Shown here piece after piece: positions 1 through 64,000 of a stretch of DNA of 64,000 bases. Position 1 is the stretch's first letter. Each line of letters starts with the position of its first letter. This DNA comes from a virus. The notes below the pieces were generated by a model. That model was given only the letters and a program-made list of their open reading frames with translations, had not been told where the DNA came from and did no database searches. The DNA lies in the IMG/VR virus record IMGVR_UViG_3300008050_000035, positions 1-64,000 of that record; one strand, given 5' to 3'. The position numbers were made by a program, and so were the translations under genes.

Positions 1-1782
1 TGGCTCCGAATAAGCAAATTCCTCAGGAGATCTGTAAACCATCAATTTGCCAAAATACTGATCTGCCCCTTGGTATATTTCCTCACCAGAGAAGCTATCA
101 GGATACACATAGCCTTCAACAAGATATCTGTGATTGTATGGATAAAGTGGGTCAGCTCGCTCTAAGGCATCAACAGAGGTGAGACCTGCGCTCACCTCTG
201 CCCAGTTGCTATCTGAAGTAGCAAAAACCGTATAGCCAGACGGCAAAAACACAAGCCCACTCACGAGGGAGCCATTAATATGCGCACTGGTGTCACCAAG
301 ATCCAAGTACCTGCCATCAGGATCGTCAACATATAAAGTTGTGCTGTACTGCTGAGTGCTCTCTTCAAAGACCCAGCCAGCCGCAACACCAAGAACCTCT
401 GCGTACCGATCGACAGGTACGTTGCGCTTAATTACAAAGCTGTTAACAGGGACATAGTTGGTCCAGTCAGCTAATACATAGGTATTGAGCACTGCTTCCG
501 TTTGAAAATCTACATCCTCCATACCATCTACTGCTTCAAGAATAGCTCCGCTAGCAATAGAATCGTCTATAAAGCTTAAGCTTTGGTCAGATGTTCCGTC
601 ACCAAAAGAAATAAAATTACCAGAATCGGCATCATGCGAAACGCCTACCCAATCTTCACCATCTTGAGAAAGGTAAAAACTTACAGAAGTGTTATCAGGT
701 TCCGCTACACACGCACTCATAGTTGCCTTAGTGAAAAATACCGGATTGCCTGTATCATCAATGACATCATAAGGACCGCAAACAAGAGTGCTGCGACGAC
801 TAGGTTTAAAACCATCAGCATACATCTTGATAGAATCTAATGAAAAGATATACATGTAGCTGTTCTTGTTAGGACTTGTACTATCGGCAGCATCCTTAGA
901 AAAAGTCAACTGAATTTTCCTAACACCATCAAGTCCAATTTGGTACGACATCTCAGAAGTAGCCTGTTGTTCAACAGGCTCAAGAGCTGACCAGCTACTA
1001 CCATCAAGACTATAAAAACAGCTACTAGTCATTTTCTTATTGACAGACACTGGCAAGCCATTAATTCTTAAATCACCCACATAGGTGGGTTCAGGCAGTT
1101 CGAGCGTTATTACCAACGTTACGCGTGCCTGCTGTTCCTTAGTATAAACGATGTACTCCCAAAGAGTACCATCGTCTTTCTTGAGAGAGCTGATTGGGCT
1201 GCTCGCTCGCACGCCAACTATATTGGCAGTACCAGCACTAGTAGCATTCAGTTTCAATTTGTCCAAATCTACAGGAGTGTAGCCTGTTCGACCTAATGTA
1301 GTGTACCCAGCCTCAACCGTAGCATTGCTTAGACTATGATTGACATAAACTTGAGTATCGAAAGTCTCCTCAACGCCAACTGTGAAAGCATCAGCAGCAC
1401 CATTCAAAAGCAAAAGGTTATCAAGTCTCGACTCTGTTTGATCAAGCAATCGACCAACCCGACGAGCAGTGCCGTAAAAACCCTTATGCGAATCTTCAAG
1501 CTGCTGAATGAGATTATCAAGACGCTCACTAAGAGTTGTGGCGTCATCCCACATAGCAATTCTATTGGTGTTCTCAACACCAGCACTGCTTATGCCTTTA
1601 AACCTGGGTCTTTCTAAATCAAACCCACTTACGCCAACAATGTCTACAGTTGGGTAAGCTTGCTTTTCCTTAAAGAAAAGCTGGTTAAGCTCAGCGTCAG
1701 TGGGGCTGCGTTGGTTTTCGCTTATAAAGCGCTGTACTGCACGACGCCTAAGCGTCTTGCTGTAAGATTCTGAAATTGGCAT
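1..1782 (-). CDS. Probable distal baseplate/adhesin protein, 3' end outside window
   Basis: The reading frame opens with ATG at 1782 and stays open for 594 codons to the window edge, so the C-terminus is missing. Residues 75-125 are a helical, coiled-coil-like stretch, followed by a short beta segment that starts LLLLNGAADAF and a region at about 195-330 that reads like a galactose-binding (discoidin, F5/8 type) beta-sandwich. A piece reading FYLSQDGEDWVGV further on resembles SFDGGESWVQL in the next gene upstream. This order of domains is shared with the two genes before it. The ATG overlaps the stop of the preceding gene as TGATG, which implies coupled translation. Position after all baseplate genes and the beta-rich make-up point to a host-binding or baseplate-peripheral protein. 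That role is inferred. Confidence 0.6.
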   Translation of the reverse strand, partial: MPISESYSKTLRRRAVQRFISENQRSPTDAELNQLFFKEKQAYPTVDIVGVSGFDLERPRFKGISSAGVENTNRIAMWDDATTLSERLDNLIQQLEDSHKGFYGTARRVGRLLDQTESRLDNLLLLNGAADAFTVGVEETFDTQVYVNHSLSNATVEAGYTTLGRTGYTPVDLDKLKLNATSAGTANIVGVRASSPISSLKKDDGTLWEYIVYTKEQQARVTLVITLELPEPTYVGDLRINGLPVSVNKKMTSSCFYSLDGSSWSALEPVEQQATSEMSYQIGLDGVRKIQLTFSKDAADSTSPNKNSYMYIFSLDSIKMYADGFKPSRRSTLVCGPYDVIDDTGNPVFFTKATMSACVAEPDNTSVSFYLSQDGEDWVGVSHDADSGNFISFGDGTSDQSLSFIDDSIASGAILEAVDGMEDVDFQTEAVLNTYVLADWTNYVPVNSFVIKRNVPVDRYAEVLGVAAGWVFEESTQQYSTTLYVDDPDGRYLDLGDTSAHINGSLVSGLVFLPSGYTVFATSDSNWAEVSAGLTSVDALERADPLYPYNHRYLVEGYVYPDSFSGEEIYQGADQYFGKLMVYRSPEEFAYSEP

Positions 1783-4751
1783 CAAGTAAACCTAAAAGCA
1801 AAAAGGTTGAACAGGGGAGTAAAATAATCTCGAAGGCTTTGCAAACTGGTTTCACCATCTTGTTTTGCCCAAATGACTTTTACTAATCTATTGATCTGCT
1901 TTAAGCCCTCTGTTCGGACTTCCACAGAATTAGTCGAGCGATCATATGAATATCTTTTGATTTCACGACCTATATTATACGCCACTTTATGAGAGCTTGC
2001 TTTGTATTGCACTGTCGCGTTTGACTGAAGATCACTACCACCATAAAAAACTCCATTGCGATAGTCTACAGAATATTTGTTTTGAGGTTCAAATTCGGGA
2101 TCTTGATAATAGTAATAGATACTAATACCTCCATCAAGAACGCCACCAACACCTACCCAGACAGTTACACTACCATCTGAATCGACATGATAGTCGCCGG
2201 TACTAACAACAGCACTGGCCAAAGACTTCTTATTGGAAAAGAATGCAGTATCACTAAACAGTACTTCAAACCCTTCATACCAGAGAGCACCTGCCGCAAG
2301 CTTGAAAGTAACAATGCCAGCAGTGTCCTCGGTTAAAGCCGTAACTTCCTTATCCATAGTGACTAGACCAAGAAACTCAGTTTTCCCATCTTGGAAAACA
2401 ACTTCCTCAGGATCTCCATCAGCATCAAACATACTGTCAGACACAAGCAAACTGCCCTTGACAACGTAATCATAAGACAAAGTTAATGCATCAGAAGCGG
2501 TACCAATACTCGCGTTGCGAGTTTCGAATACGCCAGTCAGCGGATTTATCCGCTTAGATAAACTGCCACCCACAGTGTCGGTAGCTTCTTTGGCTTGAAA
2601 AGCCGATGAAGATATACGAAGCCCCCATGGACGTACGCTTTCTTCAGAATAAACAATATCAAAATTATCCTGAGATAATTCCTGGCCCGCCTGATGTGGA
2701 AAGGTTGCACGCACAGTATCGGAATCAAATTCGCTATTTAACCACAAAATGCCATTCACGCTATCTAACATGTAGCCATTAGAAGTAATAAGCAAGTCCG
2801 TTCTGCTAGTCACTTCAACGTAAGTCACTCCATTAGAACTTGTCAAACTAAAGGAATCGTCCTCAATATTTGTTACGCCAAGGTCAATAACCTTTTTGTC
2901 CCTGGGTAGTAGTTTAGTTATACGCCCACTAGACCGAGGGTGGTAGGTAATATCAATATTGTCCTTGTCAGGATCAAACAGCAATTCCATCCGATGGTAA
3001 AAACCATCAGCCCTCTCCTCAAACAACATACGCTCTTCTTCGAAAACAGCTGCAACCCGAGCGCCATCAGCAAGATCGCTGCTGAAAATCAATTCAGTAA
3101 AATCATCAGAAAAGCTCCACTCATTAGCGCCAACAACACTGTCGTCCTCTTGGTAAGTGTATTCAACTCGATTGACATACACAAACATTTGGTTTGGTCT
3201 CAAACCACTTTCAACCACAGGGAAAGGCAACTCAATTCGACTAGTTGTACCTGTACCAGTACCAAGAAGAACTCTACGTAATTTACCACCACGCCTCGCA
3301 ATGCGTGGCTGCATAACAAAGACATCGCCACGAGCAGGCGTTTCAGGTAAAGCAAATGTAGCAGGACTCTTAAAGCGACTAGCAGGTCTCATGAAATGAT
3401 TCACTTCTCTCAAGCCACTAGCAACGGGAAGAAAGCTAGCAGCATTTGCTAATGCGTCGTCATCCCTAGAAAGCGCAAGACGCCACAACGCAGTAGTCTC
3501 AGTTCCCTCCATAAGGACACTTTGACCAATCCCGTCATCAACATTTTCTAATTGTACCCAACTCTCACCACCATCAAAACTCATTTCTACAAGCGCATCA
3601 AAAAGTTCAGGAGCCGGCGGCCAAACACTGACAACAGGAATCGCTGCATACAGGCCATTGCGAATATCGCGCTCAACAGAATTGATGCCACCCTGACTGC
3701 TATATTTAAACTTATTAACTGCAATGTTCTCTAACCCCACAGCATACCTGCGACGACTAGTAGCACTACCATTGTTGCTAGCAACTTTAATCAAGTAGTT
3801 GTAACTTTGCTTAAGTTTAATAGTAATAGTTTTTGTCTGAACAGGAAGAAAACTCAAACTCCATTCGCTATCGTTTCCTGCAGACTTAACTGCCAAACGA
3901 TCAGGGTCCAAACTACCAGCAAGATCTCTAATGCCAACAGTACTACCCGCACTTGTAAAGATAATGTCCTCAACAGCAAAGCTGTAGGACTGTCCAATAT
4001 TCAGAGGAGTCAATGTGATGTTGTTCACAACATCAACCTTGCTCAACTCAAGAACAAGACTCAATTCAAGCGGACCACTATCTAATCTTTCGTATTCAAA
4101 CCAATTGTTAACATCGCCATTTATTGCATACTCAGGAGAAATGTTGTTCGTAGTCACAGCCTCGTCAGAATTGCCTGACTGACCATTGGACCCACTGCCG
4201 ATAGCAATGCTTTTTACAGACAGACTCTGCCTGCTCGAGACAGGCAGAGTTAGCACCCCCTGAGCAGTGTCAGCATAGCAACTATCAGTGCTGGTGAATT
4301 TAGTGTCTAAATTATCTAAATTCAAGAAGTGCTCGCTCAAAACAAACCTAGCTTCCTCTCCATTCCAGAGAGCGAGAGTTGCTCGCTTCTGTCTAATGCG
4401 TTTCATTTTCCCTAGCAAATCCGTCAAAACGTATTGTTCGCTATTGTAATGATCAACAAAAAGCTGAGTAAGTTTTCGAAGTTTAGAAAGCGACACCTTC
4501 ATCTGGTAAACGTACTGACTGTAAAACTCGTCATAGTTATCATATTCTGGATAATCTCCAGGACGCAGTTCTTGAAGTTTGTAATCAAGATCAAGAAGAC
4601 GCTCAAGCAATACAACTGCCCTAGCCTCAATAAGAAGTTTGTCTTCGTGAGTTTGTGCTGCTCTTCTCAGAACGATAAACTCGCCAAGAAAATCTTTCAA
4701 AGCCTCCACTTCGGCAAGATAGCTTTGACTGACAGTTGAATTAATTGACAT
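1782..4751 (-). CDS. Baseplate/adhesin-like protein with discoidin-like domain
   Basis: A 989 aa protein. I start it at the ATG at 4751 because AAAGG at 4761-4765 lies 9 nt upstream; a GTG at 4757 is only 3 nt from that site. Residues 1-120 are helical and probably coiled coil. A short element ALWNGEEARFVLSEHF follows at about 127-142. Residues 205-350 look like an F5/8-type galactose-binding domain: YAINGDVNNWFEY near the start, repeated beta strands, and FLPVQTKTITIKLKQ near the end. The rest is beta-rich and holds SFDGGESWVQL near 391. The same architecture occurs in both neighbours, so these look like products of gene duplication. It probably binds the cell surface or builds the outer baseplate. 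No enzymatic motif was seen. Confidence 0.6.
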   Translation of the reverse strand: MSINSTVSQSYLAEVEALKDFLGEFIVLRRAAQTHEDKLLIEARAVVLLERLLDLDYKLQELRPGDYPEYDNYDEFYSQYVYQMKVSLSKLRKLTQLFVDHYNSEQYVLTDLLGKMKRIRQKRATLALWNGEEARFVLSEHFLNLDNLDTKFTSTDSCYADTAQGVLTLPVSSRQSLSVKSIAIGSGSNGQSGNSDEAVTTNNISPEYAINGDVNNWFEYERLDSGPLELSLVLELSKVDVVNNITLTPLNIGQSYSFAVEDIIFTSAGSTVGIRDLAGSLDPDRLAVKSAGNDSEWSLSFLPVQTKTITIKLKQSYNYLIKVASNNGSATSRRRYAVGLENIAVNKFKYSSQGGINSVERDIRNGLYAAIPVVSVWPPAPELFDALVEMSFDGGESWVQLENVDDGIGQSVLMEGTETTALWRLALSRDDDALANAASFLPVASGLREVNHFMRPASRFKSPATFALPETPARGDVFVMQPRIARRGGKLRRVLLGTGTGTTSRIELPFPVVESGLRPNQMFVYVNRVEYTYQEDDSVVGANEWSFSDDFTELIFSSDLADGARVAAVFEEERMLFEERADGFYHRMELLFDPDKDNIDITYHPRSSGRITKLLPRDKKVIDLGVTNIEDDSFSLTSSNGVTYVEVTSRTDLLITSNGYMLDSVNGILWLNSEFDSDTVRATFPHQAGQELSQDNFDIVYSEESVRPWGLRISSSAFQAKEATDTVGGSLSKRINPLTGVFETRNASIGTASDALTLSYDYVVKGSLLVSDSMFDADGDPEEVVFQDGKTEFLGLVTMDKEVTALTEDTAGIVTFKLAAGALWYEGFEVLFSDTAFFSNKKSLASAVVSTGDYHVDSDGSVTVWVGVGGVLDGGISIYYYYQDPEFEPQNKYSVDYRNGVFYGGSDLQSNATVQYKASSHKVAYNIGREIKRYSYDRSTNSVEVRTEGLKQINRLVKVIWAKQDGETSLQSLRDYFTPLFNLFAFRFT

Positions 4752-6861
4752 GTTCACGAACCTTTAGGAAGTAAGACAGCAGAACGGGTGTCAGATACGG
4801 ATTTACACTGTCTGCACGGCTAACAATCACTGTCTGAATCGTACCAGAAGCAGCCTTAAGCCTTCTGCCAAACACTACTCTGCCACGCTTCAAATTCACC
4901 CCAGGCCTTCTGCTGAGTTGCTGATTCCTTAACACCCTGTAGTCTACATAGTAGATTTTTGTACTATCAAGATTCGTAAAGCGAATCTTAAAGAGACCAG
5001 CTTTGGCCTTAGTATACAATGTATTCCATTGTCGATCACGCGGCCACTCTGTTAGCCAAGTCGCACCACGATTAAGAGAAACTTCATAATCAATACCAAG
5101 GGTAAGTAAGTCAGATTCTTTGTAGACACTGAGAGGCGCATCCTGTTCTGCCTCTAAGTACACATATGGGGCAACCTTAAAATCATTAGAGTGTAGAAGC
5201 GAATAGCCATCTACATCCAAAGGCTTAAGAATCAAATTCTGACTGTCAGCGACATACCACTCTTCTGAAGAAAAGCTATTAAGCATCCCGTCCTTGCCTG
5301 GACCAGCAATGCTAACAATCCTATCAGTATTCTTGACGGCCACACCTCTGTCGTCAAACCCATGACCGTCTTCAAAATACATAAAATGCCAATAACCAAT
5401 CCAGTTTCCTGCTGTCCAGTTGGTTTTGTTCTTGACATTCCATCGCAAATCCGGAAACAGTTTAACTTTGGCTTCATTGTCAAAGAGAGGTAAAAACTCT
5501 CTTTGTGTTCGTCTGGCGTCAGGAATGGGAATCAAATCATAAAGCGCCCGGCCACCTTCAGGGGTTGTTAAATTAATACCAAGGTATCGTTCCAACAAAA
5601 CCTCTCCCTCATTTAAGAAGAAAGTAGTACCATAGGTTTTGCGCTCATTAGAAATCTGAATAGTTTCAACCTGATCACTAAAACTACAGCCAACAGGTCC
5701 TGTAGTTTTGACAGGCTGACTGCGAAAAACTCCAAGATTCTCATACTGGCGCAAAGCGCAACGCACACTCTCCAAAGAAAAGTCATATACTCTGCCTTGA
5801 ATTTCAGAATTGTTTTCAGTTAGTAACTGACTCCATCCGGCACCACGTAAAATCTTATTTAACTCACGAACACGAAGGTCGCCAGTATCGTAGTGGGTTC
5901 GTGTCACAGGGGCATACTGCGTAAACTTCACCTTCATATATTTAGTTCGAATAGGCTCAAACAGCACAGTAAGCTCAACTTCATTAGCAAGCTCAACTTC
6001 AGTGAGCTCAACTTCTTCGCCGGCTTCGTTAAGGTAAGTAATAGCCTGAATGTACACAGTGCTGTGTCCCAGCGGACGTACATTCAGCATATTAACAAGC
6101 TGCATGCTTGCAAATTCTAACAACAAAGTGCAGTAGCTAGAAGTGTGATTGTATTTACGACTAGTCTTATCATAATCAGTCCTCACAACCACATGACGAA
6201 AAACCCTGTCTTCTCGAAGAAGATTGTTTGGAGAGTTACTAACAACAGGTTTTGTGGTGTCACCCACATCAGTTTCTTCTCCAACGAGAACAACATTAAT
6301 AATTGGAACCTGAACCTCAGTTCTTAATGGCAGAGTTACACCAGTGCCAGAAATTACATCTGCAATGTTATCTGCCTGAAATGGCAAGCCGGTTTTGTAA
6401 TCAACAAGCCAGTCTTGATTGTCATATGCCAAACCAGCGTCTTGAACACGCACAAATGAATTGTAATGAACCTGACTGTACCTACCATTAATCTTAACTT
6501 CCTCTTCTGTTGTGTAGGCGTCAAGCGCCAGTGCCTCGCGTTGCAAATCATCTAGAATAGCAAAATTCTTTCTACTGCTGAGCTTGATCTCTGCTTCAAG
6601 TCCTTCACCAGTACTAGCCGCAGCACTAATCTGCATTTTTGTATCACGAATGTAATCCGCCCAAATTCTAGCATCAAGAGGAGAGCCAGGGTTAACAGGC
6701 GGGAAAGCAGGCTCAAGTCCACGCAAAGCCAGCACCGCTTTAGTGCGACGCTGAGCTTCAGCTTGGCTAAATTGAACATGTTGCTCATCAAGAGCGCGGC
6801 GTTCAGCCGCAGCACGTACATACTTACCAGAATCAAATGCTTCTTTTACTTGGATGGGCAT
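4741..6861 (-). CDS. Baseplate/adhesin-like protein with discoidin-like domain
   Basis: A 706 aa protein starting at ATG 6861, preceded by GGAG that overlaps the stop of the upstream gene. The first 130 residues are Ala/Glu/Arg-rich and helical. Residues 205-330 resemble the galactose-binding-like domain of the next two genes: CTLLLEFASMQLVNMLNV, then a strand-rich core, then LFEPIRTKYMKVKFTQ, the usual closing strand of such domains. The remainder is beta-rich without a catalytic motif. Its 3' end overlaps the following gene by 11 nt. It is the first of three consecutive genes with the same layout, so it is probably a component of a heteromeric receptor-binding or baseplate rim structure. 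Function is inferred from position and fold. Confidence 0.58.
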   Translation of the reverse strand: MPIQVKEAFDSGKYVRAAAERRALDEQHVQFSQAEAQRRTKAVLALRGLEPAFPPVNPGSPLDARIWADYIRDTKMQISAAASTGEGLEAEIKLSSRKNFAILDDLQREALALDAYTTEEEVKINGRYSQVHYNSFVRVQDAGLAYDNQDWLVDYKTGLPFQADNIADVISGTGVTLPLRTEVQVPIINVVLVGEETDVGDTTKPVVSNSPNNLLREDRVFRHVVVRTDYDKTSRKYNHTSSYCTLLLEFASMQLVNMLNVRPLGHSTVYIQAITYLNEAGEEVELTEVELANEVELTVLFEPIRTKYMKVKFTQYAPVTRTHYDTGDLRVRELNKILRGAGWSQLLTENNSEIQGRVYDFSLESVRCALRQYENLGVFRSQPVKTTGPVGCSFSDQVETIQISNERKTYGTTFFLNEGEVLLERYLGINLTTPEGGRALYDLIPIPDARRTQREFLPLFDNEAKVKLFPDLRWNVKNKTNWTAGNWIGYWHFMYFEDGHGFDDRGVAVKNTDRIVSIAGPGKDGMLNSFSSEEWYVADSQNLILKPLDVDGYSLLHSNDFKVAPYVYLEAEQDAPLSVYKESDLLTLGIDYEVSLNRGATWLTEWPRDRQWNTLYTKAKAGLFKIRFTNLDSTKIYYVDYRVLRNQQLSRRPGVNLKRGRVVFGRRLKAASGTIQTVIVSRADSVNPYLTPVLLSYFLKVREHVN

Positions 6862-6863
6862 AC

Positions 6864-7316
6864 TTACTCCAATTTAAGATCAATAAAAAACCTACGAGCA
6901 AGCGCACCGGGTGGAGTCTCGAACTCCACAGTAAACGTAGCACTATCACCAGCATTAAGATCAATAAATGGAATCTTGGTTCTGTAAGTACCACCAGCGC
7001 TTCTAGTAACATATCCAATAAAGGTACTATCGTTTTGGGGAAGAGTTAATTTTAGCCCACCCTGAGCAACAAGACCCAGATCAGTTTTACTACCCCAAGT
7101 CATAAGATCTTGATAATCAGTATGAGGTGGATAATCTGCAGGATTATCTACATCTCCGACACTAGTTGCCGGAACAATATACATCCCAAGACCAGTGAGA
7201 TCACTATCGCCTAGATTAGTGACAGTGATCTGGACCACAGTTCCATTTAGAACCTCTGGATCATAAATAGTTTCACCATCAGAGGTGCGAACGAAAATCA
7301 AATCTTGAGCACTCAT
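6864..7316 (-). CDS. Small beta-sandwich-like virion protein
   Basis: A 150 aa protein whose ATG at 7316 overlaps the upstream stop (ATGA) with AAAGGTGG just before. The sequence alternates polar and hydrophobic residues throughout (VVQITVTNLGDSDLTGL, SATFTVEFETPP), as expected for a single beta-sandwich or Ig-like domain, with no signal peptide or membrane helix. Lying between two very large baseplate/fibre genes, it may be a small connector or decoration domain of the distal tail. A 154 aa protein encoded at 56376-56840 has a similar size and strand pattern, but I cannot show homology by eye. No precise function can be given. Confidence 0.55.
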   Translation of the reverse strand: MSAQDLIFVRTSDGETIYDPEVLNGTVVQITVTNLGDSDLTGLGMYIVPATSVGDVDNPADYPPHTDYQDLMTWGSKTDLGLVAQGGLKLTLPQNDSTFIGYVTRSAGGTYRTKIPFIDLNAGDSATFTVEFETPPGALARRFFIDLKLE

Positions 7317-9433
7317 GATGCCACCTTTACTGCAATACTGTGAGTTCGAGGGTACAGGATAGTTTGACCTCGAACTTGTTCTTCAACTCGTACGGTGTAG
7401 TATACCACTTCACCAGCAACAATGTCTTGATCAGCGTAGCTCATGGTAGCTGGCGTTGAAGAGCCAGCTACGCTGTAGACCTCCACCCACTCACCTACAG
7501 GATTGGTGCGTTTATAAAGCCTGTAGGTGAGGTTCCTTCCTTCCCAGGTCCACTCAAGGTCTACGCGTTGCGTTACCGTACTCCACCCACTCAGGTCCAC
7601 TTTAGGACACTGCCACTCAATGACAGGAAGACAACTACTGTCTAAGTGTTGGACAAGTAGTTTTTCTGCTTTTGATTTTGGCAATACTCCTCCGTAGTCA
7701 TTTCGAAGGCTCAGGGGAGCCTTCAGCACAACGACTTTGTTTTTTGGAACCTCTTGCCCTTCCTCTCCGTACATGACTGCGCTTTGTAAAATGCGCGGGT
7801 TCGCCAGTAAAGCTTCTTTAAGTGTGTCTGGGCGCAAAGAACCACCTTTAGCTCTTACGTCATAGAGGGTCATGTCTTCCTTATCGTCTAGATTCAAAAG
7901 AACTACTTCAGCCAAGATTCCATATGCTTTGCTATTGCTGTAGCCAGCAACATAATTATCCACAAATGTCTCAGTTTCAACATCAGAAATATATTTAGAA
8001 CCAATTATACTATTTGCATTATAATTACCATCAGCATCTAAAAGTTGTAAATTTTCATGACCAAACCCTAGGGCTTGACTGCATTCTAAAATCACACCGT
8101 TCTGATCTACTACAAGATGATGAATTGCCTGATCGTCTGGATCGACATCGGGAACCATATAGAAAACGACCATCTTGCCTAACACACTCTTGTTAAAGAG
8201 AGGATTGAGATTGTACCCAACGTATTCGTAATCGTCTGCTTTGTAATAGTATTGAGCAGCAAGCTGATAGCTTGGGTGCATTTTTGTAGATAGGGCTACA
8301 AATCCACCCTCATTATCCCAGCTTCGAATCTGGTCTGATTCATAAAATACATCAGTGTCACTATAGCGTGTGCCACCAAGAGCACTGTCAGTAGTAAGCA
8401 CGCGCAGCAAATTGTTTTCAAAGTCACTAATAAACAACACAAGATGCAGTCCAGTGTCAGGGTCAATTGCAAGACCTCGACGCGTACTCGAAAGCACACG
8501 TTCATTTACCCAAAGCATCCTTTCGTAAGGACTGTATATATATGGCTTATAAGGAGCATAGTTCTGTTGGTCATACTCAGGCACATAGTATCTTCGTACC
8601 GCGCCATTGGTGACAGTAGTAATGTCACCTGCACTAAATCTTAAATACCATGGATCTTCAGGGTCTCGGCCGCTAGGCAGACGAGGCTGAATCAACGAAT
8701 GTTCAGTTGGGCGGCTATACCAAGTACTACCGCTATTCAAATAGAAAGTGTAGCCGCTGGTGTTTCTCTCTTTGCTATACACAGGATAGTCAAGAGTAAG
8801 GCGACCAGTGTCAAGATCAATATCTTGCCAGTCGGCCTCTTTGGTTACCACAACGGGTCCAAGTAAATTATGACTACTGTTGCCATCACTGTCAGTACAG
8901 GTGATGAAAAACAATGTGTACGCTCCAGTATCAGGGTCAAAGAAATTCCTAAAATTGGTATACAAGTTACCACTTTCTAAATCTAACAAATACCCACTAT
9001 CAACTTTTTGCAAGTTGCCACGACTAACGACTTCTACCTGACAGCTAACAACACCTGCAGGTAATATATGCCGCCAAAACAATGGTCGCTTTTTTCCTCG
9101 AACATCAACACCAAGCTTATTAGTAATAAGAATCTCAGAGTATTCGCTGGCCACAGCCGTAGCTGTCGTGGCAGCCCACTCTTTTCGAACCTCAGCGTTC
9201 TTGTCACTGTTTGCGACAATGCCATAGGTGCGGTTGGCGACCTGCAAGTGCCGCCAACTATCTAATTCAGGATTCTCAAGATAGTCAAGAGCAACTGCCA
9301 CTGGCTTGATGTCATCCAAGTACCGGAAACGTTCGACACGCTGGTGGACATGGCTAACCAATTCAAGAACAATGGTCTGAGCCTGATCGTAAGAACCGCC
9401 ACTTGCAATCAACTCAAGTGTAATCTCAGCCAT
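7313..9433 (-). CDS. Tail fibre/baseplate protein with C-terminal fibronectin III-like domain
   Basis: A 706 aa protein starting at ATG 9433, preceded by AAGGAGT. The body is beta-rich and aromatic-rich, with many short Asp/Gly turns, for example GLAIDPDTGLHLVLFIS. The last 95 residues have fibronectin type III features: a strand ending VDLEWTW, YRLYKR, then AGEVVYYTVRVEEQ. Fibronectin III-like modules are common on exposed phage tail proteins, where they are thought to bind carbohydrate or act as spacers. It overlaps the next gene by 4 nt (ATGA). Given its place between the wedge genes and the adhesin-like triplet, I read it as a baseplate-attached fibre or its adaptor. Confidence 0.6.
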   Translation of the reverse strand: MAEITLELIASGGSYDQAQTIVLELVSHVHQRVERFRYLDDIKPVAVALDYLENPELDSWRHLQVANRTYGIVANSDKNAEVRKEWAATTATAVASEYSEILITNKLGVDVRGKKRPLFWRHILPAGVVSCQVEVVSRGNLQKVDSGYLLDLESGNLYTNFRNFFDPDTGAYTLFFITCTDSDGNSSHNLLGPVVVTKEADWQDIDLDTGRLTLDYPVYSKERNTSGYTFYLNSGSTWYSRPTEHSLIQPRLPSGRDPEDPWYLRFSAGDITTVTNGAVRRYYVPEYDQQNYAPYKPYIYSPYERMLWVNERVLSSTRRGLAIDPDTGLHLVLFISDFENNLLRVLTTDSALGGTRYSDTDVFYESDQIRSWDNEGGFVALSTKMHPSYQLAAQYYYKADDYEYVGYNLNPLFNKSVLGKMVVFYMVPDVDPDDQAIHHLVVDQNGVILECSQALGFGHENLQLLDADGNYNANSIIGSKYISDVETETFVDNYVAGYSNSKAYGILAEVVLLNLDDKEDMTLYDVRAKGGSLRPDTLKEALLANPRILQSAVMYGEEGQEVPKNKVVVLKAPLSLRNDYGGVLPKSKAEKLLVQHLDSSCLPVIEWQCPKVDLSGWSTVTQRVDLEWTWEGRNLTYRLYKRTNPVGEWVEVYSVAGSSTPATMSYADQDIVAGEVVYYTVRVEEQVRGQTILYPRTHSIAVKVAS

Positions 9434-9443
9434 TTAAAACTCC

Positions 9444-11675
9444 TTAAGGATTAATATCATATCCAGCAGTGCCAGCCGAAGCCACAATAAGCAAGATCTT
9501 GACATCAACAGCTATGCTGTCGACAGGGTCACCACTAGTAAAGAACCTTTCCCAATGGAACGCTTGTGATGCATTGCCTTCTGCAGAAATACAAATATGA
9601 ATCTGATTGCCACTAGTAGTTCCGTCATCTCTTTGCAGGTAAGCTATAATTTTCTCACCTCCGCCATCTTCAGTACCAAAGCGCCCGGCGCCGCAAGTAT
9701 ACCACTTGTTAAGAAAACTAGCATGACTGCTTTTAACCTGAATCGTATAGCCTAGAATTGCATTCACTCCTTTCTCGTCAACGTACTGATTGACTAAATA
9801 AGAAGGAATATCAATGTTTTGTTGCCAATGTTGCACATCGTCAATTTGAGACATTGCTGCATCAGCAGTAGCCTCAAAGGTCACGTCTTGTTGTGAAAAG
9901 TACAGGAACTGAACATTTGGACAAACCCAAGCATCGTTATCAACAGATCCGGTTGAAGTAGTTGTAGCATAAGCATAAGAATGACTACCATCAGTATCGC
10001 CATTTTGATGAGAACCATTCTCTTCAATAGACCAAATTGGAAGCTGATCAGTGCTATAGGCACTCGCAAGAGGGCCAGCTATGACACTGTCTTGAGCAAT
10101 AGCACTATTAATAGCATCAACATGTCCAGCAAGAGCCTCAATCGACACAGCCGGCTTATTAATAACCCCAGTGCCAGCAGCATGTGGATCACCAGTACTA
10201 TACTCAACAAGTAAGCCGCCACGAATGGTTACATCTCCACCATCTGCGTCCAAGACAATGTCATCAGCAGCGACAATGTTAACAGAACCTCCAGTAGACT
10301 CGAGGTTTAGCGAACCGGGAGCCTTGAGGTATCCGGCAGTACTTTGGTTGTAGAGTCTTGGACCAAGCAAATCACCAAAATAAAGACTATAGCTAAGCCC
10401 ACTACTGTCATAATATCCACCTGGACTAGCGCCAGACTTGCCAATTACCAAATGACCTCGTAAGACGTTCTCATCATTCCAGTCGTTTTCACTAGCATGA
10501 TAACCATACCTGTGCAGATACTGAGGAGCATAGTTGCCTTCGATGTTAGATTTGGTAAAACCGCCCTGACTTCCCCAAGGGCCAACAGTCCAGTCAGTAA
10601 TACTAGTTGCAGGAACCATTGGTTCTCCAAAGTTCCTATCATGTGCATGACGACTCTTTCTGCGAAGATCGTCAATAGCGGTTGTGATGTCAGTACCTAC
10701 AGTAATAATACAAAAGATATCACCGCGATCAACTTCGGTAGTGATATCAACACTACCGATAGTTAAACTTGTCGGACTATCATAAATGTATTCTGCACTG
10801 TCATAAACCTCACCAGTAGTCCAATTCTTCAGAAGAACAAACCCTTCCGGGATGAGCTCTCCAGAAGTATAAGTTGTAGTGATTACTTGAGGAAGTGTAA
10901 GCTGTTCACCATAATTAGGGTCTGCGTCACTCAAAGATGTAGAACTCATATCAACATCAAACTGCGCATGAGTAACTGTAGGAAGACTGATAGTTCTTCG
11001 ACCTTGAGCATCTGGCGGAGAACTTATGGTACAGCCAGTCCCACCAGCAGATAGCTGATTGGGACCAGGAATGACATTAAAACGCCCCCCTTCGTAATTT
11101 GGCCCACCAAACCAGCTGTCGCGACTAATGGCATATGTGACAGTGCCAGGATCAATAGTATCAGTAGCTTGAGTAGTGTAAACACGCCCAAGACCATCTA
11201 CGTAATAGTCACCCACAGTAATCATAGCGCCAACAGCCTTGAGGTTCTCAAAGGCTTCTCCAGTACCGCTTTTAGTAAAGCTCACACTTGCAGTACTCCT
11301 CGGAGGGTATCTAAGAGAAAATTCAGTAACATTTGAAGGTACCGGTTCGGTAATTTCCAAATCATTACCAACAATCATTGGGTTAAGCGCACTAGCAGGT
11401 CCAACAAGCCTTGCTAAATTCACAATATCTAGAGAGCGCGTTTCAGCATTGCTGAGAACACTGCCACCAGAACGACCGTACGCCATAGACAGCCGTGCAC
11501 TTGTTGCACTGCTGTAAGGATAGGATTGACCATGAATATCGCCAACAGCTCTTTCAAGCTGTTGGCTTGCATTCTTTAATTGAGCAACAATACTATTTAG
11601 TTTTGCTGCTGAAGGAGTTTCACCTTCAACGAAGGTCGTAAATACGTTGACCCCTTGCTGTAATTTGTCAGCCAT
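9444..11675 (-). CDS. Putative tail fibre protein
   Basis: A 743 aa protein. A TTG three bases upstream is in frame, but ATG 11675 is the better start: AAGGAG lies 8 nt before it and it forms a TGATG junction with the upstream stop. The N-terminal 45 residues are helical and Ala/Gln-rich and could be the baseplate attachment part. Around residues 455-490 there are short repeated strands (SVNIVAADDIVLDADGG, DVTIRGG) like the turns of a trimeric fibre shaft or beta-helix. The C-terminal 250 residues are compact and aromatic-rich and could be a receptor-binding head. The region AALAGHVDAINSA-type helix before it may be a chaperone-like or trimerising element. Fibre assignment rests on these patterns and on position. 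Confidence 0.55.
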   Translation of the reverse strand: MADKLQQGVNVFTTFVEGETPSAAKLNSIVAQLKNASQQLERAVGDIHGQSYPYSSATSARLSMAYGRSGGSVLSNAETRSLDIVNLARLVGPASALNPMIVGNDLEITEPVPSNVTEFSLRYPPRSTASVSFTKSGTGEAFENLKAVGAMITVGDYYVDGLGRVYTTQATDTIDPGTVTYAISRDSWFGGPNYEGGRFNVIPGPNQLSAGGTGCTISSPPDAQGRRTISLPTVTHAQFDVDMSSTSLSDADPNYGEQLTLPQVITTTYTSGELIPEGFVLLKNWTTGEVYDSAEYIYDSPTSLTIGSVDITTEVDRGDIFCIITVGTDITTAIDDLRRKSRHAHDRNFGEPMVPATSITDWTVGPWGSQGGFTKSNIEGNYAPQYLHRYGYHASENDWNDENVLRGHLVIGKSGASPGGYYDSSGLSYSLYFGDLLGPRLYNQSTAGYLKAPGSLNLESTGGSVNIVAADDIVLDADGGDVTIRGGLLVEYSTGDPHAAGTGVINKPAVSIEALAGHVDAINSAIAQDSVIAGPLASAYSTDQLPIWSIEENGSHQNGDTDGSHSYAYATTTSTGSVDNDAWVCPNVQFLYFSQQDVTFEATADAAMSQIDDVQHWQQNIDIPSYLVNQYVDEKGVNAILGYTIQVKSSHASFLNKWYTCGAGRFGTEDGGGEKIIAYLQRDDGTTSGNQIHICISAEGNASQAFHWERFFTSGDPVDSIAVDVKILLIVASAGTAGYDINP

Positions 11676-14125
11676 CAAACGGCTCCTTGTAAGCTAAACT
11701 GGTTAATTCCAGATGCTGCGGGATTAATTGTAATGAAATTTGCACCATCAAGCCCAGCACCTATATTGAAATCTTCAGTAATAAAAGTCCATCCATACGG
11801 AATTGGCAAAGCACCACTGCTGTCTACGCCAGTCAGAGTGTTTGGTAATTGCAAACGCAAACGCACATCATTTGACGTGATGAGTCTACCCGTATATGGA
11901 TCACGACCGTAAGCACCACAACGTACCTCGCTTGGTGCAATGATAACATAAGCACCTAGATTTGTTTCATCATCCGCTGGATCTGGAACTCCCAACAGCC
12001 TGTTTTCAAAAACAAGGGTGTTGCCTTGCACAGCAGTGGGCCGCACAGGCATATAAGCTCCAGCATTACCAGTAATAGGATGCTGAGCATCAAGTGTATA
12101 TTCATAAAGAATTACACGAGCACCTCTCTTAAGAGCACTATCCCACTCTACGGCTTCTTGCTGAAACAACCAAGCAGGTTGAGTGCCAGAAATCCAACTA
12201 GCACTAGGGTTAACCTCAAGAAAGAAACGCACGTAAGGTTCACTATTGCCATCGTACTGTAGTTCTGCCCACCTGACAGGAAGGCTTCTACGAACTCCAG
12301 AAGAATCCTGCAAAAGCAAAGTCCCTTTATTGTAGTCATCAGTATGCTTCATGTACACATCAGCATAACCCAAGCCATGAGGTTCTGTTGCGCTTCCAAG
12401 CGCAACCACATCAACCCTATTGCCAACAGTTCCCAGCACAGGATCATGCTTCAGAATTTGAAACACCCACACTTCGCTTGGCACAACAGTAGTAGTAAAG
12501 TTCACAGTCATATGCGTGTCTGCACCGACATGTTCTGTTTTCGTAACTTCCATAATGGCGTCATCATTGCTATATGGAGCATTGTAAAAACAACTAACTT
12601 GTCCAGCAGTATTACTTTCGGCAGTATAGCTGCTTAAGCTTCCATTCAGCTGTCCAGTCCCACTCTTGATGTAAATAGTCAAATCAACATCTTCTACAGG
12701 GTTTCCAGCAGCATCGAAACCAGTGGCAGTCAGTTTGCTAACATCTGTTCCATAATAAACAGGTCCAAATAGATTTGCGCCAATAAGCGGACTATCACTG
12801 GTAAGAATAACTTCAGCTAAATTCGAATCTTGACTAACTATCTGTACGATATTATTGGCTTTAGTATTGCGTAGAGCACGAACATCAAGCCAAGTACTAT
12901 GATTAGCTGTGCGCAAATTATAGTCGGTGACCTCGTAGTCAACACGGGGGACTGCTTTGTATTTTACATACCAGGCATCAGTAGTGTGCAGACCATGCTG
13001 TCTGTCACTAACAATAGTACCCTTGGTGTGGTCTTGAGCAATTGTGTTATTGAACCCACGCACACAATTAGTAAAAGCATCGCGTGTTTTGCCAAGGTAA
13101 TAAATTTCTTCACTACCAATAACAACAACACCCTGCTCGGGGTAACTGTCTAAATTTTCACTAATGGTAATTCGAATTTCAACATCATAAGCTTCTACCG
13201 TTTCCGCAAGCACAAGCGAAGGAGCTTGGTATCCTCCGGTGTTTATAGTACCTAAATCATAGTTGACGCTAAAATGCTTATCAACAGGAGAGCTAAAGTT
13301 CAAAGAAGGCTGCTCTTCCCATGTGGTTATGTTTCCAGACGAATCGATAGAAACCAATTCAACAGAGCCTTGAGATAAAGGGAAATACTGAAGAAAAAGC
13401 GGACGACCCTCACGAAGACCATCATATTGATGCTCCCAGCTTTCCAAAATATCATCCACGGTACTATATTCTGCCCCCACCTGAATGCTCATGTCTTGGT
13501 TAAAATACAAGACTCCATCTTCAACAAGCATCTCTCGTTTACGTATTTCGACCTGACTCCAATCAGCAGGCAAGCCGTCATTTAATTCAAGTCGGGCACC
13601 ATTGGTAAGAGCACCGGTAAAAGCAGACACAAGTCTGGCTTCTCTAATACTAGAGATTTCATAAGTATCTAAGCGTTTGTAAAGTGCTGCACTGACGCTG
13701 TTGTGTACAGCGTCAGTGCGCAAGCGCAATGCAGTTCTACCATTCACGTCCCAATCTGCTGATTCTGAATAGGAGTAGTCTGAATAGAGATTTCGATAAT
13801 CCCAATAGACACTAAAACCACCAACCGAATATCGAGGCGTCCAGCTAAGATCGTCGCCTAGAGGCATATGAACAATGCTGTCATACTGAATGCCATCAAG
13901 CACGCCGCTTTGCCAATGCGTCAATTTAGTACCATCAAGAAGACCAACTGCGTGACCTCCTACGTGCGTCAAGTATCTGGTGTTGTTGCGAGTGCTAGAT
14001 GAACTTGTTCTTCTGTTCCATACCCAGCCTTCAATATTTTCTGACTGAATGCCAGTCAGAGGGACTGCTTTGTCAGAAGTAGACACATAGTTGTCAACCT
14101 CAAGCACAATCTCTTGATAATCCAT
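11675..14125 (-). CDS. Distal baseplate/fibre protein with invasin-type Ig-like domain
   Basis: An 816 aa protein starting at ATG 14125 in a TAATG junction, with GGGGTGA as SD. At about residues 330-370 it carries VVIGSEEIYYLGK, then NCVRGF and an NT.A.DHTKGT segment, a pattern I know from phage tail proteins that describe a small conserved beta domain. Residues 445-545 resemble a bacterial Ig-like (Big_1, invasin type) domain: LTATGFDAAGNPVEDVDLT, SGTGQL, then a TAG-turn and FYNAP. The rest is beta-rich. It follows the wedge genes and precedes the fibre-like gene, so it likely forms an extended arm or a connector of the baseplate. No enzymatic residues were noticed. Confidence 0.58.
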   Translation of the reverse strand: MDYQEIVLEVDNYVSTSDKAVPLTGIQSENIEGWVWNRRTSSSSTRNNTRYLTHVGGHAVGLLDGTKLTHWQSGVLDGIQYDSIVHMPLGDDLSWTPRYSVGGFSVYWDYRNLYSDYSYSESADWDVNGRTALRLRTDAVHNSVSAALYKRLDTYEISSIREARLVSAFTGALTNGARLELNDGLPADWSQVEIRKREMLVEDGVLYFNQDMSIQVGAEYSTVDDILESWEHQYDGLREGRPLFLQYFPLSQGSVELVSIDSSGNITTWEEQPSLNFSSPVDKHFSVNYDLGTINTGGYQAPSLVLAETVEAYDVEIRITISENLDSYPEQGVVVIGSEEIYYLGKTRDAFTNCVRGFNNTIAQDHTKGTIVSDRQHGLHTTDAWYVKYKAVPRVDYEVTDYNLRTANHSTWLDVRALRNTKANNIVQIVSQDSNLAEVILTSDSPLIGANLFGPVYYGTDVSKLTATGFDAAGNPVEDVDLTIYIKSGTGQLNGSLSSYTAESNTAGQVSCFYNAPYSNDDAIMEVTKTEHVGADTHMTVNFTTTVVPSEVWVFQILKHDPVLGTVGNRVDVVALGSATEPHGLGYADVYMKHTDDYNKGTLLLQDSSGVRRSLPVRWAELQYDGNSEPYVRFFLEVNPSASWISGTQPAWLFQQEAVEWDSALKRGARVILYEYTLDAQHPITGNAGAYMPVRPTAVQGNTLVFENRLLGVPDPADDETNLGAYVIIAPSEVRCGAYGRDPYTGRLITSNDVRLRLQLPNTLTGVDSSGALPIPYGWTFITEDFNIGAGLDGANFITINPAASGINQFSLQGAV

Positions 14126-14997
14126 TACTCACCCCAGCCAAGCGGGTGTGCAGCAAGAACTTGATTCCACAGCAACCCCCCATTGCTATTTAGCAGCAAA
14201 GGCTCGAGCTCGCCAGTTTCATCAGAAACTAAAAAGTTTTTGGTTTCGTAATCCAAATCAACATCATTAGCAAACTGCACACGTATTGGTTGCCAATAAA
14301 CTCTATGCGGAAACTCACCATAACGATAATATGCAGTGCCAGCTTGAACATCGTAGCTAATGACAACGCCTTCGTCATAGTCAATCCAATAGTCACCAGA
14401 TTCAGTAACCTGACCTTTAGTATCCTTCAAATCTTGGAATACAGAAAGGTTACTAAACCACATCTCCTTAATGTGTTTATCAGGCATAGCGTTTTGAAAG
14501 CTACCAAAAAGCTGCCTCGCGCTATGCATTTTAGTTGTGTTTCCAATTCTAAGATGATTCGATTTCAAATATTCATCATAGTCATCAAGCAAAGTTAAAC
14601 TAAAATACAGGCTGCCAGTAAAGGCAGCCACTATATCCTCAAGCCACTTGTTTTCTAAAAGAGAGACCTCGAAATCAAGCGCTTCGCTCTCATGATCATG
14701 ATAGGCTCGCAGCCAGGTGCTAGTAACCTCCACATGCGGATCTAGAGCCACGGGTAAGTCTTCTGAATCAAGCACAAGTTCGATATCAAAAACAGGAAGT
14801 TCAAACTCTCCTGCCTTTCTGTTCGTATGTCTAATTAAGCTCTGCCCAGAAGGATCAGAGGGGTCTCGCGCCTCAAGCAACAAGCGTCGTCTATAATCAG
14901 ACAAAAGTTCCTCGGGGAACCTCTCCAAACCATGCCTGAGGCCCAGCTCATCAAGACCCACAGGCATCAAAGTCTCTTCAGGTGTATATGTACCCAT
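14125..14997 (-). CDS. Baseplate wedge-associated protein
   Basis: A 290 aa protein, ATG at 14997 overlapping the upstream stop. Its first 60 residues contain RHGLERFPEELLSDYRRRLL followed by a segment ending LIRHTNRKAGEF. Proteins of contractile-tail baseplates that follow a J-like gene often have a similar Arg-rich helical N-terminus, so I place it in the wedge or wedge-to-fibre region. The C-terminal half is mixed alpha/beta, with WQPIRVQFANDVDLDY near 240. It is tightly coupled at both ends. The exact T4 counterpart cannot be decided from the sequence alone. Confidence 0.5.
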   Translation of the reverse strand: MGTYTPEETLMPVGLDELGLRHGLERFPEELLSDYRRRLLLEARDPSDPSGQSLIRHTNRKAGEFELPVFDIELVLDSEDLPVALDPHVEVTSTWLRAYHDHESEALDFEVSLLENKWLEDIVAAFTGSLYFSLTLLDDYDEYLKSNHLRIGNTTKMHSARQLFGSFQNAMPDKHIKEMWFSNLSVFQDLKDTKGQVTESGDYWIDYDEGVVISYDVQAGTAYYRYGEFPHRVYWQPIRVQFANDVDLDYETKNFLVSDETGELEPLLLNSNGGLLWNQVLAAHPLGWGE

Positions 14998-16595
14998 CAG
15001 TAACTAACCTCCACTTGGCTATACTGAGAACGCAACAGCACTTGACCAAGCCGTACATCTGCAAGCCAGACATCTGCCACTTCTTCAAATAAATATACCT
15101 TGGTTGCGTCAGCTACTGCAACATATCCTTCTTTACTGAAAGACATACCTATTGGGTTCAACACAGTCGTATCAATTGTTCTTTGAGCAACCAAACGACT
15201 AGCCAGTACGGCAGTCGTACTTGTAGTAGTGTCTCTGGAAGTGACGGTTGTGCAACTGTACTCCCATTGACCCACCTGATCGTACTCAGTACTAAATCTA
15301 AAATCATTCCAGGTATTCTCAGCACGCTGAGCGTCTGGGTTGGGTGCAACGATCCAGGCTGCAGTTGTGCCCCAAGTGGTCTTATCTGTCTGCAAGTATT
15401 CAATCGTTGCGTCAGGTGCTAGACGCTTGATCTGGATCTTGACAATACCATTCCTATTGCGAACAAAATCAGTATAAACGAATTCAGCATCTCCGAACTT
15501 TACTCGATGACGAAGAGGTACCAGCTCCAAATGGGTTCTCGGCGTTTCAACATCAGCGCTCTCTACATAGTCAAACGTCGAGAGCTCATGATCATAAACG
15601 TGCAACCTCCCCTGGGCATCCAAGACATACAGCTTGGATGTCTCATGATTGATCGCCAAATCAATTGCTGTGTACGGGTCTCCAGAAGAGTCCAAAAGGA
15701 CTACTTCAGCCAGGATCTCAGTGTTGTCCGGAGCTACAATCGACGGCCGACGGTATTCTTCGCCAAGCTTCAACCGCTCTGAACTATATTCGACGTAAGA
15801 ATACGTAATGCTATCAACTACCTGAGTAGATAGTGACAGTCTGAGCTGACCCTCAAAATCATCAAAAACAGCAGATCTGTAAGGATCTGTTTCAAAAGCG
15901 TTTTGCTGAGCAAACCAACTAACTATAGTGTCACCATCGAAACCTTCAAGAACAATCTCGGTAACAGTTTTAAAAATATTACGTGTATAAAACACGCCAT
16001 CATCAAGTATCCGAATGTACTCTCTGCACTTCCTGTCGTTTTCGTCAGTGCCAGCAACCTGTACAACATGCCTGCCAGTGTACTCTCTGTCTTGAGTAGC
16101 ATTAGATCGGCTATAAAAAGTACTGTTTTCTACTACAATGCAAAGCCTTTCTGGCTTTGGTGGATCAGTTGTGACGTGCGGAGAATTGCTGTTCCAAACT
16201 TGAAAAGTTGAGTAAGAGAAATCTGTCACCTCAAGAAGACGATCTGGTGGCGCATGCAGAAATTCAACAACTTCTGCAACTCGACTACAAGTATAATCAA
16301 CATTACTATCGGTCCCAACTACAGTTGGATACGAATATTTAGACACGCCAGGACTTGTGCTGGTTTTCGGATATAAATCTTCATCACTCAAACCAAAAGC
16401 CCAAATTCTACCTACACCCAGATATTTCTTAAGGAGTCTAAAGTCTTGAGAAACATTAACACTGGTAATGGTTTGCTCTTCAAGCATCTCTGAGAAAGTA
16501 CCAAAAAACCTTTGAGCTACGCTACTGGGGTCTCGTCTAGCCTTAGTCCAGAGAGGAAAGCTATTGGCAATTTGCTGTGTTCTAAAACCACTCAC
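14997..16595 (-). CDS. Baseplate-associated beta-propeller-like protein
   Basis: A 532 aa protein. The start is a GTG at 16595, supported by GAGG 5 nt upstream; no ATG is near. The N-terminus (SFPLWTKARRDPSSVAQRFF) is helical. The middle and C-terminal parts have blade-like repeats in which a hydrophobic strand is followed by Asp/Gly and a second strand, for example LAINHETSKLYVLDAQGRL, HVYDHEL and GYVAVADATKVYLF; such repeats suggest an NHL or other beta-propeller. It lies directly after the J-like wedge gene, so it is probably a structural baseplate protein. No enzyme motif was seen. Confidence 0.5.
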   Translation of the reverse strand: MSGFRTQQIANSFPLWTKARRDPSSVAQRFFGTFSEMLEEQTITSVNVSQDFRLLKKYLGVGRIWAFGLSDEDLYPKTSTSPGVSKYSYPTVVGTDSNVDYTCSRVAEVVEFLHAPPDRLLEVTDFSYSTFQVWNSNSPHVTTDPPKPERLCIVVENSTFYSRSNATQDREYTGRHVVQVAGTDENDRKCREYIRILDDGVFYTRNIFKTVTEIVLEGFDGDTIVSWFAQQNAFETDPYRSAVFDDFEGQLRLSLSTQVVDSITYSYVEYSSERLKLGEEYRRPSIVAPDNTEILAEVVLLDSSGDPYTAIDLAINHETSKLYVLDAQGRLHVYDHELSTFDYVESADVETPRTHLELVPLRHRVKFGDAEFVYTDFVRNRNGIVKIQIKRLAPDATIEYLQTDKTTWGTTAAWIVAPNPDAQRAENTWNDFRFSTEYDQVGQWEYSCTTVTSRDTTTSTTAVLASRLVAQRTIDTTVLNPIGMSFSKEGYVAVADATKVYLFEEVADVWLADVRLGQVLLRSQYSQVEVSY

Positions 16596-16602
16596 TTAAA
16601 CC

Positions 16603-17826
16603 TCACGTATAACGAATACTAAGAGTTCCTAAATCAGCATACTCATCTTCATCCATTGAGTAATACGAATTCTCTAAGATATCTCTCTCTGTAGTAAGCC
16701 CACTGCTAGGACCTTTTCGAATATAAACAGTTTCAAAAACCTGCTCAGGCTTGCCAAGATTAGTAAACCTAATGGTTCCACCAGCATAAACACTGAGTTC
16801 ACGAGTGGCAGCTTTCAAATCTATAGTTCCGCCAATACCTTGACTGCGAAAATGGTTTCTAAGACCACGACGTACGCTAAGCTCAAACTGACGTTTTTGA
16901 GAAGTAGTAAGAGAACTAGTGGTCGCGACTTCCATCTCGATATCTAAAAATACACTAGTTGGTGCAACTGCACGAAGCAGTGCACCTGGACCTTGAATCT
17001 CATTCAAACGAGCCTGCACACCTCTAATCGTATTGTTATTACTTTGATTCTCAGGACCAACAACAACAACACCTACAGTGCCAACACCAAAATAACCATT
17101 TATAATTCTTGTATCCAGCACCCCTGGTACACGTAAACTTTGTAAATGTAGTTTAGAATTGTTAGAACTAGCCAAAGTATCATATCTTCGGCTTAGTCTA
17201 AAACGATAATTTCTGTCATGCTCTCTTGGGCGTCCATTCAAGATAGAATAAAAATTGGTCACCAAAAGGCCAGTGCCAGCACTATAGCTAGAAAAGCTAT
17301 GGTTGATTAGCATGCCACCACCAAGATTGCTATTGTTACCAGAAGCAACGGCTCGCACAGGTACAAAGCCTACAGACCTGCTAGCAAAGAGGGTAACATC
17401 TGCAGTGGTTCTGTATCTGATAGAAGCACCAAGGTCATTTTCATTCTCATTGGAAAAGATTTCAGTACCAGCAGGAATCGAAATATCAGCACTAGCGTTC
17501 ACACTGCCAAAATCACCACTACTAACGTAGAAAGCTACATTCTGATCTCTTTTCTCCGAAAAAGAATAGGTTTCTGCAAATCTAGGCAACCCCATATCTT
17601 GTCCAAGCTGATCAAGTTGCTGGCCTTTTGCAGTACTGATCTGATTAGCATAAAAAGCTTTGTTTGCATCATTCCGTGCAGCAAGAACTTGATCAACAAA
17701 TACGCTAATAAGCGTATCTGTTTTGCTGTCAGCATCAAAATCAGTAATGCCAGTACGACGAGTAAGCTTGTCTCGGAAATCTCTAGCCAGCACTAAGCTG
17801 TTGGTTCTCTCAGGTAATATTGCCAT
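16603..17826 (-). CDS. Baseplate J-like wedge protein
   Basis: A 407 aa protein of the Baseplate_J family (P2 gpJ, Mu gp47, T4 gp6 group), a main wedge component of contractile tails. Family signs: the N-terminal helical region ending in GQQLDQLGQDMGLPR at about 70-85, the strand DISIPAGTEIFS near 115, a glycine-rich GNNSNLGGG region near 165, RVPGVLDTRIING near 235, and the last third with a QKRQFELSVRRGLRNHF helix. Length fits the family. ATG 17826 overlaps the TGA of the upstream gp25-like gene, the usual gene order for wedge proteins (gp25-like then J-like). This is one of the most secure baseplate calls in the window. Confidence 0.85.
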   Translation of the reverse strand: MAILPERTNSLVLARDFRDKLTRRTGITDFDADSKTDTLISVFVDQVLAARNDANKAFYANQISTAKGQQLDQLGQDMGLPRFAETYSFSEKRDQNVAFYVSSGDFGSVNASADISIPAGTEIFSNENENDLGASIRYRTTADVTLFASRSVGFVPVRAVASGNNSNLGGGMLINHSFSSYSAGTGLLVTNFYSILNGRPREHDRNYRFRLSRRYDTLASSNNSKLHLQSLRVPGVLDTRIINGYFGVGTVGVVVVGPENQSNNNTIRGVQARLNEIQGPGALLRAVAPTSVFLDIEMEVATTSSLTTSQKRQFELSVRRGLRNHFRSQGIGGTIDLKAATRELSVYAGGTIRFTNLGKPEQVFETVYIRKGPSSGLTTERDILENSYYSMDEDEYADLGTLSIRYT

Positions 17827-18257
17827 CAGTTTCTCAAACTCACTTTGTTGTCTGTAAGGCTGTAACTGATAACCAGTTGAGTTGCCTCTCTAGTACCCGT
17901 GGGTTGGACTTGTACAAATGCCGCAAGTTGCGTTTTGCTAATTGGAAACACTTGAACTGTAAGCTCGTTAGGAGAAAACAACCCTCCTCGGACGAGCTCG
18001 TTAATAATAACAGTCTCCATTTCAGCTCCAACTTCAGGAGTGTTTGGACGTCCAGCAAATTGTTTTAAATCTGCCCCTAACTGAGAATTATTTTTCCAAT
18101 CGCCTTTCGTGCTTTGTAATTTGGCTTCAATCTTCTGCAAGGCAGACTGCAAATTCTCTTCAGAAGTATCTTTAAGATCTGTGTCACGAGAATCAAGCAT
18201 AAAATCACCAGAATCAATCCAGCGAAAATCATTCATACGCCGTAGTTTAGTACTCAT
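17826..18257 (-). CDS. gp25-like baseplate wedge protein
   Basis: A 143 aa protein, ATG at 18257 in a TAATG junction. It has the size and position of the gp25/DUF2634 class of small wedge proteins that sit immediately before J-like genes in contractile-tail phages. Central QLGADLKQFAGRPNT, then a helix EVGAEMETVIINELVRGG and strands LTVQVFPIS and QLVISYSLTD are compatible with that fold. I do not see the full canonical EPR-type motif of gp25, so assignment depends partly on synteny. In such phages this protein joins the wedge ring to the sheath. Confidence 0.6.
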   Translation of the reverse strand: MSTKLRRMNDFRWIDSGDFMLDSRDTDLKDTSEENLQSALQKIEAKLQSTKGDWKNNSQLGADLKQFAGRPNTPEVGAEMETVIINELVRGGLFSPNELTVQVFPISKTQLAAFVQVQPTGTREATQLVISYSLTDNKVSLRN

Positions 18258-18625
18258 TAGAAACCTGCCATGCTGGTAGCAATAGCGGCTACCTGCTGAA
18301 TGGTAGGGAGCTGCTCAAGGAGCGGAGGGACAATGATTTGATTTGGAAATGGTGTAGCCACAGTGCTTGGAATCATAGTCAGAGGCCAAGGAAGGTCTTG
18401 AATCATGCCGGCGTATTTCATATTATGACTTAAGCCTTGAATATTTATTCTAGAAGGAGTGCCGCCAGACAGGGTTAAGCTATCTTCCTTAACTCCAATA
18501 AAGCTTTTACCACCTACACCAATGCGCACTTCACCAGGGTCCCCAAGCAAACTGATGTGAGCTTCCACATCCCCAGTTTCGCTCCAATAACTCATGCGCC
18601 ATGTTTTTTGCGGTCTCGTACTCAT
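18257..18625 (-). CDS. Small hub-associated protein, possible spike
   Basis: A 122 aa protein, ATG at 18625 overlapping the upstream stop (ATGA). The first 65 residues are short beta strands separated by Gly/Asp turns (GDPGEVRIGVGGKSFIGV, DSLTLSGGTPSRINIQG), a texture seen in beta-helical central spikes. The last 50 residues are Pro-rich and hydrophobic. It lies between the hub and the wedge genes, where small spike or hub-cap proteins are normally found. No HxH iron-binding motif of the P2/phi92 spike type and no PAAR motif is present, so the spike idea is tentative. A simple hub adaptor is the alternative. Confidence 0.4.
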   Translation of the reverse strand: MSTRPQKTWRMSYWSETGDVEAHISLLGDPGEVRIGVGGKSFIGVKEDSLTLSGGTPSRINIQGLSHNMKYAGMIQDLPWPLTMIPSTVATPFPNQIIVPPLLEQLPTIQQVAAIATSMAGF

Positions 18626-19050
18626 ATAAAACTCACTACGTCAAAGACACCAGTACCACTGCTATTTCGCAGCGGCTTAGTAGGCTCACCTAACAGCACA
18701 AGGCGTCCCTCTTCCGGTCGAAGTCCATTATACATGATTGTACCTCGAACACCTTCTAAAAGAACAGCATTTCCATGAGTCTTTAAAATCTCAGCTTCAC
18801 TAGCCATAAAGGGGACATAGAATTTCCTTTTAGATCTTAAAGCTTGGACCTTAGCCACCATAGTGCCAGGCTCTCTTTTGACAAGATGTGCAATTTCTGC
18901 AGGAACTCCATCCTTATCAAGTGCATCTGCATCATAAACCTGCAGTACCACTACCTCAATAACAGTACGCCCAAGTGCTTGAGGGCGCTTGGATAGCAAT
19001 CTGTTTTGTCGAATTCGCTCCTGTAAGGCATTCCCTGGAATAACTGACAT
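18622..19050 (-). CDS. Small baseplate hub-region protein
   Basis: A 142 aa protein, ATG at 19050 overlapping the TAA of the giant hub gene. The N-terminus is helical and basic (LQERIRQNRLLSKRPQAL). The rest is strand-rich, with TVIEVVVLQVYDADAL, MVAKVQALRSKRKFYV and EGRLVLLGEP, which would suit an OB-fold-like or beta-barrel adaptor. It is translationally coupled to both the hub and the putative spike gene, so it is probably part of the central baseplate assembly. I do not recognise the family. Confidence 0.45.
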   Translation of the reverse strand: MSVIPGNALQERIRQNRLLSKRPQALGRTVIEVVVLQVYDADALDKDGVPAEIAHLVKREPGTMVAKVQALRSKRKFYVPFMASEAEILKTHGNAVLLEGVRGTIMYNGLRPEEGRLVLLGEPTKPLRNSSGTGVFDVVSFI

Positions 19051-22000
19051 TAGCTCTCCCCTGTTAATTCAGCATAAAGCTGTTTGTTTTGATTCCAGAC
19101 ATCACTGTTTGCATCAAAAGTTCTTTTCAAATGTTCGTTTCTGCGCCAAGCGTGCTTGCCGTAGAGTCTCCAAATATCTGTAAGATCTCTAGTGCCGTCT
19201 AAAGTATCTTCAACCCAGCGACCAAGATCGCCCTTGAAGTTATTCCAAATCATACTAGGGTCAGTTAAATTCACACCACTAACAATTGGATTCCCATTCT
19301 TCATAAGAGGGACAAGCATAATGGAGTCACCACGAAGAGCCTGCAAGAAGAGAATTGGACTGCCTAAAAGCCAAGTGAGTGATGGAGTAAGCCTGTTTCC
19401 AGCGAAAACAGCTCCACCGGCACCCAATATACCCATGACCCCCATGGCTGTGCCACTTTGCATGCGCAAGAACTTAGGAACAGTTTTCCCAGCAGCTCCA
19501 AATACCCAAGGAATACCCTTGAGAGCAAGAGCACCTGTAGCAACACCGAGAGCGCCGCCAGTAAACTGGGTCAAGCCCCTTTTGACACTTCCAAGCTCAT
19601 CCTCAATCTCCCGAATCTCTTCTAAATCACTTTTTCCAGTCTTCGGATTAGCAAATGGATCAAATGGTCGCAATTCAGCAGCTCTTTCTTCCAGATATTT
19701 GCGATATTCTGTAGCTGCATGTGGGGTTCCTAAATCTAAGGCTCCTTGCAAGCTACTTGAATCGTTTCCAGCACCAAATCCAAGAACCCAGTCCAAGAAC
19801 CGAAAGCGTGCACCTGGATCTGTAGCACCAAGACCTTCATACTGATCCTCAACATCTCTAACAGCCAGTGCAGCAACCTTGATGGCTTCTAGAACTGGCC
19901 ACGAACTAGTTTCATTAGCTATTACCATTGCAGATGGTTTTATCTCACTGATAAAACCAGTCTCATGACTGAACTGATGTACAATCTGTTCGACTTCGAA
20001 AGGTCCTACCATGTCATTGTAACTATCAGACAAGATTCCAACATCCCAAGGACGAATTCTTGGATTACCAAGAATTACAATCTCACCTCGATACATTTCT
20101 CGCATGGTGTGAAGCAAGGAACCAACACCATAACGCATAGCCATTTGGTATCCTCGCACATTGTAGCTTGGCTGTAATGGAAGGACCCTTAAGTCATGCT
20201 CCGGTATGAAAGCATGTGCTTTAAACATGGCGCTAGACGCCGGCGAATCTCCAAACTTTGCGTTTTCTTCAAAGTAAGTGACATCAACAGCATTATGCAC
20301 AGCATTTTCGCTACTCATTAAGCCATTCCAAACAATATCATGCTCACTAGTTACGCTATGGTAGCGTCTAAAAGGTTTGAAACGCAGGTTCAATGCTCTT
20401 AGATACTCCTTCATCGCTCTAGGTGTATATGTCAGCTGAGACAAGCTGCTTTTTATTTTGTCAACATCAACAGGATCTGTCTCGTAAACTGTTCCCGTTG
20501 TGATTTCAACGGGAACAGACTGCTGTGTGGCAGGATCATTTACATAAACGGTATTTGTTACCATATCATTAGCGCTGTTGCGATCAACACTAGCAGCAAC
20601 AATAGCCTCTTCATCTAGGTTCGCATCAAAATCTTCAAGAAGCAGACTTGTATAACCATCGTCAACAACATCACCATACAGTCTGCGATATTCATTCATG
20701 TCAACAGAGCTATTTCCAAGAACCTCATTTAAATCATTTGCTCTGCGAACAAACTCATTATCTCCTGGCTGACTCCAGTAGCGCTGACTTGGAACTCCAA
20801 AGAACATCGTATACCTAAACGCATGACCATAAGGTCTTGCAGCGTAAATCCAGCCTGGGTGCCGTAAGCTCATTTCATGAAAAACGTCCCAAATGGTTGT
20901 ACTAATCAATCGAAAACTACAGGAAGCTGGCGCAACTCGCTTATCCAGTGCAGGTTTGTTGCCAAACCAACGTGCAGCTTGGTAGCCAAGTTCGTCATCT
21001 GTGACAAATGCACTAACACCAGTTTTTACCACCCACATCTTCATATCTTCCCAGACTTTTGTCCAAGACTTATCATAAATTTCCATATAGTCTTTTGGGT
21101 GTGGGGGAAACAGATTGTCATCTTGAGGACTGAGAAATAGCGAAACTTGCTTTTGTCGAAAATAAGCTTTAATCCTACCAACAGAGGCATCGTAAAGCTC
21201 ACTAAATGCCCAATCAAGACCAGCAAGAGGCAGGGCTGAAATAGAAACGCCACCAACCAGCAAAGGCGCGCGATACCAAATACCACCCCAGACTCTAGAG
21301 ATAGGTTTGATACCAACAGAACGCAACAATCCAACGCTTTGGCCAGCAATTTGTTGCATTGGGTGACTCATCCACTGACCTTTAAGTACTAAGTTCGCTA
21401 TTTCAGCATCTGCTTTAGCAAGAGCACGAGCTGCATCGTCAATAGAACCTACTGCAGCTCTTCGAATCGCATTTGCCTGAATTCGCTGACTCTCTCTAAC
21501 TAGCGCTCGACCGGCAGTGCCACCAGCATCACGCAAAGCCATTCCGCGTAAAGCCTGCTGGTTCTTAACAAGTCGACTAACAGCCCTAATGTCTGCTTGC
21601 ACAACTTTGTTTGCAACAGTAGTAGCAACACCAATACGCTTGCCAACAATATTGGTAAGGGCACTGCGATAAAACGCAGTGCCAGGCCCATTGACCCCAA
21701 GCGTACCAAGCCACTTGGATACCCAGCTGAAATTTTTCACACCTCTGGTAGCAACAGCTCCAGTTCTTGCCAGACCTGCAGCAGGACGCAGAAGGCGACC
21801 AACACCTGGAATCCTACCAAGAACTGCAGCACCACCAATAGCAAGAGTCGCCGTGATGATCGGATTGTTTAACATCCAGTCAGTGACCCTGTTCGTCGCT
21901 TTGAATGCGCCTAAGAAACCTTTGCGACTGTAATCAACGAAATCCAATCGAGCATCCTGACCCTCACCAACTTGATACAGTTGGCCAAACTCCCATCGCC

Positions 22001-25000
22001 CAAAATGCTGAAGTTCTGGCTCCAACATCATGGCTCCTAGGAGCTGGTGAGTAGTCGCAAATGCACGACTGTCGTTAGCCGCACTGGTTCCCTTTATGGC
22101 TTGCTGCAATTCGGTACCAAAGCTTTGAACAAGAATTTCTGCTCTATCTCCACCCTGATTCCAAGTGACGTCTACGACACGGCCGTTAATCAAAACTTCT
22201 AGCAGATCAGGATCATTGCTATAGCCAACTCTTAGCTGTACATTTAGTCCTGGTCGAAGAACCAAAGCGCCAAAAGGTTGGTCAAGAGCACTTCCCTCAT
22301 TGACAGAATCTCCACTAAGCTTACTAGCTTCCCCTGGAATATTAATTTTGCTGGAATCTGAAAAATAGTCCAAATCTACAACAGCATCACGCTTGGTGCC
22401 ATCCAGAGTGCCAGCTACGTTTAGTAAACTAACGACAGCATGATCAGCAGGACTTTTTCTATTCTGCTCAACAGTAAAACTAGTTACGCCATTATAGCTG
22501 AAGAAATCATCAAAGTTGAGAAGCCGACTCTCAAACTCATCTTCTTCAACAAAGAAAAGCTTAAAGGTAGGATAAGCCCGAGACATTCTGCGCTTGCGAC
22601 CGAAAATATCATTAGCACTATTCAAAGCCAGCTTGTTTAGCGACTCTTTATTGAACCTATGAGAAGGGTCGGATTCTCGCTCAACAAGTGTACCCCTTAA
22701 CCTGTCTGCTAAATTCTCAGGAATTTCTTTCTGGTCAAGATAGCCACTACGACTACCAAACATCTGATCTACAGATGCTACTGCATCCTGAAGCTCATTA
22801 TATTGAGCCGCAGTAACACGACGCGGATACTGTACCCCGCCACCCTGACCAAAAGCACCTTCAAAATTACTTAAACGTACATCTTCTACATGGACACTGG
22901 ACAGAGCTTTGGCTTCTTCTATTGAGATTGACAATTCTGGTTTGGTTGAATCCTTCTCAGTCCCCATGCGTGCTTCTTCAGCTTCACTCTGCAATGCATC
23001 AACAGCATTAGTGATATTGCCAATATGCTCTGAAATCGCTTCGGTACTTTCAGGATTGGGATAAAACGGAAACCCTGTTGCGCCTTTTTTTCCAGTGTCC
23101 GTAGCCTCAGCATTGTAATACTGAGGTAAACTAATGCGATCGTCCGTAGCTGGCTCCTGTACGTACCTGTCACCACTAGGCTCATAGGAACCACCGCTCT
23201 CAATCTTCTTCATGGAGTTGTAGCAATTGCTAACAATATCACCCATAACATCTTGAATAGCAGTAATTACAGTTCTGTTGTGCGCATCTCCATCTTCATA
23301 CATGTTCCACATATAAAAATCAGGAGGGCAAGCAGCAATATCTCCGTAATACGGATGATGCGGTAAGTCCATATCAGGTAATGCGGGAGAGCCCTGAATG
23401 CGCGCTCGCTTGTTCACACGACTGAGCCCCTGAAGGCCAAACGCCTTCAGGACGTCATAATCATTAAGCAGATCACGAGCGTAGCGTGCAAACAAGCTTT
23501 TGAAATATTCAATCTTTTTACTTTCTAAACTGGCTTCTGCGTGCCAAATAAATGGTCCTCCAGGAGGCCAAATGCCCTCCTGCTTATTAAAAAAGAACCA
23601 ATCCCAAGACGCTCCATCTGGTAGTAAGATAGGAACAGCAATCTGCCCTTTGGGAATGTCAGATGGCTGAGCAATACCGATATCTTGGTTTTCCTTACTA
23701 GCCTCACGAATATTGTCGCTTGTAGTACCACGCTCAGTCATAACGTACTTTGGCATATCGAAAAATCTATCAAACTGAAAATCACCACAACTTGCAGCTG
23801 TTTTCTTAAGCTGCTCAGTCGTACTTGCAAAGACTGGAGAGCCACCCTCTCCAGCAACAGTACCAAGTATATCGCCAAAGATAGTGCTACTCACATAGGA
23901 CTTGAAACGCTCTTCTACAAGATCTCTAACTGGCAATTGCCACATATAATTGTTAGCAATATCAGTTAGAACGTCATCATGCATCTCAGCCCAAAAATCA
24001 GCGTAGATACCACGATCACTATCATTCCATTGGCCAAACTTAGTTTTTAACGCCTTGTCACCACCATTGACAACAGTTGCCCATATAAAACTTACAGGGC
24101 GCTCGACAATAGTGCCAAGAGCACCCCAGCCAACCAAACCACCAGCATAGCCTGCTCCAAAACCTGTCTGTAGTTTTTTCAAATCAACAGATGTCAAACC
24201 GTTCTGCGGATGCCACTGTAGCCAATTTTGATTTTCTACCAAGTGTTCTACAACAGCACCAGTCGCAAGCGACTCTTCTAGAGGTTTTGTTTGATTAGAA
24301 GAACTGGGTCCAGGATATGGATTAACAGCAGCAACAGTAGCTAAGTAGAGCTGATAGCCCTTGAAAAGATTTGGCTGCACAGGTAGCTCGTAGAGTTCGT
24401 CCTGCACAAAATCAATAGTATTCCCGCCTGCCTGCACTGTGCCATAAGCAAGTTGGTCGTCAGACTCAGCAAGAATAGCACTAGCAGTCTGAATTGTCTT
24501 ATGAATCATTGTCCAATAGTCAAGAATCTTCTCCATCGGAACTTTACCAAGAACTTGCGTATCTTGGCTTGCCTGAAGAAGAGCACTAATGTCAAATTCC
24601 TTAGGGGTAATGTTTTCATCCGGAACTGAAGAAGCTGTAGGGGCAGCTACAGGTCTGCCCTCCTTGGCCACTTGGGCGTAAGCTGCTCTCCAAGCATCGC
24701 CTTGATGCCCACCGGCACCACCGCTTTGCGGAACACCACCAAACACCTGGTCTAAGGGAACTGCGTTCAAATTAGAAAAGATAGAGGATTCTGGCAAAGA
24801 TGTGCCAGCACCAACAATATTGCCAATACTGTCTGGGCCATTAGCCAAAGAACTGAAGTCATCGCCAAAAATAATCCAGTCATTATCACTCTTGTCTCTG
24901 TAAAGAGCCACATTATCATCTTCTACCAAGAGTGGCGATGTGACGTACGACAATTCGAACTGACCAAATTCATCCGACTCTTGGCGATATGTGTTAGCAC

Positions 25001-28000
25001 CAGCAAGCTGAGCAATGAGTACTTGCTGAAGTAACTCAGCTGCCTCATCTTTGAAAGCTAATTTGTAAACTGCATTTAAAACTTTAGAATATGCAACTTC
25101 TAAATCCTCTACTGCAGGAGCTGTACCATTAATAGCCTCACCAACGTAAGGGTTAGTTTCAGACAGTTCAATAGTATGACAACTCATGCCAGGATGTCCT
25201 TGCACAGTCATACTGTTACTACGAGTAACCATAGCACGCCTAAGGACTTCGATATCTGCAATTACTGGCTCTTCACCAGCTTCCGTGACGTTGTTGTACG
25301 TAGCAATCTGAATGTCATCAGGAGAGAAAGTACCCAAGAGCCTAGTAACAAAACTATCCACAGCGACACACCAACTATCCGTAATGCCACGAAAGTTACG
25401 TGCATTCGCATGCAGCAACCCTCGCATCGCAAGCAGCACTTCAGTCTGCTTGCTGACACCTGCAAGTCTTTGTGTGCCACTACCCTCGAAATCCACAGAG
25501 CAAAATTCGAAACTGTAAAACGGCTCAATGCTACCCAAATGCTGTTGGGTAGGAAACTCATACCCAAGAATAGGAATATTTGCCACTATGTGACGAAGAC
25601 CGCCAGCAACAGCAGTGAGAACAGTAGGGTCAGAATAAAAGCCTTTTTCAAGTTGTTCTTCGTTTCCAGGCCCAACTAAAAGCTTGTGGTGCTTCCACCA
25701 CACATTAGTAATCTTGCTGTCACGATCATAATACAGCCAACCGTCTCTCCAAAGATTGTCTAAGATCTGACCAACAGACTGAAGCTCTTCGTTGCTGATA
25801 TTGCCTTCTTTTGCTTCTTCTGCAATGTCTTCCTTGACAGTTGTTTGAGTAGGAGTTGTGAAAGAAGGGCTGGCAGTTAGTTCATAACTTCCAGCAACAC
25901 TGGTCTCCAAAGGACCACTTAAGTCCACGGGGACCATGCGACTAGAACGTTTCCAATCCTCTTTTAAAGCTGGAGTACCAGTCCATGGCGGATCAATACC
26001 TACTCCAAGATCTTCACTTTCCCAATATTCAAAATGAAGATGAGTTTGGTAATGCCAAACACTACTTCTCTCTCCACTTGGATTGTCCCAGAAATTCTGA
26101 TTAGAAGTTCTGGATATGTACTGATATCCATTAGAGCCAGAGGTCAGATATTCTTTTCTAGCTTCTACTATAGCATTGGCTTTAAATGCTTCATTCATAG
26201 GGCCACTACCACTCATCCAGCCAATGAGTGTTCCGGCAGGAATCTCCTCTGTGGCGTTAAGTGAATTCATTGCGGCTTCAGAAACACCACCAAGATGCAT
26301 ATACATACTCAGGTTGTTCCCATGAGACATTTGTATATAATTGCCCGCACTAGGAGCTTCGACATAATACCAAGCATTACGATACTTGATAGATTTAACA
26401 AACGAGCCAACGGGGAACGTTTCCCCAAATTCTCTAGTGACATTCGCTCCTCGAAAATTAACTTCTGGAACGATAGCCTTGATGCTGACTTCAAAATCTT
26501 CCTGATCGAAAGGCAACGAAGTAAGCTCTGTGTCATTCAAGTACGCAAGTTTCCAACTCCCACCACTAGAAGAATCCGTCAATTGAATATGACTGACAGT
26601 ACCTGCCTCAACAGCATAAATAGGCACTAAGACGTCTGGCTTATTTCGATCACGATCACCTGCACCAATGTCAGTACCCCAGTGCATACTTCCACCAGTT
26701 GGGCGGCCTGCCAAACGAGATCGAGTAGCTGCAGAACGCCAATGGACAGTATCTGTAACGCGCACTTCATCAACAGGCATGGGTACATCTTCGTTAGAGT
26801 AGCCTACTGGTGACACACGAGGACTGCCGTCTTTGCCGAGAGCACTACTGAAACGTCTACGTACTTTAACTCTGTCTACATGAAAAGTGTCAGTGGGATC
26901 AAAACGCAATTCCCAACCATCTACCTCAGTACCACCTGCGGACGGTAGCTTGTCCTTGGCAACACGTAACGTCTCTTTGTGCGCATCACTAATCATACCG
27001 GTCCACTCCGCTGGAAGCCTAACTTCCTTGTACGCAAAGAAGTGAAACAGTGCACCACCATGAACACTGTTCATCTTTGCAACAATGCCATTTCTAAGGA
27101 ACTTCCATTCACGATACAACTCTTCAGTACTTGCTGGAGGTCCAGAATGCAAACCAAAGGTATGTCTGTCATTGCGATACAAAACGGCACTAAACAGCGC
27201 TCCCCAAAGAGTGCTGGTTAGAATCTCTTTCTCAACATCAATAGAGAAAGCTTTCATAAGGGCATCTCGTTGCAACAGGTTGATATACCTAGTATAGATG
27301 CGTGATTGCGCTGGACGTTGAACAAATTCTGATTGAGCCATTTTGTCAGGCAAGGGGAGAAGATCAAAAATCTCCCCTTGGTGAAACTCTTCCATCTGTT
27401 CAATAGTCAATTCTTGACGATCTTGATACTGACCTTGAACAGCACTCCAAGAACGGATCTCATTATCAGAATTACCAAGCTTCGGCAGAATAGTGTGTTT
27501 TTGTTTTTTTTGACCAGCCTTCGCATCCCATCCAATAGTGGTTTCAATACCACTGCCTTTTGTATGCGAAGTCTCACCTGTAACTGGAAGCGTATGCCAA
27601 TCTTTACGATAGAGCCAATTGTGAACATATGGGAAATAATTAAACCAAGTAAGATCTAATTGCATAATCCATGTGTCGCTGCTGCCCTGCATGGGCGCAA
27701 CATTCAAACCAGTCATAGTAAACGCCATGGCCTGGCTGTAGGGCCAGTGTGGCACAATCGTTTCTCTAAGGAAACGATTTTCAACATAACAGAAAGGACT
27801 GTGTCTAAATTCAACAACCAGTCTATGCATATCTAAAACCATAGGACCTGTGAAGGGAATGGTGATGCTTACAGCCACCTGCCCATGTCCGCTTGGAACT
27901 TTGGTTGTCGCGCGCTGACGCAGTGCTCTCCACTGCCAAACCAAATCTTCAATCTGAATATCAATGTTCGTTGGCGGAACTACGAGGTCAATGTCATTGA

Positions 28001-28064
28001 TAACAAAAACATTCTTACGGTATCCGTAAGTCGGCTCGAATTGGTCCATGGTCTTGGTTGGCAT
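19050..28064 (-). CDS. Giant baseplate hub protein with M23 peptidase domain
   Basis: A 3004 aa protein. ATG 28064 (TGATG junction, GGGAG upstream) is preferred over a TTG three bases earlier. Residues 1-260 are an aromatic-rich beta domain. Residues 440-690 contain an M23 (lysostaphin-type) zinc peptidase: HWGTD gives H461 and D465, MYMHLGG follows near 588, and THLHFE gives H675 and H677, so every metal and catalytic position is present; an insert of about 80 residues separates the halves. Residues 1820-1990 and about 2370-2720 look like the two parts of a phage hub (gpD/gp27-like) domain, including VLRPGLNVQLRVGY and MVGPFEVEQIVHQFSHETGF. Between them, and again at 2840-2900, lie hydrophobic segments such as ITATLAIGGAAVLG. 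It should form the tail tip and cut peptidoglycan peptide links during infection. Confidence 0.75.
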   Translation of the reverse strand: MPTKTMDQFEPTYGYRKNVFVINDIDLVVPPTNIDIQIEDLVWQWRALRQRATTKVPSGHGQVAVSITIPFTGPMVLDMHRLVVEFRHSPFCYVENRFLRETIVPHWPYSQAMAFTMTGLNVAPMQGSSDTWIMQLDLTWFNYFPYVHNWLYRKDWHTLPVTGETSHTKGSGIETTIGWDAKAGQKKQKHTILPKLGNSDNEIRSWSAVQGQYQDRQELTIEQMEEFHQGEIFDLLPLPDKMAQSEFVQRPAQSRIYTRYINLLQRDALMKAFSIDVEKEILTSTLWGALFSAVLYRNDRHTFGLHSGPPASTEELYREWKFLRNGIVAKMNSVHGGALFHFFAYKEVRLPAEWTGMISDAHKETLRVAKDKLPSAGGTEVDGWELRFDPTDTFHVDRVKVRRRFSSALGKDGSPRVSPVGYSNEDVPMPVDEVRVTDTVHWRSAATRSRLAGRPTGGSMHWGTDIGAGDRDRNKPDVLVPIYAVEAGTVSHIQLTDSSSGGSWKLAYLNDTELTSLPFDQEDFEVSIKAIVPEVNFRGANVTREFGETFPVGSFVKSIKYRNAWYYVEAPSAGNYIQMSHGNNLSMYMHLGGVSEAAMNSLNATEEIPAGTLIGWMSGSGPMNEAFKANAIVEARKEYLTSGSNGYQYISRTSNQNFWDNPSGERSSVWHYQTHLHFEYWESEDLGVGIDPPWTGTPALKEDWKRSSRMVPVDLSGPLETSVAGSYELTASPSFTTPTQTTVKEDIAEEAKEGNISNEELQSVGQILDNLWRDGWLYYDRDSKITNVWWKHHKLLVGPGNEEQLEKGFYSDPTVLTAVAGGLRHIVANIPILGYEFPTQQHLGSIEPFYSFEFCSVDFEGSGTQRLAGVSKQTEVLLAMRGLLHANARNFRGITDSWCVAVDSFVTRLLGTFSPDDIQIATYNNVTEAGEEPVIADIEVLRRAMVTRSNSMTVQGHPGMSCHTIELSETNPYVGEAINGTAPAVEDLEVAYSKVLNAVYKLAFKDEAAELLQQVLIAQLAGANTYRQESDEFGQFELSYVTSPLLVEDDNVALYRDKSDNDWIIFGDDFSSLANGPDSIGNIVGAGTSLPESSIFSNLNAVPLDQVFGGVPQSGGAGGHQGDAWRAAYAQVAKEGRPVAAPTASSVPDENITPKEFDISALLQASQDTQVLGKVPMEKILDYWTMIHKTIQTASAILAESDDQLAYGTVQAGGNTIDFVQDELYELPVQPNLFKGYQLYLATVAAVNPYPGPSSSNQTKPLEESLATGAVVEHLVENQNWLQWHPQNGLTSVDLKKLQTGFGAGYAGGLVGWGALGTIVERPVSFIWATVVNGGDKALKTKFGQWNDSDRGIYADFWAEMHDDVLTDIANNYMWQLPVRDLVEERFKSYVSSTIFGDILGTVAGEGGSPVFASTTEQLKKTAASCGDFQFDRFFDMPKYVMTERGTTSDNIREASKENQDIGIAQPSDIPKGQIAVPILLPDGASWDWFFFNKQEGIWPPGGPFIWHAEASLESKKIEYFKSLFARYARDLLNDYDVLKAFGLQGLSRVNKRARIQGSPALPDMDLPHHPYYGDIAACPPDFYMWNMYEDGDAHNRTVITAIQDVMGDIVSNCYNSMKKIESGGSYEPSGDRYVQEPATDDRISLPQYYNAEATDTGKKGATGFPFYPNPESTEAISEHIGNITNAVDALQSEAEEARMGTEKDSTKPELSISIEEAKALSSVHVEDVRLSNFEGAFGQGGGVQYPRRVTAAQYNELQDAVASVDQMFGSRSGYLDQKEIPENLADRLRGTLVERESDPSHRFNKESLNKLALNSANDIFGRKRRMSRAYPTFKLFFVEEDEFESRLLNFDDFFSYNGVTSFTVEQNRKSPADHAVVSLLNVAGTLDGTKRDAVVDLDYFSDSSKINIPGEASKLSGDSVNEGSALDQPFGALVLRPGLNVQLRVGYSNDPDLLEVLINGRVVDVTWNQGGDRAEILVQSFGTELQQAIKGTSAANDSRAFATTHQLLGAMMLEPELQHFGRWEFGQLYQVGEGQDARLDFVDYSRKGFLGAFKATNRVTDWMLNNPIITATLAIGGAAVLGRIPGVGRLLRPAAGLARTGAVATRGVKNFSWVSKWLGTLGVNGPGTAFYRSALTNIVGKRIGVATTVANKVVQADIRAVSRLVKNQQALRGMALRDAGGTAGRALVRESQRIQANAIRRAAVGSIDDAARALAKADAEIANLVLKGQWMSHPMQQIAGQSVGLLRSVGIKPISRVWGGIWYRAPLLVGGVSISALPLAGLDWAFSELYDASVGRIKAYFRQKQVSLFLSPQDDNLFPPHPKDYMEIYDKSWTKVWEDMKMWVVKTGVSAFVTDDELGYQAARWFGNKPALDKRVAPASCSFRLISTTIWDVFHEMSLRHPGWIYAARPYGHAFRYTMFFGVPSQRYWSQPGDNEFVRRANDLNEVLGNSSVDMNEYRRLYGDVVDDGYTSLLLEDFDANLDEEAIVAASVDRNSANDMVTNTVYVNDPATQQSVPVEITTGTVYETDPVDVDKIKSSLSQLTYTPRAMKEYLRALNLRFKPFRRYHSVTSEHDIVWNGLMSSENAVHNAVDVTYFEENAKFGDSPASSAMFKAHAFIPEHDLRVLPLQPSYNVRGYQMAMRYGVGSLLHTMREMYRGEIVILGNPRIRPWDVGILSDSYNDMVGPFEVEQIVHQFSHETGFISEIKPSAMVIANETSSWPVLEAIKVAALAVRDVEDQYEGLGATDPGARFRFLDWVLGFGAGNDSSSLQGALDLGTPHAATEYRKYLEERAAELRPFDPFANPKTGKSDLEEIREIEDELGSVKRGLTQFTGGALGVATGALALKGIPWVFGAAGKTVPKFLRMQSGTAMGVMGILGAGGAVFAGNRLTPSLTWLLGSPILFLQALRGDSIMLVPLMKNGNPIVSGVNLTDPSMIWNNFKGDLGRWVEDTLDGTRDLTDIWRLYGKHAWRRNEHLKRTFDANSDVWNQNKQLYAELTGES

Positions 28065-31000
28065 CAATACTCTCCCATTAGTCGATCAGTATAAGATCTC
28101 GTGATTGGACGTCTAGTGTCATTAATTCTAACTGACCCAGCAGCATTACCTCCAGTCATCGCCCCTACGTACTTCATAGCTCCGTTGAGCCCGAATCCGT
28201 TTGGCAACACACCTTTGATTTGATAACTGCTTGGGCGCGACATATACGCACCACCACTATTGATTGGCCTGTCTATCATACCATAATCACTTGACGGCCT
28301 GCCAAGACTTTCTGGCGCTATGTGACCTCCACTGTTTTTAAATAAACTTCCTTGAGCAATAGCATTGCTAACTTGAGGAGAGGTGTACTCTCCGGGTGCT
28401 GAAAGAGGAGTGGCAGCATAGCCTGGCGTGCCAATCGCACCCATTGCAAACATACTTGCAGCTGCACCCATTGCGATGGGCGCAGCCATCCTTTTGTCAA
28501 GCTTGTCTATGAGGTTGGTGATTTGCCCAAGCCCTTTAGAAAAACCAGCCATACCATGTTGAGGAGAATCACTAAACGCAGCCATACCAGCAGTTTCCAT
28601 ATTGGAGCCTGCTAGAGCTTGGATAAACATATTGGGACCAGCAGAAAAAGCATGCGACATAGCCTTAGCAGTGCCAGGCATATTGGTTCCGGCAGCTACA
28701 GCAGAGTTGGCCACCTTCAGAGACGCATCTACAAAATTGTCAATATTGACGCTAAGCGTCCTACCCTTCGTAATTTCAGCAGCCCACTGGCCGGTCCTGC
28801 CCTCCCCTACAATATCACCAACTTTAAAGCTGGTGTTCTGGTTATGAAAAATCTTATTCTTTAGAACATTGCGAAGCTCCTCAGCAGAATCTTGAGAAGG
28901 ACTGGACATTAGCCGCTCAACGGCTCCACCCACCTCTTCGGCAAGAGGTACAAATACTTTCAGCTTCTTAGCCTTGAGAAGTACGTTCTCCTCAAGGGCA
29001 CCAAGGATATCTCGATGCGCACGAATCTGATCAATATTGGCTCCATAGTTGCCAAGAGCCTCGTGCAACCCACGAAGACGAACGTCCATCGCACCAGTTT
29101 GCTGCGAAATACCCATCTCCTTCATCATGTCTTGCACAATTTTATCATCTAGGCCCCCACCAAGAGTATCTCCATAAGAAACCATACCCTTCTTGATAGC
29201 AGTACCCACACCGCCTTTAAGCACACGACTTTGAAGCTCCATAGCTAAACGCGCAGGATCCCCGACTTGTGCAGCAAGTCTCCTTCTCACTATTGCGCTA
29301 GTCTTGGGATCAAGCATCATGCTAAGTGCTGTATCACCATCCATATCCATGAATGCTTGAGGCGCAAGTCCAATGTCACCAGCTGCAGTAAGTACACGAG
29401 GCACAATCATGCGACCACCACCCTGCCCACCGGTAAATTGATCAATATTGTCAATCAGAGTGCGAAAAAACTTGCGATTAGCATCATTGCCTTTGTCACC
29501 AGTAGCTGCTGCAATATCGGCGAAGCTTTTAATATCTTTGCGAAAGATACTTTTCATGAACTCTTCACCTCGCATCTGCTTAAACTGCTGATCGCCAGCA
29601 GCATCCAAACCACTAAAAACCTGGAGTTGCGCTCCTTTGATTTTATTAAAAAAAGCATCAGTACCTTGAAGAGCACTAACTTCTCGTAGATCACGGAACA
29701 CTTGGGACATAAAAACATTACCTGCAGAAATAAGAGGATGTCGTCCACTCACGCGAATAAGACCGCTGCCAAGCCTTTTGTTTCCTGCTTTATGTTCCAT
29801 TCCTGTAAAGAACATGCGAGCACTCTCAGCCAATTGCTTACTGCTAGTGCCACCAGCTTTCTGACCATGAAGTTCGCTTAGCATCATGGTCGCGTCAGCA
29901 AATACAGCAGTGCCACCAGTACTTCTAAAAAGTTGGTTAGCTACACGACCCTGCTGGCGGCTAGTAAAGCCAGCGCCAGTAGTAAGGTTATAAGAACTAA
30001 CTCTAGGAGAACTACTGCCCCGAACCTTGCCACGAGCAAGGTTCGCAATACTGGTACTCATAAGATCCAAAGCATTACTGCGCCAAGTCTTGAGACTTTC
30101 ACGCAGAGGGTCACCACCTGTAGTAGCATGATCGGCCAAACGCTTTTGCAAACCACTCACAAGCTGACCATACGCAGCACTGACCTCTTTGCTTTGCCCT
30201 CCAGCAATTCGCACACTAGTCCCACTGCCAGCCTCATAGGCTTCCATGCCTGGCATATACATACTGCTAGATCCAAAAACATCCTGAACGGCTCTGCCAA
30301 TGTGCGCAGGAGCGTCACTAAAATCTAAAATGGCTCCTTGCTTCTGAGTACGCAACCAATCTGTCATCTGTCCAGTTGACCTGCCACCCTCAGTGAAAGC
30401 GTCACCAAACTGACTGTACTTGAGGCGCGTAGCACCTCTTTCGGTGAAAGCGTCTACAGCATTACGATGCCCAGTGACACTGCGCCCCATACCCATCATT
30501 TGCTCAGCGAGAGCATAGTGACGACCAAAGCCAATTTTATTAGTATAGATGCCAGCAACTGCGTCAACAGACTGCTCTTTGCTCATACCTAGCTGAAGCA
30601 TGCGTTCGTATGCTGTCTGAGCGAATCTGCGTTCAAGACCAACACGCGCAGCACCCCAGTCTCCGGCGGATGGGCCAACTTGAACCGTGTCAATAAAACT
30701 AACAAGTCCGCGTCTCATCGCCGCAAGAGCATCAGCGCTTCCAGCACCAAGTCCACGAACCATCTTCTGAAGTTTCGCCTGGTCAATTCCGCCTTTACCA
30801 ACACCTCCGCCCTCTGCCCCATGGTATACGCCAGCAAGCATCATTCCAATATTCTTAGCACCAACACCACGCTGCTGCATTAATTCAAATGCAGCTTGAG
30901 CGTAAATCTGATGTCCCTGCTTGCCTAGCATACCTCCACCAGCATCTGAAAGAGCCTGCGCTCGAGCACGCAATGTTTTGTGGTTTACGCCAAACATTTT

Positions 31001-33187
31001 TGCGGTTCCCGCTATTTGGTGTGTAAAACCAAAAGTACCTTTGCTAAACATGTCACTACTAATGTACGCAGCACCATACTTCATGTCTCCCAATCCAGAA
31101 AGTTCTGAAGCAAGCTCACCCAGCCTTTTGTCTTGTCTGTACAGACGGTCAATACCTGCTTGCCCGATATTCTCCATGTTGCCTTTAAAGCTAGCGCTAA
31201 ACATTTTAAGAAAATCCATCTTTCTAATCTGTTGGCCACGAAAATAAATCATGTCTTTCTTGTAACTGATGCCAGTACGATCTAAAGCAATATCAAGAGC
31301 TTCAGTAGCTGGATCCCGAGGTAAGTACTTTCTGCCGGAACCAGTCTCTCCAACATACAAATTCTGAGCCAATTCTTCTGGAGTGAATTTACCATTGCCT
31401 GCAAGAATGCGTGTCAATGTTTCACTAGCCGCATAAGCGTGTTTCTCTGGATTGAGAACAGAGAATTGAATAGGCTTACTTACTCTGTGAGACACTCCAG
31501 TGACCCCCATGCCAGAATCACCATAAGACTTACTTAAATGACCAGCATTAGAAAAATCAACAACCATCATCTTGTTTAAACCACCAGACGCATGAGAACC
31601 CCAACCCTGAGACACTTCACTAATGGCACGGTGTCGAAGCACTCCCGGACTGAGTTTACTCTCTCCAGGGCGAGTAAACTTATTTCGAAGACGATCTAAA
31701 GAAACATCAGAAGCCTGCCCAACACCACCTAGGTAAGCACCCCCAAACGTACGAAGAGAATCAAGAGAGTAGCTACTTCGACCAAGGACTTGCGCTTCAC
31801 GCGCAGTGATAGGAAGCTGGTGTCTGTCGACAGCAAACTTGCCATACGCACTCTGAAGAGCGCTAAAGCCACTTTTCGCTCTAAGGCCTAGTACAGATCT
31901 ACGCTCCTGCCCAAAGCCAGTAACAAGGCGCTTAGCGCCTACAGCACCACCCTCAAAATCACCTCCAGAACCAAGCTGAGCAATAAAACGCATCGCCTCA
32001 CCAGAGTCCATTGCTCCAAAAGTATGCCCAAACACTGCATTCGCACCAAGTGCTATTTGTCGACGTATATGTCTTCCGATATACCCAGAAGTCATAGCTG
32101 CACGATCAACGTGTTGAGTAGCCATGCCCATATTTTCCCTAAACGCCTTCCAGTCAACGCGTCCTTTCGCTGCACGAGAACCAATGTCTTGAATAAGATA
32201 ATCAGAAAAACTAGTCAATGCTCCGCCAGCCCTAAGCTGTCCAACCGTCATGTTTGCAGCATCAAGTCCTTGTTGCCTAACAAGCTGGTGTGCGTTTTGA
32301 ACATTCATGGCATGTTTTGGAGTCGAGTAAAGAGTGTTGAAACTCTGACCACTGCGAAACAATCCATGCTCGTGTAAGGGTACGCTAGCTACCCATTGTC
32401 CACGATTCAAAATTTGTGCTTGCCTAAACTGCCTGCCGCCTTCAGTAAAAGAGGCAACACGCATTTTGTAATCACCTTGAGACAGGTGGGCATTCAGACG
32501 CAAAGCCCTTCGTTCCCAAGGTTTGAGAGCTTCTTTAGCTTGCCTCCTGCTAAGTAAGGTTCCAACATCAATAGAATTGTAAGCAACACCGCCTTTTGGG
32601 ATTGAAAAATTAGGAGACTGAAGCTGACCGCTGATGTTTCTAAATTCACTTAAATTCTCTTCCCATTTTAAAAGAGTCTCGGCAGAACCACTATCAAGAA
32701 GAGATCTAGTAACTTTCTCGGCAAACTCTTCTACAGAGTTTGGACTAGCCTCACTAAGCAAACGGCTAATCTCTCCTTTCAGAGAGCTAACGGCAGAAGC
32801 ATTAAGACCACTAGCAGGATCTTCAAGTGTTACGGAAAGTGTCTGAAGAAGTGCATTGTGTTGCTCTACGGTGCCAATGATTTTGCGTAACTCATCAGAA
32901 TCACCAAGCCCTCTTTTAATTTTATCAACAACTTTGGCTGCACGCTCACTTCTGGCTTGTTGAGACTTTCGAGCTGCAAGGCCTTTGGCCTTGCCAATAG
33001 CCTGAGAAGGCGTAGCTTTAGAAAGAGGGTTGTTTAACGCCTCGTTTCTTTTAAGGTGTCTTTGCCCATGCCAAATACCAACAGCTACAGGGCTTAACCC
33101 TACGGCAGTCTTAAGTAGCGAAACACCACTTTGAACAGTGGTGTCAGCATCTTCGTGAAACTGGTTAAAGCGATCATTAGTAGCCAC
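28064..33187 (-). CDS. Giant virion protein, tape-measure candidate (1707 aa)
   Basis: The start is GTG at 33187 with GGAGAG 8 nt before it; it overlaps the upstream gene by 11 nt. The protein is Gly/Ala/Met/Arg-rich and largely helical, with a mildly hydrophobic segment at the N-terminus (LLKTAVGLSPVAVGIWHG) and a stronger one near the C-terminus (AAPIAMGAAASMFAMG). Two copies of a motif AQxA(F/Y)ExMxQ(R/L)G lie at about residues 760 and 852. Position right before the hub gene and after the tube and chaperone genes is that of a tape-measure protein, which sets tail length and is often ejected. The sequence lacks the long regular coiled coil of classical tape measures, and the 1366 aa gene before it is an equal candidate. 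Confidence 0.5.
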   Translation of the reverse strand: MATNDRFNQFHEDADTTVQSGVSLLKTAVGLSPVAVGIWHGQRHLKRNEALNNPLSKATPSQAIGKAKGLAARKSQQARSERAAKVVDKIKRGLGDSDELRKIIGTVEQHNALLQTLSVTLEDPASGLNASAVSSLKGEISRLLSEASPNSVEEFAEKVTRSLLDSGSAETLLKWEENLSEFRNISGQLQSPNFSIPKGGVAYNSIDVGTLLSRRQAKEALKPWERRALRLNAHLSQGDYKMRVASFTEGGRQFRQAQILNRGQWVASVPLHEHGLFRSGQSFNTLYSTPKHAMNVQNAHQLVRQQGLDAANMTVGQLRAGGALTSFSDYLIQDIGSRAAKGRVDWKAFRENMGMATQHVDRAAMTSGYIGRHIRRQIALGANAVFGHTFGAMDSGEAMRFIAQLGSGGDFEGGAVGAKRLVTGFGQERRSVLGLRAKSGFSALQSAYGKFAVDRHQLPITAREAQVLGRSSYSLDSLRTFGGAYLGGVGQASDVSLDRLRNKFTRPGESKLSPGVLRHRAISEVSQGWGSHASGGLNKMMVVDFSNAGHLSKSYGDSGMGVTGVSHRVSKPIQFSVLNPEKHAYAASETLTRILAGNGKFTPEELAQNLYVGETGSGRKYLPRDPATEALDIALDRTGISYKKDMIYFRGQQIRKMDFLKMFSASFKGNMENIGQAGIDRLYRQDKRLGELASELSGLGDMKYGAAYISSDMFSKGTFGFTHQIAGTAKMFGVNHKTLRARAQALSDAGGGMLGKQGHQIYAQAAFELMQQRGVGAKNIGMMLAGVYHGAEGGGVGKGGIDQAKLQKMVRGLGAGSADALAAMRRGLVSFIDTVQVGPSAGDWGAARVGLERRFAQTAYERMLQLGMSKEQSVDAVAGIYTNKIGFGRHYALAEQMMGMGRSVTGHRNAVDAFTERGATRLKYSQFGDAFTEGGRSTGQMTDWLRTQKQGAILDFSDAPAHIGRAVQDVFGSSSMYMPGMEAYEAGSGTSVRIAGGQSKEVSAAYGQLVSGLQKRLADHATTGGDPLRESLKTWRSNALDLMSTSIANLARGKVRGSSSPRVSSYNLTTGAGFTSRQQGRVANQLFRSTGGTAVFADATMMLSELHGQKAGGTSSKQLAESARMFFTGMEHKAGNKRLGSGLIRVSGRHPLISAGNVFMSQVFRDLREVSALQGTDAFFNKIKGAQLQVFSGLDAAGDQQFKQMRGEEFMKSIFRKDIKSFADIAAATGDKGNDANRKFFRTLIDNIDQFTGGQGGGRMIVPRVLTAAGDIGLAPQAFMDMDGDTALSMMLDPKTSAIVRRRLAAQVGDPARLAMELQSRVLKGGVGTAIKKGMVSYGDTLGGGLDDKIVQDMMKEMGISQQTGAMDVRLRGLHEALGNYGANIDQIRAHRDILGALEENVLLKAKKLKVFVPLAEEVGGAVERLMSSPSQDSAEELRNVLKNKIFHNQNTSFKVGDIVGEGRTGQWAAEITKGRTLSVNIDNFVDASLKVANSAVAAGTNMPGTAKAMSHAFSAGPNMFIQALAGSNMETAGMAAFSDSPQHGMAGFSKGLGQITNLIDKLDKRMAAPIAMGAAASMFAMGAIGTPGYAATPLSAPGEYTSPQVSNAIAQGSLFKNSGGHIAPESLGRPSSDYGMIDRPINSGGAYMSRPSSYQIKGVLPNGFGLNGAMKYVGAMTGGNAAGSVRINDTRRPITRSYTDRLMGEY

Positions 33188-36100
33188 TTAAGTATCTCTC
33201 CATTGCTGTGCCAATATCAATGGCACGGTTATCATTGTAATCAACTTGTACAGTACTCATCATACCTTTCCATGGTGCTACATGCCAACTGCCACGACTT
33301 CCTGCAGTGCCAGTCATTTGAGTAAGTCCTCTACTCATAGCAGAACCTATCGGAACCCCAGGTTTGTTTTGTTGTAAGAAATCTGTACTCCCGTCTAGCA
33401 TAGGTTGTTGCATGCTTTTCTTGAGCTGTTTTTCCCATAAGCCGTAATCCGACAGCTCTGCACCCATCCTGTCGACATATCTAACCTGAATATCACTCAT
33501 GTCGACATCCTCATGCCAACCCACCCAATCTTCGGAAGGCATTGGCCCTTCTAGAGATCCAGCAACACGTGCTTCTTGAGCAGCTAAATGCGAATCGCTA
33601 ATAGCGTTATCAGCACCAGCCCAAAGATTCTCATCTCCAGAATCCATTCGGCTCCAAATTGCCTTGTAAAGGTGTTGTTGGTCGGCGGGAACCATCTCCA
33701 TAATACGATGACGATCTTTACCAGAAGCATGAGCGAAAGCATTGAAGAATTTTCTTTCACTATCAGGAAGTGTCCAGTACATACTTAGAGAGCTCCCTTG
33801 AGGATTCACACCAGCACGAGTATTGGCTTGAGCCCAGCGGTACTGTGCTGCTGCACGAGAATCTCCAGAAAGTTCTGCCTGTTCGCGCAACCTTGCCCAT
33901 TTTAGAAATTCTAATTTATCAAAGTACTCGTTTGCACTATCAGCCTTGTGTCTCCACAGAGGCTTACCTTCCCATCCCATCATATTTAAAGTGCTGTTCA
34001 TGGCTGGTCGAAACCAATCGCGCCATGGCTTATCCCAAAAAGCCATAGGTGTACCATATAGACGCTCGTACTCATACTGCTCAATAGCATCTCTGTCACT
34101 CATGAGTTTTTGCACGGGACGAAAGCCCATAGGTACGAGATATTCTCCTGGTGCTGTTACCCGACGTGCTGCTCGCTGTCCCGCAGCCCAAGCAGCTCGG
34201 GTTAATCCCGAGCCTGGTAGCCTGATAGCATTCTTGTGTAGTCTGTCATCACTAAATCCACTAACTTGCTCTGAGTGATTGCGATCCACTGCCTCCATGA
34301 AAGCAATTTGCTTCTCATTGTAAGCTCCCTCCATGCGCTGCTTGTACACAGCTTGCTTGTAAAGAGTGTATTCCTGAGAAAGTGGCGCTACGTCACTAAG
34401 GATGGCAAATCTAAATAAGGCGGGGTAAGCCTCTGGATCTACCCCTCGTAGTTCAGGGTGTAAGCCTGCATAGCCTGCACCTGGCAAGCGTCCTTCTCCC
34501 CATTCTATTGAGCGATATGGGTCTCCCCATTTGAACTTGTCTGGCAGCCAGCTAGGCATATTGTTGGCAAGCGGATTGCGACGATCTATCTCGCTACGCA
34601 TTCTAGGAAAGACGCGACGCAAAAATTCATTTGAAAACAATGCACCACCCATGTTCATCTCCCAGAAACGAACACGGCTGCTAGTCATCAAACTAGCATC
34701 TGCCAGCTGTTGGCTGTCAGCCGCCCAAACATCATCTCCAGTTAAGCCCTGCTGGATAACATTCTTAGCCCAGCCAGTCATACCTTCCAGCTCTCTGAAT
34801 TGGTAAGACAAAAAACTCAATTGATTGGTAGCACTGTAAGGACTTGTCGGCACACCGTGATGAGCTCCCAAAGCTGTGGCTGGCTCAAAGCGCGACCCTT
34901 TGTACACATTTCCATACTCAAGCCCACCATCTTGTCCAGGACGAATCCATTCGCCTGCATGCATAACTCTTGCAGGCTTGATTAGCCTGCCAATAGTACT
35001 TGAGAGCACACCGCCAATTATTGGCACGTCTGAAAACGCAGCATTACTTATGGGATAAGGTCTATCCCAATACTGCTGTGTTTCTAATTCATAAGTAAAG
35101 TTTTGACGAATCCACTTGCCTAGGGGACTTATCTTGTCCTCATCTGCACCCCAAACACCTTTCTCGCGCACTCTGTTCATCATGAGAGAATACTGATGTG
35201 GTCTGTAATAGTCTGTTTCACCACCCTCGAATGGAGTGCCACCTGCTTCCCACCACCTACTTGATTTAACGGCAACCATTTTTCTGCCAGAATAGATGTC
35301 ACGCAGATCGTCTGCAGTTTCCTTACTGCCTAACAGGCCACCAGTGAGAAGCTGATGTGTGCCAAAAATAGCAGCTCCGACACTTGCCCACTTGCCCAGC
35401 CGGCCTGCTGAACTGAATCCCATATCGCCAATTCGACGACGCAAAGCTTTGTCTGCACCGACATCTGCACCAAAGAAACTATAGTAGGCTTGAGTACCAA
35501 AACCTTTGGCTTCCTTCTTAAGGCGAGCAACCAGGTTGGGGGTGTCTCCATACTTGGCGCTAATGTCGCGCAACCTACGCTCTAGCGCTTCGTTCATAGG
35601 GTTGCCTTGCCTGTAGGTGTCCAGCTGCTCTTCAGCCCTGTAGAATGCAGTATTGAGGTCTTGCATCATCTCTAAACGCTTGTTGTCATACACACTGGTG
35701 CGCAAGTGTTTCATCAAATCGCGTCGTTGCCGAAACCCTTCATGAGGTAGGTTGTTAGCCAAACCGCTAACATTTTTATAATAGAGATCTCGCACATTGC
35801 TGTTTGCCAATTGTACCTGACGGACTTTGTCTGCCTGTAAATCTAATTTCAAGCGCCTAGGTCCAGCAGACTCAAGCATCGTCTGGGCTAGACTCATATT
35901 GCGACCAGGCAAACTAACACTGGTGGCCATAATGCCACCAGTTGCTAACAGCGCACCAGTTTCCCAATCGGTACTTCCAGGAGCGAAACCCTCAAGGGTC
36001 CGACGCAAATAATTGAAAGGGTTCAGTGCATTGGCACGAGCGACATCCATGCTGACAGCACCGGTTGCAACCCCTTGCATAACGCCTTGATCAAACCCAG

Positions 36101-37277
36101 GAAGAATCATTTGGCCAAAGAAACTTGCAGCTGCAGCAAACATAGCCGTGCGCGGCTGCTTGGCCATCTTGCCAACAGCATACCCGACACCGGCGCTTAC
36201 CGCCCCACTAGCAAGAATTTGCCCAGGCATTCCATATTGTCTTCGTACCCAATCTGCTTGGCTTGCCGCAAGTACAGTACTTCCAGCAAGTGCAGCCCTG
36301 CCTCCAAAACGCATAAACATTGAGGAAGCTGGACCTGGACGAACGCCAGGAGATACACCCAAAATACTTTTGAATGCCTTTCCACCAGACTCACCAAGGA
36401 ACTGATCTGCCACACCTGAGACAAGACGATTAAATCTACCCATTTCAAATGCAGCCACACCTCGAATCATCGTAGTACGTCGAGCCAAATCACTTAAGTC
36501 TTTAAGGTCTCCAACCGAACTAGGAACTGGCATGAAGCTAGCTTGTTTTCTAACCCACTTTCCAGCAGCATCTTGCTTTGAGCCGAGAAGTACTTCTTTT
36601 TCATTGAAAGCATCATCAGCATACATATCTGCAGCAGCAAACATGCCAGTAGCAATTCTATTGACACCGCGCTCTTTAGTGAGTGGGTTGACAACTTCAT
36701 GACTCATAGCCTGCAAAGATATGCTGTCACTTAATAATTTTCTATTGCCTCCAAGCCAATGCCCAGTACTTTCGTCTAGTCTTCCACCTAGCACGCTGTA
36801 CAAGTTCCCACTGGAGCCACGTGGCTCAAACACCATGGCGTCAGCCAAGTGCTGAGAAGCTCCAAGCATGCCTTCAGTGATTCCAGCTGCTGTCATGCCG
36901 GCACGATCAAGCCCAGTGGCGTACTTAAGCCAATTGTAAGTACTACTAGACTCAAGAGCTTCACGTCCCCAGACAGTAACGCCTTCCGTGCTGCCAGAAC
37001 CAACCTTATACCCCATGGATGTAAATGGACTTAAGATCTCAGGAACACGAAAAGTATTTAAAATTTGGAACGGGCTCAGATTCCCGCTAAGCCGAGAACG
37101 AGCCGCAATGTAGTCAATTGGACGCCGGCCATTCGACATAGGCTTAGTAGCTGCATACATAGCACCCGCACCAGCTGCAACCGCAACCGCAAGCTTTGTC
37201 ATCTGACTGCCAGCACTATTGTAAGGTTCTGTGGAGTCACCATTCCAGGTGACCCCACCATAAGACTTAAGGGCCAT
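33177..37277 (-). CDS. Giant virion protein, tape-measure candidate (1366 aa)
   Basis: ATG 37277 overlaps the upstream stop (TAATG). It follows the two chaperone-like genes directly, the canonical tape-measure position. The protein has many hydrophobic Gly/Ala-rich stretches (LAVAVAAGAGAMYAATK at 30-46, ILASGAVSAGVGYAVGK, MFAAAASFFGQMILPG), which would allow membrane insertion, and a C-terminal 600 residues that are Trp/Tyr/Arg-rich. Its end (NRAIDIGTAMERYLSGY) resembles in character the end of the following gene (RRPITRSYTDRLMGEY). By the rule of about 1.5 angstrom per helical residue it could span a tail of roughly 200 nm, but the irregular composition makes this uncertain. It may act with the 1707 aa protein. 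Confidence 0.5.
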   Translation of the reverse strand: MALKSYGGVTWNGDSTEPYNSAGSQMTKLAVAVAAGAGAMYAATKPMSNGRRPIDYIAARSRLSGNLSPFQILNTFRVPEILSPFTSMGYKVGSGSTEGVTVWGREALESSSTYNWLKYATGLDRAGMTAAGITEGMLGASQHLADAMVFEPRGSSGNLYSVLGGRLDESTGHWLGGNRKLLSDSISLQAMSHEVVNPLTKERGVNRIATGMFAAADMYADDAFNEKEVLLGSKQDAAGKWVRKQASFMPVPSSVGDLKDLSDLARRTTMIRGVAAFEMGRFNRLVSGVADQFLGESGGKAFKSILGVSPGVRPGPASSMFMRFGGRAALAGSTVLAASQADWVRRQYGMPGQILASGAVSAGVGYAVGKMAKQPRTAMFAAAASFFGQMILPGFDQGVMQGVATGAVSMDVARANALNPFNYLRRTLEGFAPGSTDWETGALLATGGIMATSVSLPGRNMSLAQTMLESAGPRRLKLDLQADKVRQVQLANSNVRDLYYKNVSGLANNLPHEGFRQRRDLMKHLRTSVYDNKRLEMMQDLNTAFYRAEEQLDTYRQGNPMNEALERRLRDISAKYGDTPNLVARLKKEAKGFGTQAYYSFFGADVGADKALRRRIGDMGFSSAGRLGKWASVGAAIFGTHQLLTGGLLGSKETADDLRDIYSGRKMVAVKSSRWWEAGGTPFEGGETDYYRPHQYSLMMNRVREKGVWGADEDKISPLGKWIRQNFTYELETQQYWDRPYPISNAAFSDVPIIGGVLSSTIGRLIKPARVMHAGEWIRPGQDGGLEYGNVYKGSRFEPATALGAHHGVPTSPYSATNQLSFLSYQFRELEGMTGWAKNVIQQGLTGDDVWAADSQQLADASLMTSSRVRFWEMNMGGALFSNEFLRRVFPRMRSEIDRRNPLANNMPSWLPDKFKWGDPYRSIEWGEGRLPGAGYAGLHPELRGVDPEAYPALFRFAILSDVAPLSQEYTLYKQAVYKQRMEGAYNEKQIAFMEAVDRNHSEQVSGFSDDRLHKNAIRLPGSGLTRAAWAAGQRAARRVTAPGEYLVPMGFRPVQKLMSDRDAIEQYEYERLYGTPMAFWDKPWRDWFRPAMNSTLNMMGWEGKPLWRHKADSANEYFDKLEFLKWARLREQAELSGDSRAAAQYRWAQANTRAGVNPQGSSLSMYWTLPDSERKFFNAFAHASGKDRHRIMEMVPADQQHLYKAIWSRMDSGDENLWAGADNAISDSHLAAQEARVAGSLEGPMPSEDWVGWHEDVDMSDIQVRYVDRMGAELSDYGLWEKQLKKSMQQPMLDGSTDFLQQNKPGVPIGSAMSRGLTQMTGTAGSRGSWHVAPWKGMMSTVQVDYNDNRAIDIGTAMERYLSGY

Positions 37278-38005
37278 TAGCGCCGCCTGTGTGGTCTTCT
37301 ATTTGATTTGGCCTCGCTATCCATACTTTTCTGAATTTGTCTTAATTGAATATCTTTCAACTTCTTAGTTTGACGAGACTTCTTTTCCAACTCTGCGGGA
37401 TGCATATCTAGCGCATGCTTTCTATCACCAAATTCATCTCGAAGTTCCATATTCTCGCGCTTCATCGCATCCACACTAGTAGACTTCTTCGTTTGAGCTG
37501 CTGCTTCTTCTGCGCTCATAATCTTACTGGTGTCAAGAGGTTGATACTCTCCTCTGTTTTGAAGGACAGCTTCAGCCTCTACAAAGGTTCTCATTAGCTT
37601 TCTACGTGTCCAGCGCTCCAGTTCGTCAGGCTTGTAAGAAAAAGCCATAAGAACTACACGTTTAACAACCTCAAGAACCCCTGACTGATTGTATTGCGAC
37701 CTAGCTGCCTCGATTTCATCACGCTCCTCTCCAGAACAATCTCCTGACAAGTACATAATCAAACGACCAATACTCATAAAGATACCTGCAGGAAGATTGC
37801 CATTGATGGCACGAGAATCACCTACATAGCAACGGTCAAACACCTTGTCCCACAATTGATACTCATGCCATACACCTTGGTCGCGAAGCGTGCTGAACAC
37901 TCGGTATTCTTTCATCGTGAGTAAACGCCACGTGAATGACTGTCCCTCTGGAAGGGACGTCATGTACATGTCATCGCTGTCAACAAGAAGGTCAATGTCC
38001 AGCAT
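37277..38005 (-). CDS. Putative tail assembly chaperone, downstream partner
   Basis: A 242 aa protein, ATG at 38005 with a strong SD AAGGAGG that includes the upstream TAA. The first 150 residues are globular; from about 150 on it is highly charged and helical, ending SNRRPHRRR. It is the second of two genes between the tube-like genes and the giant tape-measure candidates, the place of lambda G/GT-type chaperones that keep the tape measure soluble. The two genes share a reading frame and are separated only by one TAA and three codons. No frameshift site was identified. Assignment is by position and composition. Confidence 0.5.
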   Translation of the reverse strand: MLDIDLLVDSDDMYMTSLPEGQSFTWRLLTMKEYRVFSTLRDQGVWHEYQLWDKVFDRCYVGDSRAINGNLPAGIFMSIGRLIMYLSGDCSGEERDEIEAARSQYNQSGVLEVVKRVVLMAFSYKPDELERWTRRKLMRTFVEAEAVLQNRGEYQPLDTSKIMSAEEAAAQTKKSTSVDAMKRENMELRDEFGDRKHALDMHPAELEKKSRQTKKLKDIQLRQIQKSMDSEAKSNRRPHRRR

Positions 38006-38014
38006 ACAACCTCC

Positions 38015-38746
38015 TTAGAGCTGAGCAGTAATTACCATAGCTTGTTGTGGGGTGAGATGATAGCTGTGCAACATGACACTACCGTAAAGAGTTGGGATCA
38101 CACCACTGCGACTATTATAAAAGAATTCAATTTTCAGTTTGGGCCACAGTATGCATTGTTTGAGCACCTGCTCCATCATAAATTCTTCAGGATCTTTGTT
38201 CATGCCCTCTAGCTGTGCTTGCTTTGCCATAGCTTGTTGGATTTTCTGGAATGCAGCACGACGGAGATAGGTGAAAACATAAACATCACCACGACCCAGA
38301 GCCACAACTTGTACTCCATCCTGACCAAAGTCTCGTTTCCATCGAGCAATAGCAGCTTCAGATGGGGCACCCTTCTGATCAAAAAGCATTTGCCGAACAT
38401 GATCTTCAATAGCTATTTCTTCAGCAGGCGGGTCTTGTTCAGGAGCACGCTCAGCTTCTTGAGCAGCACGTTCAGCGGCAGCTGCACGCTGAATTGCAAG
38501 TTTCTCATCCATCTCTCTGTTAATACGATCGATTTCGTCTTCCACTTCTTGCTCCTCCATCTCGGTTCTTTCAGGAACCTCGCCTGCAAGCTTAATGCCC
38601 TTGGCTTCGGCTTGCTCAACGATTTCTTCGTTAAGGTCATCTATGTTTGCCAGAATCTGATCTGGAGTTGGTCCTGCTGTCTTTAAGCGACTAATCGCTC
38701 TAGCGTCTAGAGAAGGGGGATTTCCCCTAATGCGTCTACCTGCCAT
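38015..38746 (-). CDS. Putative tail assembly chaperone, upstream partner
   Basis: A 243 aa protein, ATG at 38746 with AAGGAG 7 nt upstream. Residues 50-120 are a long, strongly charged Ala/Glu helix likely to be coiled coil (EVEDEIDRINREMDEK); the C-terminal 100 residues are globular (FGQDGVQVVALGRGDVYVF). Stop TAA at 38015-38017 is followed in the same frame by the next gene. Synteny (after tube, before tape measure) suggests a tail assembly chaperone, though a scaffold-like or neck role cannot be excluded. Confidence 0.5.
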   Translation of the reverse strand: MAGRRIRGNPPSLDARAISRLKTAGPTPDQILANIDDLNEEIVEQAEAKGIKLAGEVPERTEMEEQEVEDEIDRINREMDEKLAIQRAAAAERAAQEAERAPEQDPPAEEIAIEDHVRQMLFDQKGAPSEAAIARWKRDFGQDGVQVVALGRGDVYVFTYLRRAAFQKIQQAMAKQAQLEGMNKDPEEFMMEQVLKQCILWPKLKIEFFYNSRSGVIPTLYGSVMLHSYHLTPQQAMVITAQL

Positions 38747-38758
38747 ATTGTTTGCTCC

Positions 38759-39427
38759 TTAAAAGCTAATTGGTGAATTTGGGTCCTCGGGGTCAACGGG
38801 AAGACCCGAAGGACGGTTTCTAAGCGAGAATACATCTCGCGCAAAGAAGTCGTAAGCTTCTACGACAACATCTTCGTCAATTCTAATCGCCTTTGACCTT
38901 CCTGTGAAGTGCACATCTACAAGAAGTACTGCAGTTTTACCCGCAGGACGCCCTGCGCTTTGCTGACCAAAAGCAATAGTTAAATCTACACCACCTGAAA
39001 TATCAAATGGATTATGTGAATTAACAATCGGACTGAAAGTATTTTGTGTAAGTCCTGAGTTCCAATATTGAGATTTCATACTCTCTACGAATGCTTGAGA
39101 CTGTGCATAGTCACTCACCATTCCGGTTAAATCTGCACCAACTCCTGAAACGGGATCAGAGGCAACATCATCTGCTGCAGAACCGCCAGTGCTCAATTCA
39201 ATAGCTCTGAAAAGGTAATCTTGATGAACGTAATTAACCAGAAGGGTTCCAGATACAATTACCTGACCAGCAGCTACAGCATCGTAATGCCTACTACTGT
39301 AGCCATAGATTGGCATCTTGCTATCTCTTGCTTCGTAGCTAATACCAGCAGCTTCTAAAATTGGCATACTATTAACAGAAACAATAACATTTGCTCCACA
39401 AAAATATTCAAAACCAAATGCTGCCAT
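38759..39427 (-). CDS. Tail tube-like protein 3
   Basis: A 222 aa protein, ATG 39427 overlapping the upstream TGA. It shares with the two preceding genes a core: a strand ending AAGISYEARDSKMPIYGY, then AAGQVIVSGTLLVNYV, and near the C-terminus AVLLVDVHFTG followed by IDEDVVVEAYDFFARD. These match the positions of AISYAVQREKAPIYVMG and GKRGIAGTIITLM in the first copy. The fold is probably the tail-tube beta-barrel. Being the last of three, it may be a specialised ring such as a tube initiator or tail-completion ring. Which copy forms the main tube is not certain. Confidence 0.6.
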   Translation of the reverse strand: MAAFGFEYFCGANVIVSVNSMPILEAAGISYEARDSKMPIYGYSSRHYDAVAAGQVIVSGTLLVNYVHQDYLFRAIELSTGGSAADDVASDPVSGVGADLTGMVSDYAQSQAFVESMKSQYWNSGLTQNTFSPIVNSHNPFDISGGVDLTIAFGQQSAGRPAGKTAVLLVDVHFTGRSKAIRIDEDVVVEAYDFFARDVFSLRNRPSGLPVDPEDPNSPISF

Positions 39428-40218
39428 CAGAATCCTCTCCCAGTGCCAGAATTAATTTGCGCTTGTGACGCTGGCACCCAAGCGTCACCAGCCTGAACGT
39501 GAAATCGATCTTCTTTGGGAATTAAAGCTTCATAAAGCTTCCTTTCTGATCGAAGATTGTCAAGGTAGGCCATCTCCTCTGCAGAAATGCCTCGATTTGT
39601 ATATAAGCTGAAAGGCTTAAAATCACAAGCGATAAAACTGAAAGTCATTTCAGTCACAATATCATTAACACTAGTGACTTGACCTTCATCAATAAATTCC
39701 ACACCTTGAAGCATCCATCCTGCACCATCAGGAGTTTCCCCTTTGCTCTCATCATACAAAGGAGATACCTCACTAACATACTGAATGGCTAAATTAAAAG
39801 GCCGAAGAAGAACGGCAAGACGATTTGTATAATCATAGTTGTTAAGGAAGCTGCCAGTGCCAACCATATGTCGATCAATAGACCAGCCAAGTGGGTCTTG
39901 AGTTCCGTATATCGACGCATAAGCATTCATCAACTCTCGAAGAGGGTGATCGTTTATAACTGTCATAATAATACTTCCAGCAATAGTGCGAACGCCACGC
40001 GCAAGACCTTTTATGCCTCTGTGCCCAAGAGCTCTTACCTGACCTTTGGCTTCATGAACAGAAACACTTACAGTGTGCACAGATTGAAGATGAATCAACT
40101 CTTCGGGTGCGTCAGGGAACCAAGCAAACGTATCTGCATCTGCACCAGAGTAACTGTACAGATATTTACTGTTCCGTCCTGGAGGATTGTAGCTAGGCAA
40201 TGGACTAGAAAGGGACAT
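39427..40218 (-). CDS. Tail tube-like protein 2
   Basis: A 263 aa protein, ATG 40218 with AAGGAG about 9 nt upstream. It has the shared tube-like core: VHTVSVSVHEAKGQVRALG, then GVRTIAGSIIMTVIND, and later MLQGVEFIDEGQVTS followed by DIVTEMTFSFIACDFKP. It carries a longer N-terminal arm and a charged C-terminal tail compared with the other copies. It is separated from the first copy by an intrinsic terminator, so it is probably made in smaller amounts, in line with a minor ring rather than the main tube. Confidence 0.6.
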   Translation of the reverse strand: MSLSSPLPSYNPPGRNSKYLYSYSGADADTFAWFPDAPEELIHLQSVHTVSVSVHEAKGQVRALGHRGIKGLARGVRTIAGSIIMTVINDHPLRELMNAYASIYGTQDPLGWSIDRHMVGTGSFLNNYDYTNRLAVLLRPFNLAIQYVSEVSPLYDESKGETPDGAGWMLQGVEFIDEGQVTSVNDIVTEMTFSFIACDFKPFSLYTNRGISAEEMAYLDNLRSERKLYEALIPKEDRFHVQAGDAWVPASQAQINSGTGRGF

Positions 40219-40232
40219 ATAGTGATCTCCTT

Positions 40233-40273
40233 AAAAAGAAAGTGGCCAGGCCTCCCCGATGAGACCTGACCAC
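40233..40273 (-). terminator. Intrinsic terminator after the first tube gene
   Basis: Read on the minus strand, GTGGTCAGGTCTC pairs with GAGGCCTGGCCAC to give a 13-bp GC-rich stem (two G-T wobbles) with a 6-nt loop, followed at once by TTTCTTTTT. This is the classical layout of a Rho-independent terminator. It sits 30 nt after the first tube gene and before the second, so it should lower expression of everything further left relative to sheath and main tube. Confidence 0.85.
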
Positions 40274-40303
40274 AGTATAGCAGGTAGGTGCTATATTGAG
40301 CTA

Positions 40304-40978
40304 TCAAGTACCATCGGCACTTGAGAAAGCATTACTAAGGTGACCGTCAGAACCAATGTCCCAGCTGCCCATTCTCTGCCAAGGCAGAATAGTACGACAG
40401 ACATAAGTCATTTGGTTCTCGATTACCATATCATCAATACTGAAACCGGAACCTTCGTTCAGAATCTCAACGCCATAAATGCGCATTTGAGCAGCATTTC
40501 CATACTCGTTTGCTGCCACAATCACCACATCGAATGGAGGTAGTTGATCAACATACCAGGCTTGATTAGCCGTGTATGAAGCAGAAACATCACTTGCGCT
40601 AAACGCAGTGGAGTCTAGTTCGTCAAGATTTAAATCAGTGATATTGTCATTCAAAGCGCCGCCATTGGCGACGTTGCTAACGCTTGGGTAGATCTCATCA
40701 TTATCTAGAATGACGCGCATAGCCGAAAACGGTCCATCCGTATCAAAAAGAATATGTTGGTCTAGCATGAGGGTGATTATGGTACCTGCGATACCGCGCT
40801 TGCCACGGGAAAACGAGAGAGGGTCAACTCGGCCCATCACGTAGATGGGCGCCTTCTCACGCTGAACAGCGTAAGAAATTGCCTGAAGCTGACCTATCGA
40901 CACGCCTCCGATAACTGCACGGATATCCACTCCAGAAAAACTGGTGTAGGTACGACTAAGCTCTAGTGATGTAGCCAT
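40304..40978 (-). CDS. Tail tube protein 1, probable main tube
   Basis: A 224 aa protein, ATG 40978 with AGGAG upstream. It directly follows the sheath gene, the usual place of the major tube protein, and is followed by a terminator, which fits high expression. Core strands include GQLQAISYAVQREKAPIYV, GKRGIAGTIITLMLDQ, and RIYGVEILNEGSGFSIDD before MTYVCRTILPWQ. The same layout occurs in two further copies. In contractile tails such proteins stack as hexameric rings inside the sheath and form the DNA channel. Confidence 0.72.
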   Translation of the reverse strand: MATSLELSRTYTSFSGVDIRAVIGGVSIGQLQAISYAVQREKAPIYVMGRVDPLSFSRGKRGIAGTIITLMLDQHILFDTDGPFSAMRVILDNDEIYPSVSNVANGGALNDNITDLNLDELDSTAFSASDVSASYTANQAWYVDQLPPFDVVIVAANEYGNAAQMRIYGVEILNEGSGFSIDDMVIENQMTYVCRTILPWQRMGSWDIGSDGHLSNAFSSADGT

Positions 40979-40997
40979 TATTGTCTCCTAATTGGAA

Positions 40998-43385
40998 TCA
41001 GAGTTCGCTCTCATCCGCCGCGAGAGAAGTCTCTACGGTAATGGATTCGATGCTGAACGGTGGAACCATGCGCAGCTTGATAGTCAAGCGACCCATGATT
41101 CTATCTTCTCTGGTGTACTCAATCCTACTAGTAGCACCTTGATGCATGCCAGCTGTACGTTCCGAAACAATAAACCCATCAATCGCCGCCTGAAGAGAAG
41201 CAAGATTTTGCGCACTGAATGCCTTGCCAATATAAGGCCTTGCAAGCGCACGAATGCCAGTAAGCATTCGGTTTACAGATCGAATAGTACTAAGACGAGT
41301 ATAGTCAGAGTCTGGATGAGCAACGTTCTTCGCAGTAGTGAAGATCAGAGTCCCAGAAGTATCACGACGAATGCCAATGATACGTACTTGTGCCAGATCA
41401 TTAATCTGGGTGCTGTGAACACGAGTAGGTTTCTGAACTTTTACAACCGTACCGTTCAAGCCAATTGGCTCTTCGTTTTCCGGCATGCCAGCAACTTTAC
41501 CCAAAAAGGTAGCTGCGACAGAACCACGGTAAGAAGTTCCACCATCATATCCGTTAGTCAAAATAGGCCAGTCGTAAGTAACAAAGAGGTGACGACCGAT
41601 ATCAACTACCGCTCCACCACTATCTTCGCGCTCATCAGCATCATTGATGCCATATGGCCAGTCGTTGCCATTCGGAAGGCTCGCGCCTTCAGTAAGGATG
41701 AAACCACCATATGCGTAACCGTCAGTAGTGTTGCCATTGTCTACCTGACCAGAACGATAACCATCACTAGTTACGCTCTCGCCAGAAATTAGGCGATGAC
41801 CTAAAACACCAGAACCATTCTCTGAAGGGCTGTCAATGTAGACATCTGTGCCGTCATCAGTAAATTCAGGAAGAACGCCAATCCAGTTCGCAATCTTTGC
41901 ACGGGAATAGCCACTTGATGGCTCCTTAAAAGAAATTGCGCTGATGATTTGTGCCCAGTTGGTGCTAGCCACATGACAGAAAGTTGCAAGCTGATGTCCA
42001 AAGTTATCTTCACGAAGTTCAGAATCTTCACCTGCGGTAAATGCGGTGCTAACTGCAGTTGGAATACTGTCACCAGTAAGGTCCGCATGAGTCAAAATCG
42101 CACCACCTGTGCCACTAGCAAGATTGGCCTTTGCAACAGTAACGATCGCAGTAGCTGCATCACCACCAGAAGCTAAAAGCAGTGTGCTTGCAAGCACACC
42201 AGAACGAAGAGTTTTCAGTGCTAGCGCTGCATTGATTTGAATGACTGCTTCATCAGTAAACTCAGTACCATCATCGGTAACAAGAATATCAATTCCAAAG
42301 TCAGTCTCAGTAATTGTGACGGTCGGCCCAGCCGAACCAGTAGCATCAATCTCAACAGTTACACCATTGCCACCCTTGCCAGTCTTAAGAGCAGTAACGA
42401 CAAGATCGGTATTCAGGGTTAAAGTTGCCGCAACTGGTGTTGCTGTAACACCAGTGAAGTAATCTTCACAATCAGACATGTAGGTGTAGATGCTGCCTTT
42501 GTGGCGCAATTGCCAAACATAACCAAGTGCATCTTCAGCAGATCCTGCCTCGGGAATACCTTTCCAGTAGTAACCATACTTTTCAGCATCAGTACTACCA
42601 GTGCCCGCATAGGTTTTGTTAGTGTCATCACGAATATTATCATCGTCAACGAATACGTCAGTAGGAATAATCATATCCCCATCGCGATAATCAAGAAGAT
42701 GATAAGTGCTAGAAAGAGCAGCATAGCGTTCAGCGCGACTAACGGTCTGACCATCAGTGCCTTCAGTTGCAACAGCAGTGCTTGCAGTGGCAGTTCCGTC
42801 TTCAGACAGATCACCATCAGTGATTAAGCCGGCAAGATCAGCAGTTTCAACAGAGTCAAGTGTGCTAGCGTTTGTAAGATCATCCTTGTCAAACAAAGTG
42901 AATAGATCGATACCAGAATCTTCAACAGTAACAACACCCTCGTCAAGGACAAGGATTTCGCTAGAGTCATAGACCCAAGCTTCATCAGTTGAATCGTAAA
43001 CCATATATCGATTGTTAGAACTGTCATTCTCAATGAACAGCTTATAGCGACCAAGAATATCGTCATCACGATATTCAGGTGTAATGGTCAGCGTGGCAGA
43101 ATTGGAATCAGTAAAGACCCAAACTCCTTGCTGTCCACCACTGCGAATAATAGCCAGGTTGTCAGCGCCCTGGGCAACAGCCTCGTGTACAAACTTCAGA
43201 ACTTCAGTACTAGTACCAAATTCTGCTTCTGCAAGAGCTACATTGGTAATAGTAAATACTTCGTTGGTGAGACCAGACTCGGCTGGACCAACAACTAAAA
43301 TTCTGGGCTGCGAAGATGCATTCGGAATCTTGAACGCACCGTCGAGGTATGTCGCCTTGACGCCAGGAATACTCTCGTAAGGCAT
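40998..43385 (-). CDS. Tail sheath protein
   Basis: A 795 aa protein, ATG 43385 with AGGAGG upstream. The C-terminal 110 residues have the conserved sheath domain: GIRALARPYIGKAFSAQN, then a helix LQAAIDGFIV and the strand GRLTIKLRMVPPFSIESITV. The N-terminus begins with PGVKATYLDGAF, as sheath proteins often do. Sheath proteins are commonly 400-700 aa; this one is long because of inserted modules. One at about 315-430 (TLTLNTDLVVTALKTGKGGN, then EAVIQINAAL) looks like a beta domain found in many phage structural proteins. The sheath contracts to drive the tube through the envelope. Confidence 0.88.
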   Translation of the reverse strand: MPYESIPGVKATYLDGAFKIPNASSQPRILVVGPAESGLTNEVFTITNVALAEAEFGTSTEVLKFVHEAVAQGADNLAIIRSGGQQGVWVFTDSNSATLTITPEYRDDDILGRYKLFIENDSSNNRYMVYDSTDEAWVYDSSEILVLDEGVVTVEDSGIDLFTLFDKDDLTNASTLDSVETADLAGLITDGDLSEDGTATASTAVATEGTDGQTVSRAERYAALSSTYHLLDYRDGDMIIPTDVFVDDDNIRDDTNKTYAGTGSTDAEKYGYYWKGIPEAGSAEDALGYVWQLRHKGSIYTYMSDCEDYFTGVTATPVAATLTLNTDLVVTALKTGKGGNGVTVEIDATGSAGPTVTITETDFGIDILVTDDGTEFTDEAVIQINAALALKTLRSGVLASTLLLASGGDAATAIVTVAKANLASGTGGAILTHADLTGDSIPTAVSTAFTAGEDSELREDNFGHQLATFCHVASTNWAQIISAISFKEPSSGYSRAKIANWIGVLPEFTDDGTDVYIDSPSENGSGVLGHRLISGESVTSDGYRSGQVDNGNTTDGYAYGGFILTEGASLPNGNDWPYGINDADEREDSGGAVVDIGRHLFVTYDWPILTNGYDGGTSYRGSVAATFLGKVAGMPENEEPIGLNGTVVKVQKPTRVHSTQINDLAQVRIIGIRRDTSGTLIFTTAKNVAHPDSDYTRLSTIRSVNRMLTGIRALARPYIGKAFSAQNLASLQAAIDGFIVSERTAGMHQGATSRIEYTREDRIMGRLTIKLRMVPPFSIESITVETSLAADESEL

Positions 43386-43406
43386 TGGAAAACCTCCTGT
43401 TAGGGT

Positions 43407-44183
43407 TTAGTAGTTATTCAATTGGCTGGAAGATACACTTCCAGCATTAAGGGTAATGTGTTTAATCACAGATTCTGCCTTTACTCTGAACTCGTAAGTT
43501 CTGACAAAGACTCTAATTGGTCGAACATAAAGATGCTGTCCACTCGGGTTAGTGTACCAGTCAGACATGCGTTCTTGAAAGCGGAAACGGTCGGTTCCCT
43601 GCGCCAAAAAAGCCCAACTGTGGTTTACAAAAAGCCTTTCCAGCCAGATGGCTCTGCGATTTGCAAGCCGTGCACTCTTAGACCAGCATTGAAATTCAAC
43701 AACATGATCAAGAGGGCGTGACTCTACTTCTAAAAATTTATTTGGATGTTTTGGAGAGCGGATCTGGTAGTAGTGAGTAAAACCTTGCTGTTGTCGACCA
43801 GTAGCCTTAGCATTCATGGAACCTGGTTTTCGACTAATCAACTTCCAAGCAACGACCTCTTCACCAAATCTATCTATTCTCTCAGCTGGATAGTCTTCGA
43901 TAAGAGCGACTTGCTGAGTAGATATAACACCTTCTCTATGCTGTGCGTCTTCAATTAGTTCTGCGGCAATTCTAATGAATTTATCTAAATCCATTAGAGA
44001 GTTGTTAGGCAGGAACCTGCGCACATCAAAGCCAAACGGGTTGTCAAGCTTGGTGGGAGTTTCGTAACCATCAGGATCGCTAGATCCATAATCCAATGAC
44101 ACAACGGTACTGAACCCACTCTCTTCCAAAAGAGCAGAACTCACTTCTTCTACGATTCTACTGGTAGTGCTACTAAGGCTCAT
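43407..44183 (-). CDS. Probable tail terminator protein
   Basis: A 258 aa protein, ATG 44183 overlapping the upstream stop (ATGA). It is located immediately before the sheath and after the connector-like genes, where the tail terminator (gp15-like) of many myoviruses lies. The C-terminal half contains strands such as LYVRPIRVFVRTYEFRV and several aromatic residues; the N-terminal half has helices (LDKFIRIAAELIEDAQ). I recognise no signature motif, so the call rests on synteny, size and mixed fold. A head completion protein is the alternative. Confidence 0.5.
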   Translation of the reverse strand: MSLSSTTSRIVEEVSSALLEESGFSTVVSLDYGSSDPDGYETPTKLDNPFGFDVRRFLPNNSLMDLDKFIRIAAELIEDAQHREGVISTQQVALIEDYPAERIDRFGEEVVAWKLISRKPGSMNAKATGRQQQGFTHYYQIRSPKHPNKFLEVESRPLDHVVEFQCWSKSARLANRRAIWLERLFVNHSWAFLAQGTDRFRFQERMSDWYTNPSGQHLYVRPIRVFVRTYEFRVKAESVIKHITLNAGSVSSSQLNNY

Positions 44184-44779
44184 TGTGGGTTGTCCGTTCT
44201 GATCGCATCGGCTTCTTTACAAAAAGCAGCAATAAACTCTACGCGACCATTATCAGATCGACGCTTAGCAAGCGTTTGCGGTTTGTAAATTGCTTCTCGA
44301 ACATATGGTAGCTCAACCTCACCTTCTGTATCAAGTACAACTTCTACAATCTTGTCTCCATACTGTATGTTTGTGTCATACCGAAAGAAAAAGATTTTGT
44401 AATCTGTTCTCATCTCACCTGGCGGCATGCGGAGAAATCTTTTTACAAATCCTCCATCAGAGCCAGCGTACATCCAGAAGGCCCAAGCCCAGCTTTCATC
44501 CCAAAGATAGCCTTCACCATAACAGTAGCTGCAATCAGGGTCAGCTTCAACAGTTGTTTGATTGTCAGAACATTTGCAGCGAGTTGGATATCCATCGCTA
44601 TTTCGGCGCATATTGCGAATAAGTAAAAGATTCCCATGACGTGGGCCACCATCCTCCCCATAGAGGATGGCATCCATCTCTTCTCGAAGGTCAACCTCAG
44701 TACCAAGAGTGCTGAGGCTATGCACTGAACGCACAGTAGTGTTTCTGGTGTTACCAAACATTGAAGGTCGTCTACTCAT
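44180..44779 (-). CDS. Connector/head-closure-like protein with zinc motif
   Basis: A 199 aa protein, ATG 44779 overlapping the upstream TGA. Residues 68-90 hold four cysteines as RCKCS and CSYCYGEG, a CxC...CxxC arrangement that can bind zinc and stabilise a small loop. The C-terminal half is strand-rich (YKIFFFRYDTNIQYGDKIV, EVVLDTEGEVELPYVR) and ends with a helix. Placed between an adaptor-like and a tail-terminator-like gene, it most likely belongs to the neck as a head-closure or stopper-type protein. Zinc binding is inferred from the motif. Confidence 0.5.
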   Translation of the reverse strand: MSRRPSMFGNTRNTTVRSVHSLSTLGTEVDLREEMDAILYGEDGGPRHGNLLLIRNMRRNSDGYPTRCKCSDNQTTVEADPDCSYCYGEGYLWDESWAWAFWMYAGSDGGFVKRFLRMPPGEMRTDYKIFFFRYDTNIQYGDKIVEVVLDTEGEVELPYVREAIYKPQTLAKRRSDNGRVEFIAAFCKEADAIRTDNPQ

Positions 44780-45849
44780 GTATTGCCTCTGAATGGCTGC
44801 CTATATCCAAGGCCGCGAAGTCGACCTGTATGAAAACCAAAACGGCCTCGTCGCCTACTAGAGCTTCTGACTTTCTTATTCGCACCTGGTTGTGGATACG
44901 AGTAACAATCGGGATTTTCCCACAGGCGACCAGTAATTCGTCTATCCGGATCATATGTGCCCTTTACAGCCATCGTAGGAGCAAAGCCTTGTCCAGGGAC
45001 AATATTGCCACCAGCATTTACGACCCTCCACCACTCTTCTCTTTTTTCTCGAACATAATCGTAAATTCCATCTGGAATTTCATCATTGCTTTTACCATCA
45101 GTTATTTTCAGGTCACCAAGAGCTTTTTTCTTTCCAGTAGTTGCACCAGCCTGAGATCCGTGACCTGGAATGTTGATGCAACGCCAAACCGTATCAAAGA
45201 CCACAAACTTAGTACGAGCAAGCTGAATGTTGCCCCAACTGCGAGTGTCAGCGCCATGAACAAAATCAGCTTCTTTGCTGCTGATGTGTGCCATCAGCGC
45301 CAAGGTACTATCTGGAATGTAATCAATCCATCGCCCCATCTCTAGTCGAATCAAATCTGGAGAAGCATAAAGCGGAGCATACGTAGTTGCATACCCTAGT
45401 GTTGTGGCAGCAAGATACTCATCGCCATCCAAATTAGTAATACTGTCATCAAGCTGGATAACAACAAGCTGGTTGTTACTTAAATTCTGAGCAGTAGCGT
45501 TAAATCCTCGAGTAACATCAAATTCAAAAACTTCATAATCATCAGCACTGTTGATGGCACCTACCCAAAGATCATGCCATCTACCAGCGTCTGCAGCGTC
45601 GGGAACAGTGTAAGTGTAGGTGTAATAGCCTGTGGACAACTGTGTGGCCGTTAGAGGCCCAGCTAGAGCGCTTGTGTACACCTGCGCGTCAGCTTCTTCT
45701 TCAATATCTGAAGATTCCACATCTTCATCATAGATGTAAATTACAGGAGTGCTATCTGGGTTAACCAAGCACCCTGCATCATCAGTAAAAACGGCGCGCA
45801 GAATAATCTGACTGCCAGCTACAACTGCGCCTCTATGTTGATAAGACAT
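44776..45849 (-). CDS. Head-tail adaptor with N-terminal Ig-like domain
   Basis: A 357 aa protein starting at ATG 45849. Residues 1-115 are a beta-sandwich (SQIILRAVFTDDAGCLVNP, YYTYTYTVPDAADAGRW). Residues 165-240 are helical with LIRLEMGRWIDYIPDSTLA and RTKFVVFDTVWRCINI, as in gp6/gp15-type adaptors that ring the portal. The C-terminus is very basic (KKVRSSSRRRGRFGF), which could contact DNA in the neck or the portal. An N-terminal Ig-like domain on an adaptor is uncommon, and would probably be exposed at the neck. Confidence 0.55.
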   Translation of the reverse strand: MSYQHRGAVVAGSQIILRAVFTDDAGCLVNPDSTPVIYIYDEDVESSDIEEEADAQVYTSALAGPLTATQLSTGYYTYTYTVPDAADAGRWHDLWVGAINSADDYEVFEFDVTRGFNATAQNLSNNQLVVIQLDDSITNLDGDEYLAATTLGYATTYAPLYASPDLIRLEMGRWIDYIPDSTLALMAHISSKEADFVHGADTRSWGNIQLARTKFVVFDTVWRCINIPGHGSQAGATTGKKKALGDLKITDGKSNDEIPDGIYDYVREKREEWWRVVNAGGNIVPGQGFAPTMAVKGTYDPDRRITGRLWENPDCYSYPQPGANKKVRSSSRRRGRFGFHTGRLRGLGYRQPFRGNT

Positions 45850-45856
45850 CTATACC

Positions 45857-46975
45857 TCAGTATCTAATAGTCAATGTATCACCTGAAACCGTCAGGCTTT
45901 TCTCAAGCTCTAGCGGCTCAAACGTGCCGCCGTAGTAGCCTTCTACAGGATACTTCCATATGGTAACAGAATCATCGGTTATTGTAGCTGGATCCAAATC
46001 ATCAGTAAAAACAACTGTAATGACTCTTTTGTCTGGATTTACATTGTACGATCCATCCAGCGGTGTCATGTAATCAACTTGGAAAGGAGTGCTCACGCTA
46101 GGCAGAACAGTAGAGGGAGGGCTGCTACTGGCTGGTGTACTAGGGCTGTCCGGTGCCTCTGTATAGCTACCATCATTCGTAGTAAAAGTTACAGAAGTGC
46201 TGGTAGCCATCCTTTCAATAGGCTCTACATTGACTGTCCAGCTATCACCAACCTGGAAATCAGATCCAGTAAACCGAACCTGAAGGCCTTCATCTAGAGT
46301 TCTGTATCTACGATTAGTAATGCGACCAGTAACAGCACTACCAGAGCCGGCGCTATCCCAATACCACTTGTACTCTGCAGTGCCAATATTGCCTGCAGTA
46401 GTGATCTCAACAACCATAATGTCAGCAGAAACACCTTCGTAGGTCCCGTACAGTGCAACAGCACCAGAGCCGACATTGCCTACATCCGCTTCCACATCGA
46501 AAAGCGTTCGAGCACTGACTCCAGTGTCAGTACTATCAGGGTCTCCATTGACATAAAGAATGTACTCTGTGTCAGCAGCTAAAGTAGCTGCAAATTTTGG
46601 ATCAACAGTTATCTTAACTTTATGTCCGTAACTGCCAGAAGTTTCGTCAGTTTCAGATGTAACGGTTCCGGCGTCAACTTCTGCATACGTGACAGTGTCG
46701 GTAGTATCCCAGTAAACTAATTCAAACTTGACGGGCACCAAGCCTTTGAAGCCTGGAGAACTAAGAAAATATTTGTTATTGCCGGTATCCTCATCAATCC
46801 AGATAGCGTTATCAGGACCGCTGGTTTGGTCACTGTCACTTCCGAAAAGAACAATAGAATCAGAAACAGATTTCAGGTCAACACCCCGGTCGAAATAAAC
46901 CTCAAGGGTTTCACCAACAGGAATTCCAGAATCTCCATCAGCAGGATAAACCCGCACAATAGAAGGGGTAGACAT
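45857..46975 (-). CDS. Ig-like structural protein with two Big_5/SbsA-type domains
   Basis: A 372 aa protein, ATG 46975. Both ends carry SbsA/Big_5-like Ig domains: residues 1-110 start VRVYPADGDSGIPVGETLE with VYFDRGVDL, and residues 285-372 contain MTPLDGSYNVNPDKRVITVV with FTDDLDPATITDDSV. The middle (about 150-270) is another beta-rich module. Such domains on phage particles are usually exposed and may bind cell-surface glycans or stiffen neck appendages. Located between capsid and adaptor genes, it may be a whisker or collar protein, or a capsid decoration. Domain identity is fairly clear, the role inferred. Confidence 0.65.
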   Translation of the reverse strand: MSTPSIVRVYPADGDSGIPVGETLEVYFDRGVDLKSVSDSIVLFGSDSDQTSGPDNAIWIDEDTGNNKYFLSSPGFKGLVPVKFELVYWDTTDTVTYAEVDAGTVTSETDETSGSYGHKVKITVDPKFAATLAADTEYILYVNGDPDSTDTGVSARTLFDVEADVGNVGSGAVALYGTYEGVSADIMVVEITTAGNIGTAEYKWYWDSAGSGSAVTGRITNRRYRTLDEGLQVRFTGSDFQVGDSWTVNVEPIERMATSTSVTFTTNDGSYTEAPDSPSTPASSSPPSTVLPSVSTPFQVDYMTPLDGSYNVNPDKRVITVVFTDDLDPATITDDSVTIWKYPVEGYYGGTFEPLELEKSLTVSGDTLTIRY

Positions 46976-46978
46976 GTA

Positions 46979-47200
46979 TCACTCTCCAGACAGTATTAGT
47001 GCAGTTTCTGCTTTTAGCTTCTCTAGCTGCATGACATTTGGATCACGGCTAGCTGCAAGATCTATATATCCTAAAGAAACAGCAACCTGCTCCTCTCCTT
47101 CTTCGTCTTTTGCATTTGCCCACTCTGCTGAAGGTGGCATAGGCGCAACGGTTCTGCCCACCATATCCCAATCTTCAACAACATCCTTAAACCAACTCAT
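46979..47200 (-). CDS. Small hypothetical protein (73 aa)
   Basis: ATG 47200 with AAAGGAG upstream makes this a convincing small gene. It encodes a helical, acidic protein with two amphipathic parts (MSWFKDVVEDWDMVGRT and VMQLEKLKAETALIL). No membrane segment or known motif. It lies just after the capsid-gene hairpin and is in the same frame as the following Ig-like gene, separated by TGA and one codon. A role in head or neck assembly is a guess from position. Confidence 0.6.
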   Translation of the reverse strand: MSWFKDVVEDWDMVGRTVAPMPPSAEWANAKDEEGEEQVAVSLGYIDLAASRDPNVMQLEKLKAETALILSGE

Positions 47201-47244
47201 AGAAAATCTCCTTTGAGTCTATTGTACACGACTATACGAACGAA

Positions 47245-47270
47245 GGGGAGTCCTCATAAGAGGACTCCCC
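47245..47270 (-). terminator. Perfect hairpin downstream of the capsid gene
   Basis: An 11-bp perfect stem (GGGGAGTCCTC / GAGGACTCCCC) with a 4-nt loop lies 33 nt past the stop of the major capsid gene. The following minus-strand sequence TTCGTTCGTATAG has only a weak T content, so it is either a weak or partial terminator or an mRNA-stabilising hairpin protecting the 3' end of the capsid transcript. Confidence 0.6.
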
Positions 47271-47302
47271 AAATTTAGTCGTTTAGAACTCTAAGCAGTC
47301 GC

Positions 47303-48607
47303 TCAGAGTACGTCTGCGGTTGGAGAGATCTCGCTATCTACATCCATAGAATGTACAGATACGGTTCCATCCCAATAGTTGCGTGCAAGTTTGACGTTCT
47401 TCATTACGCCTACACCCTGACCTTCATGAGCAACAGCAAAGCCATAACGTTCACGAAGCTTGATCTTCACCACATCTACATTTTCATCACGCCATTCCAC
47501 TTGAGTGAGTTCTTCATCAACAAGATGGAAACCAATGTTGCCACTGCTAAGAAGATAAATATCACCAAGTTGGGTAGCTGCATCAAACGGTACAAGTGGG
47601 CTGACGATAACACGGAACGGCCATGGGAAATACCCTGGAACACTCATTGCGGAAGTCATACCATGTTCGCGACCGGAAATACCGGTTGCAGTAGCGCCAG
47701 CAGCATTTCCACTAGCATTGATCTTGTTGCCAAGAGATGGGCCTTGAGCACCCATGGAGCCATTAGACCATGGGTCTAGTGGGCCAGGATTACCAGAGAA
47801 CTTCTCAAAGTAACTTCCACCACCATGCGCAAGCATCATGTTGCGCATAACTGGATCTTGTAAGAATTGATAGAAGAAGAGTGGGTTAACTAGAAGTATG
47901 TCAGGCTGGAATCCCTCTTCAGCCATGTGTGCCAGAGCCTTAAAGAGGTCATCTACAGCAAGCGAACCGTTAGGTTGCATATCTAGACCGCGACCGGTAC
48001 AAACACCAAACATGCTGGTAGTAGGCGAACTGTTGTTGAACAGTTCGGTGCCAAGCTCCCGAAGGAAACTCATGGCTTTTTGTTCTTTGTGTCGCACGAG
48101 TGCAGCACCCATCAGACGAAGATTCATCGCCATGATGTCCCAGGTGCTGTAGCGAAGCGCTTCGTCAGTAAACGAAGCTGCAAGACCGGACTTGCCGATC
48201 CATGCAGTTTGCAGTGCGCCACCGAGCTGGAACATATTTTCTGGGTACGTACCGTGCTCTGCGATATCACCAGCGGTGATTGCGCCAACGGCACCAGCAA
48301 GAACTTGAGTGCTAAGGCCTTTGGCCATTACTCGGGTAAATAACCCGGTAATAACCATAAGCGGCTCAACAGGCTCGCGAATCAGCACTTCCATAGAAGA
48401 CTGAAGTATTGGTCGAATATTAGGAGTGCCCACAGCATCATTTTGATGACGCGGTGAAAGCATCTTGTACATATCTTCCCACTCCATCTCAACGCCTTCG
48501 TCTTCTACGCGACCTTGAGTACGAAACAGATCAGCAACAAAGCGAGTCTGAGCCTTCTTGCTAGAAGGAAGATCAATGCTACGGCCGTCTTTGAGTTCGA
48601 ATTTCAT
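47303..48607 (-). CDS. Major capsid protein
   Basis: A 434 aa protein, ATG 48607 preceded by AAAAAGGAGT, a strong SD. It follows the protease-scaffold and decoration-like genes and precedes the neck genes. Features consistent with an HK97-fold capsid protein: an N-terminal arm of about 60 residues, then VEPLMVITGLFTRVMAKGL, the E-loop-like segment AITAGDIAEHGTYPE, a spine-type helix region with RYSTWDIMAMNLRLMG, and DILLVNPLFFYQFLQDP before the final strand block (DVVKIKLRERYGFAVAH). A hairpin after the gene also suggests a heavily expressed product. No database comparison was possible. Confidence 0.78.
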   Translation of the reverse strand: MKFELKDGRSIDLPSSKKAQTRFVADLFRTQGRVEDEGVEMEWEDMYKMLSPRHQNDAVGTPNIRPILQSSMEVLIREPVEPLMVITGLFTRVMAKGLSTQVLAGAVGAITAGDIAEHGTYPENMFQLGGALQTAWIGKSGLAASFTDEALRYSTWDIMAMNLRLMGAALVRHKEQKAMSFLRELGTELFNNSSPTTSMFGVCTGRGLDMQPNGSLAVDDLFKALAHMAEEGFQPDILLVNPLFFYQFLQDPVMRNMMLAHGGGSYFEKFSGNPGPLDPWSNGSMGAQGPSLGNKINASGNAAGATATGISGREHGMTSAMSVPGYFPWPFRVIVSPLVPFDAATQLGDIYLLSSGNIGFHLVDEELTQVEWRDENVDVVKIKLRERYGFAVAHEGQGVGVMKNVKLARNYWDGTVSVHSMDVDSEISPTADVL

Positions 48608-48621
48608 CGTTGACTCCTTTT

Positions 48622-50013
48622 TCAGTTGACCTTGAGATTGATGATCGCGAGCTGATCTGCAACTTGTTCAGAAGTTGCAAGAGTAATTGCATCGCTATAA
48701 CCGGCAGTTGCAGAACCGGGCATCTGAGAAACTGCACTCATGCCAGTAAGCTGGAATGCGGTTTTGACTTGCGCCAACAGATCTTTTGGTTCCACATCGA
48801 CGTCAATAAGACGACCAATGCTGCGGGTGTTACTAGTACCAAGTGCATCCTGGCTAGATGCCATTGCAACAAAGTTGGAATGCTCATCATAGGAGAGGAA
48901 ACTGCCTGGGTTTGGTTCGCCATCTAAGAAGACGTAACGGTCAGAAGCTGCGCCACCGGAAGCTGCTACTGCGTAGTAGTAGTATGTGACAATAAAGTCA
49001 CCAGCGCCAGCCGATGCAGTTTCAAGAGCATCTTGGGTATCCCAAGCATCACCATGGATGAAAAGAGTACCAGTGCGAGTATCTACATAGAAATCACCAG
49101 CAGAACTAATGAGACCAATGCTAGACTTTTCGGTTTCTAGAATGCCACTGACATCACAGCTAATTACAGTGCGTGTAGTGTTTTTCGCGATAAAGTCGTT
49201 GTCAAGCTGAATTGCATAAACATCCTTACCGTTTACAGCACTTGCCCAACGAGTTACATCGTCGAGTGCAGTCTCATGCCATACTTGACCAGCTGTCGGC
49301 ATCAGACCATCATTTGCCTGTGCGGTCACAACAGTGATTGCACTAAGGTCAAAAGTAGTAGTGTCAGAGCCAAGAGTACGGTGCGGAACTTTCATCTGAA
49401 GTTCAGTAAGGAACTGAATGAGATGCTGCTTGCTGTAGTTAGTGAATACTTGGTCGCCATCTTCAGGACGACCAGACCATACGAATACATCGTATGCAGT
49501 AACACCCACTGCCTCAGAAATGAAGTACTCAATGACTTCACTGACGTCACCATCAGTTTGAGGATAGGTATTGCTGCTTGTAACCATGGCAGAAGCAGGC
49601 ACAAGTCCACGATCGCAAAGAGCGATGGCAATCTCAGAAGCTTCATAAGCTGCACCAGCGCTACTGGCAACTGGTGCACCAGTAACAAGGTCTGTAACAC
49701 CATAATCGTAATCGGTTGAAGTGTAAGTTAATACGTTCGTAGCAGAAGCAAAAGTATCAACAAGTGCAGCACGCAGACCAGCAGGAACAACCCTGTTCTG
49801 GCTATCAAGTGCAACAACTTTGCCAGAGCTGATGACAAAACCATCTTCGCCGGCATGCATATCAGTCTTAGTAAAAATAATAGGGAGCCAAGCCGCAGGC
49901 TTCCACTCACCATATGGTGCGCTGACATCTCGTTGAACAACATTGTTTGGCGTAATACTGCCAAACACGTCCTCTCTGGTACGGAACGAAGCGGAATGTC
50001 TATTGACAGTCAT
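48622..50013 (-). CDS. Probable capsid decoration or head structural protein
   Basis: A 463 aa protein, ATG 50013 overlapping the upstream TAA. It lies between the protease-scaffold and the capsid gene, the spot of decoration or stabilisation proteins. The sequence is Ser/Thr/Ala/Asp-rich with many beta strands (EDGFVISSGKVVALDSQNR, GDFYVDTRTGTLFIHGD, DFIVTYYYYAVA) and no membrane helix. The opening residues ENGEWKPAAWLP-like segment (GEWKPAAWLPIIFTKTDMH) may be the capsid-binding arm. Decoration is the most likely role; a head fibre is possible. Confidence 0.55.
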   Translation of the reverse strand: MTVNRHSASFRTREDVFGSITPNNVVQRDVSAPYGEWKPAAWLPIIFTKTDMHAGEDGFVISSGKVVALDSQNRVVPAGLRAALVDTFASATNVLTYTSTDYDYGVTDLVTGAPVASSAGAAYEASEIAIALCDRGLVPASAMVTSSNTYPQTDGDVSEVIEYFISEAVGVTAYDVFVWSGRPEDGDQVFTNYSKQHLIQFLTELQMKVPHRTLGSDTTTFDLSAITVVTAQANDGLMPTAGQVWHETALDDVTRWASAVNGKDVYAIQLDNDFIAKNTTRTVISCDVSGILETEKSSIGLISSAGDFYVDTRTGTLFIHGDAWDTQDALETASAGAGDFIVTYYYYAVAASGGAASDRYVFLDGEPNPGSFLSYDEHSNFVAMASSQDALGTSNTRSIGRLIDVDVEPKDLLAQVKTAFQLTGMSAVSQMPGSATAGYSDAITLATSEQVADQLAIINLKVN

Positions 50014-52073
50014 TATTCATTCTCCTGAATGTGTGGGGTAATATCGAAGGTTCTTGGAACGTGTCCTCGTGCAATCTTTCCATGAAGGAAGCGTATTGCA
50101 GCAAGTTCACCTTCTTCGTCTCGCAGTTTCTTGAAACAGGCGACAATCTTCTTTTCGTAGGCACCAAGCGTTTTGACAGAATCTGCAATAGATTGAGAAC
50201 TGCTTGCGCTCTCATCTTCCACAGGTTTGATATCTTCTATCGAAGGTGCTTTATTAGTATTATCTTGACCTATCTTTTCAGACGTGTCAAGTGCGGTTAG
50301 CTTTTCTTTTAGCGAATCTACTTCAGCTTGCAAATTACTTGCAACTTCAAGAGACTGTAAGTAATCAGCTTTGAGCGCAGTTAGCTCAGATTTAAGTTTA
50401 TCATTTTGCAAGTCTTCTGCAGACTGCTGACTGATACTAAAAATGTCAATGCGCTTAGCAAGTTCAGATTCAAATTCAGTTTTTTGATCTTCAGTAAGCC
50501 GTGCACGTTCTAAAACGTGACGTGCTGCCGTGAGATGATCTAAATCTGCAACCGGAAATGTTCGATCAGGACCAACAAATGCTTTTTCATCAAGTGCATC
50601 GGTTGCCTCAGAACTTAATGCCAAGTCGCCAAGTTCATGAGCAAAAGCTAATGTAAGCAAATACCAATCGAAATGTTGCAAACTGTCAGCTTCCTCAGAA
50701 TCGTCTTGAGTTCCTGGATCTGGGACATCTGCATCTTCAGCCTCTTCAACAACCTCTTCTTTATCACTTGTGAGTGCGGTTTTAAGAGCTGTCAAAGCAT
50801 CTGTATCTGAAAGCAAATGCTGAATAAGTTCTGCAGAAGTAAGTGCTTGAACTTTAGCATCTGGTTCCATGTTGTCTTGACTGCGCATGGCTTTGAATTC
50901 TTCAGAAGCCTCGCCTTTTTTGTCAAAACCATCTAGTGCACCGTTCACTATAGAGTCACGGAAACCTTTACTAGTAGAGAGATCGTGAAGATCTCCATGA
51001 AAAGCAAAAACAGCTTCTGGAATCTTACTGTCGTCACCATAGCGAATGCTCCAATCGTATTCACTATGAAGTGCATCATGAACGCGAATTAGCCAAGTAG
51101 TCTCAAAATGAGATTTAGCAGCAATCGCATCATTCTGCTCTGCGGTAAGGGTATTATTCCAAAGGCCGCGCGCAATATCGCGCGCATCCATTGACTTTAG
51201 AGATTCGATGGTTTTTTGCAGATCAATAGTCTGTGTTGCCATAAGGTCTCCTATATCTACACTGGCATCAGTGAATGTAACTTGTGATTTGCTATAACGT
51301 GCTGCGTCCTTAACAGGCGCAGCAAGCTCAACACAATCCCCAAACTCCATATTTGTTAACTGACTTAAATCATTTCCAGGCGTAGTTACAACAGAGGCTT
51401 CGCGTCCAGCGAAAACTCCAGTAAACATTACAACCGGTCGACCTTCGTCGTCAATAGAGCCGGGCAAATGGTCGCAAACATCGCCAGTAGCCCAATCGCT
51501 ACCGCAAAGTCCACAACAATATTTATCAGTATGAGATCCAGCGGAAAAAGTTAAATATCTACCATCCAAGAACTTCTCAATAGCATCATTGTCACTAATG
51601 CGAGCCTTGGCGACCAGTTTGCCCATGCCGGGCCAACGATCGTTAGTAAGGAGATTGCGTTTGTACATCTCCTTGTAAATCTTTTGCACATTCCCACTGT
51701 CGAGAGTGCGTTTAAACGCCATGAAGTCCTGAGTACTATCGAAAAACTTCATAGCTTCTTGGTCATTGCTGACCCATTCGACAGAAAAGATACGACCGAG
51801 GGGATCGCTGCTTGTGTCATGGTTGCGCAAAATGGGTTTTGGATAAGGGACAGTCCATGTAGGAAGCCCAGCCACTTGTCCCTTCATACTGTAAAGACGA
51901 TTATTAGTAAGACGATAAGAGCTACTGAGATCAAATGTAATGATCAGCCCCTTTTTCTTGCCGGTCTTAGTAGAGGTGGCAGCATCAAGCAGTTCTGTTT
52001 TTTGGACAGCAGACATATCTGTAATCTGCTGTCCAGGACGAATTTCATAAATGTCAGTAAGTTTTGTATGCAT
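50013..52073 (-). CDS. Prohead protease fused to scaffold
   Basis: A 686 aa protein. I take ATG 52073 (TAATG junction, AGGA 6 nt upstream) over an in-frame ATG at 52094 without SD. The N-terminal 240 residues fit a prohead serine protease: PILRNHD gives candidate H85, YLTFSAGSH gives candidate S177, followed by a Cys-rich block CCGLCGSDW...CDH (C186, C187, C190, C200, H202) and FAGREASVVTTPGND. Similar Cys/His blocks occur in other prohead proteases. The C-terminal 450 residues are acidic and helical with a coiled coil near 560-640, as in scaffolding cores. It would shape the prohead, then cleave itself and the capsid arms. Confidence 0.75.
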   Translation of the reverse strand: MHTKLTDIYEIRPGQQITDMSAVQKTELLDAATSTKTGKKKGLIITFDLSSSYRLTNNRLYSMKGQVAGLPTWTVPYPKPILRNHDTSSDPLGRIFSVEWVSNDQEAMKFFDSTQDFMAFKRTLDSGNVQKIYKEMYKRNLLTNDRWPGMGKLVAKARISDNDAIEKFLDGRYLTFSAGSHTDKYCCGLCGSDWATGDVCDHLPGSIDDEGRPVVMFTGVFAGREASVVTTPGNDLSQLTNMEFGDCVELAAPVKDAARYSKSQVTFTDASVDIGDLMATQTIDLQKTIESLKSMDARDIARGLWNNTLTAEQNDAIAAKSHFETTWLIRVHDALHSEYDWSIRYGDDSKIPEAVFAFHGDLHDLSTSKGFRDSIVNGALDGFDKKGEASEEFKAMRSQDNMEPDAKVQALTSAELIQHLLSDTDALTALKTALTSDKEEVVEEAEDADVPDPGTQDDSEEADSLQHFDWYLLTLAFAHELGDLALSSEATDALDEKAFVGPDRTFPVADLDHLTAARHVLERARLTEDQKTEFESELAKRIDIFSISQQSAEDLQNDKLKSELTALKADYLQSLEVASNLQAEVDSLKEKLTALDTSEKIGQDNTNKAPSIEDIKPVEDESASSSQSIADSVKTLGAYEKKIVACFKKLRDEEGELAAIRFLHGKIARGHVPRTFDITPHIQENE

Positions 52074-53833
52074 TATTTTCCTGTTAAGCGCCATGCCATC
52101 GTTTGGGCTAATGTTCCAAAATTAATTGCGTCATTGTTCAATTCGTCATAACGAGCCAAGACTTTGTCTTTCCATATCTGAACTGTAGCAGGGTCTACTT
52201 CAGAACCGCAAGCAATAGTATAGGCAACTCCATTCAAATCTTCAATTAAAACATCTCTGTTAGTTTTAGTAGCTGATCTTGTTCCATGCTGATTGCTTGG
52301 TCTGCTTTTACTAGCGCTCGCCTTGCTAGCGCTCTTGCTTTTCGACTTAGTGCTTGGCGCACCTTTTTGAACTTTAGAAGTTTCTTTAGCTTGCTTTTCT
52401 TGATATTGCTGTTCCTTGCGAACAGCCTCTGGAGAAACATTGCTTGCTGGATGACTTGCGAGAGTCTGCCCTGCAGCAGAACCAGGACTCATAGCCTTAA
52501 CTAAAGCTGTAGGCTCTTCAAACCTTTTGTAAAAAGTATCTTCGTAATCTGCTTCGGTAAATGGCCTGTCGCCCAAGGCATTGCGCGCCTCACCAAGAGT
52601 GCGCAAGTTGCCATGAAGCATTTGCAACTGTTGATTTTCATCAGCCCGACGCTCTTCCTTGTCGATAATGCCAAACTTAACATGAACCATCTGGTCTAGA
52701 TCAAGGGGGTTAAATCCACCTTCAAGAAGCAATTCAGTAACAACATGAAATTCAAGGAATTGCTTAACTGCGCAGGTCATAGCTTCAACATCCATCATCA
52801 TACCTTTAGACATGGTGCTAGCAGTGCTTCTATTGGCGCTGCCACCTTCTCCCATGTCTACAGCACTGGTACCCAGCGCAGCTAGTGCGCGATTCTTAAA
52901 GTGACCTACGTAAAAATCAATTCGAAGTGCACGACCTTCAGAGCCAACAGCAGTAATCTCATGCCTGTGGTCCGAAACATAAATACCACCTGCAGGCATG
53001 TATTCAATGGTTTGTTTCACGATGTCAGATTCTTTAACGCCATCAGGACCATAACGCTCTGGAAATGCGTCATTCCCAACCTTGTAGTGGAAAACAGGAA
53101 AGAGGTTTGCCTCAATTAAATCTTCAACATTCTCTTCAATGCGGCGCAACAATGCAATGTCATCAAGAGCGGGAAATAACTCTGGAGTACCAACAGTAAA
53201 GCCCGGTTTCTTGTTGTGATAAAAATGAACTACGTCGCGAGGTTGAAATTCCTTTTTGTTTCCATCTGGCATTTTCTGCATGACTTTCTTAAATTCACCA
53301 TTTGCCTTGGTTCTAAACTCTAAAGTTTCGAACGGGAGAATAAAGTATCCAGCAACAGGTTGAACTTCAGTGCCATTAGTATCAATTCTAATCTTGCCCA
53401 TACTGCGTTTAAGATCACGTTTCTTTACCCACATGCAGTTACTAAATCTAAAGAGATCGTGAAATGTATCCCAAATTAGTTGTTGATATGGTTTGCCGGT
53501 CGCAATACTTTGAAACAGCATACGCTGTTCAATATAGCGAACAGCGTCTTCGTTAGCTCCAACAAAACTCATGCCAGCACACATTACGCGATGAACTTTT
53601 TTCTGAATTGACCTAAACATATACGAGTCAGTGTCTTGAGCAATTTGAATTTCGTCAAAATCATACTCAGGCCTAAACCACTGGCCCCTATGTCGCTGAG
53701 AATATGAGTAGGTGCGATCAGTCACACGCTTAGGAGCAGGTGGAGTCATAGCTGCTTTCGCATCACTAATAGCTTTTGCATTAGGCTTCTTGTCAATGCG
53801 ACCAAGGAGCCCATCAATTAGTTGTGAGTACAT
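52073..53833 (-). CDS. Portal protein
   Basis: A 586 aa protein, ATG 53833 overlapping the upstream stop (TGATG); a TTG three bases earlier is rejected. Portal-like features: RSIQKKVHRVMCAGMSFVG in the N-terminal part, the wing region with LPFETLEFRTKANGEFK, PRDVVHFYHNKKPGF, a stem-type helix LLRRIEENVEDLIEANLFP and VHVKFGIIDKEERRADE. After residue 470 comes a Lys/Ser/Ala-rich linker of about 50 residues (KSKSASKASASKSRPS) and a C-terminal helical domain. The portal forms the dodecameric entry ring for DNA and the docking site of the terminase. Order portal, protease-scaffold, capsid is typical. Confidence 0.82.
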   Translation of the reverse strand: MYSQLIDGLLGRIDKKPNAKAISDAKAAMTPPAPKRVTDRTYSYSQRHRGQWFRPEYDFDEIQIAQDTDSYMFRSIQKKVHRVMCAGMSFVGANEDAVRYIEQRMLFQSIATGKPYQQLIWDTFHDLFRFSNCMWVKKRDLKRSMGKIRIDTNGTEVQPVAGYFILPFETLEFRTKANGEFKKVMQKMPDGNKKEFQPRDVVHFYHNKKPGFTVGTPELFPALDDIALLRRIEENVEDLIEANLFPVFHYKVGNDAFPERYGPDGVKESDIVKQTIEYMPAGGIYVSDHRHEITAVGSEGRALRIDFYVGHFKNRALAALGTSAVDMGEGGSANRSTASTMSKGMMMDVEAMTCAVKQFLEFHVVTELLLEGGFNPLDLDQMVHVKFGIIDKEERRADENQQLQMLHGNLRTLGEARNALGDRPFTEADYEDTFYKRFEEPTALVKAMSPGSAAGQTLASHPASNVSPEAVRKEQQYQEKQAKETSKVQKGAPSTKSKSKSASKASASKSRPSNQHGTRSATKTNRDVLIEDLNGVAYTIACGSEVDPATVQIWKDKVLARYDELNNDAINFGTLAQTMAWRLTGK

Positions 53834-55587
53834 CAAACATTCCCTGATCTTTTAAGATCTGTAATCCATTTTTTCATGAGTGTTGATTGTGCATTTGTTC
53901 GCCCGGTGGCGCAAGTGTTGATTTCAGCTACTACCTCAGGCCCACGAGTAAGAACGATCTTATCTCTGTCACTATCGTATTCACTTTTTGTGTCTGGCAC
54001 TAGTCCTTCTAAAATCTCTGGGTTATTTGCAAGATGCTCACACCAGTCTTCAACTGAGCCACCATACTGTGTGAAGAGCTTAATAATCATAATTACAAGA
54101 GTAATCATATCCTTGACGAATAAAATTAAACCCAAATTACTTAACGACAACCCTAAACTACCAGAAACCAACCCTTCTAAAGAACGCAAGGCAATGATAA
54201 TTTTTCGCACAAGATCCATAATATAATTCTTGGCTTCCAAAACAGAAAGTGCCATTTTTCTAAATGGATTTACCAAATGGAAGTTTGGCATCTTAAGTGC
54301 ATCCGGCAATTTAGTGTTTGATGTGATCTCGAAACCAGTAGGAAAGCTAAAGCTAGATTCTGCCGCCTGAGCTTCGCTGCCATCACGCTCTGATGTCGCG
54401 AGTGCTGGAATAGTCACACTGCCAATACCACTCTCCCCAACACCATCTACTTCAAGAGAAGTGACGCTTACGTCTTTAAATCTGCTGTTTGTATTGGTTT
54501 TGACATCAGTGAATCCTGGGAACCCTTCACCAGTTGCTACACTCTTGACTGCTTTTGCTCGATCGGCAGTGCGCGCACCTACAGCCGCAGCCATAGCGGC
54601 TGTCTTAGCAAGCTCGTCTTGCAGGTTGGCGATACTGATCAACGCAGCATACGCGCAGTCCAGCGGGGCAACAATGATACCGGCAATTTGTTGAAGTAAG
54701 GTTACAATTGCATCAAGAATCAACTTAAGTAGAGGCCCCAAAAGCACTGTCCAATCCAGCCTAATACTCAATTGAAAAGTTAAGTAGCTTTTAAGAAGCA
54801 TCTTCAAGGCCATCAATATGGCCATTAAATCAGGAATGCATAAGAAGTTGAGCCCATTCAAGAGATCGCACAAATTTTCCATAAGAGCATTGGGGTTAAA
54901 CCAATGCTCAAACTGATCCAAGGCTGCATTGATGTCACCCAAGAGTCCTGCTAGCGGACTGAGCAAATCAATTGGCTGTAATTGCCAGTCAAAGTTAATG
55001 CGCAAGTCACAGCCAAGACAGTCTTTCAGCCAATCGCCTATTTGAGCATTTCCAGGATCCCCATTAAGCAGTTCATTAAAGTCAGCATCGAACCCAACAC
55101 TCCCCTCAGTTCCAACTTTAAAACTAGGTTGCGAAATATCAGGAATCTCCCCCTGCTCTGTGTCAGGACGATCTGGACGATCTTCACCACTAGCAATCCA
55201 TGCGAGGTCATTGTGACTGTCACTCCATGATTCTTGCTCATCGCTAGAATCATCAGACAGACCACTACCCTCCAGTCGAAAACCAGGAGCTTCCCAACCG
55301 TCTGCGGTACCGCCCTGTCCGCTGGCACTACGTTGATTGCTCGCAGGAGCAGAAACACGCTTAGCGTTAGCTGTTCTACCCATAGTTAGTGCTTTGTCAG
55401 AACTGCTAAGGATTTGATCCATAGCATTTAATGGACTTTGTGCGGTCGCTAGTATTGCTTGACGATCTGTAGACCTGAGTGCAGCCTTTTCGAATTGATC
55501 AATAATGAGTGTTAGATGCTCATACAGATGGGGGTTGTCATAGTTAATGGGCGGCAGACCTGGTAAGCTAGGCATCGTCGTCATCAT
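53833..55587 (-). CDS. Hydrophobic virion-module protein of unknown function
   Basis: A 584 aa protein, start taken as ATG 55587; ATGs at 55584 and 55575 are also possible, with GAAGAGG close by. Residues 80-170 are low-complexity, Ser/Asp/Gly-rich and acidic. Residues 195-310 are strongly hydrophobic and helical (LMAILMALKMLLKSYL, LLGPLLKLILDAIVTLL, IAGIIVAPLDC), and so is 465-520 (LILFVKDMITLVIMIIKLF). Together these could form several membrane-associated helices. It lies directly before the portal. It could be a core protein inside the capsid that is ejected to make a channel, or a scaffold-associated protein. I recognise no family. Confidence 0.55.
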   Translation of the reverse strand: MMTTMPSLPGLPPINYDNPHLYEHLTLIIDQFEKAALRSTDRQAILATAQSPLNAMDQILSSSDKALTMGRTANAKRVSAPASNQRSASGQGGTADGWEAPGFRLEGSGLSDDSSDEQESWSDSHNDLAWIASGEDRPDRPDTEQGEIPDISQPSFKVGTEGSVGFDADFNELLNGDPGNAQIGDWLKDCLGCDLRINFDWQLQPIDLLSPLAGLLGDINAALDQFEHWFNPNALMENLCDLLNGLNFLCIPDLMAILMALKMLLKSYLTFQLSIRLDWTVLLGPLLKLILDAIVTLLQQIAGIIVAPLDCAYAALISIANLQDELAKTAAMAAAVGARTADRAKAVKSVATGEGFPGFTDVKTNTNSRFKDVSVTSLEVDGVGESGIGSVTIPALATSERDGSEAQAAESSFSFPTGFEITSNTKLPDALKMPNFHLVNPFRKMALSVLEAKNYIMDLVRKIIIALRSLEGLVSGSLGLSLSNLGLILFVKDMITLVIMIIKLFTQYGGSVEDWCEHLANNPEILEGLVPDTKSEYDSDRDKIVLTRGPEVVAEINTCATGRTNAQSTLMKKWITDLKRSGNV

Positions 55588-55879
55588 CCTCTTCTAATTT
55601 AATCAAGTCTTTATAAACCTTAGACCCATCTTTAGTTTGATCGGAAAAAGCTTTGTACTCTTTGGCTCGCTGTCGTGCTTCGCTATCGTCTTCAAGGTTG
55701 ATAGGATTGAAACCGTCAGGATCCACAAGATCCATAATTTGCTGAAGAATTGCAATAAAATCCTCTTTATGTACAAAGTCACGACCAATCTTAGCAAACA
55801 TTTTCAGATACTGTTGCTCTAGTTGAGCACCATCATCAGAAGAATCTTCTTCACGAGCAGCTCGAATTAAGAACCCCAT
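55568..55879 (-). CDS. Small acidic-tailed protein (103 aa)
   Basis: ATG 55879 in a TAATG junction. The protein is helical, with EQQYLKMFAKIGRDFV in the first half, and ends in an acidic cluster LEEDDDDDA. It overlaps the following gene by 20 nt. No motif is recognised. The tight coupling to flanking genes and the consistent reading frame support it as real. Possible roles include portal or scaffold assembly factor, or terminase partner. Confidence 0.55.
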   Translation of the reverse strand: MGFLIRAAREEDSSDDGAQLEQQYLKMFAKIGRDFVHKEDFIAILQQIMDLVDPDGFNPINLEDDSEARQRAKEYKAFSDQTKDGSKVYKDLIKLEEDDDDDA

Positions 55880-56376
55880 TAATCATCTCCCCAATTCCCA
55901 TTCGTGTAGTCGCTGGCTTCTTGGTCTTCGATTTGACGCTTAGCTTCCAAGCAGGTCTTGTACATAGAGTATGTTAGTGCGCTTGGCTTAATGCCGAACA
56001 CAGCTTTGACTGCTCTTCGTAAAGCTTGTTTTTTTCTCAGGTCTACCTTAAATGCAATCTCAGCCTGCCCATCTGGGGCAGCCTGCTTGTCTATCCTGGC
56101 TCTAACAGATGCAATCCTGCTGCGTGTAGCAGCAATAGCATCTCTGGTTTCGTCAACTTTCTGTTCTATAACAGCTGCTTCTTCTGCTGTGATAGGTTTT
56201 GGCGCATCAGATTGAAAGAGTCTCTCCTCTACTTCTTTAATGCGCTCTTCAACAATTTTCAAATCATCTTCATCAAGCTTAAGTGCCTCGGCAACTTTGA
56301 GATCCTCGGGGGCGTAATCGGGACGATAGAGTGATTGTAAAATAGGCTCTAATTCCTTTGGAAGTCTCTTGCTCAT
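55879..56376 (-). CDS. Small helical protein (165 aa), possible terminase partner
   Basis: ATG 56376 at a TGATG junction is preferred over an in-frame TTG three bases upstream. The protein is almost entirely helical and charged (DDLKIVEERIKEVEERLF, RDAIAATRSRIASVRARID), likely coiled coil over residues 50-110. A KKQALRRAVKAVFGIK-rich basic part follows. Small helical proteins near terL sometimes serve as small terminase subunits, but I see no DNA-binding signature, so this is only a possibility. Confidence 0.5.
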   Translation of the reverse strand: MSKRLPKELEPILQSLYRPDYAPEDLKVAEALKLDEDDLKIVEERIKEVEERLFQSDAPKPITAEEAAVIEQKVDETRDAIAATRSRIASVRARIDKQAAPDGQAEIAFKVDLRKKQALRRAVKAVFGIKPSALTYSMYKTCLEAKRQIEDQEASDYTNGNWGDD

Positions 56377-56840
56377 CAAGCACCAACTTTCTTTTCATAA
56401 AAACTAAGACGTACACGTTGGTTTTCACGTAACTGAGCTGCCTGACCTCCAGGACAATACACTCGCATCCAGATAGGGTGAAATGTATAAGTGTCTGCAG
56501 CCAGGGTGCTTCCGATATCAGGAAGTACTAAAGGCTCTCCAGATCTAATCTCATCCCATTCTGCTTCAGTGGGTCTGCGCTCACCATAAAGATACTTGAT
56601 GCCCCAGCCAGTATCACCGAATTCACCTGAATCATTGTAGATATCCTGCTCATAGGAAAGCGTAAGATCAGTATAGTATGTGCTTGGATTGTCATTGCGC
56701 AGGTACACAAGTTGCTCATGAGCACCACCTAAACGCCCATCGGAAAAGGTCCTATGTGGACCTTGCCTGTTGGCCTCAGTGCCAACAATTGCTAAAGAGG
56801 CATAGGCCTCCTTATCGTCGTTAAAAAATCGCAATGCCAT
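56376..56840 (-). CDS. Beta-rich virion-module protein (154 aa)
   Basis: ATG 56840 with GAGGT upstream. The sequence is strand-rich and aromatic (HEQLVYLRNDNPSTYYTDL, TGWGIKYLYGERRP, HPIWMRVYCPGG, RVRLSFYEKK), consistent with a compact beta-sandwich. It overlaps its upstream neighbour by 1 nt of stop/start. No family is recognised. A structural or adaptor function in the head is plausible. Confidence 0.5.
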   Translation of the reverse strand: MALRFFNDDKEAYASLAIVGTEANRQGPHRTFSDGRLGGAHEQLVYLRNDNPSTYYTDLTLSYEQDIYNDSGEFGDTGWGIKYLYGERRPTEAEWDEIRSGEPLVLPDIGSTLAADTYTFHPIWMRVYCPGGQAAQLRENQRVRLSFYEKKVGA

Positions 56841-56842
56841 AC

Positions 56843-57517
56843 TTACCTCGAAAAACTGTTGCCGCGACGGCTATTGAATCCACGCTTGTGCGAGCGTCCA
56901 TTACTTGCAAACATGGCACCGAAGCCAGCACCACCAAGCATTGCTCCGCTACGAAACATGTTGTGACGACCTTCAGTGCTGTGAAAGCCCCTAAGCCCCT
57001 TATGAACAACACCCTTGTGCTTGTTCCAAGCTCGACTCATTGGGCCCCATTGGGCGTTAGCCCCGATCTTGCTATCAATACCAGCATAAACGCTATTGCT
57101 TATGTTCGCACCCTTCCTGCTAAAAGACCTGAAAGCCTTGCCAGCCACCATGCCTCCACCTGCACCCAAAGCAGCACCTTTGAGACGCTGACCTGGGTCA
57201 GCAGTCATGGCGCCAAGCATGCCACCGACAGCAGCGGCAGAACCATACCCCGCACTCCAAGAGGCAGCAGGGTTGACTCCAGATGTTATGCTTGGGGTTG
57301 CAGGCGCACGAGCACTCAACCCCCTAGGTGCTACTGCACTGATCCCTCGTGGAGTTCCAGTAACTCTTGGACGAGAGGGTGCACGAGCCGCTCTTCCGGG
57401 AACTGCTCTCATTCCGTAATCAGGAACACCTGTCCCTCTGGCAGCTTGAGCGCCTCTCATGCCGCGCATGACGCGACCTTCTTTAAGTGCAGCTTTTAAC
57501 ATTGGGTTAATTGCCAT
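56843..57517 (-). CDS. Basic glycine-zipper protein (224 aa)
   Basis: ATG 57517 overlaps the terminase-side stop (TAATG). The first 75 residues are Arg/Pro/Gly/Ala-rich and disordered-looking (GRAARAPSRPRVTGTPRG). At about 90-125 lies a glycine-zipper segment (GSAAAVGGMLGAM, GAALGAGGGMVAGKAF) and a second at about 190-205 (GAMLGGAGFGAMFA). The tail is Arg/Ser-rich (SHKRGFNSRRGNS). Glycine zippers form close helix pairs in membranes and pores; the basic parts could bind DNA. Function is unknown, perhaps an ejected or DNA-coating virion protein. Confidence 0.5.
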   Translation of the reverse strand: MAINPMLKAALKEGRVMRGMRGAQAARGTGVPDYGMRAVPGRAARAPSRPRVTGTPRGISAVAPRGLSARAPATPSITSGVNPAASWSAGYGSAAAVGGMLGAMTADPGQRLKGAALGAGGGMVAGKAFRSFSRKGANISNSVYAGIDSKIGANAQWGPMSRAWNKHKGVVHKGLRGFHSTEGRHNMFRSGAMLGGAGFGAMFASNGRSHKRGFNSRRGNSFSR

Positions 57518-59796
57518 TACTTTCTCCTTCTCCGAATAGAGCGTCGTCTTTCTTTGCGTCTACTCACTACATGGGAGCTCACACTTGAATCTCCCTCGTA
57601 CAAGTGCTCAGTGTCATCACCGTATCCACGATAATCCTTCGCCTTATTCTTAAGCCATTCTCCTACAGAAAAGCCTTTTTTGTCCACTCTGTCTCGACCT
57701 CGTTGCTGTACTCTACCTTTTTGCTGCTGGTTGCGTTTTGCAGCATCAGCAGCAGTCTCACCCTCTCTCATTGTCTGAAGGAGTTCGATAGCTCCTGGAA
57801 AAGTAGTTTGCTGACGTTTAATTAAACCCAGAACTTCAGAACCAGGACTATCTTTACCACGCTCAGACTTGGCAGCACGTTCATCTAAATATTCTCTACT
57901 CATAGCCTTCGGTCGGCTGTGGGCCATGTTCCTTCCACTATAAAGACCATTTTCAAGTTGAATGCCAGCCAGTGCAAGCATTAGTGCATCTAGTCTGTGA
58001 TCGCCAACCCGATCGGACTCAGCCCCATACACCGGCTTGTTGGTAATATGAGACCTTCGCAAAACAACATAATTCAGCATCTGTTTGCGTAAATGGTCCT
58101 CGGTGCTTGGCATCCAAAAGATGCCATCTTCCATAACGCGCACAGCAAACTCAACCAAAAATTCCTTTCCTGTCTTGTGAATCTTTGCGCCGTCAATGGG
58201 ACTGCGCAACTCAACTTTAGAACTAAAGTTAAAAGACACAAGTCTATCTTTAATTTTAGCTGTCTCTACGTCACGGCGAGTAACCTTGGGTTGCATAGCT
58301 ACCTGAGCGCTAAGGACTTTGAGATCTTCAATGATCGTATGCCCATAACCTTCATCAGCATAGATGTAGTCGGGTTTCCATTTGTAATTTAAACGAACAA
58401 CCTCTTCTTTCCATTTCATACTGCTAAATTCACTTGCCTGTACATTCACAATGTCCAAAGCTATGAACCGATGGGTCATTGGATCATACCCAACGACAAC
58501 GAACTCGGTGCCAGCATTTTTGTTCCAGTCAATTCCAATACATTTAAACATCTTGCCGGGATCAAGTACACCAAGTTTCTTTCGCATGTATGCTTCGTCA
58601 ATACAGCGTTTTATATCATAATCTTTCATCGCAGCATAGACATATGATGGTTTGAAAACACCATAGCTGGTATCAACGAACAGAGCCATATACTCTTTAT
58701 TAAAGTCCTCTTTGGAACCCTCTTTCTCATAAAGCTTTTTATTCTTATCCCACTGAGGAAGGACAGTTGAAGGAAGATGATCTTCTTTAAAAGAGTCATC
58801 TTCTAGACACCATTCGTAAAATTTGGCACGCTTACCAATTGGAGTGCTGGTAGCAATAAGCATAACTTCACCGAGCGCATCGGTCAGAAGGATAGGAAGG
58901 ACAACTTTATTCAAAGTCTCTTCCGGAATCATGTCCATTTCATCAAGATAAATAATATTAGCGTTACGCCCACGCATGGTACCACCACCAGAACCATCGG
59001 CTTTGGTGGCAACACCAGAGACGAAGCCGTTAATTACAGCTCCATTATCCATATCCATATGAAAGTACGGGGTCTTAACATAATAAGACCCACCTGACGC
59101 GGTCTTGATTCGTTTACTCAATTCGTAAGCTTCTTTGCGCTTAAGTAGTTTCTCCATCTCGTCAAAAATATTAAGCAGCTGAGACTGAAATGGAGTAACA
59201 ACCATAATCTCTGGACCGGTCATAATCTTCTCGCCAGTCTTTTTATCGGTGCCGCGCTGTACCTCTCGATTGTACGCCAGGTACAGTAGCTTCAATGCAA
59301 TAATAAAAGTTTTACCACTACGACGACCTTCCCTGATGACTAATTTTTCACTAGTGCACCGAAGCTGTTCTTTCTGATATGAACGCAAATTCCATGTAGG
59401 GTCCGCATCGTCAAAACCGAACATCAAGGTCGCCCAAGCAACTGGGTCTATGGTACTTTTAAGCAGCAACTGGGCCCGTTCTGGGTCCATGTTGTTTTCT
59501 ACAATCATTTTTCGCAGAGTGCCAGCACTGCCAGGAGGTAGGCTTTTTGCAATACCTTTGCAGGGCACTTTGAATTCGTTGATAATGTTACCATCATCAT
59601 CTCGTCTTCCTGCGTACTTTATCATTTGTCTTGCTTGGCAGTTGATGCAAGACCTGTGGACATCTGTACGAATTCCATACTTGTTAGATAGCCAGTCTAT
59701 GTCTTGGATATCTAATCGAGCGTCAGGATTTTGATATTCAACCCCATACTCATTTTTAACATAAAGTTTCTTCTTGATTTCAGTTAGATTCGGCAT
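57517..59796 (-). CDS. terL: Large terminase subunit (packaging ATPase and nuclease)
   Basis: A 759 aa protein, ATG 59796; it overlaps the upstream gene by 17 nt. ATPase: Walker A GRRSGKT at 157-163, Walker B IIYLDE at 281-286 and coupling motif ATSTP at 315-319. Nuclease: GIDWNKNAGTEF gives D423, YIYADEGYG gives D481, and GDHRLDAL gives an acidic residue near 620. Residues 47-79 carry HRSCINCQ and a further Cys (VPCK), a possible zinc site. The last 130 residues are not part of the usual fold and end in an Arg-rich run RRKERRRSIRRRRK. This enzyme drives DNA into the prohead through the portal and cuts the concatemer. Confidence 0.9.
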   Translation of the reverse strand: MPNLTEIKKKLYVKNEYGVEYQNPDARLDIQDIDWLSNKYGIRTDVHRSCINCQARQMIKYAGRRDDDGNIINEFKVPCKGIAKSLPPGSAGTLRKMIVENNMDPERAQLLLKSTIDPVAWATLMFGFDDADPTWNLRSYQKEQLRCTSEKLVIREGRRSGKTFIIALKLLYLAYNREVQRGTDKKTGEKIMTGPEIMVVTPFQSQLLNIFDEMEKLLKRKEAYELSKRIKTASGGSYYVKTPYFHMDMDNGAVINGFVSGVATKADGSGGGTMRGRNANIIYLDEMDMIPEETLNKVVLPILLTDALGEVMLIATSTPIGKRAKFYEWCLEDDSFKEDHLPSTVLPQWDKNKKLYEKEGSKEDFNKEYMALFVDTSYGVFKPSYVYAAMKDYDIKRCIDEAYMRKKLGVLDPGKMFKCIGIDWNKNAGTEFVVVGYDPMTHRFIALDIVNVQASEFSSMKWKEEVVRLNYKWKPDYIYADEGYGHTIIEDLKVLSAQVAMQPKVTRRDVETAKIKDRLVSFNFSSKVELRSPIDGAKIHKTGKEFLVEFAVRVMEDGIFWMPSTEDHLRKQMLNYVVLRRSHITNKPVYGAESDRVGDHRLDALMLALAGIQLENGLYSGRNMAHSRPKAMSREYLDERAAKSERGKDSPGSEVLGLIKRQQTTFPGAIELLQTMREGETAADAAKRNQQQKGRVQQRGRDRVDKKGFSVGEWLKNKAKDYRGYGDDTEHLYEGDSSVSSHVVSRRKERRRSIRRRRK

Positions 59797-60190
59797 CCTG
59801 TGCGTTCCCCAAATAGACCACTGTGCAATTGCCTAGCTTCAAGAACGGGCGCACATGTGTCTTCCAAGCTTTAGCATTCACACCATGGGCGTCTTCGACA
59901 AGGTAAGCCTTTGAAGGAACTCTGTTTTTCGACCCACTTACTACATGCAAGTTTTGTCCAGTTTCTAAATTAACACACTGCAAAGAGCCACCATTTTCAA
60001 ACGAAACACGAACAAGTGGATTCGTTTGGGAAACTGAGACCTTGTCAAGATGATACGCGAGCTCCCTGACTAAAGCTCTGTCTAGCGCATCGAACCAAAC
60101 ACCAGAGCCAAACAAAATTAAATCTTGTTTCTCTTTGGCAGCTTCGTTGAGAAGCTGTGTTGCAAGCCTAAGTCTGCTCTCGTATAGCAT
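59780..60190 (-). CDS. Terminase ATPase-like fragment lacking Walker A
   Basis: A 136 aa protein. ATG 60190 is chosen over an in-frame GTG at 60196 because TGAGG at 60196-60200 sits 5 nt before it. Residues 58-130 read like the second half of a terminase or related ATPase domain: VRVSFENGGSLQCVN, then AYLVEDAHG (Walker B-like) and TVVYLGNA (motif III-like), with no Walker A. It overlaps terL by 17 nt, so expression is coupled. It may be a degenerate paralogue, a regulatory subunit or an inhibitor-like partner of the packaging ATPase. Homology is suggested by eye only. Confidence 0.5.
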   Translation of the reverse strand: MLYESRLRLATQLLNEAAKEKQDLILFGSGVWFDALDRALVRELAYHLDKVSVSQTNPLVRVSFENGGSLQCVNLETGQNLHVVSGSKNRVPSKAYLVEDAHGVNAKAWKTHVRPFLKLGNCTVVYLGNAQDAESN

Positions 60191-60195
60191 AGCCA

Positions 60196-60200
60196 CCTCA
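60196..60200 (-). promoter_or_regulatory. SD site that decides the start of the ATPase-like gene
   Basis: TGAGG on the minus strand overlaps the stop of the upstream gene and is spaced 5 nt from ATG 60190. The in-frame GTG at 60196 lies within it and cannot be the start. Confidence 0.6.
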
Positions 60201-60521
60201 AAACATACTAAAAATCAATCCTGCAATCCCGCTGGCGATAAGAGACGCAACAGCTGAAGCAATTCCAATGTAAATTTTGGTACTCTGTTGCAGACTTATC
60301 ATCTGTTTATCAAGATCGGCAGTACGAACTTCCAGAGCCTCACGTTTTCTTCTCTCAGCTTCCAGAGCATTTTCAAAATCTTGACGCATAACAGTCTCCC
60401 CCCTGAGATGAGATATCTCAAGACGAATATCATTCATGCTGTCTTTGACTTCGCTAAGCTCTGTTTGTAATAACAATTTGATCTCCGCAATAAGCTGGGC
60501 AGGTTGAATTTGATTACTCAT
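60198..60521 (-). CDS. XhlA-like protein: coiled coil plus C-terminal membrane anchor
   Basis: A 107 aa protein starting at ATG 60521, 6 nt after a near-perfect SD (AAGGAGGTGG at 60525-60534); an upstream in-frame ATG at 60539 is less likely. Residues 10-80 form a charged coiled coil (LRGETVMRQDFENALEAER, LEVRTADLDKQMISLQQS), and residues 84-106 are a single hydrophobic helix (IYIGIASAVASLIASG, then IAGLIFSMF). This is the layout of XhlA-type (hemolysin XhlA, PF10779) holin accessory proteins. A membrane-bound virion or assembly factor is the alternative. No endolysin gene lies next to it. Confidence 0.55.
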   Translation of the reverse strand: MSNQIQPAQLIAEIKLLLQTELSEVKDSMNDIRLEISHLRGETVMRQDFENALEAERRKREALEVRTADLDKQMISLQQSTKIYIGIASAVASLIASGIAGLIFSMF

Positions 60522-60702
60522 CTTCCACCTCCTTTTCACAAACCGTATGACAAGTGTACTCTATCATTATATTTTTCACAGCTCCGTTTTTAATAGAGTT
60601 TGTTTTGGGTTCTTGTATTACAAGAAGCTGAGAGGGTTTTTGCTCTGTGACCAACTCGTTAAGTTGGTCAAGAAGGAAGATCAACCTGCCTAATCTATTC
60701 AT
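60514..60702 (-). CDS. Small hypothetical protein (62 aa)
   Basis: ATG 60702 overlaps the upstream TGA by 4 nt (ATGA) and the gene ends 8 nt inside the next one, so it fits the coupled gene chain. The N-terminus is a helical LGRLIFLLDQLNELVTEQ stretch, the C-terminus is acidic (EKEVEDE) with two Cys (TCHTVC). No motif known. It is probably real from its fit between neighbours. Confidence 0.55.
   Translation of the reverse strand: MNRLGRLIFLLDQLNELVTEQKPSQLLVIQEPKTNSIKNGAVKNIMIEYTCHTVCEKEVEDE
60525..60534 (-). promoter_or_regulatory. Strong Shine-Dalgarno before the XhlA-like gene
   Basis: AAGGAGGTGG on the minus strand, about 6 nt before ATG 60521, is the most complete SD in this part of the window. 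It shows that 60521 rather than 60539 is the start and that the product is probably well translated. Confidence 0.75.
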
Positions 60703-61601
60703 CTGTACCTACTGTGATAATTTTTACTGGGCATGTGCATAAAACCTGCCTCTTGCCCTAAGGCACTTCGTGCGTTTAAGTGTGATTTGTGCATTGCTTG
60801 CACAGCTCTGGAGCGCATAGTCATCGCATTCTGAGTCATAAAAGCTGCCATGCTACCACTGGTGTCAATACCACGCTGTCGTTGGCGATGCTGATACCCT
60901 TGTCGAAGAATGGCTGTGCTGCCTTTAACAACGGCAGCACTAGCAGCTGCCGTGACTCCAACAGCAGCCATGCCACCTGCAATTAGCGGATTGGTAGCTG
61001 CAAAACGCAAAGGCGCAGCTCCAATAAAACCACCAATAAAAGCACCAGGAGTACCTAAAGCTGCTTGACCAATGGAAGCTCCAATGCCAGCTCCAGCGAA
61101 CCTAGCCATGCCGCCAATTATGCCTGCCCCACCACCAAATGCAATCCTAGCACCAGCAGTTTTTACTCCAGTTTGAGCAATCCTAGACATAAATCCAATG
61201 TTTGCGCTAGGACCACTTGTGCCTAACGCCCCATATGCAAACCGTGCTACAGCACTAGCTGTTGCCACTTCCCAAACCGCTGCATCCTTGGCACCAGTCC
61301 ATCCACCTTCCTGACCGGCCGAGTAAACATTATAAAAACTAAAAGCCCCACCTGCTGCGCTTCCAAGCATGCGTCTTCCCACGCCTTTAGGAAACATCCT
61401 TCGGGCAATATCTGGCATAACTGTTGTAGGAGAAGCATCCAGAAGTGCATTGTACCCGTGCCACCTAACACCATTAGGTAAACCCTTTACAGGCTCAAAA
61501 CCTCCAGCAAGCATACCTCCTGCCTGAGCGTAATTCCGAAACCCACTTGCGTATGGATTGTTCCAGGTCTTTCCGATAGTATTTTTAAGTCCTTCCCACA
61601 T
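60699..61601 (-). CDS. Glycine-zipper membrane-like protein (300 aa)
   Basis: I start it at ATG 61601, 7 nt after AGGA (61609-61612); an in-frame GTG at 61607 lies too close. Residues 140-230 are a run of Gly/Ala-rich hydrophobic segments (IAFGGGAGIIGGMARFAG, GAGIGASIGQAALG, AFIGGFIGAAPLRF, LIAGGMAAVGVTAAAS), typical of glycine zippers that pack as membrane helices. The C-terminal 60 residues are basic and Met/His-rich (MRSRAVQAMHKSHLNARS). It follows the SNase-domain gene and may work with it, for instance as an ejected channel or membrane anchor. No family is recognised. Confidence 0.5.
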   Translation of the reverse strand: MWEGLKNTIGKTWNNPYASGFRNYAQAGGMLAGGFEPVKGLPNGVRWHGYNALLDASPTTVMPDIARRMFPKGVGRRMLGSAAGGAFSFYNVYSAGQEGGWTGAKDAAVWEVATASAVARFAYGALGTSGPSANIGFMSRIAQTGVKTAGARIAFGGGAGIIGGMARFAGAGIGASIGQAALGTPGAFIGGFIGAAPLRFAATNPLIAGGMAAVGVTAAASAAVVKGSTAILRQGYQHRQRQRGIDTSGSMAAFMTQNAMTMRSRAVQAMHKSHLNARSALGQEAGFMHMPSKNYHSRYR

Positions 61602-61603
61602 TC

Positions 61604-64000
61604 TCACATCCTATGGTGGCCAATTGGGCTACTGCTACTTAGAGCCTGTAATGTTTTTCTTTGGTGAAGGGCCATCCGGGCCTTTCTTGCCCTAGAAAGA
61701 GCCTTTCCCGAACCATACTGTTTAAAAGCAGCTGATCGACGTTTGCTGTGAATCTGGTTGCTGGTACCAACAGTGTCAAGAGCCATAACGGCATCAAGAC
61801 GACCGTATCCGTTTCTATGGCTAAGTTTATTACTGTTTTCATTACGTCCTTTTGTTCTGATGAAGCCAGCAAGATCTTGAAGCTGTTCCTGCATATAACT
61901 TGTGCTCGGGGTACTTGCAGCCGACATAATTTGTGGGCCAACATGGTCTGCCCCCACATTGTAACGACTACCTAGATCCGCAGCAAGTGCAGCCGAAGCT
62001 GGTGTAAACTGCCCTGATGTTTGGGCAGCATTCATTGCGCTTACCATCATCATTGTTCCGGCGTTCTTCACAACAGATTCAGGATTGGCCAACTGGTTAA
62101 ATGTCACTCTGTTTCCAGAAGCAGCTGTATGCTCATAAAAACTACGAGCCCATGGCTGGCTCCACATACCCCTGTTAGTCTGATAGGCTCTTGTTTCAGC
62201 TTCTTTTAGCGCAGCATAATTAATACTTGCGTATTGTGCCTTTCCAAAAGGCAAATGGCTAGCTATTCCTCTTTTCACAAGTTCGTAGTTAAGGTTTCGC
62301 CCATCAGCGTAAACAGCACCCAGTGCACGACCATATGTTATTTCGTTTGGGTTGAAGATTAAATCAATATCACTGGCGCCAGCAAGCATAGCTTGGAAAG
62401 CCTGCGTTGCTTGATTGGCAAATGGTTGTGCCGGTCTATCTCCGTGTGCAACTTCCGGAGAGTCAAGGCCAGCCAGTCGGAAACTATAAGACTTATTTAA
62501 ACCAAAGAAATCTTGCAATGCACCTGTGAGCCCACCTCTGCGAATTGTTACAGTATCAGCATCGTCTGCCGTAAGTTTCCAGTTCCCATCTTTAATATTG
62601 ATCTTTTTCAGATCTCCTCTCATGCCGTAATCAGCACCCGCAACTGTTTGTCCACTTTTTACAAAATCATAGCCACCACCAATAAATGGACTCCAGGTAG
62701 GCAGCGAAGGCACCTTGTTTTGATAGTGTTGTGCTCCGTACTGGACACGCAACCACTTCTCTCGCTCGCGGAGCATTTCTTGGTCGATGAAAACTTGCTG
62801 AACCCCAACAGGTCCACGGTATGGTGAACCAAAGTCAGTCATGCTATGGCGTTGCTGTTTCGCAACGGCTCCCTCGGACATTCCCTCGATTTGCTGCCTG
62901 CTAACCCATTCGTCATAACCATAATGCAGAATGGATTCTGGGCGTGCAGGCTGTTGTTGAAACACGCTTGCCGTCGCTCCAATAGCTGACAATGCAGCAG
63001 CAGCGCCTGCAAATACGCCTGCACGCCCTCGTGCGGCCCTAACACCCATCTCCATAAGCTCAAGGCCAACACCAGCCTTCGGTCGCTGCAGGACCTTGCT
63101 TAAGCGTGCACTTGCACCGCCAACTTGAATTTGAGAATACTGGTTGCGCAACTGAGAAAGACGATCGTGTACATATCGATTAAGACCTTGCTCGTCCTGA
63201 GAGTGCTGACTCATGCGTTGCCAAAGCGCATCTAAATCAACCTGGTCGTAACGTCCCTCTGCACGCACGTGCCCAAGGACCTGATCCATTGTACTGTAAT
63301 TTGTACGCGTACTTCTTGTGCGCCAAACCTGAGTAAACTGCCCTTTGGGTGTAAGTTGGCTTTGAGCGAAAGGCAAACCGCCTTGTCGCTGCTGAGTAAA
63401 CCCTTGTTTTAAGATATCCTGCTGAGCGCGTTGCAGTCGTTTCAGAGCCTGCTCTTCCTGCAGGATCGGTGAGTGTTCTTCCAGAGCCTGGAAATACATA
63501 CTGACTTGCCCTAAGACACCATCGCTACCTTCTTTCAAATATCTCTTACCTAGCTCAGTACCCTCTGCTACGTGTTGAAGAGCACTAGTAAGCTTTACCC
63601 CTCTTTCGAGAACATAGCTTTCATGAATAGCTACATCTTCTGCTGCACGGTGAACTTCCCTCATTCCGATACGCTCGGTATTGCCCTCTGCAAGAGCGTG
63701 GAGCCTGTGAGAGATATCTACACCTGTACCAAGGTAGTTTAAGTCCTTCTCTGTGAAGCCAAGTTTCTTTCCGTACGAATGGAGTGCGCGCGTCACATCC
63801 TGAATATCACGAACTGCCGTCTCCCCCGCCTTGGGTTGGTTTTGCAGGTAAGCTTTCCAAACACCAGTCCAATCTCCATTTGCTTGAGCACGAGTGCGTG
63901 CACGAGTAACTTCTGAACCAGTTACGTAGAACGGGTCGGGGCTTTGCGGATTCCATGTCTCTAATCCGGACTTGAACTGCTCAGCAGCTTCGGGACCCAG
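61604..64000 (-). CDS. Virion-type protein with staphylococcal-nuclease domain, 5' end outside window
   Basis: The frame is open to position 64000 (798 visible codons before the stop); a GTG at 63796 is internal, so the true start lies beyond the window. Residues about 473-616 of the visible part (62153-62584) are an SNase domain: DADTV, FRLAGLDSPE, YGRALGAVYADG and NRGMWSQP. By comparison with staphylococcal nuclease, the equivalents of D21, R35, D40, E43 and R87 are all present, so it should cut nucleic acid with calcium. Before it lies a hydrophobic Ala-rich segment (AGVFAGAAAALSAIG). The C-terminus is basic. Possible jobs: DNA processing at packaging, or host DNA degradation after ejection. 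Confidence 0.75.
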   Translation of the reverse strand: MGPEAAEQFKSGLETWNPQSPDPFYVTGSEVTRARTRAQANGDWTGVWKAYLQNQPKAGETAVRDIQDVTRALHSYGKKLGFTEKDLNYLGTGVDISHRLHALAEGNTERIGMREVHRAAEDVAIHESYVLERGVKLTSALQHVAEGTELGKRYLKEGSDGVLGQVSMYFQALEEHSPILQEEQALKRLQRAQQDILKQGFTQQRQGGLPFAQSQLTPKGQFTQVWRTRSTRTNYSTMDQVLGHVRAEGRYDQVDLDALWQRMSQHSQDEQGLNRYVHDRLSQLRNQYSQIQVGGASARLSKVLQRPKAGVGLELMEMGVRAARGRAGVFAGAAAALSAIGATASVFQQQPARPESILHYGYDEWVSRQQIEGMSEGAVAKQQRHSMTDFGSPYRGPVGVQQVFIDQEMLREREKWLRVQYGAQHYQNKVPSLPTWSPFIGGGYDFVKSGQTVAGADYGMRGDLKKINIKDGNWKLTADDADTVTIRRGGLTGALQDFFGLNKSYSFRLAGLDSPEVAHGDRPAQPFANQATQAFQAMLAGASDIDLIFNPNEITYGRALGAVYADGRNLNYELVKRGIASHLPFGKAQYASINYAALKEAETRAYQTNRGMWSQPWARSFYEHTAASGNRVTFNQLANPESVVKNAGTMMMVSAMNAAQTSGQFTPASAALAADLGSRYNVGADHVGPQIMSAASTPSTSYMQEQLQDLAGFIRTKGRNENSNKLSHRNGYGRLDAVMALDTVGTSNQIHSKRRSAAFKQYGSGKALSRARKARMALHQRKTLQALSSSSPIGHHRM
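62153..62584 (-). other. Staphylococcal-nuclease (SNase) domain
   Basis: The nuclease domain described for the gene at 61604-64000. The ordered motifs DADTV, FRLAGLDSPE and YGRALGAVYADG give the metal ligands, catalytic Glu and both Arg positions of the SNase fold. The helix NYELVKRGIA and the final NRGMW also match the family. Confidence 0.8.

Follow-up and report, generated by a model that had tools for sequence, protein, structure and literature searches.

The window analysed here spans bases 1-64000 of a 74,973-base IMG/VR virus record, and its last open reading frame (61604-64000, minus strand) is cut by the window end. The record's ORF listing confirms that this reading frame is genuine and gives the complete gene, which encodes 983 aa at record positions 61604-64555 on the minus strand from a GTG start; the portion at 61604-64000 encodes residues 186-983 of 983. 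Between an N-terminal DnaQ-fold domain and a C-terminal staphylococcal nuclease (SNase) domain lies a helical region that contains a Gly/Ala-rich segment and a short, conserved TDFGSPYRG motif. The AlphaFold model of the 983-aa protein has a mean pLDDT of 80.8, and SNase is the only Pfam match in the protein with a meaningful E-value. A preliminary description of the window had portrayed a large protein carrying an SNase domain. That half of the account was right, but the gene had been cut by the window, and the second, exonuclease-like domain was missed because it lies mostly outside.

A near-identical copy of the gene, with T123A as the sole residue change, is present in a contig of 192,537 bases. 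Here terL is divided between the two contig ends, as in a complete genome that is circularly permuted. By gene content the phage is a myovirus, with a tail sheath (phrog_16991, E 2e-32) and a major head protein, and its portal is recognized by a match to phrog_9232 (E 7e-39). A scan of genome contigs for a host gave 17 loci, each matching only within residues 664-856 of the SNase region, so no host is inferred.

The SNase domain occupies residues 648-800 (62156-62614, minus strand). PF00565 matches residues 692-800 (62156-62482, minus strand) with 61.7 bits against a cut-off of 21 (E 1e-16), and the best phmmer match in the PDB is thermonuclease 4k5w (E 4e-10). A profile of 50 family members finds staphylococcal nuclease in the PDB at 8e-21. 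In the AlphaFold model, pLDDT is 84-97 in 10-residue blocks across residues 631-870, and residues 648-799 match staphylococcal nuclease 1ii3 with a Z of 16.3, at 2.8 Å over 134 residues and 28% identity. The SNase OB-fold, whose absence from a structure model was to count against the preliminary description, is thus found in it, and both the model and the Pfam search bear out the domain proposed there.

Equivalents of the key staphylococcal nuclease residues D21, R35, D40, E43 and R87 had likewise been proposed, and all are kept, as D667, R693, D698, E701 and R743; D665 (equivalent to D19) and T668 complete the set. In the 51-sequence family alignment, counting among the matches listed only sequences that have a residue at the column, D665, D667 and T668 are each present in 48/48, R693 and D698 in 49/50, E701 in 49/49 and R743 in 50/50. 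The exception in these counts is locus L070, whose protein has no SNase domain. All six tested catalytic positions fall within the 12 columns (of 150) that are at least 97% conserved (hypergeometric p 6e-8, a value that ignores shared descent). Sequence and model together give strong support to the SNase as a putatively active enzyme.

The DnaQ-fold exonuclease-like domain covers approximately residues 1-350, of which the window includes the part at 63506-64000 (minus strand). Residues 1-345 contain DxET (12-15), N-x-x-F-E (171-175) and HxxxxD (302-307) motifs. The last of these is the Exo III motif HRAAED, H302-D307, at 63635-63652 on the minus strand; D12 and E14 of Exo I and E175 of Exo II fall past the window end. 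A 39-sequence alignment has D12, E14, T15, E175, G180, D250, D253, E300, H302 and D307 as invariant positions. In the family alignment, among the matches listed, the Exo I DxE and Exo III H(x4)D are retained (D12 in 43/43, E14 in 42/43, H302 and D307 each in 47/47). The canonical Asp of Exo II is absent: among the same matches, Glu (E175) takes its place in 42/43, and Asp occurs only in L070, where an intein is also inserted at the motif. Ten of 333 columns are at least 97% conserved, and 5 of these 10 hold DEDDh-like residues (p 8e-9, again ignoring shared descent).

The model of this domain (pLDDT 93.3, pTM 0.92) has a DnaQ/RNase H-like fold. Its VIA match to DnaQ 8h2f has a Z of 13.6, at 2.9 Å over 165 residues, and others are to epsilon (1j53, Z 13.0), RNase T (3ngy, 12.5) and TREX1 (7tqq, 11.4). 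Judged by title, each of the 50 VIA rows listed is either a DnaQ-type exonuclease or a polymerase that includes one as a domain (Z 11.3-13.6). Foldseek E-values for the model are weak (best 5e-3). The profile phrog_192 (DNA polymerase exonuclease subunit) matches 17/39 members with a best E-value of 1e-7. The cut-off of PF00929 (RNase_T) is not reached: at E ≤ 0.1 neither G000 nor G001 has a match, and at E ≤ 0.5 it is listed for just 2/39 members (best 0.027).

The N-terminal domain is read here as a predicted DnaQ-fold, DEDDh-like exonuclease, with its nuclease fold and residues well supported. Because the acid retained at Exo II is Glu, it is labelled DEDDh-like rather than a canonical DEDDh member, and this Glu could lower exonuclease activity. 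The phrog_192 match prompted consideration of a proofreading subunit, a role that sits poorly with fusion of the domain to an SNase within a structural block. A search for DNA_pol_A, the sole polymerase family sought, found none. Elsewhere in the 192-kb genome there is a separate weak phrog_192 match (G001 119723-119830, E 0.0017).

The Ala/Gly-rich hydrophobic segment lies at residues 514-532 (62960-63016, minus strand) and has low pLDDT. A hydrophobic Ala-rich stretch had been pointed out from the sequence, and it is real, but as a membrane helix it is borderline: hydropathy peaks at 1.77 in the focal protein and is at least 1.6 in 20/49 family members among the matches listed. An IEGM...TDFGSPYRGP motif occupies residues 556-582 (62810-62890, minus strand), and its D574, F575, S577, P578 and Y579 are each present in 49/49 of the aligned matches listed. 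Related TDFGS-type motifs are found in large tail-module proteins of two relatives, G005 and G006, and in a 308-aa protein of L076. The protein ends in the tail SPIGHHRM (residues 976-983; 61607-61630, minus strand); a C-terminus of H, 0-2 residues and M is common to 45/51 family sequences among the matches listed.

Directly downstream of the nuclease gene is a gene for a 302-aa Gly/Ala-rich partner (60699-61607, minus strand), and terL follows (57517-59796, minus strand; 759 aa; phrog_2 E 2e-31, PF03237 above cut-off), so that the placement upstream of terL given in the preliminary description holds. With terL as the anchor of the conserved block, a terL-profile scan gave 599 pattern matches and 367 relatives, the best 80 of which were used to define 79 loci. 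Nuclease presence at these loci was scored by a family HMM. The focal terL clade (TerL above 450 bits) comprises 68 loci, near-duplicates and both ends of the focal 192-kb contig included; locus L002 begins at record base 55000. The nuclease gene is found in 62/68 of these loci, on the same strand and 805-2118 bases before terL, and the six without it have only 1-902 bases of DNA upstream of terL. As the loci derive from the best 80 of 367 relatives, constancy is claimed for those loci only. Within the same set, a partner homologue (E ≤ 1e-3) starts no more than 60 bases from the nuclease gene end in 61/62 loci. The one miss is L070, where a Gly/Ala-rich 319-codon ORF occupies that place. L070 keeps the exonuclease-like part, and its TerL is the most divergent of the clade (38% identity).

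The 51-sequence alignment was obtained from the 62 sequences by removing 11 at 95% identity or more. Set aside before alignment were L001, L004 and L060, which duplicate the focal gene or are pieces of it, and L076, which has just the motif. Two sub-alignments of 50 and 39 rows were picked for coverage, and Pfam was run on 7 selected proteins. Among the family matches listed, identity to the focal protein falls as low as 22%, and both active sites are nearly invariant over the 43-50 distinct sequences spanning these sites.

Relatives carry nuclease modules on other proteins as well. The window encodes a homologue of one such carrier, a 1366-aa protein (33177-37277, minus strand) that is the first large gene after tail-chaperone-like genes and in which no nuclease was found. 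In a blastp comparison with a 16-protein set, it matches an 1836-aa protein (6e-89) of G006, which is the record of L077, and gp035 of Acinetobacter phage ME3 (9e-50). Window genes at 37277-43385 match tail genes of both. The 1836-aa protein has, in order, a hydrophobic segment, an IEGL..TDFGSGF motif, an SNase with every catalytic residue present, another motif of this kind and a C-half that is homologous to gp035 (9e-64), which is annotated 'virion structural protein'. Genes preceding this carrier match, directly or via G005, the tail chaperone, tube-position and sheath genes of ME3 and the tail genes of the window. In a small panel, the family SNase profile gives 120-125 bits to the G006 SNase, 77 to staphylococcal nuclease and 32-37 to the ME3 hub SNase; the top score indicates that, among those compared, G006 has the focal SNase module in another protein. 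In G005, the record of L082, a 2410-aa protein combines RecB/Cas4-like and DEDDh-like domains with the same C-half, and also holds a hydrophobic segment, FGS motifs and an intein. Its RecB-like domain matches phrog_1674 (2e-4) and a Thermus phage RecB-family protein (1e-5), and profile comparison gives its exonuclease-like domain a weak link (domain E about 1e-3). To call the G005/G006 carrier the first large gene after chaperone-like genes is to describe its position only; tape-measure identity is not claimed.

In ME3 itself, an SNase (PF00565, E 7.9e-17) resides in gp037, a 2329-aa protein annotated as a peptidase with homology to baseplate hub protein. The second BFVD fold match (E 6e-8) is a 529-aa ME3 protein, equated with gp011 by its length, that displays FDTETTG, RFES and HTALSD motifs. 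Both gp011 and gp012 lie between gp009 and the terL gene gp013. The gene immediately before the nuclease gene in the focal phage, coding for 255 aa, is matched by gp009 (1e-10), and gp010, between gp009 and gp011, is annotated as a head completion protein. A sequence search with the exonuclease profile missed gp011, and hhalign returned 8.8% probability (E 0.004); the link to the focal exonuclease draws on the fold match, the motifs and gene order. The Gly/Ala-rich gp012 has no sequence match to the 302-aa partner (E 0.64).

Similar arrangements were sought more widely. A DEDDh-like protein precedes terL in L084 and L086 as in ME3; G003 has a stand-alone SNase together with such a protein before terL. 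MTATph1 encodes an SNase (2e-9) in a 2235-aa frame annotated as endolysin, and KLEB27-3 has one below the Pfam cut-off (0.003) in a putative baseplate protein; these two hub-position SNases have Asn/Gln at the D40 equivalent. The 'structural protein' labels in KLEB27-3 are the depositors' wording. In the 12.6 kb at the end of the MTATph1 record, which is terL-adjacent if the genome is circular, the annotation lists an 'Rnase H' and no exonuclease; after terL it lists a 'DNA repair exonuclease'. Among plus-strand ORFs of at least 200 aa before terL, in records several of which are short, a motif search found no Exo I/Exo III pair in KLEB27-3 or L076-L083, and L080, L082 and L085 have no plus-strand ORF of that size before terL. 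Against cultured phages, tblastn of the L084 and L086 proteins found nothing, and three family members gave matches to the SNase part only. PF00565 at E ≤ 0.01 was absent from 10/16 relatives' records, many of them fragments, and SNase is present in 8/14 control genomes. As SNase is a common domain, captures come easily, and to judge from scores rather than a tree it was apparently captured more than once across the lineage.

The recurrence of nucleases on or beside structural-protein homologues would be best explained by selection for particle-carried nuclease activity. From the fusions to virion-type proteins in relatives, together with the features of the two domains, we infer that the focal protein is a virion-borne dual nuclease acting at entry, and we put the probability of this reading, with its activity, virion location and target, at about 0.5. 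By analogy with those relatives, the particle itself may bring nucleases to the infected cell. The protein would most likely be built into the particle at the head neck or tail, probably assembled along with the Gly/Ala-rich partner, and would be released at or just after entry. The SNase would then cut foreign DNA, be it the chromosome of the host, DNA of rivals or DNA at the surface, and the DnaQ-fold domain would resect the new 3' ends as a 3'-5' exonuclease. The preliminary description had offered both an ejected nuclease that attacks host DNA and a factor that trims packaged DNA; the fusions favour a role in delivery or entry over trimming. Storage inside the capsid would be difficult, because a calcium-loaded SNase would attack the phage's own genome, and a head location needs inhibition or separation of the SNase. 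A neck or tail site avoids this damage and fits the fusions.

Counting against a virion protein is the position of the focal gene, which adjoins terL outside the tail cluster. A packaging or head-completion nuclease might act late, removing concatemer branches or trimming ends with the terminase, and never reach the next cell. The linkage to terL in 62/68 loci (from the best 80 of 367 relatives), the DEDDh-like proteins before terL in ME3, L084 and L086 and the annotation of gp010 would all suit such a role, which retains real weight through its fixed place beside terL. It is still rather unlikely, since the nearest compared SNase, that of G006, is fused to a tail-module protein, other SNases are in hub-position proteins far from packaging genes, and a sequence-blind Ca2+ enzyme is ill-suited to precise trimming. 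SNase needs millimolar Ca2+, and calcium is plentiful outside the cytoplasm. This, and the fusions that put SNases in hub-position and other tail-module proteins of relatives, would agree with a tail or neck nuclease that cuts extracellular, biofilm or competing-phage DNA at the envelope. The attached domain is of a type that usually uses Mg2+ inside cells, however, and the focal gene is in the terL/head block; a surface-acting enzyme seems unlikely. It is highly improbable that the protein stays out of the virion and degrades host DNA late in infection for nucleotides: both domains are of DNA-degrading types, and some records of SPbeta-group phages label their SNase a chromosome-degrading nuclease, but the gene is inside a late structural block and its relatives' modules are fused to structural-protein homologues.

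A broader and more tentative extension of the entry-nuclease reading, which we regard as possible but doubtful, is that this lineage of large contractile-tailed phages maintains exchangeable particle-borne nuclease warheads that hop among carriers and are released at entry, two of them being fused in the focal core protein. The types would be SNase, DnaQ-fold exonuclease and RecB-like, the carriers hub, tail-module and terL-side proteins, and the targets host or rival DNA. If particles do deliver active nucleases, host takeover or rival exclusion could start before phage gene expression, and the phage would have to protect its genome from the nucleases it carries. The reading is testable in ME3, a cultured relative whose hub homologue bears an SNase and which encodes an exonuclease-like protein before terL.

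The components of the focal protein resemble well-known enzymes. Its SNase shares the fold and key residues of the staphylococcal nuclease family (PF00565), but lies within a phage protein of 983 aa (at residues 648-800), where it is joined to an exonuclease-like domain, and the stretch separating its D21 and R35 positions is longer. The N-terminal domain has the predicted fold, Exo I DxET and Exo III HxxxxD in common with DEDDh exonucleases such as the epsilon subunit, RNase T, TREX1, ExoI and Cas2-DEDDh, and differs in the Glu for Asp in Exo II and in long additional helices. The protein A0A6J5NQ80 of an uncultured Caudovirales phage is a fold match (BFVD Foldseek E 3e-39 across 1329 columns). 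Automatic annotation has already recognized its SNase part, as 'Staphylococcal nuclease (SNase-like), OB-fold', and this name, the basis of the comparison, mentions no exonuclease or virion role. Thus the SNase is known by family name and the exonuclease-like domain by fold. Two features appear to be new: two nucleases are fused in one constant gene, and virion-module proteins exchange nuclease modules. The literature searched, covering few subscription papers, gave no precedent for them.

The nearest concept is that of polyvalent proteins (Iyer et al. 2017, PMC5512222), large phage proteins with several enzymatic domains that are presumed to travel in the particle and to be injected; the main text of that paper does not contain 'SNase', 'staphylococcal nuclease' or 'DEDD'. 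For the focal protein, packaging and injection would be suggested by gene context and fusions. The closest parallels in phages of the same wider lineage are the SNases on hub-type proteins, in ME3 gp037 and, by its description in the 2007 0305phi8-36 paper, in the baseplate hub homologue of BtI1 (PMC2147016). The focal carrier is a different protein from these, and the ME3 SNase is more distant from the focal one than is that of G006. The passage of the 0305phi8-36 paper that deals with the BtI1 hub domains termed their usefulness 'still obscure' (PMC2147016), and the clade described here makes this hub oddity a recurrent, conserved feature.

In relatives of this virus, the ORF of the nuclease protein can carry an insertion in its exonuclease part. 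At the terL locus of one relative (L070:3549-7331), an intein lies at the Exo II motif (PF14890, 2.9e-10, over the cut-off), and at another (L069:3340-7188) an insert near this motif gives a sub-threshold intein match (0.0023). The terL ORFs of L064, L069, L071 and L072 are approximately 1090-1160 codons long versus the usual 750 or so, a length for which an intein may perhaps account.

Two other relatives encode proteins of 1013 aa (L084:4486-7524) and 1189 aa (L086:4083-7649) before terL, each with a canonical Exo II motif (GHNxNFD) and a C-terminal hydrophobic segment. They share a tail containing IGHxxM, and tblastn searches with both against cultured phages matched nothing. The Gly/Ala-rich partner protein (window 60699-61607) and its homologues frequently end in a tail of the NY[HF]S.YR type. 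This partner and the nuclease tail SPIGHHRM may have a common docking site. The FGS-type tag of the nuclease protein also occurs in a 308-aa protein (L076:5343-6266, + strand) with no nuclease match. Its two FGSG/FGSP-type motifs flank HERVH, a metallopeptidase-like motif.

Other large proteins are encoded in the record. Outside the window, a 1090-aa ORF (L002:15904-19176, record 70903-74175, + strand) contains QGDDDGDEVG, which resembles DxDGD, a motif of QDE-1/YonO/crAss-type RNA polymerases. Pfam and PHROG searches with this ORF returned zero families at E<=1, and NCBIfam gave matches only at 0.08 and 0.11. Past the baseplate genes, close to the window's low-coordinate end, a 991-aa protein (1782-4757, - strand) is weakly matched at residues 693-758 by phrog_31382, a 3'-5' exonuclease (E 0.0017). 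The 3005-aa hub-position protein (window 19050-28067, - strand) has endolysin-type matches (phrog_20474, 5e-47). A search of it for SNase found none, whereas its counterparts in Acinetobacter phage ME3 and in MTATph1 carry this domain.
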